In this document: piece by piece, positions 1-64,000 of the stretch
Layout of the letters: each line of letters opens with the position of its first letter
How positions within the stretch are numbered: the stretch's first letter is position 1
Source: Liolophura sinensis
Lineage: Eukaryota; Mollusca; Polyplacophora; Chitonida; Chitonidae
Assembly (NCBI RefSeq): GCF_032854445.1
Contig: NC_088301.1
Location: 9,110,281-9,174,280 of the forward strand
Length of the DNA stretch: 64,000 bases
Direction of reading: 5' to 3'
Notes under the pieces: model-generated
The model's database searches: none
The model's input: only the letters and a program-made list of their open reading frames with translations
What the model was told of the DNA's origin: nothing
Position numbers and translations under genes: made by a program

Positions 1-203
1 ATCAAGCGAATTCTGGGTCCGAACATACACTGAGTGTTAAAAATTGGTTGTGAGTCGTGCTGAGACTTATTTTAATTACCGAACAGACCGTTTGGCCTGC
101 CACCACGTGACGTATACGCAAGAAAATAAATACTACTATGCTTCACCGAAGACAAGTGCTACTTAAAAAGGTAACATGCACAAATTGTAACAGCAATGTT
201 TAC
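1..203 (-). other. Copy A intron 1, partial
   Basis: This is the start of the first intron of copy A. The donor (CAG|GTAAAC on the minus strand) lies at 202-203. The sequence aligns closely with 20,161-20,359 in copy B and 35,920-36,116 in copy C. The remaining exons of copy A lie beyond the left edge. Confidence 0.8.
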
Positions 204-709
204 CTGAAAAGATCCATGAAGGCGAGGCCTGGATTTGAGGATGAGGAGGGGATGTCTGGGACCAAGCTTGGCCGCCCACTTGTCCTATCCCCCGGACGAA
301 CTGTCACTACTAGAATTACCCCTAAGACAGACGCAAGCACGAGGGTAGAGATGTAATAGGCCGAGGCCCGAAGACCAATCTTTCCTGAAGACCGGATGTC
401 GATTTCGGCCGTAGCGCACAAGAGACTTGACACAACGATCGGGATTAACAGCATCTTCATACTCTGTAGGAAAAGCTCCCCGGGAAAACGAAGGTAGACA
501 ATCTCTGGCTGGCTAAGTTTGGGGTCTTTGGAGTTTAGGCCTAATCCAATGGCGACCCCAACAAGAACTCCAACCAACATAAGCAACACCAGCAAGTTGG
601 ACTTCAGGAAACCGACGAAACATTTTCGTGTGACAGACTTGGGCAGCCATTTGCGATCCCTTTCCTCTGCGTTCCTAACAAGGTCATCCTTCGGATTAAG
701 GGGCTCCAT
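204..709 (-). CDS. SLC1A: SLC1/EAAT-like transporter copy A, first coding exon
   Basis: This exon encodes residues 1-168 plus two bases of codon 169 of a sodium-coupled SLC1-family (excitatory amino acid transporter-like) membrane protein. The Met at 707-709 starts [17 protein letters not shown]. It is followed by TM1 (about residues 38-58), TM2 after the [18 protein letters not shown] segment, the family hallmark [14 protein letters not shown], and TM3 ending in VTVRPG. The donor is CAG|GTAAAC. Length and phase match copy C exactly (506 nt, phase 2). The reading frame is intact and the start codon is preserved, unlike copy B. Family assignment is firm; orthology to a named EAAT is not attempted. 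The rest of the gene is outside the window, so its core residues cannot be read. Confidence 0.9.
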
Positions 710-1510
710 TCTTTAAGAGTATCCGCTTGAAAATAAAAACAAAAGCCGTTCAGTAAAGTTGTATGAAGTGTTCATCTACTCACACTAATATCAGTTCCAC
801 TTGCGGATAGAGAAAAATACAGCGACTGGGCTATACTCCATCCAAAGCAGAAGTACATGAACGCGTGACTCAAAAATACATCAACGACCTCATCGAAAGT
901 GTCGCGTTCCCTGTTTGAAACAACTTCCCAAATCAAGTGCAAGTGAGAGACCTGGTGAAATAGGTCGTGCAGTCCTCCGTATCACATTATTCGGATAGGT
1001 CCCATTCTGTTTTAGATAGGTGACTGGCAATAGCCGGGCAACGAATGCCGGTGACCTTCATAATGCTGGGTGCACGCTTGGGTAAGCGCACTACACACTG
1101 GCCTTTGTACTAAAAAACACTTCGTCTGTCCACCAGAGCAAATCGCACCTACCTCCCGTCGACCGATTTGAGTCAAGAAATGTATAGTTTTTTTTTTGTG
1201 AAAGCGGGTGACACTTGATTTTTCTTGCTTGTTGAATCTGCTTTTCTGGCAGGTAAATAATCCGTGGACTATGAGGGACAATGCCCAGTTAAATAAAGTC
1301 GGTCCAAGCCGCACTATTTTGTTAGACTAACAGCAGAGAATGATTTGATTTTACTCGGCTTATGGAGGAGAGGAAATGTTCAGCAAATGGGTCCATCGTC
1401 CAGCGCCAATGTACAAAGTAACTAGTTAGCCAACGTTCACAGTTCATACGCTGTGCTTGGGTATGGCGTAAAACACCACATTAAGAAATACACATTGTCG
1501 GGCAGGCAAG
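710..1510 (-). other. 5' flank of copy A
   Basis: This is non-coding sequence upstream of copy A. It is homologous over its whole length to 36,623-37,460 upstream of copy C, but not to the 5' flank of copy B. It presumably holds the 5' UTR and promoter. I see no clear TATA box. A decayed SINE tail (GGCGTAAAACACCA) lies near 1,465-1,480. Confidence 0.6.
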
Positions 1511-2180
1511 TGTGAAACGTTCGAAATAACGTGACCAAAAAACTGCCAATAGGGTCAGTGGGAGTTGTATATTTGAATTAGTCACCTATTTAATTACGGA
1601 GAAATAGAAAAAACTACACGACACCAGACTTCTCGGTCCCATGGGAAACATTTGATTTTATAGCTGTTTTACGTCACATACATTTTCTCGTCAGTGTCAT
1701 GAGCAAACCACCAATCGGCATTCTCTCGTGTTTAACTCGTGAACCATAAAGTGACATTCCGCGTCGATGATCGCAAACCTATTTCCAAAGCAACCTAAAA
1801 CTCCAGTTCCCAAAGGAATATGTAAGAAATAATATATTAATATTAAAGTTGATTACAAGTAAGAAAGAAGTGGCCAACAGATAATGAGATGGAGAACGAC
1901 TTGTGGCCTTCAGAGAAAGTTACTCTACGCAAATGATCCGCATTTAGTCACTAAGGCTTCACAGAGTTGGGAATTCACAAATTTCCTGTGAATACAAGGT
2001 CGGGGTTAAACCCACGCCTTGTAGGTCCTTACGATTGAAATAACTTAACCAGCTTATTCACTCGGTCACGCCTCATTGTCATTTGACCCGCGGAGTTTGT
2101 AGATTTTTACAAGAACAGCACAAAAAAGATTTAGAGTATTACCAGTTTGTTCACTTATTTATTTGTTTCTTTGCTTGTTT
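1511..2180. other. Spacer, nothing recognised
   Basis: AT-rich spacer. I see no coding sequence, RNA gene or clear repeat here. Confidence 0.4.
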
Positions 2181-2186
2181 ATGTGG

Positions 2187-2333
2187 TTGGTGTTTTACGC
2201 CGCACTCAAGAATATTTCACTTATACGACTGCAGCCAGCATTATGGTAGGAATAAACTAGGCAGAGCCCGGGGGTAATCCACGACCCACAGATTGCTGGC
2301 AGGCCTTCCCCGAACGGCCGGAGAGGAGCTCAT
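2187..2333 (-). mobile_element. tRNA-derived SINE, family 1, 5'-truncated
   Basis: This is the reverse complement of the family-1 3' half: GTGTTTTACGCCGCACTCAAG, then the AATATTTCACTTATACGAC core and the CAGCATTATGG and AGAGCCCGGGG blocks. The tRNA-like head is missing. Confidence 0.75.
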
Positions 2334-2924
2334 GTTGTGAGTTTCTCGCTGACAGTTTTCACAGAGCATGAGATGTAACAGCTGTGACACTTCAATCCAT
2401 TTTCTCTGCATATATAGATATGCAAGGATTAGATCTGTTTAATTCAGATCTGTACTCTTCCATTCACTAATCCGGATCTAGTCTGGAACTCACCCTTTAG
2501 AGTGCTCTGTTCTCAGCATGTAAAAGCTGCTACTACACAACAAAAAGATGTTCTCATTAATTCTGAAGTATTTCTGACCTCATATCACACAGTTCTTCGT
2601 AAAGAGTAAAGCCATCATCAATTATGATCACAATTAACCCAAATATACCTGGCATGCTGACAGCCAGCCAAACTCCACCAAGCGCCATCTTTGATTCGCC
2701 TCAGCCGTACTCGGCGTCGTCCACAAAAACACATACTCGTGTAATATTAGGATTGAAACCAAAACTGTACACCATTAAAATCATGATTGTCTACTTGTAT
2801 AGGAGTCCGGGTAATTTTTATTTTAATGATGAGAGGAAGGAACTGCAAGCAACTGGAAAAGAAAAGAAGATTCTCTTAATTTTGGGAAGAACAATCCAGT
2901 CCACCTAGCAGAGAAGTAATGCGA
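2334..2924. other. Spacer, nothing recognised
   Basis: Non-coding. A 94-codon open frame at 2,624-2,908 has no recognisable motif, and I treat it as chance. Confidence 0.4.
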
Positions 2925-3515
2925 TTCGAGAAATTGCGGTGTGCGAAGTTCAGACGCCGTCCGAGTGCTTGACTCGGCTACAGTTCAGTTAATTGCGGCG
3001 TCATGGTCTTGATTATTCCCACATAATGAGGTGATAAGAATTCAAATAGTGGACGACCAGCGTGGGACTCCCGTGACCAAATCCTGGAAACAAAGGTTTG
3101 AAAGTGCTTTTTGGATTTCCTCGTGGACACTAAACATTTTTGACTTGGGCTTGCCGCTCAAAAGTCCCGGGCATTTTGGGGAGGGGTAAATAAGGATCAG
3201 ATAGGGGTCAAAATTAAAATTTGTTCTAATTGCGTCATTCTTATATCAAATTACTTATCTTGTCACGAGGAATCCAAACATGTATACTTTGATTTATATC
3301 CGATCATGACTGAGGGCGCTATGACGACAAAACCCCAAAGGTCAAGGCACTTTTGATTTCCAGTTAAATTCACTAACATGGCTAACAACGTCCGATTTTC
3401 ATGAATTTAGTGTCTAACCATATGTTTTTTTTTCTAGGTGAACAGTTCAACCAACCGACTTATAGATGGTAAGATAGAAGTTTTTTTTAAATTTCAAAAT
3501 GGCTGCAAAAAAATT
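2925..3515 (+). repeat. Dispersed repeat, left inverted copy
   Basis: This matches the reverse complement of 4,972-6,125 (minus the inserted LTR-like block there) and of 37,488-37,836. Shared landmarks are AATGAGGTGATAAGAATTCA, CAAAAGTCCCGGGCATTTTG, CTTGTCACGAGGAATCC and ATTTCAAAATGGCTGCAAAA. It is a dispersed element of unknown class. Confidence 0.7.
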
Positions 3516-3655
3516 GAAACAAATAATTTTAAAAAATAGCACAAATAATTGGTAAATATTGCTATATAACAGCCAAAAATATGTTCAATGGGGAGAATAA
3601 ATACATCACAAGATATTATCAGTAAAATATTTATTCTAGTTAGATTGATTATATG

Positions 3656-4076
3656 CATAGTGCATAACTAGGTCTATACAGACGAGCCTGACGAGCATAA
3701 CCAGGTCTATACAGACGAGCTTGACGAACATAACTAGGTCTATACAGGCGAGCTTGACGAACATAACTAGGTCTATACAGACGAGCTTGACGAACATAAC
3801 TAGGTCTATACAGACGAGCTTGACGAGCATAACTGGGTCTATACAGACGAGCTTGACGAGCATAACTAGGTCTATACAGGCAAGCTTGACGAGCATAACC
3901 AGGTCTATACAGACGAGCTTGACGAGCATAACTAGGTCTATACAGACGAGCTTGACGAGCATAACTAGGTCTATACAGACGAGCTTGACGAGCATAACTG
4001 GGTTTATACACACGAGCTTGACGAGCATAACTAGGTCTATGCACACGAGCTTGACGAACATAACTAGGTCTATAAA
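3656..4076. repeat. 33-bp minisatellite, about 12.5 copies
   Basis: The unit is 33 bp (core CATAACTAGGTCTATACAGA), with few substitutions between copies. Because 33 is a multiple of three, long frames stay open on both strands, giving apparent 11-residue repeat proteins. They have no independent support as genes. The array sits between two inverted copies of a dispersed repeat. Confidence 0.95.
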
Positions 4077-4189
4077 GAAACTGTTACGCACTAAAAGAAC
4101 AAAAGAGTACACCGCTACAGACCGACTTGTTTTAGGCGCACAGCACATTGCCCATTATTAACGAGACAGTTTATTAATAAGCATTTTCC

Positions 4190-4289
4190 CCTGGGCTATG
4201 CCCGTTTCCTCCCACCATAATGCTGGCCGCCGTCGTATAGGTGAAATATTCCTGAGTACGGCGTAAAACACGAATCAAATAAATAAAAT
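4190..4289 (+). mobile_element. SINE family 1, 3' fragment
   Basis: Contains GGTTTCCTCCCACCATAATG-like sequence, GGCCGCCGTCGTATA and GAGTACGGCGTAAAACAC, followed by an AAATAAATAAA tail. The 5' head is missing. Confidence 0.75.
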
Positions 4290-4971
4290 ACTAATAAACA
4301 GATTTCAAGAGACATATATGGACTGAATACAAGTAGAATACAAAATGCGGCATGTAGCTTTCTTCCTCAACAGCAACAGCTAAATGTGAGACACCATTCG
4401 AATACGTTTACTAATCCATTCAGTGTGGAATTTACGCGAACTATATGTATGCGTAATGTAGGCCATAACTCTGTGTCACGTATGGACATAACTTTGTGTC
4501 CGATATGGACATGTATGAAGGCGACAGCGATAAGTTGGAATTTTACCGTTTATATGACTGTATTATTTGGTTGAATGTTTACTTTATGAATAATAATCCA
4601 AGAGTGTTGAAGGTTATTTGCAAGCAACAACAAGTCAATTTGCAAAAGCACAGTGGCACTCACGATCAGAGAGTAGACCTCTATATACAGATGAGATTAT
4701 AGCGTAACCCCTAGTATTGCATTTATGAATGGTCATTAAGTCGGGCCCCGATATTAAATGTCAGCAGTGAAGAAAAAGATTTTCTCTTCCCCAAAAAAAT
4801 TTTTTTCGCTTCCAAAATTTTTTTTTTCGCTTCTAAAAAATATTTTTCTTCCTCCAATTTTTTTTCACTATGTAATATTTTTTCTTTGCCAAAAAAACTG
4901 ATTTGTTCACCTTGTCACTTTCACGGCTCCGTAACTTTGTAGGATTCCAGTTTAAGATATTCTTCAACAGA
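4290..4971. other. Spacer with poly-T runs
   Basis: No gene seen. 4,760-4,900 is a run of T-rich and A-rich tracts separated by CTTCC-like breaks. Two short overlapping open frames (4,386-4,702) lack any motif. Confidence 0.4.
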
Positions 4972-6125
4972 AAGAGTTTTTTGCAGCCATTTTGAAATTT
5001 AAAGGTCATAACTTCTGTGTTACCATCTATAAGGTGGTTAGTTCAACTGTTCACCTAGAAAAACATATGATTAGACACTAATTTCATGAAAATCGAACAT
5101 ATGTTAACCATATTAGTAAACTAAACTCGAAATCGGAATTGGCCTTTGGGGCTTTTCGCCATGGCGCCCTCAGTCATGGTCGGATATATGGATTCCTCGT
5201 GACAAGACGAGTAATTTCATATTCGTGTTGACACAATGTTATGTGCACAACTGCCGTCAGCTTCTAAATTTAGCTTGCCACTGTTTACATATGCTAAGTT
5301 CAGGGCCTGCTGTCTGCCTCTGCCTTAGAATGTTCCAGAATACACTCAGTTCGGTGCCTGTTTGTTTACATCAAGTGTTCAGGAATTTTCTTATTCTAGA
5401 CAATTCCACCAGGCTATATAAGACCTATGAAAGCAGGTCAAAGGAAAAGAACGGAGAATTATTGAGAGTTTTTGGATGCTTTCGCTGTGTGTTACTTTAG
5501 TAGGCCTTTTGTGCTGAATTTTGGTGTCTTTATAGCCTCTGGCTTTGTTATATCCTATCTCCACCGAGCACTTGTTCAGTCTGAACTTGTATATTTAATT
5601 TGTGCTCTTGTGTACACAGTGCTTATTAGTACACGGACCCTGTCTGTGGAATTTTGTGTATATTTCGTCATACACTCAGTTATACTGTGGATTTTCCCTC
5701 TTATTTCTGCATTTATGCCTGTATGGTTTTCCGCATTGTGGAATACATGCGTCCGTTTGGACTTGACACCGTTGTACATGTAAGTACTTTAGTATTTGTA
5801 TAGATACTGCTATCCTTTCTTGTTAAACTTAAGTACTTTAGCATTTGTATAAGTCTTATTATCTGTTCTTGTTAAAGCTACTAAATTGTTGTAAAATAAA
5901 ATCTGCTGGTTTTGGTTACTTTTTTGTGCGGCTAAACTGTCGTGTATTTCGAACAAGTCATCTCTTTATAATACAGACAGTTTGGGTCGTAACAACAAGT
6001 AGAACAAATTTTAATTTTGATCCCGTTTGACCTTTATTGACTCCTCCCCAAAATGCCCGGGACTTTTGAAGGGCAAACCCAAGTCAAACATGTTCAGTGT
6101 CCATCAGAAAACCCCGAAATAACGC
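4972..6125 (-). repeat. Dispersed repeat, right inverted copy
   Basis: This copy is inverted relative to 2,925-3,515. It is split by a 772-bp block (5,226-5,997) absent from the left copy and from the copy at 37,488-37,836. The inner part (4,972-5,225) and outer part (5,998-6,125) both align to the left copy. Confidence 0.7.
5226..5997 (+). mobile_element. Probable solo LTR of a retrotransposon
   Basis: A 772-bp block interrupts a dispersed repeat. It starts TGTTG and ends CAACA, as retroviral-type LTRs do. Inside, in order, are a TATA box (GCTATATAAGACC near 5,413) and an AATAAA signal (near 5,895), as expected for U3-R-U5. A roughly 53-bp stretch is imperfectly doubled at 5,780-5,875. No internal retroelement coding sequence is present and I see no target-site duplication, so a solo LTR is inferred rather than proven. 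Confidence 0.45.
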
Positions 6126-6474
6126 TTTGTAATAACTCTTTTTACCCATGAGTGAAAGATTACTGAAATAATGTTCCCAAAATTTCCTTCCATCTAGTTA
6201 ACATCAGGAAAAAAAGGTTATGTTAAGTCAGAGTTCCCAGATTCCGTCAGTATGACTCATAAAGCCCACCATAGTTTTCAAATAATTGAATGCCTTTGAA
6301 TCTTCTTAACAAAATCTGAAACAATAAATGATAAATAAGTATTTTTACGCACAGTTTTCGGTTGTCTGTATGATGAACCTAACTTCATAGTTTAGCTATC
6401 TTTTACTTTAAATTTAACTAAAGATCGGATTGCAAGTTCTACCATTCTCATTCAACCTACAATACAATTGCCAG

Positions 6475-6742
6475 TGGCTCCGTGGCTCAGTTGATCAGCG
6501 AGCTAGCCCAGCGTAATGACCCAAGAGGCTCTCACCAATGCGGTCGCTGTGAGCCCAAGTACAGCTCATGCTGAATTCTTCTCCGGCCGTACGTGCGAAG
6601 GTCTATCAGCAACCTGCGGATGGTCGTGGGTTTCCCTCGCGCTCTGCCCGGTTTCCTCCCACCATAATGCTGGCCGCCGTCGTATAAGTGAAATATTCTT
6701 GAATACGGCGTAAAACAGCAATCACCTAAATAAATAAATTAC
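6475..6742 (+). mobile_element. SINE family 1, near full length
   Basis: The tRNA-like head (GGCTCCGTGGCTCAGTTG, A-box type) comes first, then a B-box region near GGTCGCTGTGAG, the CCGGCCGTACGTG block, CTGCGGATGGTCGTGGG, the CCATAATGCTGGCCGCC core and an AATAAATAAAT tail. An open frame inside it is a by-product. Confidence 0.85.
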
Positions 6743-7677
6743 CGTCAATATAACATCCTAATGCAGAGTTTGGTGTTACATGCTTTAACATAGAATTGGT
6801 TTGTTTGCTTCTAAGCTAGGATATCCGGTCATGCTCACTGGAAACTGTTTTGTGCAAATGAGAAACAAGACGTCAGATCCGACGTTCTTATACCCAAAAT
6901 AGACCACGTGGGTTCCAAATCAAAAATCGTAAAACCCATTTCCTATACGCAAGCCAGACGGCGGAGAACCATTCAGAGTTTAGAGGCGGAACATGTGTGT
7001 TGTTGCTCCTGTTGTTTTTTTCCCTTATACAGGACCTTAGGCTGAAAGCAAGCCGTCGCAAAATAGCACGAGGTTTTGCGGGACTACATTATCTTCAGAT
7101 CTTTCGAAGAACATGCCAATAGGAGATCACTCTCCACACTTGTACAGGAATCGAAAGACTATCACCCTTTTAAATGTCCGAGTTCAATGCGGCAGTTCAT
7201 AAAACTGTAACGAAGTTAAAGCGTTAAAGCACTGTCTCGCTGCAGCTATTAGGCATATGACCAATTGAGGTCCCGTCTTCGAATCCCAACCTCGATGTTT
7301 TGACTGCAGTTTGGATCTTCAGTTATGCGGTTTGCTGTGGTCTCCTCCATCCGTGTGTATGCACGCTAACATGAAGATATGAACACAACTATATCTGCGT
7401 ATTGACAGTTATTATACCTGAACAGCATATGTAGTTGTGGGATAACTCTGGAGGAGACCTTGTAGCATTCACCCATGTATATAGCACGCAACTGCATTAC
7501 ATACATGTCAAGATAAGGTTACAACTACGGGCGACCAATTGCACTTAGTGCGAATCTGTGAATAACCAAGTGTTATGCCATTAGTCTAAAACTAACTCAG
7601 CGTAAGTCAAAATTTCTTTTGCCATCTCAGGGTAGCTATTATGACCTAAAAACTCTTATAGATCTCATAGGAAGATA

Positions 7678-7679
<2 letters not shown>
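6743..7679. other. Intergenic spacer, homologous to 39,320-40,240
   Basis: No gene seen. Blocks such as GACGTCAGATCCGAC and ATGCCATTAGTCTAAAACTA recur upstream of copy C. This is therefore duplicated array sequence upstream of the copy A flank. Confidence 0.6.

Positions 7680-7736
<57 letters not shown>
7680..7736. repeat. (TA)n microsatellite
   Basis: About 28 TA units. Homology with the 3' flank of copy C starts immediately to its right (7,741 against 25,888). Homology with the spacer beyond copy C lies immediately to its left. Confidence 0.95.
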
Positions 7737-7740
<4 letters not shown>

Positions 7741-8381
7741 CGTCATCACCATCAGAAATATCGGTGCACACGAATTATATCATTATATCAAAGTTACTTT
7801 TTAAACGGCTTCTAGAGCAAAATTGGGAATGTGTGAATAATGAAGTGGGATTTATGGACCATACTGATAGTGCTTACCGCCAACGACCCTGAAAGTTGTT
7901 CTTGTTACGTCTATGACTTTGTACTTGAAGGCAGATTAACTCTTTAAATAAGTATCTGTGAATATCAAATAATGAAGCATTTATCAATAGTCACACATAG
8001 AGGTAAAGAGAGTCTTATAAGCAATGTAAAGTTGGTAAATACAACCCACCTTAGAACTCTGGTTCATAAAAATATTATAATAGAAGTAAAGGTAAATTAA
8101 ACACAGTTTTTATTAGGGGAGTTTTGAGTTTGAACTCCTTTGTCGCTAAAGTTATCTCCCCTATCTACGTTGGCTTTAAATCACTGTCACCAGTAGCAAA
8201 CTTTGCAAGAAATCTTGCGGCGAACAACGCCGAGGTCACTGGGGTCGCGGTGATCAGACAGGAAGTGATGTCAAAACACTAAAACTCTCTCTCAACCTTT
8301 GATTGTAATAATACATCATACACACATATTACTTTTATCTAACGTATGCACAATATAAATATAACCAATGCATGAAACAAT

Positions 8382-8387
8382 TTTATT
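8382..8387 (-). promoter_or_regulatory. Candidate poly(A) signal, copy B
   Basis: AATAAA on the minus strand, in a block conserved in copy C at 26,746-26,751. It may instead lie beyond the real transcript end. Confidence 0.3.
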
Positions 8388-8500
8388 GCTCGATACTGAT
8401 TACATAGTTCCGCGCGAGAACACCAGCCGTGAGGCCAAACATGCCTACGTACACGGCGAAGTCTCCAAAGGTGAAACATGTATAGTACTGGCAGTGATGT

Positions 8501-8924
8501 GGCCACAGACCCCCATTAATTTTCCATAAGCGACAATGTTAACGTTTAGCGCTGTATCTCAGCCCCAAACATTCCGTGACCTATAACCTTTGGTGCATAC
8601 CTGACCCAGCCTGTGAGAAAGAAGCCATTAAAATCTTGACATAAATTGAGGTCAAAATCTGGACCTTTCTGTGCCGGCAACTGTTAGGGGTGCATAGCAA
8701 CGCCAAAAGGCCGTCACTCGCAGCCTCATCACCACCTATCTCCTTGTGTCCTCTCGCCCAGAATTTCAAACTTTAATCAGTAAAACTCAAACCTGCCCAA
8801 AGCTTAGACAATTTCCAGCATCTTGATACCAAGCATGCACCTGTACACCAAAAACGGCAGGCTGGCAGCAAAAAAAGACTTTGCACCTTAAAATACAGAG
8901 AAATACATTCGTGGGGATTTGTGT
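8501..8924 (-). mobile_element. MITE-like element, copy 1
   Basis: The reverse complement matches 58,984-59,432 over almost its whole length. It is absent from the homologous position in the copy C flank (near 26,861), which shows it is an insertion. Ends are inverted (CACAGACCCCCATT against GACACAAATCCCC). Class is inferred from the second copy. Confidence 0.6.
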
Positions 8925-9607
8925 CAATGTAGAGCGAGTGTAGAGTACGCTGCACATGCGCTGTAGGGAGTATGATATGAGTATAACTGTCAAAAATATT
9001 AGGCAGTATTTTATATTAGGCAACGATAATATTATCGTTGATATTAATTTTCCAGTTTCTTGTCTCACCATGTTACGGAGGTACAAATGATATCTCCTTC
9101 TTCCAGGAGCTTCTAAAATTCACAAACGTTCAGCTCTTGAATTTCATCCATTGTTAGTCTTCTCTAAATAACTCCTTCAATGTATTTTCAGACTTCCATG
9201 TTGTGTCTACCATTTTTGACAGGTCGCATGTGTAGGACTTTTTAATCCTTAGCGATAAAAGATTTCAAACTCGAACCTATTGTATTGTTTCACTGAATCT
9301 GACAAATTCTCGTTTTGTGAAAATTGTGGAATTGGAGATGAGTATAACGGTGTAAATTCCAAGATTGGTTGGACAGATGCAGGTGCATTAAGGCACCAAT
9401 AAACTGTACACATGTAAGTTATGAACACCTCTCCACCAGGGCCCCGCCTAGCAAAGCAGTCGCAACAAGCACATGGTGTTTCGTCCATAGCAATACAGAG
9501 TGAAGACATGTATCCCCATGGTAAATGCGTACGGCGTATAGCACTAAAGCGGGTCCGTATAAAAGTTTCATATCTCTGCATCGGTATCCCATCTGGAGAG
9601 GTTTTCG

Positions 9608-9782
9608 TCAAACGCGTGCTGTTCCCTGTTCTGTTTCTCCCTCACACAGGTCCTTTTCCGATTTAGCCGTCAACATTATCTCCCTTTCCGCCATTTTCTT
9701 TAGATCATGTCGGGAGAAATGTTCAATAACAGCTGCTCCAATTCCATCTCCTAATATGTTGATGGAGGTCCGGCAGTGCGCT
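9608..9782 (-). CDS. SLC1A: Copy B exon 8 (TM8 and C-terminus)
   Basis: Acceptor TTGTAG, then A completing the Leu codon, then [17 protein letters not shown]. Ala is encoded by GCG at 9,779-9,781. The cytoplasmic tail ends EQGTARV and stop at 9,608-9,610. 175 nt, as in copy C. Confidence 0.9.
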
Positions 9783-12700
9783 CTACAATAGGCAGTTAAA
9801 ACACCAGAGTTACAACGATTTTGTGCAAAAAGTGTTGCCTTTATACGTTAGTATTAAACTGTACAGATTCTCTGGTTTTATCCCTTATCTTGTTAAGTCT
9901 TTAATTACATTCTGATGATGGTTCTGATCGAGGAGGTCGATGGAGAAAAACCAATACCGATTAAAATCCTAACTCGTTCCACGCAAGAAAAGGATTTACA
10001 TAGTTGCACTTGGTAGAAACTGGGAGGCCCATGCAGGATTAAGAGATGTGAAATTTCTTAAGATCTATGCGTCGAAACAGACATTCGTATATCAGCCGTC
10101 AACCAATAAGGACGTCGCAGGTCAATAATCGCACGGCCAATTCGCAAAACGAAGTATAACACAAACCATACAAGAAAGAAGAAAGTACATGAAAATCGAA
10201 ATTAGGATGGAGTCATGCAAAGAGAAGCAATCAACAGTTTTCAAGACGCAAGGTATGGTCTAGGCGACTGAGTTAAAGCAGTGTTCAAATTGTGCTAGAT
10301 AATAAGTTGTTGATAATAGCTACGAAATACGTACAGGAACCAGTCGACAGCGAGCAGGGTGCTGATATCGTCCGTGGGCAGCCCCATCGAGGCGAGCATC
10401 ATGAGCATGGAGATCACAGCAGACCCCGGAACTCCGGCTGCTCCCATTGCGATTGACAGGGACAGAATACTGTGGAGAGGAAGGTTACGTAATAGCAGAG
10501 CGATACATGGAACATTTGATTTCTTTTTAAATTTATTAATATGTGTTTTAGGATATAACCTTACGTACAAAAAAACAAGAAACGTTCTCAGCTTTCTTTC
10601 TGGGAGGTAGCATCTCTCTAAACTACAATTATCCTGAAGCTTCGACTAGTGCCCTGGACTAAAGAAGCTTGCATCGATGACGATAAGGGTGCTAGCCGTC
10701 AAAACGACCCTGAAGTAAAGTCTGAATGAGGGCATTGAGGTGGTACACCGTTCGCTGTGAGTTCATCGATGAAGTCATTTTCAACAGTTTGCGACCATTG
10801 ATGGAATACATGCCTTAAATGGAGGGGTTAATTTAAGTTTATTGACATAACATTTCCCTTAAAACCAAAATATTTGTTCTAGAGCTCCTTTTCAAGTATA
10901 CTTTAGTTCAAGTCTTGTTATTCCGGTTGATGACCGCTTAATTTGATATACGTGCACCTTAGGCACATTTGGAACAAGGCACGTGACGTAACCGCTATAG
11001 GCTGGAGATCTATATTTCTGAAAGCTAAGCTAGGAATTTATTCGTCGAGACATTGGTGTGCCAGACGTTAACCAGGATGGATGGTCCAGGTCAATAATCT
11101 CAAAGCCAATTCACAAAATTCCCACTTTTTACACAAACTATCAAAGGATTAAGAAAGCATATGAAGTAGGAAATTAGGATATGTTCAAGGCGAATGAGTG
11201 AAATTAGTATTCATAACGTGCACCATCTCAGATGCGCTTTGATTGCAACTGTTCACACACATTAGATGTGGCGATCTAATTCAACACGATGAATACACCT
11301 GCCCCTGGCGGGTTAAGGGGGATTATACACAATCATGACGCAGAGCATCAGAGATTTTTGATGCTCTGCCCATATTCACTTACAAGAGAACTATACTCAT
11401 TGTTAAACTTTAGAAATTTAGAGTGAAGCTGTTTTACGAAATGGCCTTGGTTTTTTTTTTGCAATAATAACTTGTGAAAATGGTTAAACTCGTCACACAA
11501 CACATAATCTAACAAATGCTACACGGTGAGATGTATACACGCTATATGCAGGAACCTTCGGTATGTTGCTGTCCAAGAAGGGATAATTTAAAATGTCAAA
11601 ATGAAATGATCCCTCTTGTTGTAACATCTGCAAGAAAGGAAACCGCTTTGGTCTTTGTAGAAATATAGATCTAGATAACATGAACCAGCTGGAGTATCTG
11701 TGGTTTTCTTTAAATCCAGCAAAGGTGGGTAAACATCTTTTACAGCGTTTGTTATATATGGGTTGCTTAAAGCTAAAAGAAAGATGTCAGAAACACATCT
11801 AAGATTTAACAACGCTGCCTAGATTGCCAAGCTATGTGTTAGACGCGAACAACTTGGTGTCAAAAGAGACGGGAAAAAGCAAGCGTTCGGTACATTTTTA
11901 CCTTATAGTGACCAGCTGCCCAGCCGACAGTGGAATTCCGTTAAGCTGTGCTATAAAGATGGCCATCATGGTGAGGTAGAGACAGGCGCCGTCCATGTTG
12001 ACAGTGGCCCCTACAGATGCTGTCAGTTTTGTAACTTGCGGGTCCACTCTATTCCTTTCCTCGAGGCACTTAATGGTGACTGGCAGAGTGGCACTACTGT
12101 GAAGAAGATGTAGATGTAACATAAGAACAGTGTCCTCTAGAAAATGGCCAAGGATTACCCAAGACTATATATTTTATACAGGATACCTCCAAATAAATAG
12201 ATTCCCGTAACTATGTCTGGTTTGTTAGCACAAAATGTCGTGAAACGATAAAAATTATTCATACTTGTAATCCAGAATGGTCTAGGAAAATTACGTGTTT
12301 TCAAAACGTCCCACTGGGCCCTACCTGATAACATCATGGGAAAAGAGACAAAGCAGGGTTGAGCAAGTATTCTATGTGAATGCCGGTATATTACATTCTG
12401 GGGCACCAGGACTACCCAAAGTGTAACACACACTGCATAATGGTCAGAACGGACTCAAATAAAGCCACCCGTAATGTAATATTTATTACAATATGGATGG
12501 AAAATGCTATTCATTACATAATAATGCAACACTATATAGGTAGCAACTGCTGCCCATAATGTAATAATACGGGTAGCAAGTGCTAACCACAGTTAAATAA
12601 TTCGGGATAAGGCGCTTAAAGTCATTGTGAAGGGTTTAGAAATTATTTTAAAAGCTTTAAAAATAGTAATCATTTTTGAACGTTTAAATATAATTTTGAA

Positions 12701-15700
12701 AATCAGACAAACACGTACCTTATCTAATAAAAAGACCATTGGTCATGGTTACCTACTCTCAGATCCAAAAGCGAAGAGCATAGCTGGTATCATACCAACT
12801 AAGAACTTGAGGGGATTTTTGCGTAGAAAAACCAGGTATAGCAGAGACAAAACAATAAAGCCGTGAATAAATAACCCGACCAGCACAGTCACAGTAAAAA
12901 TGGCCAGATCTTTGAAGGTTTTTGTTGGGTCGTCCATCTCCGCTAACTTGGATGCAATGAGAAAAGCGATTCCAACAGGCGAGTACCTGTTAAAACGAAC
13001 ACAACCACGGCATGGAAAACATGGAAAACTTTTTATGATTCTTCCAGCTAACCACCGTCATTAAATCGTTAACCTGCAAAAATCTGCTTCGTATAAATAA
13101 TAGCTGTCTATAGGTTAGTGTGTTCGTATGGTTGCGCCGAGCGCCAGAATATTTCACTTCAGTTCTAAGTTGGCATTCAGTTTCTTAGGTAAATGAATCG
13201 AAGGGTCAGGAATAAACCATCGATCTTTAGTAAATAACTGACCAACTTTCGCACAAGGCGGTCTGATTTAACAATCGTGTATCAATAATCTGCATTAGTC
13301 AAATAAAGTGGCCCACATTCCAAATGCAATCTTTTGTAGAAATTTGTGAAGAGATATATCTAAAAGGCTCACAACAGGATTATTGCTCTAATGTAAATAG
13401 ATGTAGTTTTGATCAAAACATACCATTAATATGAAAATTATAATGGAGTACACGGGAATCGGTGACTTTTTTCCAAGACCTGTCTACAATATGTTGATCC
13501 ATGTGCAGTGCGTTGCTATGTTGCAATGAAATAGATTGCAAGTTTAACTACCGTATTTCACCTAAAGTTTAGTTGTTTTCAAGTGACACATGTTCCTTGA
13601 TTCTGATTGATTCCTCCGCCATATGTGATCACTGACGGATTTGTTGTGAAATTTAATTAATTTCTGATTAAACGAGCCTAACATTTTAAGGCCTTTCTAT
13701 GCTTGTGGAACTGCAGTTATACAATTTAAAATACAATGTATCTGTTGTTGATATGTCTCTTGTTAAAATGTTAGGCTATGTCCAGCGTCCAAGCCAGTCA
13801 TTCAGTCTGAGATATAAGTGGAAATGTGGAATTACTCACCAGATGAAAATTGCCACGAGCTTAAAACTGACAACTCTCACAGCCTTAAAAAAATCTAAAA
13901 AAGGCTTTGCCTCCCTTCCGGAAGCGGACGTGACGCAGCCAAACAGTATGGAGGCTACAACCAGGCCCATCATGTTGATACCATCCACGTTTTCAACGGT
14001 CAGTTTTACCTGTCCTCGCTCCTTTGCATCTTCGTCTGAAATTTCAACGAATTTTAAATCAACCTGAATTTACAGTATGTCAGTGATATCTTATGATTCG
14101 CCTAGTTTTGTTGTGTGAGCGATGATGGATATTTTGTTGTTAAACCGTATGTACCTTGACATGTGTAATCAAGATAATTTACTATTGGTCTATACAATCT
14201 TTGTGCTGAATCAATGGATTATGTGCGCTGGAATAATCTGCTACATTAACAATACATTTTAGCAACGCTTAAATTTAACAGCTAAAGGCAGACACAAAAC
14301 TGTAGCCTGGGCTCCGTTTTCCCGTGCTCACATAGCATTACCTATACACGTATTTTCCGTGGAAAGCAGTACGCTGTGTGATAGCTATGTCCAAATTTAG
14401 CGATGATGAAGCGGGACAAAAAGGACTAGAACTTGGTTTATTTCATACCTTTCAAAATGTATTGTAAAATTTTTTTTTCATGAACACAAAGCCCCAGTAG
14501 ACAAAAAGACAAACGCCTCCGCCAGGTTCTACATCCACATCACTTTATATTACGTCCTCACTTGGGCTCACTGTGAACTCATGTTCAGCTCATGCAGGCT
14601 TACCCATACACGGAGAGGACAGCCAACAACCTGCGGGATGTTCACGGGTTTCACCCGTGCTCTGATGGGTTTTCTCCCTCCATAATGCTGGTCGCCCTCG
14701 CATCAGTGAAATATTCTGCAGAACGACGTAAATCACCAATCAAACAAATAAAATTACGCTTCGTAACAACGACCAAAATGATGTCCCATACATTATATAG
14801 AAAGTTGCAATCTACATCTAGTGGCATTGAACACGTAGGGGTGATGCGTCATATACGTGAGAAATCTCATGTATATATAACGCATTTTCTCATGTATATG
14901 ACAATATATACGCATGTATATGACAATATATACGCATGTATATGAGCTATTTGGAGTAATTGGTTGTTCGTTAGAAACCATGATCAAAATAATTCCTCGT
15001 CGTCATATGGCTGAAAAATAGCTAACCATGACCTTAAACCCCAAGCACGATGTATGTATTTTTCATGTTGAAATTTCTTATTACATAAATATTTACGAAA
15101 AACGATGCGTTCGTATATCAAATTGCAAAGGGGCTGGATGCAATCACCTCTAACTTGATTGAAGTTGGACAAAAACAATTTTATATTATTTATACACAGG
15201 TTAAGTATAGGGAAATAGTTTATCTTCTTCAGTGACAAGTATGGAAATCATATACAGTAAGAGAAATAATAAACACCGCATAGTGGATAAGAGCTTTTTC
15301 ATTTTTTTTTAAGATTTATTTTAAAACATTCGTTAGGGGCTGTGGAATAGTTTCATCCCGCCGCCATACAAAGATTTGATTTGTGTCTCAACTCGGTCGT
15401 TGCTGTTTTTCTCCAAAATTCATGTTTGTTTGCAAATCCCAAACTCAGTGGGTTAGATCACAGAATAGATAGTGAGTACCACGTCAGAGTGCTGATTTTC
15501 TCGTGTGTAACTCTGGCCTAAATTGCCTATTGACATAGTTAGCAATAGATCTTCTGACCGTCCAGTTTTACAGTAGCGCTGTTATTGGTGCCCTATATTC
15601 TGGTCTGCTGGGTAAGAATGGCTGTGTCCTGGACCTTATTATCACCCCATTATACTGAAGATGAAAGCAGCTGACATATTGGACAAAATGCGTGTCTTAC

Positions 15701-18700
15701 CACTGATATTTTTCACAGCGTTCAAAACCGAGGAAAAAGGTGACGAGTTGCCTATAGTCGTCGCTCCATCGCCTGTCACTTCTCTAGTCTTCTTCTGCAT
15801 GAAAAGTTGAATATTGAATAAATAAGCATATTGTCTTTTATGACAAGCTTGGACAGAGTTCTGAGGTACCAATCTGCTATCACAATGGATATGTGGACAA
15901 CACTGTGTCAGTAATCCATAGACCAGTGATGTGTTATAAATTTCTATGAAAATAACTGCAATTGTTTTACTTAATTCTGATTAAAGTATACTTCTATGAA
16001 CATTTACAGGTGTTTGTAAAGAGGTTGATTCCTGTCTTGGTCGCTTTCTTACTTCACAAACTTTCATTGTGAATAGATTATCAATACCACGTGGCAATGG
16101 TCGCATTTACATGAACCGTTAAAATAAAACTTGACTGAGGTACATGTAAATGAATTGACAAGAAGCCGGATTTCAACATTACGTGTGACCGTTTGCCACT
16201 ATTACACTGTTCTTGCAGCCCTGGTTTCGTTGTCCATGCTATATTCTACTCAATGTACTCGGACGGTTCCGACAGCGTGCGTGGTGCCTCTCATCCAATG
16301 ACACTGCACTAGCGTATTCGGATAGCAATGCTAATTGGAGACACGCTTGTTTGATCTGGTCGATTTAGTTTGGATTCGTTGATGAACTTTATCTAGAGGA
16401 TTGACAAACTCAGTCAACAAACATGTGATTTTACCTTTTGTATGTATTAACATTGAGAAAGAAAAACAAAATAAACAAACCATAACATCTTTCATTTGGC
16501 GGAACTTAAGGGACTCGTGTTTTATAAACAAATAACAGACCACAGATGTAATTTCTTTCGACATTTGAAGTGCGTTTTGTGTATATGTAAGTCATGAAAA
16601 CAGATGTTAATGCAGACAATGACTTGATAGCTGAGTGTGCTGGTGTCACGTATGGAGTTCAGTACTGTGACTGGTTAGTCAAAATAGTATTGGCAGCCTC
16701 TTCTCAATAAAAAATGGGTAGTATAATGCAGGTGGTAAAAATGTCGTACAGCTTAAATCTCAGCACACAATGGAACAACGTGTATCAAAGCGCTTACCGA
16801 TTTGAAGCAAACTTCAACAAGGTTGTCCGGGACCATGTTCCTGTGAAATATAATTCAAGTTGGTGTTATGATGCAGTCTTTCGATATATACAGGATGGAC
16901 GTACTTCTCACTTGTAGAGTAACCTTGTCTCTGTAATGCATGTACGCTAATATTTAATGACACTGGTGATATTGTCTTTATCTGTATATCTATATGCTGA
17001 ACCATTGATGTTACATGTTCACACCCAGTGGTCGCTGGTCCCCTTCCACCCACACATAAACCAGACTGCCATCATTTTGCTGAATTATTGGTGTGTGCAA
17101 CGTAGCTCCAAATAACCAACCAAATAAATAAATACGATCCTGTAGAGTAAGTTATATGTGTTTTGAAGAAATGCCTGTATTTGTTTCAGTTATTAATATT
17201 TATTAATATAAAGTAACAAATTTAACATTTAACAGCATTTAACATAACTGTACATACATAGAGTGTGGTAACGTGATAAGACAGGAAGATTTAAACTATA
17301 CTTATTATTTTATGAACTTTTTTATGGATAGTAAACTCTGGAACACTGAACTTTTATCGATATATTTATAAATCTCGGTGGAGGCGGGAGGGGGGGGGAG
17401 GGGCTCCGTGGCTCAGTTGGTTAGCGCGCTAGCGCAGCGTAATGACCCAGAAGCCTCTCACTAATGCAGCGTAGGTTTCCCCCGGGCTCTGCCCTGTTTC
17501 TTCCCACCATAATGCTGGCCGCCGTCGTATTAGTGCAATATTCTTGAATAGGGCGTAAAACGCTGGATATAAGTATATTTCAATCATTGTGGTTGCTTAT
17601 TAACCCACCCCTTTTTGTGTACATATGGGTTTAGCTCCATTACTGAATGACTGATAATGTCAATATAGTATTTGACATTTCATAGTTGTTGCTACAGTTA
17701 TAAGAAATCTGGTTTCCTGTAAGTACAATTTTCCAGTATGAATGTAGATCATGATAGTCACTTGCTGTTTAATAATTGTAATAACTGGTGACGTTTAAAA
17801 CAGTAACATTACCCGAGTTGTTACTAGGTCAGTTCTTGAGAATTATAATTTATCGTTAGTTCTCATTAGAAGCTGAAGGCATTTTTTGCATTTAGGACAA
17901 GATGTAACCATAATTTTATTCTTGAGATCATTCTGAGATAGTAGTGAGTGGTGATTCGCACGTAGTAATAGTCTCTGAAGTCGGTAAAGAGTAGGATTTG
18001 TGCGATTATAACAACATCAGTCCACCAATTTAGCATTGCGTTGTTGTTGTTGTGGATATTCTCCGGCTGTGAAATGCTTGGCTTGAAATCTAAGTGTTAG
18101 ATTTGATAGATTGAGCTACTCATGATGGACTCGATTTAAATGTACATTTTTCTTGAAGTTTACTTTTGAAAGTTAGGTCCATCCGTTTTCTTGTGCCAGC
18201 CATTTTGCGCGTAAGCAAGTTTCATGCATATGGTAATTTTTATACATATACATCGACTATTGTAGATGTGAGATAAGCTTTTTAATTAACGTCATGAATA
18301 AAGTGTAAGAGGGGCACTCAGTAATTACGTCATTATCAGTGACTGGCATGTTCGTGCGTCTACGGAGATCACAGTGACTGTTTGGTGCTGATTAGCTCAC
18401 CAGAGTTCAATACCCATCATTGTCTTTTTGTAACCGTTATTTTTGCATAATCCTCATTCATTGTCTTAAGTCAATATATAATGAAAGATTTGTTTTTGTA
18501 TGTGTAATTAAGATGCACACTACATGTGAACGATCGAGGCCATTCACCGTGTTAATTTGCAATCGTGCAAGTCGCAGACGATCAGACAGATCATGTTTCG
18601 TAATTCTTGTTTTCTACCATCTAAGATGATTGTTAATCTGAACTGCCAGGCACTGCATCAGTAGCTGCGTTGCTGTAGCTCTCTTGGGTTTTTTTCGCTA

Positions 18701-20922
18701 TCTTGTGGTTTCTCCCTCACTTCTGTACAACACCTCCGTCCACCAACTCCTAATAAATCATAACAGCTTTGTCAGATGGTCTACATGTGTTTATTCCCAC
18801 ACCTTTACAAAAGGGAATTATTACGTCTTTTGGTGATTTTAATTGTTGATTTTTAAGTCTGAAATTACTTGAGAAGTTTTAAACCTTTGGAGGGAAAAAC
18901 TTATTTTCATGTCAATGATATTGATAGGATTTTAGCACGTTTGTGACTGACGAGCAGCTATTTTGCTGGTTATCCAATCACATAACTGGATTCCGTACTT
19001 AGGCTCCGCCTACTTTGTTGAAAATTGATAAAAAGAGGGCCAGAAAACTGATGAGACGGTCTCAAAGGCCGAACGGTACACATGGAACGTATCTGTGCTA
19101 AAGCCAAAATGTACTCTAATAACTCGGCAAAAACCTACCATAAGGTGTTGATCAAGTGGTGCTAAACCATTTCTGTGAATTCTTAAAGCTGGATGCCATT
19201 AGGTTCAGTCCTTGGCCGATGCTGAGCTGACGGGTTTGTCGTTAGTGACAGCCAAAGTTTCCAAGTGCAGATGCACTAGAGATCCACGATCCAAACGGTT
19301 CCTGTCGTCAGTGATATCTTCAGTTTCTGCGTGCAGATGCACTTGGATTCACGGACGATACGTTGCACTTGGATTCACGGACGATACGTTGACGGATCTC
19401 TAGTGAAATTTCGGCATTGTTTAAAGTCAGTATGGATTGAGCCTCTGTAGACACCAGGTGAAGTGTCAAGAGTTCAGACGCACTAGGATCCACAGGGAAT
19501 ACGTTGATGGGATCGGCCGGTGTAGAATCTTTCTAGAGGAAGTTTAGGCGGTGTTTAAACGTTAGTGTGGATAGAGTCTAAGTACATACCAGATGATGTA
19601 TCAGGAACTGAGGAGATTCTGGGGTAATAGGTTCACCATAATGATATATAGTGCTGTGTTTTGATGAATTATAAACACCAGCACATCTCTATCATCAACG
19701 TCCTTGGACACAGGACTAGTTTAACGATGAACTAAATATTCTGTTTGGACCTAGATCATTTGATATTTATTTGGAATTCATATGGAAGCCGGATTATTTA
19801 AATAAGGAAGAATGGAATCTACCTGGAACTCAAAATCATGTCGCGGTGCCCCCACAAGTTTGGTGTACGCCTAAATTTTTACATCATCCCGTGGTTTGTA
19901 CCAAAATCCACAAGGCGCTACCAAAGGGGGTATGAGTTCACGAGAACTGGTACTCACTGTAGACTTTTAGTGTAAAAAGGAAATACAGTTGCTCTACACT
20001 TGAACAGTGATAAGGATTGGAAGATATACCCGCTACAATACTATGATGGATTAAAGCAATGGCACTGTAACATCCGACAGTCTTAATACGCCAGATGTGC
20101 ATTTAAGACTTGTCGAAAATGAGACAATAGCATTTTAACAGATAAACCAACCGCAAACCATCAAGCGCATTCTGGGTTCGAACATACACTCATTTTGAAA
20201 AATTGGTTATGAGTGGTGATGAGAATCATAGTGACTGTACAACCCATTTAGCCTGGCCCGACGTGACGCATGCGCCAGAAAATAGATACTACTATGCTTT
20301 ACCGAAGATAAGTGCAGCTAAAAAAGGTAACATGCATAAATGATAAGAGCAATGTTTACCTGAAGAGATCCATGAAGGCGAGGCCTGGATTTGAGGATGG
20401 GGAGGGGATGTCAGAGGCCAAGTTTGGCCGCCCACCTGTTCTATCCCCCGGACGAACCGTCAGTACTAATATTATCCCTAAGAGAGACGCAAGCACTAGG
20501 GTAGAGATGTAATAGGTCAGAGCCCGAAGACCAATCTTTCCTGAAGACCGGATGTCGATTTCGGCCGTAGCACACAAGAGACTTGACACAACGATCGGGA
20601 TTAACAGCATCTTCATACTCTGCAGAAAAAGTTCCCCGGGAAAACGAAGGTAGACAATTTCTGGCTGGCTAAGTTTGGGGTCTTTGGAATTCAGGCCTAC
20701 CCCAATGGCGATCCCAACAAGTACTCCAATCAAAATAAGCAACACGAGCAAGTTTGACTTGATAAAGCCAACACAACAGTCTCTCGTCACCTTCATCTCG
20801 GACGCTGAGCCGTGCCTCTTAAAACGTCCACCTTCGACGATGTCTTTCTTTGGAATAAATGGCTCGGTTATACAAGGGTGGGCTGGGGGTGGTGGGGTCG
20901 GGGTGGTTGGGTACACACCCAT
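9608..20922 (-). CDS. SLC1A: SLC1/EAAT-like transporter copy B, complete, 8 exons
   Basis: A sodium-coupled SLC1-family plasma-membrane carrier of 544 residues. Exons in transcript order: 20,360-20,922; 16,798-16,840; 15,701-15,794; 13,840-14,035; 12,753-12,986; 11,902-12,096; 10,335-10,469; 9,608-9,782. All junctions are GT-AG and in phase. Seen: TM1-TM3 in exon 1, a loop with sequons NSS and NIS, TM4-TM5, HP1 loop [12 protein letters not shown]7 NMDGA, HP2 GAAGVPGSA, and TM8 with R491, N495 and D499. Unusual: Ala488 stands where the family has the Asp that binds the substrate amino group. Leu418 replaces the coupling Glu of animal glutamate transporters. Ala414 replaces the Thr of NMDGT. 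The ancestral start codon is lost and translation probably starts at 20,922. The frame is fully open, so this looks functional. Substrate is unknown; I infer a non-amino-acid anion. Confidence 0.88.
9783..10334 (-). other. Copy B intron 7
   Basis: Donor CCT|GTACGT. A block at 10,040-10,260 also occurs, diverged, in intron 6 (11,035-11,230) on the other side of exon 7. Confidence 0.7.
10335..10469 (-). CDS. SLC1A: Copy B exon 7 (HP2)
   Basis: Encodes [18 protein letters not shown] and onward to TLLAVDWF. This is the HP2 hairpin (GAAGVPG motif), which gates the substrate site, and the start of TM8. Acceptor CTCCACAG; 135 nt, phase 1 in and phase 2 out. Confidence 0.92.
10470..11901 (-). other. 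Copy B intron 6
   Basis: 1.4 kb, no other gene seen. It holds a perfect 11-bp hairpin (11,340-11,350 with 11,359-11,369, 8-nt loop), not kept in copy C, and the second copy of the exon-7-flanking repeat. Confidence 0.6.
11902..12096 (-). CDS. SLC1A: Copy B exon 6 (HP1 end, TM7)
   Basis: Starts with the last base of a Ser codon, then [15 protein letters not shown], then [24 protein letters not shown] departs from the usual NMDGT, and Leu (CTC at 11,973-11,975) replaces the Glu of animal EAATs. 195 nt, matching copy C. Confidence 0.92.
12097..12752 (-). other. Copy B intron 5
   Basis: AT-rich, no separate feature seen. Aligns with 30,162-30,954 in copy C, including a GTAATGTAATATTTATTACA block. 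Confidence 0.6.
12753..12986 (-). CDS. SLC1A: Copy B exon 5 (TM5, TM6, HP1 start)
   Basis: Encodes [19 protein letters not shown], the long [19 protein letters not shown] helix, and [13 protein letters not shown] through FGSES, splitting the HP1 Ser codon. Acceptor TTAACAG, donor GTAG|GTAACC; 234 nt. Confidence 0.92.
12987..13839 (-). other. Copy B intron 4
   Basis: 853 nt, colinear with copy C 31,189-32,048. Nothing else recognised. Confidence 0.6.
13840..14035 (-). CDS. SLC1A: Copy B exon 4 (TM4)
   Basis: Acceptor AAATTTCAG|ACGAAG. Encodes [33 protein letters not shown] and [12 protein letters not shown] nearer upstream CAG (AATTCAG|GTTAAT) is rejected because it would put TAA in frame. 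196 nt. Confidence 0.92.
14036..15700 (-). other. Copy B intron 3, with SINE remnant
   Basis: 1.7 kb. Contains a family-1 SINE remnant (14,565-14,752) at the same place as one in copy C intron 3. Near 14,870-14,945 there are repeated ATGTATATGACAATATATAC units. Confidence 0.6.
14565..14752 (+). mobile_element. SINE family 1, old copy shared with copy C
   Basis: GGGCTCACTGTGAACTCATG, CCTGCGGGATGTTC, CCATAATGCTGGTCGCC and AATCAAACAAATAAAA. It has the same position and similar lesions as 32,790-32,985 in copy C, so it predates the gene duplication. Confidence 0.75.
15701..15794 (-). CDS. SLC1A: Copy B exon 3 (extracellular loop)
   Basis: Acceptor TTCATGCAG. Encodes [29 protein letters not shown] and IS. 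Holds two N-glycosylation sequons (NSS and NIS) in the TM3-TM4 loop, where EAATs are glycosylated. 94 nt. Confidence 0.9.
15795..16797 (-). other. Copy B intron 2
   Basis: 1.0 kb, colinear with 34,236-35,387 in copy C. Nothing else recognised. Confidence 0.6.
16798..16840 (-). CDS. SLC1A: Copy B exon 2 (43-nt micro-exon)
   Basis: Acceptor TATTTCACAG, then G completing Arg, then [14 protein letters not shown], then donor TCG|GTAAGC. It corresponds to the NMFPENLVQACFQQ-type segment of EAATs. Without it the exon 1 to exon 3 join would hit TGA. Confidence 0.88.
16841..20359 (-). other. Copy B intron 1, with about 2.85 kb absent from copy C
   Basis: Both ends align with the 686-nt copy C intron 1. 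About 17,190-20,040 has no counterpart there. That part contains an internally deleted SINE (17,399-17,565), a doubled 26-bp unit (19,340-19,391), and an inverted pair CACTAGAGATCC (19,275) and GGATCTCTAGTG (19,394). I see no long coding frame. Confidence 0.6.
17399..17566 (+). mobile_element. SINE family 1, internally deleted
   Basis: The head GGCTCCGTGGCTCAGTTGG and TTAGCGCGCTAGCGCAGCG are intact. The middle is missing between the B-box region and the GGTTTCCCCCGGGCTCTG block. The 3' core is CCATAATGCTGGCCGCCG. Confidence 0.85.
20360..20922 (-). CDS. SLC1A: Copy B exon 1 (TM1-TM3)
   Basis: Donor CAG|GTAAAC. The ATG at 20,920-20,922 follows an in-frame TGA about 20 nt upstream and gives a proline-rich leader of about 18 residues not found in A or C. 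The codon homologous to their start Met is ACC (Thr). An alternative start is Met43, just before TM1. Otherwise co-linear with A and C through FMDLFR. Confidence 0.85.
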
Positions 20923-22590
20923 ATACACTATGTTAACAAATCAGCGCCGCTTTAAGATAACGAAGGGCGTATTATACCCGATCCTGCCGAAAAACAAGGA
21001 TTTACTAACAGTCCCGTGGCTCAAATATTTAATGTCACTTTGTAGTCAGTCAGCACAATCGCTTTCAAAGTTCCATTTCTTGGACTGATCCTACACCATC
21101 CTGCACACCATCTATACTGGCACAAGACCGACCAGCAGATTTTACTCCCTTAAACTGAACAGCAAACTGGATAACTTTAGCTTAACTCTCACAAGCTGGA
21201 TCTTGTTGGGAATGAGCGTCATGTTTTTTTGCTTAATTAACTGTGATGGTATTCTACGGCATGACTTTTTCAATCTCAAACCTCAATCTCAAATGGCAAG
21301 AAACAGCAGAGAAGTAATTTTCTCCAGTGGCTAATACTTGTTTTATGTATTAGATACGTCGATTCACTTTGAAAAAAAACGAAGTGTCACTCATAAAAGC
21401 ACAGCAGAGCATCGCCATATGACTCTGTGCTAGACTAGATCTCGTTCCCGTTTTAGCTAAGCTTTCCATGCTGGTTCTAAATGTAAGTCTGGTTTATAAA
21501 GCCATAACATAAAGCCATGTCAGAACTTTCAACAATATAACTTATGGCGACGTTGGTCGCCTAGTCAGCGAATGAACAGGCAAAGTTATCAAAAAGCAAG
21601 TAGCCGCCGTCATATATGTGAAACATTATTGAATACGACTTAACGCACCAATCAAATAAATAAATACAAAAAAAGTGCATGCAATTGATGTGAAAATGTG
21701 ACCTGCTTGGAACTTAGACGTTAATATCAATGTAAACTCTCAGGACGCCCATAATCTGTTCTGAGTTTAACGTTAAAGATATTGAGATGCAGAATAGCAC
21801 ATAGGCTAGTATTCCCAGCAAAGAGGATGCGATAGAGCAAATGGGCTTATAAACCAGAATATATGCAGCCATGTAAAAAAGCTTTCTCAGTCATCTCATT
21901 TGGAAAATGTGAAAATAGCCATATTCGTTTTATTTATTCACTATTCATTACAAACTATTTGAAATGTCTTAATCAACGTTTGGTTTATACTGGGAAATCA
22001 AATAACGTTATTTTAGACAATTTATTGTCGTCTACGTTGGATTCGCCCGAGTATACATGTACGAGTCTACTACTGTGTAACGCATAGTCTTACAGCCCTT
22101 GGTTATTCATATATCCCGGGTTACAGACCTGTGGTATGGTTTTAGCTTGTAAGGTGTATGACAGGCGTGTATCTGGCTGAAAAGTTGTATATCATCACAA
22201 AGAGAACACAGAGAGGTGTAACTTCAGTCTGGGGAAAATCCACAGACATCGTCAGGTGTGAACGGTTACAATGTCACAGCAGGCCCACAGTTTTGTAGAT
22301 AACAACTTGTTTTCATATTTGTCAAGGTGTCAACTATTTGGTATCAGTGCTAGCAAAAGTATAGTTGACACAGAGACCTTCTACCCTGAATTATAAGTTC
22401 TCTGTCAGTAAAACTAATTTATCGCTTTTACGAATTACCGGGATTTGACTTTTCAGGATTGTCCAGGGTAAAACATTAAAATCCGCCATATAAAGTTATA
22501 AAATCCGCCTCACAAATAATGGATCTGTATGATTGATGTCGCATATTATAAAACGCACAAGCTATAACCCAGTACTCCCTCCGCCTATTT
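20923..22590 (-). other. 5' flank of copy B, duplicated to the right
   Basis: Homologous to about 22,950-24,860 and interrupted there by two extra blocks. The part at 21,860-22,340 is almost identical to 24,370-24,850. A 74-codon open frame (21,863-22,087) is shared only because the DNA is duplicated. A SINE tail fragment lies at 21,600-21,665. Confidence 0.6.
21600..21666 (+). mobile_element. SINE family 1, 3' tail fragment
   Basis: AGCCGCCGTCATATATGTG, CACCAATCAAATAAATAAA. Confidence 0.6.
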
Positions 22591-22746
22591 ATTTAATTGT
22601 TGTTTTGCACCGTACTGAAGAATATTTCACTTATACGACTTCGGCCAATGATGGTTAGAAAAAACCAGACAGAGCTCGGGGAAACCCACGACCGTCCACA
22701 GATTACTGACAAACCTTCTCACCTACGGTCGGAGAGGAGTCTCACC
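22590..22746 (-). mobile_element. SINE family 1, 5'-truncated
   Basis: Begins with a TTTATTTAAT tail, then TTTTGCACCGTACTGAAG, AATATTTCACTTATACGAC, GAGCTCGGGGAAACCCACG and CGGTCGGAGAGGAG. It lies just left of the truncated transporter exon. Confidence 0.75.
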
Positions 22747-22828
22747 CCACCACCACTTGAAACTTCATAGGTTATTGATACAAAAATTCTGCTCTGTTTT
22801 TGAGTCATTGCCCCGATTGCCACAGGCA

Positions 22829-22948
22829 AATTTGACTTGATAAAGCCAACACAACAGTCTCTTGTCGCCTTCATCTTGGACGCTGATCTGTGCCTCTGAA
22901 AACGTACACCTTCGACGATGTCTTACTTTGGATTGAGGGGCTCCGTAA
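22829..22948 (-). pseudogene. SLC1A: Truncated copy of the copy B first exon
   Basis: The minus strand reads TEPLNPK, stop, DIVEGVRFQRHRSASKMKA and [10 protein letters not shown], then breaks into unrelated sequence at about 22,829, inside TM1. It is the 5' end of the copy B first exon, with an in-frame TAA after NPK and ACG in place of the start codon. It is joined to a duplicate of the copy B promoter region. No other exons follow, so it is not a gene. Confidence 0.85.
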
Positions 22949-24860
22949 TACAAGGGTTGGGTGGGAGGAGTTTTATAGCCTTATATACTCGTATACACTT
23001 TGTAAACAATCCAGTCTTCAGCCCCGGTATGAGACAGTAATTGGCGTACTATACCCGACCCAGCCGAAAATCAAGGATTTACAAACACAGTCCTGTTGCT
23101 CAAATATTTAATATCACGTGGTAGTCAGTCAGCATAATCTCAAAAGTTCATTTTCTTGGACTTGTCATACGCCAAAATTCCCTGCAATTACAGGAAGTAT
23201 AAAAAACAGTTAATGCAAAACAAACAAAAAAAAAAAGAGAAAGAGCATGGTGGTCCATCTTAAACGTGCGGATGAGTAAAGTGTATTGCATCAGCCCATG
23301 TAACTGGTTCTTTGTACGCAGGTGTTATGGGTTGTGCCATGACGTCACCCGTCTGTCCGTCTCTCTGTTCGTCCGTAAACTTTGTGCCGTTATCAATAGA
23401 ACTGGTTTCCGCAGAGTTATCAGATGTGTTTCCTATTATAGATAGTTTGGAATGGCAGCTATCTTTGAGGTAAGTTTGTACATTGCCCACTGGGTGTCTA
23501 TTGTTAAAGGCGTCATAAGATGGGCAGAGGCCCTTGGCTGGTAAGGGCACACATTGGGCAACATACACAAACTTACACTGCAAACCATCTATACTGGCAC
23601 AGGGCCGATCGATATGTTTTACTCCCTTAAACTGAACAGAAAGCGAGGGATAACTTTAGCTTAAGCCTCGCAATGTAGATCTTAACTGGCAAAGAGACAG
23701 CTGTATTTTAATAAGACGCTGTTCGAGTGTTGGAAATGAGCCACATGTTTTTGTCCTTAATTAACATTGATGGCATTCTACATCATGGCTTCTTCAATCT
23801 TAAGCCTCAATCTCCCGTACCTAGAAACCTCAGAGAAGTTATTTTCTCCATCGAGTAATATTTCTTTTATGTATTTGACATGTTGTTTCGCTTTAAAAAG
23901 ACTAAGTGTCACTCATAAGAGCACAGTAAAGCACCAAATGACTCGGTGCTAGACTAGATCTCGTCCACGTTTTTAACTAAGCTTTACGTGCTCGTTGTCA
24001 GTGGTTAATAAACAAGTCAATTCATAATGTAAAGCCCAGTCAGGTATATAATTTGTCGTGGCGACGTTGGACGCCTAGTCAGTGAATGAACAAGCAAAGT
24101 TATCAAAAAACAAGTGGCCGCTGTCGTATAAGTGAAATATTCTTGAATACGGCTTAAATACCGTACACATATACCGTATACAATTTTTGTATACATAAAT
24201 ACAACACAAATACATATAACAAATACGCTAATATCAATGTGGACTCTTCTTAGGACACCAATATTTCTATACAGAATTTAACATTAAAAATGTTGAGATA
24301 CAGAATAGCACATAGGCTTACATTCCCAGCAAAGAGGATGCGATAGAGCAAATGGGCTTATAAACCAGAATATATGCAGCCATGTAAAAAAGCTTTCTCA
24401 ATCATCTCATTTGGAAAATGTGAAAATAGCCATATTCGTTTTATTTATTCACTATTCATTACAAACTATTTGAAATGTCTTAATCAACGTTTGGTTTATA
24501 CTGGGAAATCAAATAACGTTATTTCAGACAATTTATTGTCGTCTACGTTGGATTCGCCCGAGTATACATGTACGAGTCTACTACTGTGTAACGCATAGTC
24601 TTACAGCCCTTGGTTATTCATATATCCCGGGTTAAAGGCCTGTGGTATGGTTTTAGCTTGTAAGGTGTATAACAGGCGTGTATCTGGTTGAAAGGTTGTA
24701 TATCATCACAAGAGAACACAGAGAGGTGTAATTTCAGTCTGGGGAAAATCCACAGACATCGTCAGGTGTAAACGGATACGATGTCACAGCAGGCCCTTAG
24801 TTTTGTAGATAACAACTTGTTTTCATATTTGTTAAGGTGTCAACTATTTGGTGTCAGTGC
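22949..24860 (-). repeat. Duplicated 5' flank of copy B
   Basis: Aligns with 20,870-22,350. It has a 390-nt block (about 23,190-23,582) missing in the other copy. Its minus-strand open frame (23,260-23,583) has no recognised domain. A SINE tail fragment lies at 24,116-24,160. Confidence 0.75.
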
Positions 24861-25018
24861 TATCAATCTTAAAATTCGTCACATAACGTCATAAATTCGC
24901 CACATATAGAGTAATAAATCCGCCACAAAAGGTTAAAAATTCCGCCTCACAAATAATGTTTCTGTATGATTAATGTGGCATGTTACAAACCGTACAAGTT
25001 ATAAGCCAGTAGTCCCTC

Positions 25019-25021
25019 CGT

Positions 25022-25052
<31 letters not shown>

Positions 25053-25205
25053 TTTGTTGTTTTACACCCACTTAAGAATATTTCACTTGTATGACGGCGA
25101 CTAGCATTATGGTGGGAGAAAACGGGACAGAGCCCGGGGAAATACCACGACCATCCGCAGATTGCTGGCAGACCTTCCCAATTAAGGCCGTAGAAGAGTC
25201 TCCCC
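25019..25205 (-). mobile_element. SINE family 1 with (TTTA)n tail
   Basis: Nine or so TTTA units, then TTGTTGTTTTACACCC, AATATTTCACTTGTATGACG, ATTATGGTGGGAG and GAGCCCGGGGAAATACCACG. The tRNA head is missing. Confidence 0.85.
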
Positions 25206-25887
25206 TCCAAACACCCTCCCCCACCTGTCAATCGATACAAAAATTGTGCTCTGTTTCTGAGTCATTGGCCCGATGTGCTCCTGGCCAATGGATTTAAGAC
25301 CCTGAATTTATATGTATCATGGGTCATTACTCAGTGAGTATGAGCTTAGGGGACACTCCAGGAAATACAGGAATTTGTCAGATTCAGCCAGCATGTTTTA
25401 ATAATAACAATATTACGGGGACTCGGGCAGCCATGTAAGAAACCGTCGGTTTGACTTGACATATATTACATACAAATAGTCCATGCATGGAGAGTACAAA
25501 CTGTACACTGGTCCGTTGCCTCCATCGGCTGTTTGATATACTGCTCTTGAACGTGGATACAAGAGCATATCTCTATGTGTCAAATACAGAAATTCGCATA
25601 TTAGCCAACAGAGAGGCGCACGCAGTAGTTCATTCCACATCGATTTGGCAATTGGAGCTTATGTATGAGGGGGTAGACACTATGCATTTGTTCGTTAACA
25701 ATGACGACAAGTTGGAAACTGCTCTGTGTATGGCATAAGAAACCGCATAAAATAAGTAAACAACAGATAATATCTACAAATCTACATGTATATAGTGTTT
25801 CAAGTATATATAAAGTTTATTTAAGACAAATGTCAGTCAAAAACCAATTTTACCTGATTCATAATAGGACAAGATGTAATGTGTACT
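25206..25887. other. Spacer between the duplicated exon and the copy C flank
   Basis: Appears unique within the window. Two overlapping open frames (25,487-25,738 plus, 25,413-25,640 minus) show no motif. Confidence 0.4.
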
Positions 25888-26745
25888 GAAGCCATCATCA
25901 TCAGAAATATTAGTGCACGCGAATCATATCAAAGTTACTTTTAAAACGATTTCTAGAACAAAATTGGGAATGTGTGAATTATGAAGCGGAATTTATGGAC
26001 CATACTGATAGTGCTTACCGCCAACGACCTTGAAAGTTGTTCTCTTTACCGCTATGATTTTGTATTTGAAGACAGATTTATAAATAAGTATCTGTGAATA
26101 TCAAATAATGCAGAATTTGTCAATAGTCAAACATAGAGGCAAAGAAAGTCTCATTAACAATGTAATGTTGGTAAATACAATCCACCTTAGAACTCTGGTT
26201 CATGAAAATGTAATAATAGAAGCAAGGGTATTTTGAACACAGCTTTCAAATAAGGGAGTTTCGAGTTTGAACTCCGTTGTCGCTGAACAGAGTTAAGTAA
26301 AACAGCACATTCGCGGCTATCTACGTTCGCTTTACATTACTGTCACCAATAGCAAATTTTGCAAAGAAATCTTAAACAACGCCGAGGTCACTGGGGTTGC
26401 GGTGATCAGACAGAAAGGGATGATAACACACTAAAACTCTCAACCTCTGTTGGGTTTGAACTCCTTTGTCGCTAAAGAAAGTTAAGTAACACTGTACCAT
26501 GTGACCCCATACTCCCTAAAGCGCACGCCGCGCTATCTACGTTCGCTTTACATCACTGTCACCAATAGGAAACATTGCAAAGAAATCTTGAACGAGGCTG
26601 GAGCAGCTGGGCTTGCGATGATCAGAAAAGAAGTGATGTCAAAACACTAAAACTCTTAACCTTTGATTGTAATAATACGTCATACACACGCATTACCTTT
26701 ATCTAACGTATGCACAATATAAATCTAACCAATGCATGAAACAAT

Positions 26746-26751
26746 TTTATT
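26746..26751 (-). promoter_or_regulatory. Candidate poly(A) signal, copy C
   Basis: AATAAA on the minus strand, the counterpart of 8,382-8,387 in copy B. Confidence 0.3.
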
Positions 26752-27439
26752 GCTCAATACTGATTACATAGTTCAGCATGAGAACACCAGCCGTGAGGCC
26801 AAACATGCCTACGAACACGGCGAAGTCTCCAAAGGTGGAGCTTGTCTAGTGTAGGCAGTGATGTAAAGCAAGCGTAGAGAACGCTGCACATGCGTTGTAA
26901 GGAGTATGATGTGAGTGTAACTGTCAAAAATGTTAGGCAATTCTTGCTGATATGAATTTTTCGATCTCGTGTCTTGGGGTTTCACGGAGGTACAAATGAC
27001 ATCTCTTTCTTCTAGGACCTTCTAAAATTCACAAAGATTCAACGCCTGAATTTACTCCATCTTTAGACTTCTCTGAATAACTCTTTCAATGTATTTTCAG
27101 ACTCCCATGTTATGTCTACCATTTGTGACAGGTCGCAAGGTACATTAGGACTTTTTTAACCTTTAACGTTAAAAGAGTTCCAACTCGAACCTATAGTAAT
27201 CTTTCACTGAATCTGACAAATTCCTGTATTTCTCGTGCTTTTTGTGACAATTGTGGAATTGGAGCTGAGTATAACGGTGTATATTCCATAATTAGTTAGG
27301 CGGAGAGCCTAATAGGTGCATTGAGGCGGCAATAAACCATATACCTGTAAGTTATGAACACCTTCTCTCCACCAGGGTCCCGTCTAGCAAAACAGTGGCA
27401 ACAAGCACATGGTGTTCCGTTCATGGCAATACAGAGTGA

Positions 27440-27772
27440 GTGAGTGCTTGGAGTTTAACGTCGTACACCACAATTTTTCAGTCATATGACGACGAAGGAA
27501 TCCTTAGGGTGCATGTACGTGTAATGTGGCTCCTTGCTGCAGGACGGATTTCCACCGCTTTTTTATCTAGTGCTGCTTCACTGAGACGACTTACCGAAGG
27601 CAAGTAAGCCGCCCCGCCCGAGCCATTATACTGATACGGGTCAACCAGTCGTTGCACTATCCCCTTCATGCTGAACGCCAAGCGAGGAAGTTACAACTCC
27701 CTCTTTTAAAGTCTTAGGTGTGACTCGATCAAGGATTGATCCTGGATCTACCGGTCCCAATGCGAACGCTGA
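27440..27772 (-). mobile_element. SINE family 2, full insertion with target duplication
   Basis: On the minus strand it ends CATATGACTGAAAAATTG, CGACGTTAAACTCCAAGCAC and (TCAC)n. It is flanked by a 13-bp direct repeat, CAATACAGAGTGA (27,427-27,439) and CAATGCAGAGTGA (27,773-27,785). Copy B has the empty site with one copy at about 9,488. Confidence 0.88.
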
Positions 27773-27892
27773 CAATGCAGAGTGAAGACATGTATCCCCA
27801 TGGTAAATGCTTATGACGTATAGCACTAAAGCATAAAAAAAGTTTAAAAGTTTCATATCTCTGCTTCGGTATCCCATCTGGAGAGGTTTTCG

Positions 27893-28067
27893 TCAAACGG
27901 GCACTATTCTCTGTTCTGTTTCTTCCTCATACAGGTCCTTTTCCGAGTTAGCCGTCACAGTTATCTCCCTTTGCGCCATTTTCCTTAGATCATGTCTGGA
28001 GAAATGCTCTATAACAGCTGCTCCAAATCCATCCCCTAATATGTTGACGGAGGTCCGGCAGCGCGCT
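27893..28067 (-). CDS. SLC1A: Copy C exon 8 (TM8 and C-terminus)
   Basis: Encodes [19 protein letters not shown] and a charged tail ending RIVPV. The Ala codon GCG is at 28,064-28,066 and the stop is at 27,893-27,895. 175 nt. Confidence 0.93.
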
Positions 28068-31000
28068 CTACAATAGGCAGTTAAAACACCAGAGTTGTAA
28101 TGATCTTGTACAAAAAGTGTTGCATTTATACGTCAGAATTAAGGGATGTGAAATTTCTTAAAATCTATGCGTCGAAACAGACATTCATATATAGGCCGTC
28201 AACCAACAAGGACGACCCAGGTCAAAACTCGCAAGGCTAATTCCCAAAACGACGTTTAAACCAATCCCCTAAAATCTAAGAAAGTATAGAAAGTACGAAA
28301 ATAGGACGGAAGAATGCAAAGAGAAGCAGTCAACAGTTTTCAACACGCAAGGTTCCAGGCGACTGAATGAAAGCAGTATTCAAATCGTGCTACACTATAA
28401 GCTGTCGATAAAAGCTACGAAATACGTACAGGAACCAGTCGACAGCGAGCAGAGTGCTGATGTCGTCCGTGGGCAGCCCCATGGAAGTGAGGATCATAAT
28501 CATGTAGATCACTCCGGTCCCCGGAACTCCGGCTGCTCCCATCGCGATCGACAGGGATAGGATACTGTGGAGAGGAATGTTACGTAAAAGCAGAATGATG
28601 CATGAAACGTTTTTTTTTTACTTATTTTATTTATTAATATGTCGTTTAGGATATAACCTAACGTACAAAAGGACAACAAAAATTCTCAGCTTTCTTTCTG
28701 GGAGGTAGCATGTCTTTGAACTACAATTATCCTGAAGCCACTTCTAGCGCCCAGTCTGGAAATAAAGTAGCTTGCATCGATGACGTCAAAGGCGAAAGTT
28801 GTCAAACGACTTTGAGGAAAAGTCTGAATGAAGGCATTGAAGTGGTACTGCATACCCAGTGGGTTCATCAATGACGTTAGTTGTAAAAGTTTGCGACCAT
28901 TGATGGAATACATACCTTAAATAGAGGTGTTAATTAAGTTTTTTAACATAACGTTTTTCAATGCACTTAAAACCAAAATATTCGTTCTAGAGCTCCTTTT
29001 CAAGTAGTCTTAAGGTTAAGTTTGTTATTCTGGTTGATGACCGCTCATTTTGATACAGGTGCATCTTAAACACGTTTGGAACAAGGCACGTGACGTAACC
29101 ACTATCGGCTGGAGATTTATATTTCTGAAAGCAAAGCTAGGGATTTATGCGTCGAGACATTCGTATGCCAGCCGTCATCCAAGATGGTTGATCCAGGTCA
29201 ATAATCGCAAAGCCAATTCCCTCAAATTACTTTTTACACAAAGCATCAAAGGATTTGTTTAAGGCGAATGACTGAAATCAGTATTTAAATCGTGAACCAT
29301 CTCAGCTGCGCTTTGATTGCAACTGTTCACACATTAAATGTGGCGAGCTATTTCAACACGATGAATATTAAACCGGATTATACACAATCGTCAAGCAGTG
29401 CACCAGGGGTTCTCGCTGCTCTGTCCATATTCACTTACAAGAGAACTATACTCATTGCAAAACTTAAGTACCTTAGAGTGAAGGCGTTTGATGGAATAAC
29501 CTTGACACATTAGTTTTTGCAGTAATAACTTGTGACTTGGGTTGAAATAATTGTCATACAACACACAGGATCTAACAAATGCTACACGGTGAGATGTGTA
29601 CACGCCATATGCAGGACCCTTCGGTATATTGCTGTCCAAGTACGGATGATTTACAATGTCAAAATTGAAATGATCCCTCTTGCTGTAAAGTCTGCGAGGA
29701 AAAAAATCGCTTTGGTCTTTGTAGAAATATAGATCCAGACAACATTGAACCAGCTGGAGAATCTGTGGTTTTCTTTAAATCCAGCAAAGTGGGTAAACAT
29801 CTTTCACAGTCTTTGCTCAATATGGATTGGCTAAGGCTAGCGGAAAGACGAAAGAAACTCATCTAAGATCTAACAACACTGTCGAGATTCCCAAGTTATG
29901 TGTTTAGGCGGGAACAACTTGGAGTGCAAACAGGCGGGAAAGAGCATGCGTTCGGTACATTCTTACCTTATAGAGACCAGCTGCCCAGCCGACAGTGGAA
30001 TTCCGTTAAGCTGAGCTATAAAGATGGCCATCATGGTGAAATAGAGACTGGTGCCGTCCATGTTGACAGTGGCCCCTACAGACGCTATCAGCTTGGTCAC
30101 TCGCGGGTTCACTCCATTCTTTTCCTCGAGGCACTTAATGGTGACTGGCAGAGTGGCACTACTGTGAAGAAGATGGAGATGTAACATAAAAACAGTGTCC
30201 TCTAGAAAATGCCCAAGGATTACCAAAGACGAAAGTTCTTATGAAAGCTATGTGTTTTAAAACTTTCGACTGAACCCTACCTGATAACATCATGCGTTAA
30301 GAGACAAAAGCAGGTTTGAGCAAGTATTTCATGTGAATACGGGTGTATTACATTATGGAACGCCTTGATGTAGCGCTCATAAACATGTATGGATCAGGAC
30401 TGCACATAGTGTAACACACATGGAATAAAGGTCAGAATGCACTCAAAGAGGCCACCCGTAATGTAATATTTATTACAATATGGATGGAAAATGCTATTCA
30501 TTACATAATAATGCAACACTATACAGGTAGAAACTGCTGTCTATAATGTAATAATACGGGTAGCAAGTGCTAACCATAGTGAAATAATTATTACGTTTTG
30601 GGATTTTATTACACTGTGGGTGTCTACAGTCCTGGACCGAGCGCCTTAGCATCGAGAGAGTCTGCTTCATAGCGGATGTAATAACGACCTCATGGAAAGA
30701 GGGCAAATGCAGTCATTTTGGTATTAATCAGTTTGACCTGTGAGTGGGTTAAATGGAGTGCCGACGTTCTACTTATTCTGTATTTGTAGTTTTAATTCGG
30801 GATAAAGCATTTAAAATCATTGTGAAGGGTTTAGAAATTATTTTCAAAGCTTAAAAAATGGAGGTAATTTGTTAACGTTTAAAAATAATTTTGAAAATCA
30901 GACAAACACGTACCTCATCTAATATAAAGACCATTACTCATGTGTAAAGCTTACCTACTCTCAGACCCAAAAGCGAAGAGAATAGCTGGTATCATACCAA

Positions 31001-33235
31001 CTAAAAACTTGAGGGGATTTTTGCGTAGGAAAACCAGGTATAGCAGAGACAAAACAATAAAGCCGTGAACAAATAAGCCGACCACCACTGTCACAGTGAA
31101 AATGGCCAAATCTTTGAATGTTTTTGTTGGGTCGTCCATCTCCGCTAACTTGGATGCAATGAGAAAAGCGATTCCAACAGGCGAGTACCTGTAAAAACGA
31201 ACACAACCACGGCATGAAGAACAAAGCACACATGCAAACCACACATCTTTTTATGAATCTTCGAGCAAACCACCATCATGAAATCGGTAACCTGCAAAAA
31301 AAACTGCTTCGTATAAATAATAGCTGTCTATAGGTTAGTGTGTTCGTATGGTTTGAGCCGAGAGCAGGAATATTTCACTTCAGTTCTAAGTTGGCAGTGA
31401 CTTTCTTAGGTAAATGAATCGGAATGCCAGGAATAAACCATCGATCTTTAGTAAATAACTAACTTTGCCACAAGGTGGCCGGATTTAAAAATCGTGTATC
31501 AATAATCTACAATAGTCAAATAAAGTGCCTCACATTCCAAATGCAATCTTTTGTAGAAATTTGCGAAGAGATATATCTAAAAGCGCTCAACGAGATTATT
31601 GCTCGAATGTGAATACATGTAGTTTTCATCAAAACATACCATTAATATGAAAATTATAATGGAGTACACGGGAATCGGTGACTTTTGCAAGACCTGTCTA
31701 CAATATGTTGATTCTTGTGCAGTGCGTTGCTGACTTTGTTGTAATGAAGTACAGAGTGATATAGACTACAATTTTAACTACCGTATTTCACCTAAAATTT
31801 AGTTGTTTTCAAGTGACACATTTTGCTTAATTCTAATTGATTCCCCCGCCATATACGACCACTTGCGTATTTTTTGTGAAGACGAGACTAACTGTTGGCA
31901 TCAAAAGAATCATTCTGGAAGTGCAGTTATACATACAAAATACAATGCATCTATTGTTGATATGTCTCTTGTTAAAATGACAGGCTGCGTCTAGCGTCCA
32001 AGCCAGTCATTCAGTCTGAGATATAAGTGGAAATGTGGAATTACTCACCAGATGAAAATTGCCACGAGCTTAAAACTGACAACTCTCAGAGCCTTAAAGA
32101 AGTCTAAGAAAGGCTTGGCTTCGTTTCCAGAAGCGGAAGTGACGCAGCCAAACAGTATGGAGGCTACAACCAGGCCCATCATGTTGATACCATCCACGTT
32201 TTCAACGGTCAGTTTTACTTGTCCTCGCTTCTTTGCATCTTCGTCTGAAATTTCAACGAATTTTAAATTAACCTGAATTTACAGTCTGTCAGTGATATCT
32301 TATGAATCGCCTAGTTTTGTTGTGTGAGCGATGATGGATATTTTGTTGTTAAACCGTATGTACCTTGACATGTGTAATCAAGATAATTTACTATTGGTCT
32401 ATACAATCTTTGTGCTGTATCTATAGATTATGTGCGCTGGAATAATCTGCTACATTGACAATACATTTTAGCAACGCTTAAATTTAACAGATAAAGGCAG
32501 ACATAAAACTGCAGTCTGGGCTCCGTTTTTGCCGAGCACACGTAATCTGACCTATACACGTATTTTCCGTGGAATCCATTAGGCTGAGTGATAGCTATGT
32601 TCACGTTTAGTGATAAGTGCACTTTGGGAAGCGGGAAAAAAAGGACTAGAACATGGTTTATTTTTGATTTTTCAAAATGTATTCTAAAATTAACGGCACA
32701 CAGTTTTAATGAACACAAGGCTCTAACAAACAAGAGACAAACACCTCTGCCAGGTTCTTCTACAGCCGCAGTACTTTACCTTTTGTCGTCACGTGGGCTC
32801 ACTGTGAATTCATTTTCAGCTCCTGATGGCATACCTGTACACACGGAGTATGTATTATTTCCTGCGGATGGTCGCGGGTTTCACCCGTTCTCTGATCGGC
32901 TCTCTTCCACCATAATGCTGGCCACCGTCGTATACGTGAAATATTCTAGAGTACGGCGTAAACCACAAATCAAACAAATAAAATAAGGCTCCGTTACAAC
33001 GACCTAAATGATGCTATTTTTTATTTTGTTGTAGAGAAAGGTGCAATGTACATGTAATGGTATAGCACACGTAGAGGCTATGCGTCATTTACGTGAGAAA
33101 TCTCATGGCGCATTTTCTCATGTATATGACAATATATACGCATGTATGTGATCTATTTGGTTGTTTCTTTCGAGACATGGTCCAAATAATTCCTTGTCGT
33201 CATATGGCTGAAAAATTGATAAGCACGACGTTAAA

Positions 33236-33285
<50 letters not shown>

Positions 33286-33321
33286 ACAGACACACACACA
33301 CACACACACACGCACACACGT

Positions 33322-33378
<57 letters not shown>

Positions 33379-36300
33379 TACAAGGTCCCTGGGATATGGA
33401 AGAGGCCGGATGCAATCTCCTCTAACTTGATTGAAGTTGGATAAAAACAATTTTATTTTTTTCATGCGCGGGGCAAACATACGGAAATAGACAGTTTATT
33501 TTCTTCAGTGACAAGCATGGAAATCATATACAGTAAGAGTGAAATAATACATACTGCGTTGTGTACACGAGCTTCTTCAATTTTTTTTTGAGATTTATTT
33601 TATTTAGGTGTAAACATCTATAAACAAGCAAAATAAAAAACGGACAAAAAGCTTTCTTTACACATAGAGCTGAATGAACAGGAGGCAAATGTCTTATAAT
33701 CGTTTTAGTTTTACTGGAATTCCACCTAATGCTTATTAATGATTCACATTATTCCCTATGTACCGGAGGCCATGTAGGCAGCTTACAAAACGCCAGGTAG
33801 AAATCATGCGATGAACCGCACGAGTTTCCTCCCCTGGATAATTGACATCATGTGTGCAGTATTGTTTCTTTTAGCGAACAGAAATAAAATAAGTTTAATG
33901 TATTTAAAATACACATTATGAAGAATATAACTTCCGTTTTCCCTAATTTCAGAATGATCACATTGTCAAAATACGGTTTTCATGTGCCCCGAGGAGAATT
34001 TCTGTTCCATGGTTGTTGTTGTCCTTTTTCTGGTCTATCGGGTTAGAATGGCTGTGTTCTGTGCTCATACTGGGCCTTATTATGACCACAATCTACTGAA
34101 GATGAAAGGAGCTAAGATATGGGACAATATGCTTGTCTTACCACTGACGTTTTTCACGGCGTTCAAAACTGACGAAAAGGAAGACGAGTTGCCAATAGTC
34201 GTCTCTCCATCGCCTATCACTTCTCTAGTCTTCTTCTGCATGAAAAGTAACATATGTATGAATGAGCATATAAATGATCAGTGTTTGACGTCACTTTAAT
34301 TGCCTTTATGACAAGCTTGGCCAGAGTTCTGAGGTACCAATCTGCTATTACAATGGATATGTGGACAACACTGTGTCAGTAATTCATAGACCAATGATGT
34401 GCAATAGATTGCTATTAACATAACTGCAATTGTTTTACCTAACTCTGATTAAAGTATACTTCTATGAGCATTTACAGGGAGTTGTAAAAACAAGGTTGAT
34501 TCCTTTCTTGGTCACTTTCTTACTTCACAAACTGTCATGGTGAACACATTAATCAATACCACGTGGCAATAGTTGCATTTATGTGAACCGTTAAAATAAA
34601 ACTTGACTGAAGAACATATAGATTAATTGACAAGAGGCCGGATTTCAACATAACGTGTGACCATTTGCCACTATTACACTGTTGTTGCAGCTCTGGTTTC
34701 GTTGTCCATGCTACATTCTACTCAGTGTACTCGGACGGTTTCAACAGCGTGCGTGGTGCTTCTCATGTAGTGACACTGCGCTAACATATTCGGATAGCAA
34801 TGCTAATTGGAGACACGCTTGTTTGATCTGGTCGACTTAAGGTTGATTCATTGATAAACTTTGTCTAGAGGACTGACAAACGCAGTTAACAAACAGCTAA
34901 TCTTAACTTTGTAACTCTCATTTGTATGTATAATTAATACTGAGAAGAAAATAACTAGATAAACTATAACGTTTTTCATTTGGCAGAATGGGGAGACTCG
35001 TTTTTCATAAGCAAACACCAGAACCCAGATGTAGTTTCATTCGACATTCGGGGAAGCGCATTTTGTTTGAAATCCATGACGACAGGTGTTAATGCAGACA
35101 GTGGGACTTGATAGCTGAGTGTGCTGGTGTCACGAGTTCAGTACTGTGATCGGTTAGTCAAAATAGTATTGGCAGCATCTTCCCAATAAAAATAAGTAGT
35201 ATAATGCCGGTTGTAAAGATTTCATACAGCTTAAATCTGAGTACATTTTGGAACAACGTGCATCAAAGCGCTTACCGACTGGAAGCATGAATCCCAGTGC
35301 AGTTTGGAACAACTTGCATCAAAGCGCTTACCGATTGGAAGTATAAATCTTAGTACACTTTGGAACAATGTACATCAAATCGCTTACCGATTTGAAACAA
35401 ACTTCAACAAGATTGTCCGGGACCATGTTCCTGTGAAACATAATTTAAGTTGATGTTATGGTGCAGTCTTTCGATATATAGACGATAGACGTACTTTTCA
35501 CTTGTAGAATAACCTTAACTTTGCGAGGCATGTACGCCAATACTTCATTAAACTGATGATACTGGCTTTATCTGTATATCTATATACTGAACCATTGATG
35601 TTGCAGGTTCCCACCCAGTCGTCGCTGGTCCCTTCCACCCCACACATAAACCAGGCTGCCGTCATATTGCTGAAATATTGGTGTGTACAACGTAGCTCCA
35701 AATAACCAACCAAATAAATACATACGATCCTGTAGAGTAAGTTATATGTGTTTTGAAGAAATGCATGTATTTCTTTTACATGCATATTTATTAAAGACTA
35801 TGATGGATTAAATCGATGATACTGTAACACCCGACAGTCTTGAGAGGCCAGATGTGCATTTAAACCTTGTCGAAAATGAGACAACAGCATTTTAACAGAT
35901 AAACCAACCGCAAACCATCAAGCCATTTCTGGTTTCGAACATGCACTCATTTTTAAAAACTGGTTATGAGTGGTGCTGAGAATCATAGTGACTGTACAAC
36001 CCATTTAGCCTGGCACCACGTGACGCATGCGCCAGAAAATAGATATTACTATGCGTTACAAAAGGTAAGTGCAGCTAAAAAAGGTAACATGCATAAATTG
36101 TAACACCAATGTTTACCTGAAGAGATCCATGAAGGCGAGGCCTGGATTTGAGGATGGGGAGGGGATGTCAGAGGCCAAGTTTGGCCGCCCACCTGTTCTA
36201 TCCCCCGGACGGACCGTCAGCACTAATATTATCCCTAAGAGAGACGCAAGCACTAGGGTAGAGATGTAATAGGTCAGAGCCCGAAGACCAATCTTTCCTG

Positions 36301-36622
36301 AAGACCGGATGTCGATTTCGGCCGTAGCACACAAGAGACTTGACACAACGATCGGGATTAACAGCATCTTCATACTCTGCAGAAAAAGTTCCCCGGGAAA
36401 ACGAAGGTACACGATTTCTCGCTGGGTCAGTTTGGGGTCCATAGAATTCAGGCCTACCCCAATGGCGACCCCAACAAGAACTCCAACCACCATAAGCAAC
36501 ACCAGCAAGTTGGACTTCAGGAAACCCACGAAACATTCCCTTGTGATAGTCTTGGACAGTGATTTGCTACCCCTCTCTTCTGCGTTCCTAACAAGGTCAC
36601 TCTCCGGATTAAGGGGCTCCAT
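27893..36622 (-). CDS. SLC1A: SLC1/EAAT-like transporter copy C, complete, 8 exons
   Basis: An SLC1-family carrier of 525 residues, built like copy B. Exons in order: 36,117-36,622; 35,388-35,430; 34,142-34,235; 32,049-32,244; 30,955-31,188; 29,967-30,161; 28,430-28,564; 27,893-28,067. All junctions are GT-AG and in phase. Seen: TM1-TM3 in residues 1-169, sequons at N199 and N212, HP1 [10 protein letters not shown] (356-365), TM7 NMDGT (391-395), HP2 [11 protein letters not shown]8 [12 protein letters not shown] (469-480). Sodium-site N476 and D480 and the carboxylate-binding R472 are kept. Ala469 replaces the amino-group-binding Asp, and Phe399 replaces the coupling Glu. Known for the family: homotrimer, elevator mechanism. 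Inferred: the substrate lacks an alpha-amino group. The first exon is a mosaic of copies A and B. Confidence 0.92.
28430..28564 (-). CDS. SLC1A: Copy C exon 7 (HP2)
   Basis: Encodes [18 protein letters not shown] through TLLAVDWF, donor CCT|GTACGT. 135 nt. Confidence 0.93.
28565..29966 (-). other. Copy C intron 6
   Basis: Colinear with copy B intron 6. A block at 29,130-29,230 resembles one in intron 7 (28,140-28,300), so exon 7 is flanked by direct repeats here too. Confidence 0.6.
29967..30161 (-). CDS. SLC1A: Copy C exon 6 (HP1 end, TM7)
   Basis: Encodes [15 protein letters not shown] and [19 protein letters not shown]. Phe (TTC at 30,038-30,040) replaces the EAAT coupling Glu. 195 nt. 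Confidence 0.93.
30162..30954 (-). other. Copy C intron 5
   Basis: 793 nt, colinear with copy B intron 5 plus an extra block of about 150 nt around 30,595-30,745. No gene seen. Confidence 0.6.
30955..31188 (-). CDS. SLC1A: Copy C exon 5 (TM5, TM6, HP1 start)
   Basis: Encodes [19 protein letters not shown] through [14 protein letters not shown]; donor GTAG|GTAAGC. 234 nt. Confidence 0.93.
31189..32048 (-). other. Copy C intron 4
   Basis: Colinear with copy B intron 4. Nothing else seen. Confidence 0.6.
32049..32244 (-). CDS. SLC1A: Copy C exon 4 (TM4)
   Basis: Encodes [33 protein letters not shown] and KLVAIFIW; acceptor AAATTTCAG. 196 nt. Confidence 0.93.
32790..32985 (+). mobile_element. 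SINE family 1, old copy shared with copy B
   Basis: GGGCTCACTGTGAATTCAT, CCTGCGGATGGTCGCGGG, CCATAATGCTGGCCACCG and CAAACAAATAAAA; the counterpart of 14,565-14,752. Confidence 0.78.
33236..33374. repeat. (CA)n microsatellite with (CAGA) and (CG) interruptions
   Basis: About 139 bp of CA repeats. It directly follows a family-2 SINE tail (CATATGGCTGAAAAATTG, ACGACGTTAAACC). The long open frames across it are low-complexity artefacts. Confidence 0.95.
34142..34235 (-). CDS. SLC1A: Copy C exon 3 (extracellular loop)
   Basis: Encodes [19 protein letters not shown] through VKNVS with sequons NSS and NVS. 94 nt. Confidence 0.92.
34236..35387 (-). other. Copy C intron 2, with triplicated donor region
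   Basis: 1.15 kb. The first 112 nt of the intron (35,276-35,387) carry two extra copies of a 56-bp unit containing the splice donor. The rest is colinear with copy B. Confidence 0.7.
35388..35430 (-). CDS. SLC1A: Copy C exon 2 (43-nt micro-exon)
   Basis: Acceptor TGTTTCACAG; completes Arg, then [14 protein letters not shown]; donor TCG|GTAAGC. Phase 2 in, 0 out. Confidence 0.9.
35431..36116 (-). other. Copy C intron 1
   Basis: 686 nt. Both ends match copy B intron 1, which is about 2.85 kb longer. Confidence 0.7.
36117..36622 (-). CDS. SLC1A: Copy C exon 1 (TM1-TM3)
   Basis: ATG at 36,620-36,622; [17 protein letters not shown] as in copy A. The 3' part is identical in protein to copy B ([16 protein letters not shown]). 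506 nt, donor CAG|GTAAAC. Confidence 0.93.
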
Positions 36623-37460
36623 CCTATAAGAATAACCGCTTTAAAGTAAAAGCCAAAGTAAAGTTGTATGAAGCGTTCTTCTACTCCCACTAATAACAGT
36701 TCTACTTGTGGATGGAGAGAAATACAGCGACTGGGCTTTACTCTATCGAAAAGCAGAAGTCCATGAACACGTGACTCAAAAATACATCAACGACCTCATC
36801 GAAAGTGTCGCGCTGTTTGAAACAATTTCCCAAATGAAGTGCAAGTGAGACACCTTGTGAATTAGGTGGTGCAGTCCTCTGTATCACATTATTCCGCATT
36901 ATTTAAGTCACATTCTGTTTCAGAATTTAGGTGACTGGCAGTACCCAGGTAACGAATGCTGATCACCTTCACAATGCTGGTTGCACGCTTGGGTGGGTGC
37001 CCTACAAACGGGCGTTTGTACTAAATCACACTTCGTCTGTCCACCAGAGCAAATCGCACCAACCTCCCGTCGAGTAATTTGAGTCAAAAATGTATTGTTT
37101 TTTGTGAATCGGGTGACACTTGATTTTTCTTGCTTGTTGAATCTGCTTTTCTGGCAGGTAAATAATCCGTGAACTATGAGGGACAATGCCCACCTAAATC
37201 AAGTTGGTCCAAGTCGTACTATTTTGTTGTTACTAAAGGGGTTTAAAGGCTACAGGCATAGGTCACAAGCGCTGCGGAGTAACAGCGGAGACTGATTTGT
37301 TTTTACTCGGCGAATGCGTCCATTTCCCAAGGCCAATGTACAAGGTAACAAGTTAGCCAACGTTCACAGTCCATATATTGTGCTTGAGTACAGCGTAAAA
37401 CACCAAATAAATAAATAAATACATAAGTCCACAACTTGTGGGACAGACAAATGTGAAACA
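36623..37460 (-). other. 5' flank of copy C
   Basis: Homologous to 710-1,510 upstream of copy A. Presumed promoter and 5' UTR. A SINE tail remnant lies at 37,380-37,424. Confidence 0.6.
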
Positions 37461-37487
37461 TTCTGAAATAACAAGGTATAACATTTT

Positions 37488-37836
37488 TGGATTCCTCGTG
37501 ACAAGACGACTAATTTGATATATGTTGGAACAATTTGAACAAATTTTAATTTTGACCCCTATTTAACCTTTATTGACCCCTTCCCGAAATGCACGGGACT
37601 TTTGAGGGGCAAGCCCAAGCCAAAAATGTTCAGTGTCCACGAGGGAACACAAAATCATTTTCCAACCTTTGTTTTAATGATTTGGTTACGTGACCTACAG
37701 ACTGGTCCTCCGCTATTTGAATTCTTATCACCTCATTATGCGGAAATAATGACGCTTCAACTAACAAGACTGTAGCCAAGTCTTCCACTGGGAGAGCCCC
37801 TGAATTTCGCACATCGCAATTTTTGGCTAGGAACAT
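37488..37836 (-). repeat. Dispersed repeat, third copy
   Basis: Matches 2,925-3,260 in reverse complement (GATTCCTCGTGACAAGACGA, GGGGCAAGCCCAAGCCAAAA, CACCTCATTATGCGGAAATA). Its minus strand has an open 68-codon frame (37,633-37,836), broken in the left copy. It shows the site without the LTR-like block. Confidence 0.7.
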
Positions 37837-39319
37837 GGTTTCATCACGTACACCTTTGACATTTTGGAGGACACAGCAGGTGACAGCACCGAGATCTAGG
37901 GAAATCAGTGTAATGATTCAGCGATTAATGTGGAGCATAAGATCGGAACAAGGTCATCTGATATTAGAGCAGTATAACGTTACTTCACCGCATGCTTACC
38001 TATGTATTGCCACATGAAAGTTACAGAAAAGATCACCTTTGAATCAATTTCCAATCACGAACTGAGGACTAAGCTCCATACCTGACAGTTAGTAGGTTTT
38101 TCAGGCAGACTTGGACTGCACAGTCAACATATTACATGTCTTAAATATGTCTGTTATGGTCTCAACTACTGTCATCTCAGGAACTCAAAATTACCCTGTA
38201 CGGGCAATATGGCTAACAAGAAAATATTAAATATAGTTTCAAAAGCTCCAGCGTGGAAAAAGTTTGTTATACCTTGTCGTTTTGATAAATTAGAGTAAAA
38301 AAAACCCCAATTAAATGTGTGCATTGATTATCACTGACCTTATTAAAACGTTCATATTTTAAACCCTTTTTTTTTTAATTTAAAAAATTAGGAAGACAGG
38401 AAAATCGGCAGTTACGGACGATTTCTTTACTTAAAAGAATTTACCTGTATCTACAATTTTGTGTACAGTGGACATTATAATCGATGTAATTAGATTATTG
38501 CCTCGAACAAGAACATTAGAAAATGGAAAATTAATTATACGTTTTATAAAATTATTAACATGTAGCTAAAATAATATATCAAACTGATGTATTTGGAGTT
38601 TCTGTATTTGTAGCTTTTGAATGTTGTTTAAATTGTGATGCTAAGTTTGAAACAGGTTTTGAATCAAAAAGAAACAAATAGTTTGCGTACCAGCTTAATC
38701 GTGATATTAAAATAGTTGTTGGGGTTCGGGGAAGAGAGGCAGAGAGTGAAAAAGTGGCTGATTAATATATATATAGCAATAACGCCATATATTCTAACAT
38801 CGACGCTTATTCAAAGTTCATCAGAATAGGTAGTATTGTGAACCCCTTGCGCATATGTAAGACTTTCTGTAAGATTTAATGTTATATAGCATAGCACAAT
38901 GCTAGTATTAGGTTCAAACCTTTTGAGGGCTACTCTTTTTGATCTGCAGGAGTATGTGGTGATCCAAATTCAGAAGTCTAGAACCTTTCTTCCAAAAACA
39001 GGAAAACGTAAGAAATCCCATAGATCACTGAGACTGGGAACCAATAAGCCCCTTCGTACAGTTGTAATAGTGCTTAGTTCAGTGTTACCAAAATCCATGT
39101 CACAAGGGTTCTGACCCGGCGCTGTGTTGCACAAATAAGATTGGCGTGTTTACATGTATGTACAGGTTGTTTATATACCACGTGATACAGGGACGACTAG
39201 TGCTCTGGAGTTCATTATATGGCATTCGCATGTATAGAAGACGAAAACGACCAAACACCATGATGTGTTATATACAACTGTTAGCAATACAAAAATACAA
39301 CTGCTAGCAATACAATTAC
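37837..39319. other. Spacer, nothing recognised
   Basis: AT-rich non-coding sequence. No RNA gene, long frame or known repeat seen. Confidence 0.4.
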
Positions 39320-40240
39320 CGTCCATAAAACATCAATTGCAAAGGGTTAAATGCTTTAACATAGCATGAGTGTGTTTGTTTCGAAGCAAGAAAATCCGGT
39401 CATGCTCACTGGAAACAGCTATTTTGTGTAAATGACAAACGAGACGTCAGATCCGACATTCATATACCACTAGTAGAACACAAATTGGGTTTCAAATCAA
39501 TAATCTTAAAATCCATTTCCAATAGATCCTAAAACACTTATTCCCAAGGAATATATGGACTGCGCTTCTACCACTACACACCAAAGGCATACTCCTTACT
39601 GCGCTTGTGCCTCTCTCTGCGCACGGTTTACAACACCGCCACCACCAGATAAGCCTGACCTTTGGTAGGCTATTTAGGATTAGCCTCACCACTGGTGTCC
39701 TCGCGCGGAACTATTTAATCAACAATCGGCAATAAACCTGTTTCGTGTGAAAGAATACCAAGTGCATAGATAAAGAGAATGGGTGTGTTTAAAGTATTAT
39801 TTCAAACAAAGATTGAGTTTTTGGTGTTTTCTGACCTCACTTAAGGTCTCATTACCGTGACCCCAGTGTTGTTCAAAATTAAATTTTGGCGAGGGTCTGT
39901 GATTTACTCCAGTCTCCTCCATCCGTTTATATGCACGCTATCATGGAGACAATTATATCTACGCATTGACAGTTATAATACCTGAACATCACATGTAGTT
40001 GTAGGATAACTCTGGAGGAGATTTTGTAGCACGCAATATAAATATATATAGCACGCAAAATGTAAAATAGATAGATGTCTAAATGAAGTTAGAATTACTG
40101 GCGACCAATTTCACACTGCGCCATTTGAACATCTAGCTGAGTCATGATCACTTCCGTGGTGTCTTGTCGGTTTAAAAAACTGCGAATAATCAAATGTTAT
40201 GCCATTCGTCTAAAACTAACTCTGCTTAAGTCAAAATTTA
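39320..40240. other. Array-edge spacer, homologous to 6,743-7,679
   Basis: The same blocks as upstream of copy A are found here (GACGTCAGATCCGAC; TAGTTGTAGGATAACTCTGG; AAATGTTATGCCATTCGTC). No gene. Confidence 0.6.
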
Positions 40241-40619
<379 letters not shown>

Positions 40620-40970
40620 GGGTTTTTCCCAATGCTGTAACATTGGCGGGCCATTTTGTGTAGACACAAAGGGGCGGTCACGTGACCTCTAACTCCCGAC
40701 CCGTCTTACACAACGAAAAGCTAGAAAGAAATACGGGTGACTTTGTCGGCAGACATCAGTCTCGATATGACCCTTTCAGGTGGATTGTATTTTTATCCGA
40801 ATAACATGTACTGTAGATTTAGTTGGATAAAAAAACTTTCGATTGCCTTCCCATTGTTTTCGCGCACACGCATATATGATATTACTTCCGACTAGTCCAA
40901 TCGTCTCCATAGTTGTCACGTGACAGAGGTAAGTAGACGTCCTTGGAAACATCACGTGACTCGTAAATAA
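40620..40970 (+). promoter_or_regulatory. Candidate promoter with three CLEAR/E-box sites
   Basis: GTCACGTGAC at 40,677-40,686 directly follows a GC box (GGGGCGG). GTCACGTGAC recurs at 40,915-40,924, and TCACGTGAC at 40,952-40,960. A reverse CCAAT (ATTGG) and GCCATTTTG (YY1-like) lie at 40,643-40,660. GTCACGTGAC is the consensus for TFEB/MITF-type factors. The cluster ends 125 bp before the candidate first ATG of the ABHD14-like gene. Promoter function is inferred. Confidence 0.45.
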
Positions 40971-41084
40971 TGTGTTTTGATTGGTTTTCAACATATCCTA
41001 TAATTCCCCAACTCATCGGCTGATCTGTCCATGCTTCGTTGCATGTTAGTTCTTCCCTCAATACAGTCGCACACAATTGGTTTC

Positions 41085-41113
41085 ATGGACAACGAAGTGC
41101 AAAGTCATTGTGT
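41085..41113 (+). CDS. ABHD14: Candidate first coding exon of the ABHD14-like gene
   Basis: ATG then DNEVQSHC plus two bases, then donor GT|GTGAGT. The phase (2) fits the next exon exactly, giving Val-Gln-His-Trp across the junction. It lies just downstream of the CLEAR cluster. The exon is too short for independent proof. Confidence 0.35.
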
Positions 41114-43872
41114 GTGAGTCTGAAATTCAAAGTTTTAATTCCGTTAAATCCTTTAAAAGCAAACTGAAGATTTTCACGTTTTTATGTGTTCTTGTTTGTC
41201 AGTTTGTTGTTGAACCTGTATCATCGACTTGATTTGATTTGATATGATTTAATTGTTGCAGCGTTGGATGGCGGTCAGTTTTATATGTGGAAGAAATGGG
41301 AGTACCTGGCATAAACCACCTACCTTTGGCAGCTCTATCTTTGAATTATATATGTAAAGTATATAACACAAAAGCTGTCAACACTGTCAGAACCAAATCT
41401 TGATATCATTGATCTACGGGCATTCAACTGGGTGTCAAGAAAACACAGTGAAAAGCTGTATTTGAAAAAAAAAAACTGCATGCTAATATCTGTTAAACAT
41501 CACTTAAAATTGGAGAACATAATTTTATCTTGGTATTTATTTATTTATTTTATTGGTGTTTTAATGTCGATAGTATGAGTCTTTAATAATAAGGTGTTTA
41601 ATAAAAAACATATTGCATCAGAACGGATTCCAAGACAATCCACGAAAGTGATAATGGCGGAAATGTGTTTTTGCATCCTAAATATATTCATGTACCTTTT
41701 TGCGAAACTTGAAATGATTGAAACGATTATTCCTGATAATTTTTTTACATTTATAGCTTTTAGGTACTCGTTCATATATCACACTGTTTTAACCCTTGAT
41801 ACCAAAACATTTCCATTAGCGATAATTTTAACAGGGTAAATTCATCATTAGTCATTACGTGTTATTTGTCAGGTCTTAGTTATCTTGTACAAGAATACAT
41901 GTAGCTTACTAAAAATACTTTGCGAAAATACAGGCATTGTCAAATATATAACAACAGAAGGAAACGTTACACACGAAAATGACATAACAGGACTCTTAGA
42001 GCACAATATTACAGACCAGTATTTCTCAACATTTATCATCTGTCTGCATAACTCTGAGATTCAAAGCAAAACAGATGTTTTTTCACAATGTCTAATTAAT
42101 CAGGCCCCATTTCGTCAAAAACAGCATCAGATTTTAATTTAATTTTTGGCATGTAAATAATGACGTCATTAACCTGAGTTTAAAAAAAAAGCTTTCGATA
42201 ATAATTGAAATAGAGATGTACAGTTTTTAATATAGTGAAAGTTGTATAAGCCTTCCCTCAAAGGTTGGATCCTTGTTTATTTGTTTATTTGTGAATTTGC
42301 TCAGGAATTCGTAGTGCATCTTACCTTCAAGATCTAACACCAGACCACTCTCAAATTTAATTTTGTCGCTTGCCTAATGGGCAAACTGTTGTTTTAATCA
42401 AGACAGATGCCACAACACAGCCTGGAGCGAAACCTTGAAAATAAAATTGACAAATAAAACAAACACCCGTTTATGAAGAGAGGGAAATCAACAGCTACAC
42501 AATCCCAAGCAAGAATGACTCCGCCAAATAGCTGAACGTTTGGCAAAGTGCGTTCTACAGCAGCATAGAAAATGAAATAAAAAAATGTATGTCAACAGTT
42601 TTAGGTAATACACGTAACGTGTTAATTAGGATCCCATCTATTCTAGAGGTGCCTGAGGAAAAATTGTATCTTGGCTGTGGATACGCCTTCAATGGGCACT
42701 TTATTAGGATGTGCACATTTAGAAAAAGATTTCATAAACATCTGAATAATTATACTTTACTTCAGATTCAGTTGGGGTCGATAGTTTTAATTAAAGCTCA
42801 GAATAAATGGCCGAGAGCCTGTCTCACGTTTTTACCCGAGTCCTTTACTTAAGGTTGTATATTCATCGTGTTGAATGAGATTGCAAGGTTGGATATATGA
42901 ACAGTAGCAATACAAGTGCAACTTATATTGTCACTGTTGTCCTGTAGCCCTAGATGTAATTGTGCAAGGACTGATGTGTTTTAAGACAGATTGGAATTAT
43001 ATGGGCGATCCCTTCTTGTCCATGTTCTCAATTTAAAATCATTCTCTTTTGATTATCCCGTCTTAAAATATTTAGTTATTATTGAGAGATTCAATAAAAG
43101 CATTTAAGCTAGGTTTTCTTTAGACTACCTCACTTTTGAAAGAACAATTTATCGACATACAAAAAGCACAGACATCTCGTGAAATTCTGACCTGTATAAC
43201 AATTTCCTTCGAGTGATTAATTTCAGACATTACGCCATTAGCTCACTTACATTAATGCCGTCTTTCATTGACAGTTAACTTACCCTTGAGTTATAAATTC
43301 CAACGTATATCTGTCAACAAACCTCTTTTGTTAGGAACGTGTATAATATTCCCAACAAATATGCTGTGTTATGGGCAAAGTCATGCAGCTCAGCTAAGCT
43401 ATATTTCATATATTCCATCTACCCTAACTTCGGAACCGTTTTCCACACAAAAGAGATATTTTCACTGCAGTTTATTCATCTTTATTTTATTTTGTAGACA
43501 AAACTTCATTGGTTAGGTTGGTCAGTTTCAGAGTTTCACAAAAAATATAATTTTGTGAGTCTATACAGACCATGCTTAAAAAAAAAGTTGAAATCAAAGA
43601 GTAAAATGAGATACATATTTTATTATCTACAACTGATGTTCTACCATGGTACATGATCTGAATACTGATTTCACTAAGTCGTCTAGAACATATCTTACAT
43701 TTCTCCGACATCAGTGAAAACTGTTGACTGCTTCTGTTTGCGTGATACGGCTTAGTAAACGTGACAAAATAATGAATGAGTCAAAAATGAAGTTTTTCTT
43801 CAGTTTTCGGAGTAGTTTTAAATAATATTATGACAGTAAGAAAAATTAGGTTTTTCCATGTCCTTTCTTTAG

Positions 43873-44060
43873 GCAACACTGGGGCGTGAGGGAAACAGTG
43901 AGGGAAACAGTGCCGCTAGAGTATGACAATGAGACTGACAGCAAGCAGGACACCCTTCTCTTCCACGGGGCCAGCTTCAGTTCTAAGACTTGAGAAGATC
44001 TGGGTACCATGAACTTGTTATCTGCCCTGGGGTACCGGGTGGTCGCCGTCGATCTACCAG
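43873..44060 (+). CDS. ABHD14: ABHD14-like exon 2
   Basis: Acceptor TTTCTTTAG and donor CCAG|GTCAGC. Encodes QHWGVRETVRETVPLEYD, LLFHGASFSSKT, stop (TGA at 43,991-43,993), EDLGTMNLLSALGYRVVAV and DLP. A 12-bp tandem duplication repeats RETV in frame. Confidence 0.8.
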
Positions 44061-45023
44061 GTCAGCAGAAGTCACTCTCTTAAAACACAAATGTTAAAAT
44101 GTCGCTATATTCCGCGTGTTAAAATTATACCATACGTTAACTGCTGTAAAAAGTGAGTGTAAACATTTTAAGTGTTAATTTGGCACGAGTGTTAAATAAC
44201 AACATGTGCAATTCTTTTGTAAAGTGCTAAATTTTAGAAAATTTTAAATGTTTCCCATTATCCACCGTCAAAATGATGGATTCAACATTGAAATTTGCTC
44301 TGTTACATTCAAGTTTTAATACCTTTCTGTACACACACGTTTTTAATTTGCATATTTAAAAAGTCAGATTTAAGGTTACAAAAGTTAAAATGTCACCCTT
44401 TTATAAGTCTTAAAATGATACATGTTAAATATTGTGAAATGCTGGTGCCAACATCTTCACATGTTCCACAATGAATGTCTGCAAGTTGTAACATATATGC
44501 AATTCAACATTCAAAAACATCATATTTCTTAACATTTCTAATGAAGAGCACAACCCCCAAAGTGTTAATTTGACCTAAAATGGTGTTAGATTATAACATT
44601 TCCTAAGCATTTTGTAAGGTGGTGAATTTCTAACTGTATACAACGCGTTCTCTTAAAATTATAAATGGTTTCCCTCCTAAACCATTGCCAAAATGATAGC
44701 CATTATTTAGGTTATATACAGCATATCATTTTAAGAGAGCAGCTGTATGCATTAGTTTCTAATTTGCACAGATAAAATCACATTTTTGTCTTGAAATACA
44801 TGTATACTCGATGTTAATATTGCATTCGTTGTGATGGTCTTCCCAATGTAATTCACCACGTCGTTTTACATCAAGTACTTCCCCTGAATTAATACACGAA
44901 ACAGAACGCGATATGTCAGACAATTAAAACTTTGAATTGCATTACTCTGCATTTGAATGGTCGCATCTAGTCTACATGTATCCAATCAAGAGATTCTCTT
45001 GTCCTACAGTCCTACAGTCGTGG
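44061..45023 (+). other. ABHD14-like intron, AT-rich with GTTAA-rich stretches
   Basis: 44,075-44,780 has many loosely repeated GTGTTAA and GTTAAAATG words but no clean tandem period. No gene seen. Confidence 0.4.
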
Positions 45024-45124
45024 GTGTCCACCGTTTCCTCCCACCATAATGCTGGCCGCCGTCGTATAAGTGAAATATTCTTGAGTGCGACGTAAATCAC
45101 CAATCAAATAAATAAATAAATAAC
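45024..45124 (+). mobile_element. SINE family 1, 3' fragment
   Basis: CCGTTTCCTCCCACCATAAT, GGCCGCCGTCGTATAAGTG and CACCAATCAAATAAATAAA. Confidence 0.8.
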
Positions 45125-45639
45125 CCGATTGTAAGGAAAAGAAAAGAAAGTAACAACTATGTCAGAGTCGGTATATTCGTGCATAAAATCAGGCCGATGT
45201 TAACATTCCATACAAACGAATGTTACAAGCCAATTAAATGCCTTCTACTTGTGCCTGTGTCAGTGGGTTACTACCGGTGAGTCTGAGCTCTCTAATGCTT
45301 CAGCTAAATTAATTGGATCTGGTCCAAGTATTCGAAATAGGACACCACCCACTGGATCTATCGACCGGAAGACTGAAAAGTGAGACATGTTTGGCCGAAA
45401 ATGATACATCAACTAAGACATGGCGGTCTACACGCGACTCTCTGGTATACATAGGCTTATTATTTAAAAAAAAATTGCTGGTCGACAAACAGCAAACAAT
45501 ATGATCTCTTTTAAGAGTACATAGGTGAAATCTTGTGAGTTGTATTTCCCTGGAAAATCTCTGTAAATTGGTAACTAAAGAGTATCTGCCTTTGTTCGAC
45601 AAAGGGGTGTCGCTGTTTAAAATGTTAAAATTTTTTTCA

Positions 45640-45880
45640 CGTTGCGAATCCCAGGCTTCGTGACCAGTGGGGTCGCGTGCTCGAATCCAGCTCTCGCTTT
45701 TGCGGCTGCAGCTGTACGAAGTTTGGCAGGTACCTTTTGAAAGTCGGAGGTTGACTCCGGACACTTCGGTTTACCCCACCCATAAAGCCGAACGTAGTCA
45801 TATATAAGTCAAATATACTTGAGCTCGGTGTTAAACATCAGTCAATCAATCAATCAATCAATCGATCGATCGATCGGTAT
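45640..45880 (+). mobile_element. SINE family 3 with (AATC)n/(GATC)n tail
   Basis: GTGGGGTCGCGTGCTCGAATC (B-box-like), then a body with CACTTCGGTTTACCCCACCC, TCATATATAAGTCAAATATA, GAGCTCGGTGTTAAACATCA and (TCAA)n turning into (TCGA)n. It differs from family 1 in body and tail. Confidence 0.7.
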
Positions 45881-45929
45881 GCCACACCACAACTACTCGT
45901 ATAACACGTGGAATTTCTATTTTATCCAG

Positions 45930-46087
45930 GTTTAGGGCGTCTCCTGCCTGCCCAGGTGACTGGCCGGGTGGAGTTTGTCCGCGACCTAATCCCAGAGTTC
46001 GGTTTGAACTTGCCCGTTCTTGTGACACCATCGATGAGTGGAAGTTACGCCTTGTCCTTTGTGTTCCGCGCCTACATTCAGCTCCCT
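45930..46087 (+). CDS. ABHD14: ABHD14-like exon 3 with nucleophile Ser
   Basis: Acceptor TTTATCCAG; completes DLPG, then LGRLLPAQVTGRVEF, PVLVTPSMSGSYALSFV and AYIQLP, then donor CCT|GTAAAG (phase 0). The Ser in SMSGS aligns with the ABHD14 nucleophile (SPSLSG). Confidence 0.8.
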
Positions 46088-46763
46088 GTAAAGTCAGGGG
46101 GGGGGGGTGGATATTTGCCTCGGATGACGTCATAATTATTAAAAAACCAGTGGCATGCTGGAGAATGGGCGTAGAGAGTAATTTGTTTCACAGTAGTTTC
46201 GCCAACGTGTGGTTACAACAAACTCCACGCAGTAACATAGCCTACACTACACTCTCAGCGAATAGACTACATTGTGTTTTAAAACAAAATTTCTTAACAT
46301 CCAGCTTTAAAACAATACTGCCATGAGATGATATACTTCGAGAGATAAAATAAAAATCATTTATTATGGTTATATTATATTAAACGTGTTGAAACGAGTT
46401 TGGAAACAGGGTTTACAGTAAACCGATAGTAGCTTAGGTAACTGGTGTCGACGTCCGTCGACATATGCTGAGCTTAGCTCAATATTCAGCAAGCTACTGT
46501 CTTTTTTAAACAATTATGACGTCACCTGATGAAATAGGTTCTTGCCGTCGAAACTGAGTTTATGGACTTCAACATTATGAATTAGGAAAATTGGTCTAAC
46601 TTAGTTTTCCTTGCTGTAAAATAGACATTCAACATATCAATTCTTAGAGCTTATGTTGTTACGTGTCACTGACAAAAGGCAATTTTGGTAGTGAGTATGA
46701 CTGATTTTACAGACAGATGAATGTAGGCGGCTCTCTAAAAGAAACAGACTATAGGAAATTATT
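46088..46763. other. Non-coding, nothing recognised
   Basis: No hydrolase continuation (GFVPVAP-like) or other coding sequence seen. Confidence 0.4.
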
Positions 46764-47027
46764 TGATTTGATTTGATTGGTGTTTTACGCCGTACTCAAG
46801 AATATTTCACTTATACGACGGCGGCCAGCATTATGGTGGGTGGAAACCGGGCACAGCCCGGGGATACCCACGACCATCCGCAGGTTGCCGCAAGACCTTC
46901 CCACGTACGGCCGGAGAGGAAGCCAGCATGAGCTGGACTTGAACTCACAGCGACCGCATTGGTGAGAGACTCCTGGGTCATTACGCTGCGCTAGCGCGCT
47001 AACCAACTGAGCCACGGAGGCCCCCTA
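46764..47027 (-). mobile_element. SINE family 1, full length
   Basis: On the minus strand: CCTCCGTGGCTCAGTTGGTT (A box), GGTCGCTGTGAGTTCAAGTC (B box), the CCGGCCGTACGTGGGAAGG block, GGCCGCCGTCGTATAAGTG and an AATCAAATCAAAT tail. This is the best-preserved copy and defines the family. Confidence 0.92.
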
Positions 47028-47164
47028 CAAAAGGAAATTACCAAGTTCACACGACTGAAGTATAAGTGTGTTGACACATGGTATTCGTTGACCAAAGCAG
47101 TTTCATTACTTTCATTCAGTTAAATGGTCATGACGTTATATGTAATAATTAATGGGTTAAGGTT

Positions 47165-47345
47165 AAGAATAATTACTAACGTAAGGTGGTGTATAATTAC
47201 TGACTTAAAATGGAAAATAATTAGTGACCTAACGTGGAGAATAACTAGTCACATAAGATAGCAAATAAGTACTGACCTAAGATAGAAAATAATTACTAAC
47301 CTAATTAAGGTGATGAATAATAAGAGACCTTAAATGGAGAATGAT
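47165..47345. repeat. Degenerate tandem repeat, about 29 bp
   Basis: Repeated AATAATTACTGACCTAAGA-like units, six or so, with many substitutions. Confidence 0.5.
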
Positions 47346-47349
47346 TAAT

Positions 47350-47582
47350 GAGCTAATGAGTGAGTGAGTGTTCAGGCTTTAAAGTCGTAAGTTTTCAGTC
47401 ATATGACGACGAAGGGGTCCTAAGTGTGCATGCCCATGTAATGTGCCTCCTTGTTGCAGGACGGATTTCCATTGCTCTTTTATATAGTGCTGCTTCACTG
47501 AGACGACTTACCGAAGGCAAGTAAGACGCCCCATCCAAGCCATTATACTGATGCGGCTCAACCAGTCGTTGACACACAAGTT
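47350..47582 (-). mobile_element. SINE family 2, partial
   Basis: Second copy of the family inserted at 27,440-27,772: GAGTGAGTGAGTG, TTTTCAGTCATATGACGACG, GCTGCTTCACTGAGACGACT and CAACCAGTCGTTG. The far half is missing. Confidence 0.8.
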
Positions 47583-47689
47583 TGTGCCCTTGATAGAAAT
47601 CGTCCAATAGCACAATGTCAGAATGTAATGATCTAAGGTGGGAAATACCAACAAGCAGGAACTGTCCACAAGCGCCATAGAATACGCGT

Positions 47690-47965
47690 GTTCAAGACAG
47701 TCTTTGTTGATTTTCTCGGAAAAGGGAAACTTGGCAGAGTTCGAAAAGAGCAAACTTGGTAGTCTGGACTGAGCAAATTTGGCGAAGTGCGGAAGGAACA
47801 AACCTGACAGATTTTGGATAAAGCAAATTGGAAGAGCTCGGATAGACCAGATATTATATTTAGCTCAGAAGGAACACACTTGATAAGAGTTCTGATGGAG
47901 CAAACTTGGTAGCCTGGATGGAGCAAACTTGGTAGCCTGGATGGAGCAAACTTGGCAAAGTGTCT
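47690..47965. repeat. Degenerate 23-bp tandem repeat
   Basis: GATGGAGCAAACTTGGTAGC-type units. The last three are nearly perfect at 47,895-47,960; earlier ones are decayed. Confidence 0.6.
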
Positions 47966-49189
47966 AATGTTTACATACATTAATTACCACTGCATTACTA
48001 TACGTGAAATTGAGTCAGTCGACTCATCCTCAAAACCAGAAGTAAAATTCGAGAATGTCCTTCCAAGCTATTCAATATCTGTCTGCAAAATAAGAGGAAT
48101 TTATGTGGAGTTGCACTCATATACAGGTCAAACAGCTTGATATTTATAGATAATTAATTTAACTCAGCACTAAACTGCTCTGTTCACTTCTTGGGTACCA
48201 TGAGGATATCCGCAGGCTGTGACAATAAGTAGTGCCAATCAGCTGTATAAATTAATCTGAATTGTAATTTCAATTGCTTGCTAATACACCCAAATATCCG
48301 CTCCAGTGGGCGGTCGGCGCTCTCTCTATTGATTTTAGATTTACATGCACTTCGATCTTGAACTAAAGCTCGCGCGGATCGAGTCGCGGTCACGTGATCA
48401 ACTTCACCGCTATGCTTTGTTCGCCAACGACGACACTGATAGCGGTCATTTGTACAGCTGACCAGGAGAAAGCGTTTGTCCAGACACACACAGAGCTGAC
48501 CGCAAAACTCTGCCAACATGGCAATAGGCTTTAAACCAGGTGTCCTACTGACCAGTGCCTCACTGGCCTGACCAGGGTATATTAAGGTAAATACATTGTT
48601 TTATATTCTTTTATTTATATGTATCACTTCAAATAGACGTAACCCTGTAACCTATACTCGGCTCGCCGCGCACCTGCTGCTGACTGGATGGAGCATAAAT
48701 AGAACAGGGTACACAATGCTTGCAGTGTCCAACTCCTGCAACACAGCCGATGAACAGACCCCTATAAATTGTGGCTTCAAGCGATTTTCAGTGATTCTTA
48801 CGACTTACCCGTTTGTCCGACTGTGGTAAGCCTGTACACTTTTGAAGCTTGATCACTGGTGTTCTGATCGTAATTACGGTTTTAATCTGTGATATTGCCT
48901 CTTGCATTGTTGCGGCTGTTCTAGCGGACAACAATTGTATGGCTGGTGTTTAGACTCGTATGTGGATCGGTCAGTGGGTAACGTAACATAAGTGAGAACT
49001 TTATACATAGGACACGATTTGGTTTATTAAGTATTTTGTCGGCCAGTTAGTCATTTTCTGGATAGTAGGGTACATTAAGCAAACGATGAAGAGTATACAC
49101 AAATAAATTTCCTTATTATAACACATCAGTGCTCATCTTTTTATAGGGATTGTCAACAACATATCAGATTTTTTATGAATTTATACATA
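47966..49189. other. Spacer with CpG-rich stretch at 48,290-48,520
   Basis: No firm gene. 48,290-48,520 is CpG-rich with GTCACGTGATC. A minus-strand frame of 111 codons (48,184-48,519) starts in it but has no motif. This could be a promoter; unproven. Confidence 0.3.
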
Positions 49190-49328
49190 ACCAGGGGACA
49201 CGCAGATTGTAAGAGAACACAAGTGGATGAAGCAACCCCAACTACCCTCTCCCAGAATCTGAACACTCCCCAACCACCCAGTGGCATCCCCGAGTCCGGC
49301 CGTCCTGCCTCCAGGGCACCCACAGCTG
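49190..49328 (+). other. Candidate exon of an unknown gene
   Basis: Bounded by an AACCAG acceptor and a consensus donor CTGG|GTAAGT. One frame is open and reads DCKRTQVDEATPTTLSQN then a Pro/Ser-rich stretch. Its phase does not join the long frame at 56,188 without a stop, so it would be 5' UTR of that gene or belong elsewhere. Confidence 0.25.
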
Positions 49329-50414
49329 GGTAAGTCTTTCTTTCCTTTCATCCCATCTCATTATACAGATGTCTGAATCCACGCATTGTCTCGTTAGTCT
49401 CCCGGGCTATATACGTCTGTCACTGATAAGAAACTATGCCTGTCAGTAACAAATAATTAAACTTAATTATTTAAAGGAATGAATTGCGTATGATGTGAAA
49501 ATCTTAAAACCAAACCTTTTGTAACTTGAAAAGCCCATGCAAAATGTATGCTATTGTAGCGTAGACCCAGTGGCTATCCAGTTTATTACGTTTCTCAACC
49601 GCGAGGATGTAATAACTTCCGAGTCGTCAACATTTCAAGGCACAGCTGGTATGGGAAATACCTGATGACACCTTGTTAGAAAATGTCTCTCCAACAGCAC
49701 AATGTTTATACTCGTACCCATACATTCCCTCAGGTTCTGAGGCTGTATGTACGTTACAACCATCTGTCTCAGTCGGTCTGGACGTCAAATTTTGCAAACA
49801 TTACATGCATTGTTATGCTCCGGCTTACCTACACGCCTGACATATGGAGCTATTCAAGCGGCTGACGATGGCATGCATTGTCTGTTCTATGGTAATAGGA
49901 TGTTAATCCGCCAGGCGTCAGCGTTTACACGTAAAGCACATGTACAAACCTGTCTTCATATGAAGATGCTTTTACGGACATATGCATATGAAATATTCAT
50001 TGACAGCATAATGAATGATTTGAGTTGTTCCCGGTTCACTGAATACGAAGTACCGTAAGAGAGAACATATGTACATACAAGAACAGGTTCAACATTCACA
50101 TCGTAGAAATTTATGACGCAGTAATTTATGAAAATTAAAGGATCTAGTGCATTCCGATTATACGGAAGTAAATTTGAATAAAGCCTTATAGACCGATATT
50201 TGCCTGAAAAACTGTAGCAGTGCAGAAGAACTAGTTAAACGGTAAGTGTGTTGGATTCATTTTTGTGTGTTTCTCATAATCTATTTGAGCGTAGCTTCTG
50301 TCTTATACACTGGGTATACAAGTATAAGATGGCGATACTAAGCAGGCCATTGCGATTTCTCCCTGACATCGATTTACATAATGTGTACAGTCTACATATC
50401 TGACATAATGTCTC
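49329..50414. other. Spacer, nothing recognised
   Basis: Several short open frames (49,683-50,058) without motifs. Confidence 0.4.
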
Positions 50415-50565
50415 CAGTCCTACGTGGGAAGGTCTGTTAGCAACCTACGGATGACCGTCGGTTTCCCCGTGCTCAGTCGGTTTTCATTCCCCATAATGCT
50501 GGTCGCCTTCGTATGAGTGAAATATTCTTGAGTGCAACGGAAAAGACCAATCAAATAAATAAATC
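50415..50565 (+). mobile_element. SINE family 1, 5'-truncated
   Basis: CCTACGTGGGAAGGTCTG, CCATAATGCTGGTCGCC, ATGAGTGAAATATTCTTGAG and CCAATCAAATAAATAAAT. Confidence 0.8.
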
Positions 50566-51587
50566 TGACATTATAATAACTTTTCCACGAACATCCTTTG
50601 TCGTCAGTCTAATTCTCATCAACAGATTGTTTGTCTACGTGTGTCATCTTATCTTGATTTTCCGCTAACAAAAGCTAACACTCCGTGTGCGATATCCTGA
50701 AACATAGTCGTCACGCGTGGACAGTTAGTCCTGCGTACAACTCCCAAACGAAACACGTGATGAGAAAATGCAAAGCTTCCTTTCATAACGGTTAATGTGT
50801 AAGAAATGCAGCGTTGATATACCCACTACCTCTGACTGCATTGTGACAAAGCAGGCTTAAAGGAAGCGTTTTGTGGCGTCGTCAGCATGGGAGAGTCACA
50901 AAGGACTCGTCACTAGAGATTTGACGCTAACAATTGAAGGGAAAAATGATAATTGCGCATTAATCCTCGGTGACACACCAGTCCTATTTTTCCTTTTCTT
51001 ATTCTGAACTTAGTCACACTTGAAATAAGCCTTTGTATATTGATGTAAACTTAAAGGAAAGAACCAGCAATAACTAAATAAGCGTCGATCAGTAGAAAGA
51101 CCATTAAGAACTGTGTCTGGAAACACCTTTATTTCTTTTGTTAAAATTCTTTTGTTAAAATTCTTTTTTGTGGAATTAGTCAGTTCTTTGGGACTATTTG
51201 GTAGGTCTTATGAACCATATTGATAATACTACTCGTCGGTTACAACTTTTTCAACATTTTTGTTTTCAAGTCTGGATACCATTCTGCTAAACAGTTGATG
51301 TAATATGCACATGTGGGTGAATAGGTAAATCTGAAATCAAGTACCTGTTTTAGGGGCCAGAGAAAAGTCGGTGTGGTCTCAATGGGGACTGTCGATATTG
51401 CCATATGGCCCACCGTGCAATCCAAACTTTTGGATGCATTTAATTCCACAAAAAAAAAAACAAAGAGAAAAAAGACTGATAAAGTAAAAGTATTTTCAGA
51501 TGTAGTTTTAATGTTTTTTTTTTTGTTACTGATACTTTCTTCTTATCATAAAGAAGAAAGTATCAGGTTTGTTTCCCTTTAATCCAT
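50566..51587. other. Spacer, nothing recognised
   Basis: Short inverted AAGAAAGTATCAG pair around 51,530-51,565; no gene. Confidence 0.4.
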
Positions 51588-51716
51588 ACCACCAAACTCA
51601 TAGCTATTGCTTAAGAAGATTACCAAAGCCATAGCTATTGCTAAAGGGGAATACCAAACCCATAGCTATTGCTAAAGGGGATTACCAAACCCATAGCTGT
51701 TGCTTAAGGGGGTTAC
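51588..51716. repeat. 31-bp tandem repeat, about 4 copies
   Basis: Units of CCAAACCCATAGCTATTGCT plus AAAGGGGATTA; starts of TAGCTATTG at 51,601, 51,632, 51,663 and 51,694. Confidence 0.85.
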
Positions 51717-53059
51717 AAAAGTGAATATTTCCTGTGGTAACCTATCGTAAGTCCCCCACAGCGTAACCCACAGTTACGCCGCATAGATACTGTACGCAGA
51801 CTGTGCACAATTTTGACCTACATTTATATGGTACAGTATATGTCGTTCCCATGAACTAATTTTGCGTACACTCATCTAGCCAAACGGTTTGGCTGTTCTC
51901 CATATGTTGCTAGGCCAGGAATTTGGTAATGTAAGGATCTTGCAATAATGAATTGTTGAAAGTATTGTTCGAATTACATGTGATCCAGCGCATCAGTCAC
52001 AGACACAAGTGGTGAATATACGAGCATTTAAACTGCATGTGAACTCCTTGCGCATGACTAACACGGTTGAAAAAATGTCCCACAAAAATGAAGTGTAAGC
52101 ATCATGAAAGCTATATATACATCTGAAGATACCCTTACTGATTTTTGCCGATATTTGTTTTAACTGCGTTCAATGCAGTCAAATCTTTTGATTGTATGGT
52201 GAGCATTATGGACCATGTTGATAATGTGTGCCTTCAGTGACGCCAAAGCGACATTTTCCTCGCTCAATAAACCAGGTATTTAATGTCAGATTTTCTCTTT
52301 TATGTAAAGACACACGTTACATGGGTGCAACCCACAAGAATTTTATACAGATCTGGATACAGAGTTGAAGAAAAAGTTGTCACGCACTGGTGACATAGAT
52401 ACATACAGAGCGCGGCTGATAGATCAGTTGTGGCGGTATAGGTTTACCGTTATAGAAGCATTCCCCAACACCTGTGGACAACCACCACATCTTAATCCAG
52501 ATTTAATTTAACTAATCAACGAATGTGATGTGCACAGGTAGACTGTATATCATTTATCCATCTAAAATAATGGAATAAATCCCATGAATGAGCTGACCGG
52601 TATCGATCTCATTTGAGATGTATGGGGCAATATGACCTTCTATCTACAGCAAGTCATTTCATTCATATTTATGACTAATGACTATTTGCAGCTATTTCAC
52701 TTTGTTGGAAGCAGATGCACCCGCCTGGGTTAATTAATATAGTGCATGCACATTTAATAATTAGCAGTCAGCTGTTGTCGATAAAGGGCATTAATTAGCA
52801 GACCTGACTAGTGTCGTAATATTACCAGATCAGTCTAGCCTTGTATCGATTTTGTGACAGCGTATGGAATGTGACAGAAAACAATACAAACTTTAAGCCA
52901 TCCAGCAAAAAGTTAATGCCACCTGACACCCATGCAGATCAGCCGTGAAAAAAACGACCAACCGACAGACAGAGCGAGGTACATATATACAGAGTTACTT
53001 GCAGAACTACTAGTTTCAGTTAAAAAGTCGAATTACAGTCGCTCTGGGTGAACATTTGA
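51717..53059. other. Spacer, nothing recognised
   Basis: No coding frame or known repeat seen. Confidence 0.4.
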
Positions 53060-53308
53060 ATGGTGTTTTACGTCGTACTCAAGAATATTTCATTTATACG
53101 ACGGCGGCCCGCATTATTATGGGAAGAAACCGGGCACAGCCCGGGGGAAACCCTTGACCATCCGCAGCTTGCTGTCAGACCTTCTCACGTATGGCCGGAG
53201 AGGAAGCCAGCATGAGCTGGACTTGAGCTCACAGCGACCGCTTTGGTGAGAGGCTCCTGGGTCATTACGCTGCGCTAGCGCGCTAACCGACTGAGCCACG
53301 GAGGGCCC
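53060..53308 (-). mobile_element. SINE family 1, full length
   Basis: Head at the right (CCTCCGTGGCTCAGTCGGTT on the minus strand), B box GAGCTCAAGTCC, 3' end GAGTACGACGTAAAACACC. Confidence 0.9.
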
Positions 53309-54310
53309 CTGAATTTATATGAGAAACTGAATATAATGATGGAAGGCTTTAACCAGTTACGCTTTTCTTATGCACCCTGCTCCACGACTCCATCCTCTAT
53401 ATTTCTGGCTTTTATAGATAAAGACAACTCATATAATTTGCACTGGTGTGTATATTAGCATGTGCAAAAGAATTCAAAACAGGGTTTGATGGTCTTCTTT
53501 ATACCGTTCTTTTACGTGCACCATGCATGAAATGTTTGCAACCAGCGATTCAGTATGTCCAAGGGTGAATATATGCTTGGGGTTTTACCTCACAGTTAAG
53601 AGTTTTTCAGCCATATGAGCAAGAAGTTGACGTCAAAGATAAACGTGACAAATGAAGGTTTATGCATCAGCAGCGATGAACAAAATGTCAATGAACAGAC
53701 AGCATCTCACTGATATTAACGAATTCAGCTTTCTACAATCGGAAAATATAGTTGATAGTTTTTACACTGTTCTACCCAGACGAACACGGATATTGTAAAA
53801 GTAAAGTTAGAAACAAAAATAAAGTTTTAGAACATATGTAAATACGTTGATCACAACTGGCCGAAAGAATAGGCGTTATGGTACTGTATATTTTGAGTTC
53901 AGACATTTAGGTTTTACTTGTTGATAGACTGCGTCAGTCACAAGCATAACCTTAAAGCACACCTTCAAATCCATTTGTATATGCAGATGTCCACCCACCC
54001 AAATGTCTGAAGAGTTTAAAACTACAATCTGCTGGTTCATGTTACACATAGGTTTTTAACAGGAATATGTGTTCTTTTGTGTTTTGCTTCCTATAGTTGG
54101 GTTGGGGGAGGGAGAGTTAGACAGTGATATTTGCCCAGCATGATACCTTTTCGCAAGAGGTAAAATGAGCAGAGTGTGGAAAGAAACCAAACAACACCTA
54201 ATTAATCTGACAATGTATATTTGGATTAAGAATTTCACCGCACGCGAGATGTAGGTATTGTGGTTTGTTTATCTGTGTGTATTTGAGGTTGGATGATTCG
54301 GCCATTGACT
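53309..54310. other. Spacer, nothing recognised
   Basis: AT-rich, no gene seen. Confidence 0.4.
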
Positions 54311-54759
54311 TCACTTCTTGTACACACGGCGTTTCGGTGATTCAACCGCTGGCTTCACAACTTCGATTGTGTGGCCACATGGGGTTTTGTTGATTTCGTG
54401 GTTGGCTTTAGATGCAGCTTTGTATTTCTCTACTCTCAAAACTCCATCACGCTGTGCAACAAATCTTGCCCAACTTATAAATACTGTGCTAGTTACCACC
54501 AAGGTACACAAGATTGTATAACACTTGGAGAACGCAGATGTGAGAACCATAACACACTTCATTCCGACTGTAGTCGTTTAGTGTAACTTGTAGGGTCTAC
54601 AGCCTTGCCTCTGAGTTTTAGTGCATGTCGCACGCAGCAATCCTGTACATCACCGTTATTTCCCCCCTTGGTACGTATAATCTGTGCGCATGATTTCTTT
54701 AAACATCCATCCTTAACACTAACTGCATTCCAACATACAGATTTACTGTCAATCTGCAT
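54311..54759 (-). other. Two overlapping minus-strand frames, possible exon pair
   Basis: The frame 54,759-54,559 is Cys-rich (CWNAVSVKDGCLKKSCAQ, DCCVRHALKLRG). Its TGA overlaps the ATG of the next frame (54,562-54,311), whose end is basic (EVVKPAVESPKRRVYKK). They may be exons of one gene with an unseen intron, or a frameshifted relic. No family recognised. Confidence 0.2.
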
Positions 54760-54857
54760 GTGTTATTCTCGGTGTTTCGTCTTAACCCAAGGGGCTGTGG
54801 CAATGAAATGAAATTTTCGCTGAGTTGGCCCAGCCTTATGAGCTTGTTCAAATTGAA

Positions 54858-54985
54858 AAAAGTTGGTGTTTTTTACGCCGTACTCGCCGTATTTTACTTA
54901 TACGCCGGCGACCAGCATTATGATGGGAGGAAACCGAGCAGAGAGCGGGGGAAACACACGACCACCCTCAGGTTGCAGCAGACCA
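54858..54985 (-). mobile_element. SINE family 1, fragment
   Basis: TTTTTTACGCCGTACTCGCC, ACGCCGGCGACCAGCATTAT and GGGAGGAAACCGAGCAGAG. Confidence 0.7.
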
Positions 54986-56151
54986 TTTGCGTTTTGTATG
55001 CCCGTCAGTAATGACCAGTCGTATTATGATACAGCTTTATACGTCTGTCAATATGTCAAGTGTTTTGGCGTTTCCACTCTACCTGCTGCGAAACTTACAA
55101 TTACTATACTTCTTGTCGTTTTGTGCCTTTCAACAGGACAGAAAGGCGCTTTAAAACATGCCTCATTGCTGTCAAATCTACGGTTATACCCCTTTATGAA
55201 AGGCATTTTTCGCATCCCTGCACTATAGTAGGAGACCCGCTTCACTTTTGAAAGTTTTCCTTCGTTTGAAAGAGTTTGAAAGAGTTTGACTGTCCCGTGT
55301 GTTTTGATCATCAACACCAAATCTGATGGAATTGTCTGCTATTCAGCCTGCCACGACGAATGTGTCTTCCGAGCCTCATCTTCACTGTCGTTTTATGTGC
55401 CATCTACAAATGGTCAAACCCTTATTCTGAACTCTAAAATGCACGTATTGGCTTTCTGTTCTTCTAAAACAGCAGGAGCTTCCTTTTACAGTTGGAAGGA
55501 ATTATTCATTCGAACATACACTGACACATTGTCCAAACATTGGTAGATTTCATGAGCTTGTCATCTCCACGATTTTCAAGTTTAGGATATTTTGGTAAAA
55601 TTTAAAATGTATTTTATTCAGTCACACAGTGAAGCTTTTAGCTCTATGGTGCATCTGATCTAAAAGGCACAGGCGTTTTACACAAACCCTATTGTACTAT
55701 TTCTTCTTAATGGCGTAATACATGGCGTAGTTATTGACTGTTTTTAGCCTGTATTTGCCGAGTGACAATCAACGAGTTGCATTATTTGGACGATCACTAA
55801 CGCTGTAGAAAACAAACACCGGTTTATCACGGGTATTTACTGAAGGGGGCAACCCTGTGGTTCAGTGTTTCACAGGCATTGGGGGTAGTGGGGAATGTGT
55901 GCTTTGTTTAAGTATAACACTGTCACTTGACTCCACTCTCCCGTGAAAAGACCTCATTATATCCAAACGGACATTGTTTATAATAGGTTTTGTCAACACA
56001 ATTACCGTATCGGTCAAGTGCAAATACACAACTCTTTTTAGACTTGATGTATTACAGCTGAAAGTGTAGTATGTTGAGTAACTATGTATACATACATATG
56101 TGTATAGAATGTCTATATATAGGTAAGAGAGCATCTGATTTCTCTTTGCAG
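54986..56151. other. Spacer or intron upstream of the unknown terminal exon
   Basis: An open plus-strand frame at 55,286-55,546 (CVLIINTKSDGIVCYSACH) has no recognised family. A duplicated GAAAGAGTTT word lies at 55,268-55,287. Nothing else seen. Confidence 0.3.
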
Positions 56152-56745
56152 ATCGACGAGTGTCTTTCAGGAACTCGAAAAGTAAGAATGGCAGCTACAG
56201 TGATGAAAAACGCTGGTGCAACAGAGCTTTCAACTACACCCAAGGATGACGCGACGGAGACCGCGAATTCTGACGTCAAGAAGGATTATTCCAGACTGTA
56301 CCCGGACTTGTCGCTACTCATGGCTTCACTGTCAACATCAACGCTGAAGAAGAGAGCCCTGGCTGACTTTAACAAACCTTTTTGTCGCACCCCTTTGGAG
56401 CCCAGCGCTCCACCCGCTGACATCGTCTCTTGCATCTCCGTCCCTTGCTGTCCACCTCCCGCCAAGCCTCGGAGTAAAGCCGATCTCCACAGATGGTCAC
56501 AATGGCGAAGTCGACTGAATGAAGAAATGGCCGACTTTCTCAGAGGTAGTCGCCAGGACGTCACTCTAACGCAATCGTTGGAGAAGGCGTTTCCCGGGAA
56601 GAGAATGGACGCCATCTACAATCACGCCGTGACTGAAGACAGCCCGTCGACGTGCCTGGCCAGCGTGCCTTATTTGCTATACGGAATACCACGTGTGAAA
56701 CGTGCCAACCAGAGACATGGGCATAGCGCGGCGAGAATCCCTTGA
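56152..56745 (+). CDS. Terminal exon of an unknown protein
   Basis: Strong acceptor TTTCTCTTTGCAG, then an uninterrupted frame of 198 codons to TGA at 56,743-56,745. The first Met (56,188) would give 185 residues, and 12 in-frame codons precede it (IDECLSGTRKVR). Codon choice and composition look coding and differ from the AT-rich surroundings. The protein is mixed-charge, without signal peptide or membrane helix. It has a Cys/Pro stretch (CISVPCCPPPAKPRSK) and a basic Trp-containing helix-like segment (RWSQWRSRLNEEMADFLRG). I do not recognise a family. Upstream exons are not identified; the piece at 49,190-49,328 is only a weak candidate. A poly(A) signal 1.1 kb downstream is plausible. Confidence 0.65.
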   Translation: MDECLSGTRKVRMAATVMKNAGATELSTTPKDDATETANSDVKKDYSRLYPDLSLLMASLSTSTLKKRALADFNKPFCRTPLEPSAPPADIVSCISVPCCPPPAKPRSKADLHRWSQWRSRLNEEMADFLRGSRQDVTLTQSLEKAFPGKRMDAIYNHAVTEDSPSTCLASVPYLLYGIPRVKRANQRHGHSAARIP

Positions 56746-57859
56746 AGTCACCGATGTATGCCGATGTCGTATAAATTCTCGGAAAACGGGTGTTGCAGGG
56801 GTGTGTGATTGTCTGAATTTCCTTGACTTAAAAACACAGGCAGCTCAGGCTCTAAGCCGAAGTGGCATGAGTTATTATTTTGTGTTTATGCCCATAACAA
56901 GGCACAACCTATACTGTATATATATATATATATATATGAACATGGATTGACTTAGGTGGTACACAAACTCTACGCCTACATGTGACACAAAATACACGTG
57001 TGGTGCCTGTACGGTACGAATATACATGTAACAACGTGTTGTGTTGGTGACGCATCAGTGTGACTTACGTGTGACAAACCTGTGCGACAGTTCATAGTGC
57101 ATTGCAGAGATATTTGGTGTTGATGGTAAGTTTGACAAGATTCAGCCAACCTCGTACACTTGAGTGACTTCAACTCGTGCATATTAAATTCAAGTGCGTG
57201 TAGCGCCACTTTTGAAACTGCTTTATTTCCCAGGTCATCCAGTAATCTTACTGAACTCGATTACTACCCATTACCATACAGATAGGCTCTTCACGGCGTC
57301 TACAGACCTGGTTTTCCAAATTCGCCAGGACGAAGTCATATTATCCAGCCCAGTGAATCTAGCGCCTAACTTATTTTACTGGTTATGGATTCATATGTCT
57401 TAAAGACCTAGCTGTTTTTTTATGTCATGTGCATTTTATAGAAACCGAATCATTCGTGTGTAGGTCTACATCAGTTTCTGCAAATGTAGTTTCTTTCCAA
57501 GGCTCTCTGTCGTAAGACTTTTCTACACCACATTAAACCACTTTAACTTGCTCAAGCTCTATGCAGTGTTTAACTTCAGTTGTTTGTTGGACTTGACCAA
57601 ACAAATTGACTTTAGCAATTTACTGAATTTTTTTGTAATCCATGCATAGTGCGGTATGGACCTCCTGGTTGTTAATGTTATGTTGCTCATACCGGTACTC
57701 ATGCTTGTGTTCGTGTGCCGTCTTTCGTCTGTAGTATGATTATTGTTTTACCTAATTATTGTATGTTACCGTTGTGACGTATTTTGTATTTACGTTCTAT
57801 GGGTAAATTATCACGGCATAGTCCAGGTCTCCAGGTCACATCCACGTGGATATAGTGCT
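56746..57859 (+). other. Probable 3' UTR of the 56,152 exon
   Basis: Non-coding, ending at AATAAA (57,860). Contains a short (TA)n at 56,918-56,936. Confidence 0.35.
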
Positions 57860-57865
57860 AATAAA
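57860..57865 (+). promoter_or_regulatory. Candidate poly(A) signal
   Basis: AATAAA about 1.1 kb after the stop at 56,745; a second lies near 57,979. Confidence 0.3.
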
Positions 57866-57979
57866 CGACAAATTAAATGATTTGTGTCCTGCTTTTATGT
57901 ACTGGTACATCAACAACGAGTAACTACGGTGCGCAGTATTATCCATCTATTTTTCTGGCATATTAGTCGATGTATAGCA

Positions 57980-58983
57980 ATAAAGTTGATCACACAAATG
58001 GTTTGTTTATCTTTTTGGGGAGGTTTGGTATTATTAATGAACGTTCTACTATTATAAACCATTCGTAGTTGTTTTTCCATTTATCAGGAAGGATTACTCT
58101 CACATACATGTACGGTCGTGTCAGATCAACCAGTAGTCTCCCCTGCCTCAGCAGGGTTGCTAAGTTGGCAATGATAATTCAGATCTAATTTCTGCCGTCT
58201 TTTTGACTTATCGCCTACTATAGATCTGAAGTAAAACTTTGCCCAGTCCGTCCATTTTTCCTCCAATGGAATTCTTGATTCTATATTTTAAGAAGTGAAA
58301 TCCGTTTTGAGGCATTTGCGTTTTGAAAACAGCGATTGCTACTGGTCCCACCTCTATATTGAGGCGGTAAGCTGAATGCGTTACTTCAAACAGTAAGCGA
58401 CATTGCAGCATATTGTCAGATAGACCTTTCCAGAGGTTATCTCCCCAGATTATGGTTACTATATTTTAAGTTCTGTCACAAAAACAGTGACAACTTTGGC
58501 GGACTAAAGTGAGGCAAGTGCATCAGCCACCCATGTTACAGATATTGAACCCTATAAGCGGTAGTTGTTTTATTTTGCTTGACCCGCAGAATGTGCAGGG
58601 AGACTAGGTTAAACAGTATACATTATAACACTTTATTGTTTGGGGGAAAATCATTTTTCCTGAAGTCTTAACAGTTTGCAAAAAGGAAATTATAAACCGA
58701 TGTGCAATAAGCCCATTCCGTATTTTAGGAGTTCACACTGGTATAGACGAGACAGGGCGGAGGCTCCTGTCTAATAACGCAGTTAAAAGACGTGATGTTA
58801 TACGTTGTTAAGTCGACAGACCCGTCTATGCAAGATGTACATGTATATTCAGCCAAGCCACTATTGTAAACCATACGTTTTATCTGTGTTATTTTGCGAG
58901 AGCCCTCATCTCGTCTCGCCTAAACCCGCGTGAACTTCCGAGAGCCATGAAATGCCGATTGGCTGTATGTATGACCCAATTGG
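57980..58983. other. Spacer, nothing recognised
   Basis: No gene seen. Confidence 0.4.
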
Positions 58984-59432
58984 ACACAGACCCCCATTAC
59001 AACTTCCGTTTTTCGGTAGGGACGATTGTAGTTCTGTGAATTTTAGGGTATAAAGTCTTTTTTTGCTCCCAGGCGTCCATTTTTGGTGCACAGGTGCATG
59101 CTTGGTATTAAAATGCTGGAAACTGTCTAAACTTTCAGGAGGTATGAGCTTTATTGATGAAAGTTTGAAACTCTGGGCGAGAGGACACAAGGTGTGAGGT
59201 AGTGATGAGGCTGCGAGTGACGTCCCCTTGGCGTTGCTAGGCACGCCTCCCAGCTGCCGGCATGGAAAGGTCCAGATTTTGACGGTCAACCTATGTCAAG
59301 ATTTTTATGGCTTCTTTCTCACAGGCTGGGCCAGGTATGCACCAAAGCTTATTGGCCACGGAATGTTTGGGACTGAGCTACAGTGCTAGACGTTAACATT
59401 GTCGCTTATGGAAAATTAATGGGGGTCCGAGG
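58984..59432 (+). mobile_element. MITE-like element, copy 2, with 8-bp target duplication
   Basis: Bounded by CCAATTGG on both sides (58,976-58,983 and 59,433-59,440). Ends are inverted: ACACAGACCCCCATTA against CCTCGGACCCCCATTA. It matches the reverse complement of 8,501-8,924. 449 bp and no coding capacity: a non-autonomous DNA transposon, hAT-like by the 8-bp duplication. Confidence 0.7.
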
Positions 59433-59440
59433 CCAATTGG

Positions 59441-60044
59441 ATTTACTCTACTGCCTGATAATAGTCAAGAACGATGTTTGAATAAACTTTTCTCTACATT
59501 ACCCCTGCTGTGCGATGGAGTGAATTTGCCAGAAGCCTCTAATTTGGCATGTTATACAGCAAATTTATGAATGGAATCTATTATGCGAGTAACACTCAAC
59601 CACATGCGCATGTATCCGGAGGGTGAAAACGAAACCTGAGGCCCTATCTACGTCGTTGTTGGGTACAATTAAAGTTTTCTTAATCTGCAAGTAAAATCTT
59701 CTGCTCATTTTTATTGTAACAAACCTGGCCTAACTGTTTATGCTGCAAAATTCACATTAGTGTAAGCTTATTTTATTGACCCTAAACCAAATGTATTGAT
59801 GGCAGGTTGTGCAACTCATACAACCATCTTCTTACAAACATTTTACACATTGTTGTGCACATTTGTAATATTTTGTAAAACTGACAATCGCAATCACATA
59901 TAGTTTATACTATAGTTATACTGTGCTAATGTCCGAATGCACTGTGGGTTAATATGCACGAATATCCATAATATGGATATGGAAATATTGCCCATGTGCC
60001 GTTAAGCCGTAACTGTTCATTCCACAACAAATGCTTTATAACTG
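59441..60044. other. Spacer, nothing recognised
   Basis: No gene seen. Confidence 0.4.
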
Positions 60045-60151
60045 TGGGGGGCCTCCGTGGCTCAGTTGGTTAGCGCGCTAGCCCAGCTCATGCTGGCTCC
60101 CTTTCCGGCCGTACGTGGGAAGGTCTTCCAGCAACCTGCGTATGGTCGTGG
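60045..60151 (+). mobile_element. SINE family 1, head half only
   Basis: GGGGGGCCTCCGTGGCTCAG, TTAGCGCGCTAGCCCAGC and CCGGCCGTACGTGGGAAGG. The 3' half is missing after CGTATGGTCGTGG. Confidence 0.85.
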
Positions 60152-60535
60152 AAAAATCATGACAAGAATGCAACGGTGTCTTCGTACGTTGTGAGCGACG
60201 ATAGTGCATTTTCACCTTTTCCAAACCATACCACACAGCTTGTTAATGCATCATTGTTGAACACATATAGCGACAAATGTATGTCAAGACAAATTTATGG
60301 AAAAGAGGTATAACATATTCTGACGAGTTTATTAATAACGTTATTGCGTCTCACATCTAACATTGCAATTTCTGTTAAATTTAACACATTGTTTTTTTTA
60401 GAGTAGCATAATCCGGCCTATAACACTGACACAGTGAACCTCTGCGCGAACTGGTTGATGTTTCAAGTTTATGTTTCATTGCGCCTGGGAATGAGACACA
60501 TTTTAGTGGAAAGTTCGAATGCCCATTTGAGCACT
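60152..60535. other. Spacer, nothing recognised
   Basis: No gene seen. Confidence 0.4.
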
Positions 60536-60881
60536 TTAATCCGAAGTTAGATAATAATATGACTTTTGCAGTTGTGGGCCTAACTTCAGCTCAGTGACTG
60601 GCGAAAGGATTTCTGGACGGCGAATCGTGTAAACCCCTGTAAAGTTTATGTCAACAGCTGGGTAAAGGCTCTCGATCTGGCGTCTTAATCCTTCTACGCC
60701 AAACGGTAAAGGAGATATGTTGCCATGTATGTCTGTAAACAAAGGTTCGGACGGAACGTGCAGAGGCCAGCGACCGCTAGGTGGCGGATCCTTACAAGTA
60801 GAGCGTACAGCTGTGTGTGACAGGAAGCTGGGAATTACCCAACGTGACAATCGGAGGTGCCCAGGTGATGGACTGGGTTAA
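60536..60881 (-). CDS. Terminal exon of an unknown protein, minus strand
   Basis: Open frame from a possible acceptor (AACCCAG at about 60,882) to TAA at 60,536-60,538, about 115 codons with no internal stop. It reads PSPGHLRLSRWVIPSFLSH, PPPSGRWPLHVPSEPLF, GVEGLRRQIESLYPAVD and ends QKSYYYLTSD. There is no ATG at the start of the frame, so it must be an internal-to-terminal exon. Upstream exons would lie to the right, possibly outside the window. Composition looks coding but I recognise no family. The polypyrimidine tract is weak. Confidence 0.45.
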
Positions 60882-61377
60882 TGAGGGGACAGCCTCTAAG
60901 GCCCCTCCCCCTTTTTCCATTTCCCCACACCCATACACAGCTTAAAAATACATAGTTTAAAACTAATACGATAGTTTCTCTCCTGTGTGTTCTAGCGATG
61001 TGAGTAATGTCCTTTCGACGAAATCGCGAGAAATGAAGTGAAAGTCGTTTGTTGTTTCTTGAAAAAAAAAAAACACGATTGCACAACCTGTCCATTGCTG
61101 CTGGCCGCAGATGTATATACAATATATAATATGAAAAACAAACTGACGTGAGATCCAAGTCATATACGTCTGCCTGATATTTTTGTGGCCTGTTGGCCGA
61201 CTATATATCGGTATAATGAGTTTTTGACCCTAAAAGTTCAGCTTCACTGTTTCGGCTATGGCTTAAAGTCGAACAGACTGCCAGGAACCAGCCTCGGCGG
61301 TTTTCTCCTCATACTCTGGTTTCCTAGAACCTAAAACTTGGCCGCCGTTATAGAAGTGAAAACTCATGGAGCATGGC
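60882..61377. other. Spacer, nothing recognised
   Basis: No supported gene. A SINE-like scrap (TTGGCCGCCGTTATAGAAGTG) lies at 61,338-61,358. Confidence 0.4.
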
Positions 61378-61546
61378 GTTATTTATTTATTTATTTATTT
61401 ATTTATCTGACTGGTGTTTTACGCCGTACTCAAGAATATTTCACTTGTACGACGGCGGCCAGCATTATGGTGGGAGGAAACCGGGCAGAACCCAGGGAAA
61501 AGCTACGACCATCCGCAGGTTGCTGCTAGACCTTCCCGCGTACAGT
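61378..61546 (-). mobile_element. SINE family 1 with (TTTA)n tail
   Basis: (TTTA)n, GGTGTTTTACGCCGTACTCA, AGCATTATGGTGGGAGGAAA and CCATCCGCAGGTTGCTG. The head is missing. Confidence 0.88.
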
Positions 61547-61589
61547 ATGGTGTTAAAAAGAATCAAATAAATAAATAAATAACTCCCTT

Positions 61590-62085
61590 AGGCCAATGTA
61601 CCCCAGCTGAGACATTTTGGACAGCCGTATCAGTTCAATTAATATATCTCCACTGTGATATTTTGGGCGAGCGAGTCAGCCAAATGTATCTCATCTGTGA
61701 TTTTGGACGACTACATCAGTCCAATGTATCTCAGCTGTGACTGTAGGTGAGAGTGTCAGCCCAGTGTATTTCACACGTGACTTCGGGCGAGCGTGTCAGT
61801 CCAGTGTATCTCATCTGTGAGTTTGAGCGAGCGTGTCAGTCCAGCGTAACTCATCTGTGACTTTGGGCGAGCGTGTCAGTCCAGCGTATCTCATCTGTGA
61901 CTTTGGGCGAGCGTGTCAGTCCAGCGTAACTCATCTGTGACTTTGGACGAGCGTGTCAGTCCAGCGTAGCTCATCTGTGACTTTGGGCGAGCGTGTCAGT
62001 CCAGCGTATCTCATCTGTGACTTTGGGCGAGCGTGTCAGTACAGATTATCTCAGCTGTGTCTTTGGACAAACTTATCAGCCATAG
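61590..62085. repeat. 40-bp minisatellite, about 12 copies
   Basis: Unit of 40 bp (GCGAGCGTGTCAGTCCAGCG then TATCTCATCTGTGACTTTGG). The right-hand copies are nearly identical and the left-hand copies diverge, as in an array growing at one side. Confidence 0.92.
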
Positions 62086-62457
62086 TCCATTGAACTAAGC
62101 CCATACAGATTAATCAGTACAACTGTTTCCCGAATATGTGAAAAAAAAATGGCGTCAGACATCATTCAAATAAATAAACAGAGCTACCTTTGTTTACTTT
62201 ACTTTTGCATTTTTGCACATATAATAATTCATAAATATTCCACGTTCCAGGCACTGCATCTGTCCTAAAGACCCCCTAAGCATCTGGCCTCCTACACTCA
62301 GTTCGCAAGAGCTGCATCCAAAAATGCGACTTGTTCCTCAGCTGTTGTTGGACATGAATGAAGAACGATTGGCATTGATAGTACAGTGACATCCTTGATC
62401 AAGGATACAAATTCATCATAAACTACAGACCTTGGCCATTTGATTTCACGCGACAAG
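62086..62457. other. Spacer, nothing firm
   Basis: A frame after GTTCCAG at 62,251 is open for about 45 codons, but I have no other support for it. Confidence 0.3.
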
Positions 62458-62557
62458 ATGTTCTCGCAGTCCGTCCGCGTTGACCCTGAAGACTACAACG
62501 GGAACAAATATAGTTCGCTATTAATTCACACCTCACACAGAAGTGATAAATTGGAAG
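62458..62557 (+). CDS. Candidate first exon of an unknown gene
   Basis: ATG, 33 codons (MFSQSVRVDPEDYNGNKYS and onward) plus one base, then a good donor GAAG|GTAAAC. Coding-like composition. No downstream exon identified before the window ends. Confidence 0.3.
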
Positions 62558-63494
62558 GTAAACACCCGCCAAGCTTTTGTCACTGAAGTTAATTTTTTCC
62601 TTAATCCTAGGCCGTGTATACGGATCTCCGAGGGCAGGCTAACTTGATGCAACTCTTGGAAACTCAACCAAGTATAACCGCATTCTAAAATTCCACGATT
62701 GCAACAAAGGCAGACGAAAAGCCTTGAAATCTAAGAATAAATCCGTTTATCACTCGATGCTTTCTGTATTTTTGCCCATCACATCAGGAATCAAATTGCG
62801 GCACACACCGATTTCAGAGTCGTGTAACATCACATCGCTCACGAGGTAAAAACGAATTAGAAGAAGCAGAAAAAGGCGACCTTTGATTTTCTCTTGGCCA
62901 AGAAGATTTGCATTGATTATGACAGACCTGTTGTATTTTGGTTATGCCGTGTTTAGGAATCCCTCGGGATGCTCATGGATATGTCAGTGTTTAGAGGCGG
63001 AGAAATTCGTGCCAGTCCAAGGCCTGCTGTGAGAAGGTTATAACATCACAGGACAATAACGCCAAGAAAACGATGTGGCCGTACACATTCATTCATTCAT
63101 GCTTTGAATTTATTCATGAAATATGCAAGCTAATTAACCAGGTTTTCAGGGCTTTTAACTTTCAGGAACGCCTACAGTACATTTCTTCCGTGAAAGATTG
63201 ACTCTGGGAGAGAAATAAAATATCTTATATACCTTCATAAGGAAGAATGGAAAGATTATGGTTTGAGATTATAACTCAACGCGAAACAAGTCTATTTTGA
63301 CATTTTTCAAATTCGCCATCTAAATGGCGGCACATTGTTTATGTCATAAATGAAACATTTCTACGTCAGGGTTGTCAAGGCTTTGCCTGATTTTAAGTTA
63401 CCTTTATTCCTTTTATCGTGATTTCCATGGGAATTTTATATCCCCATATCTATATCATGTAGCCGGGGATGAAATTAAAAACAAACTTGTCGCG
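62558..63494. other. Spacer, nothing recognised
   Basis: No gene seen. Confidence 0.4.
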
Positions 63495-63716
63495 CGACGC
63501 AGTGACACATGAGCCTCTCATCGGTCGCTGTGAGTTCAAGTCTAGCTCGTGCTGGCTTCCTCTCCAGCATCCTGCGTATGGTCGTGGTCCCCCCCCCCCA
63601 CACCCCACCCCCGACCCCCGGTTTCTTCCCATCATAACGCTGACCACCGTCATATAAGTGAAATATTCTTGAGTACGACGTAATACACCAATCAAATAAA
63701 TAAATAAATAAAATTC
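63495..63716 (+). mobile_element. SINE family 1, with poly-C insertion
   Basis: GGTCGCTGTGAGTTCAAGTC (B box), TCCTGCGTATGGTCGTGG, a C-rich run, CATAACGCTGACCACCGTC and CAATCAAATAAATAAATAA. Confidence 0.85.
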
Positions 63717-64000
63717 TAACTGTTCATGTAAATGCATAAATAGTAGAAATTTACACACCTCCTAACACAATGGCTTAAGCAGAATTAGGTAATAACAAAA
63801 TATGCGTTTTCACCCAAAATGTTTTGCTTCTGTTTTTTTTTTATTTGTTATTTTACTTGGACGATGGCGCTTATTATTGTGGGTGAAGGAAACCAGGATG
63901 CCTCGGCTAAACCACTGACATCTGGTAAATCAATTGCGAGTTTTCCCACAGGTGACGTGCAGATATGCACGCCAAACTGAGACATTTTTAACGAACGTTC
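63717..64000. other. Right-edge spacer
   Basis: Decayed SINE-like words at 63,845-63,900 (GGACGATGGCGCTTATTAT). No gene seen. Confidence 0.3.

Follow-up and report, generated by a model that had tools for sequence, protein, structure and literature searches.

A clade of chiton SLC1 proteins that lacks the TM8 aspartate: candidate dicarboxylate carriers in Liolophura sinensis

Introduction

In EAAT3, the amino group of the substrate is held by an aspartate in TM8, D444 (D394 in GltPh), according to PMC12036983 and PMC10160106. The latter also describes K+ as replacing the amino group at D444 and T448, and E374 as the proton carrier. The two substrate carboxylates are held by R447 and N451 in published work. 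What an SLC1 protein carries, and with which ions, once this aspartate is gone is the question raised by a locus of the chiton Liolophura sinensis. Here, we focus on a stretch of 64,000 nucleotides, called the window, which is part of contig C7 of the 609 Mb genome. It holds three tandem SLC1 genes on the minus strand: the first exon of copy A and the whole of copies B and C. An initial annotation had read Ala for the TM8 Asp in copies B and C and proposed an animal SLC1 lineage for acids lacking an amino group, such as dicarboxylates.

Gene models and genomic setting

The coding frames of copies B and C consist of eight exons each, separated by GT-AG introns, and encode 544 aa (B) and 525 aa (C) (Table 1). 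On contig C7, exons above the Pfam cut-off lie at 9120602, 9122184, 9123035, 9130711, 9138694, 9140249, 9141231, and 9146450. The remainder of copy A lies to the left of the window and carries Ala394 and Glu276 as well. Copy Z lies left of the window on the same contig, copy D on contig C4, and copy E, which is diverged, on C11.

The window also shows several repeats. A 56-base unit occurs three times at 35228-35396. The repeats cover the copy C mini exon at its 3' end, together with its donor, which leaves three copies of the donor region. Minisatellites are present at 3662-4078 (33-base units, 12.6 copies) and 61662-62066 (40-base units, 10.1 copies).

Table 1. SLC1 genes and coding exons in the window, with the sites discussed in the text (residue numbers of GltPh, EAAT3, or EAAT1 as indicated in the text).
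Feature	Position	Strand	Sites and remarks
Copy A, first coding exon	204..709	-	Whole copy A protein equals P0001 over 525/525 aa
Copy B, span	20922 down to 9608	-	
Copy B, first coding exon (N-terminus, TM1-TM3)	20360..20922	-	Leu for GltPh S93/EAAT3 T102 at 20497-20499
Copy B, 43-base mini exon	16798..16840	-	
Copy B, extracellular loop exon	15701..15794	-	
Copy B, TM4c-TM5 exon	13840..14035	-	
Copy B, exon ending at HP1 tip	12753..12986	-	Glu for GltPh R276/EAAT3 S331 at 12758-12760
Copy B, TM7 exon (NMDGACLYL)	11902..12096	-	Ser for EAAT1 P392 at 12015-12017; Ala for T314 at 11985-11987; Leu for Q318/E374 at 11973-11975
Copy B, HP2 exon	10335..10469	-	Gly at position 357, 10424-10426
Copy B, last coding exon (TM8, C-terminus, stop)	9608..9782	-	Ala for GltPh D394 at 9779-9781 (GCG); His for M395 at 9776-9778; NCBI model P0003 identical over exon
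Copy C, span	36622 down to 27893	-	
Copy C, first coding exon	36117..36622	-	Leu for T102 at 36254-36256
Copy C, mini exon	35388..35430	-	
Copy C, extracellular loop exon	34142..34235	-	
Copy C, TM4c-TM5 exon	32049..32244	-	
Copy C, exon with HP1 tip	30955..31188	-	Glu for R276/S331 at 30960-30962
Copy C, TM7 exon (NMDGTSLYF)	29967..30161	-	Ser for P392 at 30080-30082; Phe for Q318/E374 at 30038-30040
Copy C, HP2 exon	28430..28564	-	
Copy C, last coding exon	27893..28067	-	Ala for D394 at 28064-28066 (GCG); Arg for M395 at 28061-28063

Loss of the TM8 aspartate

The aspartate is lost in all six genes of the clade: position 394 is Ala in A, B, C, D, and Z (codon GCG in A-D, GCC in Z) and Thr in E. 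The earlier reading of Ala (GCG) in copies B and C is thus correct, and the loss is larger than was stated, as four more genes are also without Asp. The Arg, Asn, and second Asp described as retained are R397, N401, and D405 (GltPh numbers), each present in 6/6. TM8 exons were read for 15 SLC1 genes of Liolophura. Six are without Asp, and nine keep it (paralogues N1-N5, one gene on C11, two on C6, and one on C3).

A wrong splice acceptor as the source of Ala394 is ruled out. The intron beside the TM8 exon matches that of the Asp-keeping paralogues in phase and place, the alternative AG shifts the frame, and the NCBI models agree.

Two sets of Asp-keeping genes in the same genome have features of their own. 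Paralogues N2 and N3, from a second SLC1 cluster on C7 at 8.32-8.37 Mb (L014-L018), carry Gln at the site of E374, are altered at T314 and T398, and are partly ASCT-like. L027 and L028 (C6) and L029 (C3) form a diverged SLC1 group with the TM8 Asp kept (RDRIRSTSN, RDRMRSSSN), without the Na1 Asp after the TM8 motif (FSH/VSH) and without the HP1 serine run, and with NADG for NMDG in L027 and L028. Judged by these motifs, this group may have lost its Na1 site.

Family placement and selection

The proteins belong to the SLC1/SDF family: a profile finds the SDF domain (PF00375), which P0001 carries, and the AlphaFold2 model (pLDDT 82.3, pTM 0.80) has the elevator-type SLC1 fold, its nearest PDB structures being EAAT2 7xr6_A (E 2.3e-29) and EAAT3 9p4x (TM 0.96 by target length). 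The six chiton genes group in one clade (100/100 support) in a maximum-likelihood tree of 52 proteins, inside animal EAAT-like proteins with other molluscan sequences. The clade stands apart from DctA and from mosquito DCT; the chiton and mosquito proteins form separate starred clades. In this tree E is a long branch, and its gene model is without the loop exon; N2 is placed as sister to the clade by a weakly supported, unstarred fork (88/92), and N3, whose joined exons gave a broken sequence, was left out of the alignments and the tree. Shared origin with mosquito DCT is ruled out by the separate clades. Horizontal transfer from bacterial DctA is ruled out by the position inside animal EAATs together with a score far under the DctA cut-off.

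In the profile search, five Liolophura members score 1071 to 673 bits, and the next match is the Asp-keeping paralogue N4, P0005, of the same species at 526 bits; among the best 120 listed matches there was no clade member from another taxon. The proposal of an animal SLC1 lineage is not supported in that breadth, as the lineage so far comprises one chiton among these best 120 listed matches. Literature searches on Liolophura transporters, invertebrate SLC1 proteins, and DctA or D394 found no earlier account of a chiton SLC1 clade without D394.

The genes of the clade are under purifying selection: over the ten pairs among A, B, C, D, and Z, dN/dS (NG86, whole gene) is 0.13-0.37, and Z differs from A-D by a dS of 1.2-1.4. 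These values bear on the idea that the genes are decaying after tandem duplication, their function being lost. The NCBI model of copy B (P0003) omits 41 aa of exon 12753-12986, HP1 tip included, either by alternative splicing or by model error, and upstream of copy B lies a broken, truncated SLC1 first exon with an in-frame stop (~22815-22943, minus strand), a duplication leftover. However, the frames are open over 525-544 aa in A, B, C, D, and Z, the ligand residues are kept, and the change is common to six genes across a deep split, E being ~50% identical to A. Decay is accordingly very improbable.

Accompanying residue changes

Further changes were scored in a table of 300 proteins, the best 120 listed of each of three homology searches, of which 295 lie outside the clade. 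Since this set holds the best matches listed and is mostly EAAT-like, any residue called invariant is so within these 300 proteins. The E374 equivalent (GltPh 318) is Phe in five and Leu in one of the six chiton genes, and Glu in 295/295 other listed homologues. The equivalent of T102, a Na3 ligand, is Leu or Phe in 6/6 (Thr in 295/295 of the others), and that of EAAT1 P392 is Ser in 6/6 (Pro in 295/295 of the others and in 31/31 bacterial SLC1 proteins). At the HP1 tip, the S331 equivalent (GltPh 276) is Glu or Asp in 6/6, and Ser, Ala, or Gly in 294/295 others; the sole exception is Asp in P0214, a match of the insect search with D444 kept. The HP1 acid depends on a splice (GSES/SS, the slash marking the junction) that uses GT-AG and keeps the frame in each of the six genes. 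D444 itself is Asp in 286 of the 295 other listed homologues and Asn in nine mosquito proteins. Five TM7 positions after NMDG, each fixed to 95% or more across 232 other proteins, carry a different residue in 6/6 chiton genes.

The remainder of the site is conserved. The equivalents of R447, T448, N451, and D455 of EAAT3 are kept, and the residues unchanged in 6/6 are, in GltPh numbers, R397, T398, N401, D405, S277, S278, N310, D312, Y89, and T92. Position 395 (R445) is Arg in 295/295 other listed homologues and also in the chiton genes, except for His in B.

A proposed carrier for acids without an amino group

Based on this pattern, it appears most likely that the six genes encode EAAT-derived elevator-type carriers for dicarboxylates or other acids that lack an amino group, with no K+ exchange and no EAAT proton site. 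We give this reading a probability of about 0.5. The most likely first substrate candidates would be malate, succinate, and 2-oxoglutarate. As R447 and N451 are kept, a dicarboxylate can still be held, and with D444 and E374 both lost, K+ exchange should be abolished. The proteins would thus hold both carboxylates of the substrate, leave an amino group unbound, and have given up K+ countertransport.

The acid at the HP1 tip may explain how the gate survives the loss of Asp394. In GltPh, R276 pairs with D394 (PMC6175574). EAATs have the arginine at 395 instead, and R445 contacts both S331 and D444 in an EAAT3 simulation (PMC3958442). The HP1 Glu or Asp of the chiton proteins would replace the TM8 Asp as salt-bridge partner of this gate arginine, and the gate would still work. 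On the simplest reading of the sequences, the partner of the gate arginine has switched sides, which would free the amino-group site and retain the gate. The EAAT1 counterpart of the E374-R447 pair, E406-R479, blocks HP2 closure in the apo state (PMC6769379).

Precedent comes from the mosquito transporters CuqDCT and AeaDCT, SLC1 proteins with N444/A448 that have been shown experimentally to transport dicarboxylates (PMC3737229). Their Km is 51 uM for succinate and 10.5 uM for malate versus 1.1 mM for Glu, and N428D, by restoring Asp, brings glutamate selectivity back (13.8 uM for Glu). EAAT3 D444S/T448A likewise carries dicarboxylates and no longer responds to K+ (PMC3737229). The initial suggestion of a substrate without an amino group is supported to this extent: the Asp is lost, the carboxylate set is kept in 6/6, DctA has Ser at 394 in the 13 genes examined, and mosquitoes offer a parallel.

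The suggestion is weakened by other observations. The swap is not isolated, the equivalents of E374, T102, P392, and S331 having changed too. Mosquito DCT and DctA have both changed the T448 equivalent, which the chiton proteins keep, and EAAT3 D444S alone carries neither dicarboxylates nor glutamate (PMC3737229). Asn or Ser may donate a hydrogen bond, whereas Ala cannot. Nor is a hydrophobic 318 confined to DctA: 3/18 Asp394-keeping bacterial proteins have Leu, Met, or Ile there, and one has Tyr. An acid at 276 also goes with a kept Asp394 (P0214, 1/295 listed). Finally, the HP1 acid could repel a dianion or, lying beside the amino-group site, serve an amino group.

This last point leaves room for an amino acid as substrate: the carboxylate would have shifted from TM8 394 to HP1 276, where Glu or Asp, alone or with Thr398 and backbone oxygens, would hold the amino group. 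Loss of Asp394 and an acid at 276 occur together in 6/6 genes, as against 1/295 acids in other listed homologues. The backbone oxygen of the residue (S331 O) already touches the substrate nitrogen in the EAAT3 simulations of PMC3958442, and Thr398, which also contacts this nitrogen, is kept. On the other hand, transport currents of EAAT3 are reportedly lost on any change of D444, Glu included (PMC10160106), the side chain of residue 276 need not face the ligand, and P0214 has Asp276 and Asp394 together. We regard an amino-acid carrier as unlikely.

With T102 and P392 changed, the proteins may depart in ion coupling and anion conductance from what the dicarboxylate idea would lead one to expect. 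These changes could point to a channel or sensor, in which coupled transport is lost or minor and a ligand-gated anion conductance is the main activity. P392V in EAAT1 is reported to raise Cl- flux (PMC8970671), and the chiton proteins have Ser at this site in 6/6. Also lost are the proton/K+ site E374 and the Na3 ligand T102, whose equivalent contributes a hydroxyl to Na3 in GltTk (PMC5110648). However, the Na1 ligands and most Na3 ligands (N310, D312, N401, D405, Y89, T92), as well as the carboxylate-binding residues, are kept in 6/6, which argues against a pure channel, since it would not need them. We regard this alternative as distinctly unlikely.

The rewriting of TM7 and HP2 around the site raises another alternative, a carrier for a different anion or zwitterion, such as a monocarboxylate, a sulphonate like taurine, or a larger metabolite; the five changed TM7 positions could reshape the pocket beyond the amino-group site. 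The set that holds two carboxylates (R397, S277, S278, N401) is nevertheless unchanged in 6/6, and such a substrate is decidedly improbable.

A more far-reaching proposal, tentative and rather doubtful, is that coupling has been rebuilt. The TM8 acid would have moved to the HP1 tip and double there as partner in the gate salt bridge and as new proton (or amino-group) site, and of the EAAT features the sites for K+ and the proton would be gone, along with one Na3 ligand and the proline of the anion gate. If so, the ion stoichiometry would be one not known in SLC1.

Significance

On sequence grounds, the chiton clade makes a second case, independent of the mosquitoes, of an animal SLC1 lineage that lacks D444, reached by different changes. 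The best reading is that it would represent an independent animal route to dicarboxylate carriage uncoupled from K+, and the mosquito precedent makes the dicarboxylate interpretation plausible. Should it be true, a switch to dicarboxylates would have occurred in SLC1 on three or more occasions (DctA, mosquitoes, chitons), and such transport would, as the tandem array suggests, be in use at scale in the chiton. The clade provides a natural experiment for finding the residues that tie SLC1 carriers to K+, H+, Na+, and Cl-, and offers five or more intact paralogues for comparison, with Asp-keeping paralogues of the same genome as controls.

Comparison with known systems

Mosquito DCT resembles the chiton proteins in being an animal EAAT-derived SLC1 protein that lost D444 and kept R447, N451, and D455. 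It differs in having Asn444/Ala448 and in keeping S331, E374, T102, and P392 (9/9 listed sequences); the chiton proteins have Ala or Thr at 444, keep Thr448, and changed the other four sites, and so lack the Asn444/Ala448 signature. This signature is present in nine listed proteins (P0143-P0145, P0148-P0151, P0153, P0162), among them proteins of Sabethes, Malaya, Uranotaenia, Topomyia, Toxorhynchites, and Wyeomyia, beyond the two species of PMC3737229.

For DctA (NF002461), a contig scan gave only close enteric relatives, and a subsequent phylum-wide search gave 19 matches above the cut-off, of which 13 were examined, one per genome. Ser394, which the initial annotation had given for DctA, is seen in 13/13, as are Gly357 and a hydrophobic residue at 318 (Met 7, Leu 5, Phe 1). 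Ala398 occurs in 12/13, and Asn405 and Thr356 are also found. DctA likewise has a new acid beside the lost Asp, Glu395 (12/13). The other bacterial SLC1 sample (n=18; 16 matches under the cut-off, L133-L148, and two more, with the partial L132 left out) has Asp394 in 18/18, and at 318 Leu, Met, or Ile in three and Tyr in one. The chiton proteins share with DctA the loss of Asp394, a hydrophobic 318, and Gly357, but have Ala or Thr at 394 with Thr398 in place of Ser394 with Ala398. With Ala/Thr394, Phe/Leu318, and Gly357 they are nearer to the DctA set than the mosquito set is, T398 excepted. Copy A does not reach the DctA profile (142.7 bits versus a cut-off of 513). NCBIfam scores were dropped as a guide to substrate, as the DctA and GltP profiles give 142.7 versus 134.2 bits for copy A and a similar near-tie, 161.2 versus 160.6, for the Asp-keeping control P0005.

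EAAT1-5 (SLC1A1/2/3/6/7) share with the chiton proteins the fold, the exon phases, and R447/T448/N451/D455, R447 being present in 6/6; identity to the Asp-keeping molluscan EAAT-like P0005 is 38-45%. They differ at D444 (Ala in five, Thr in one of the six), E374, T102, S331, and the EAAT1 P392 equivalent, all of which are changed in the chiton proteins. ASCT1/2 (SLC1A4/5) have the same fold, and E374 is replaced in both groups (Gln in the ASCT2 sequence). In ASCT2, however, the TM8 Asp is kept and Arg447 is lost (DRTTT), which is the reverse of the chiton proteins.
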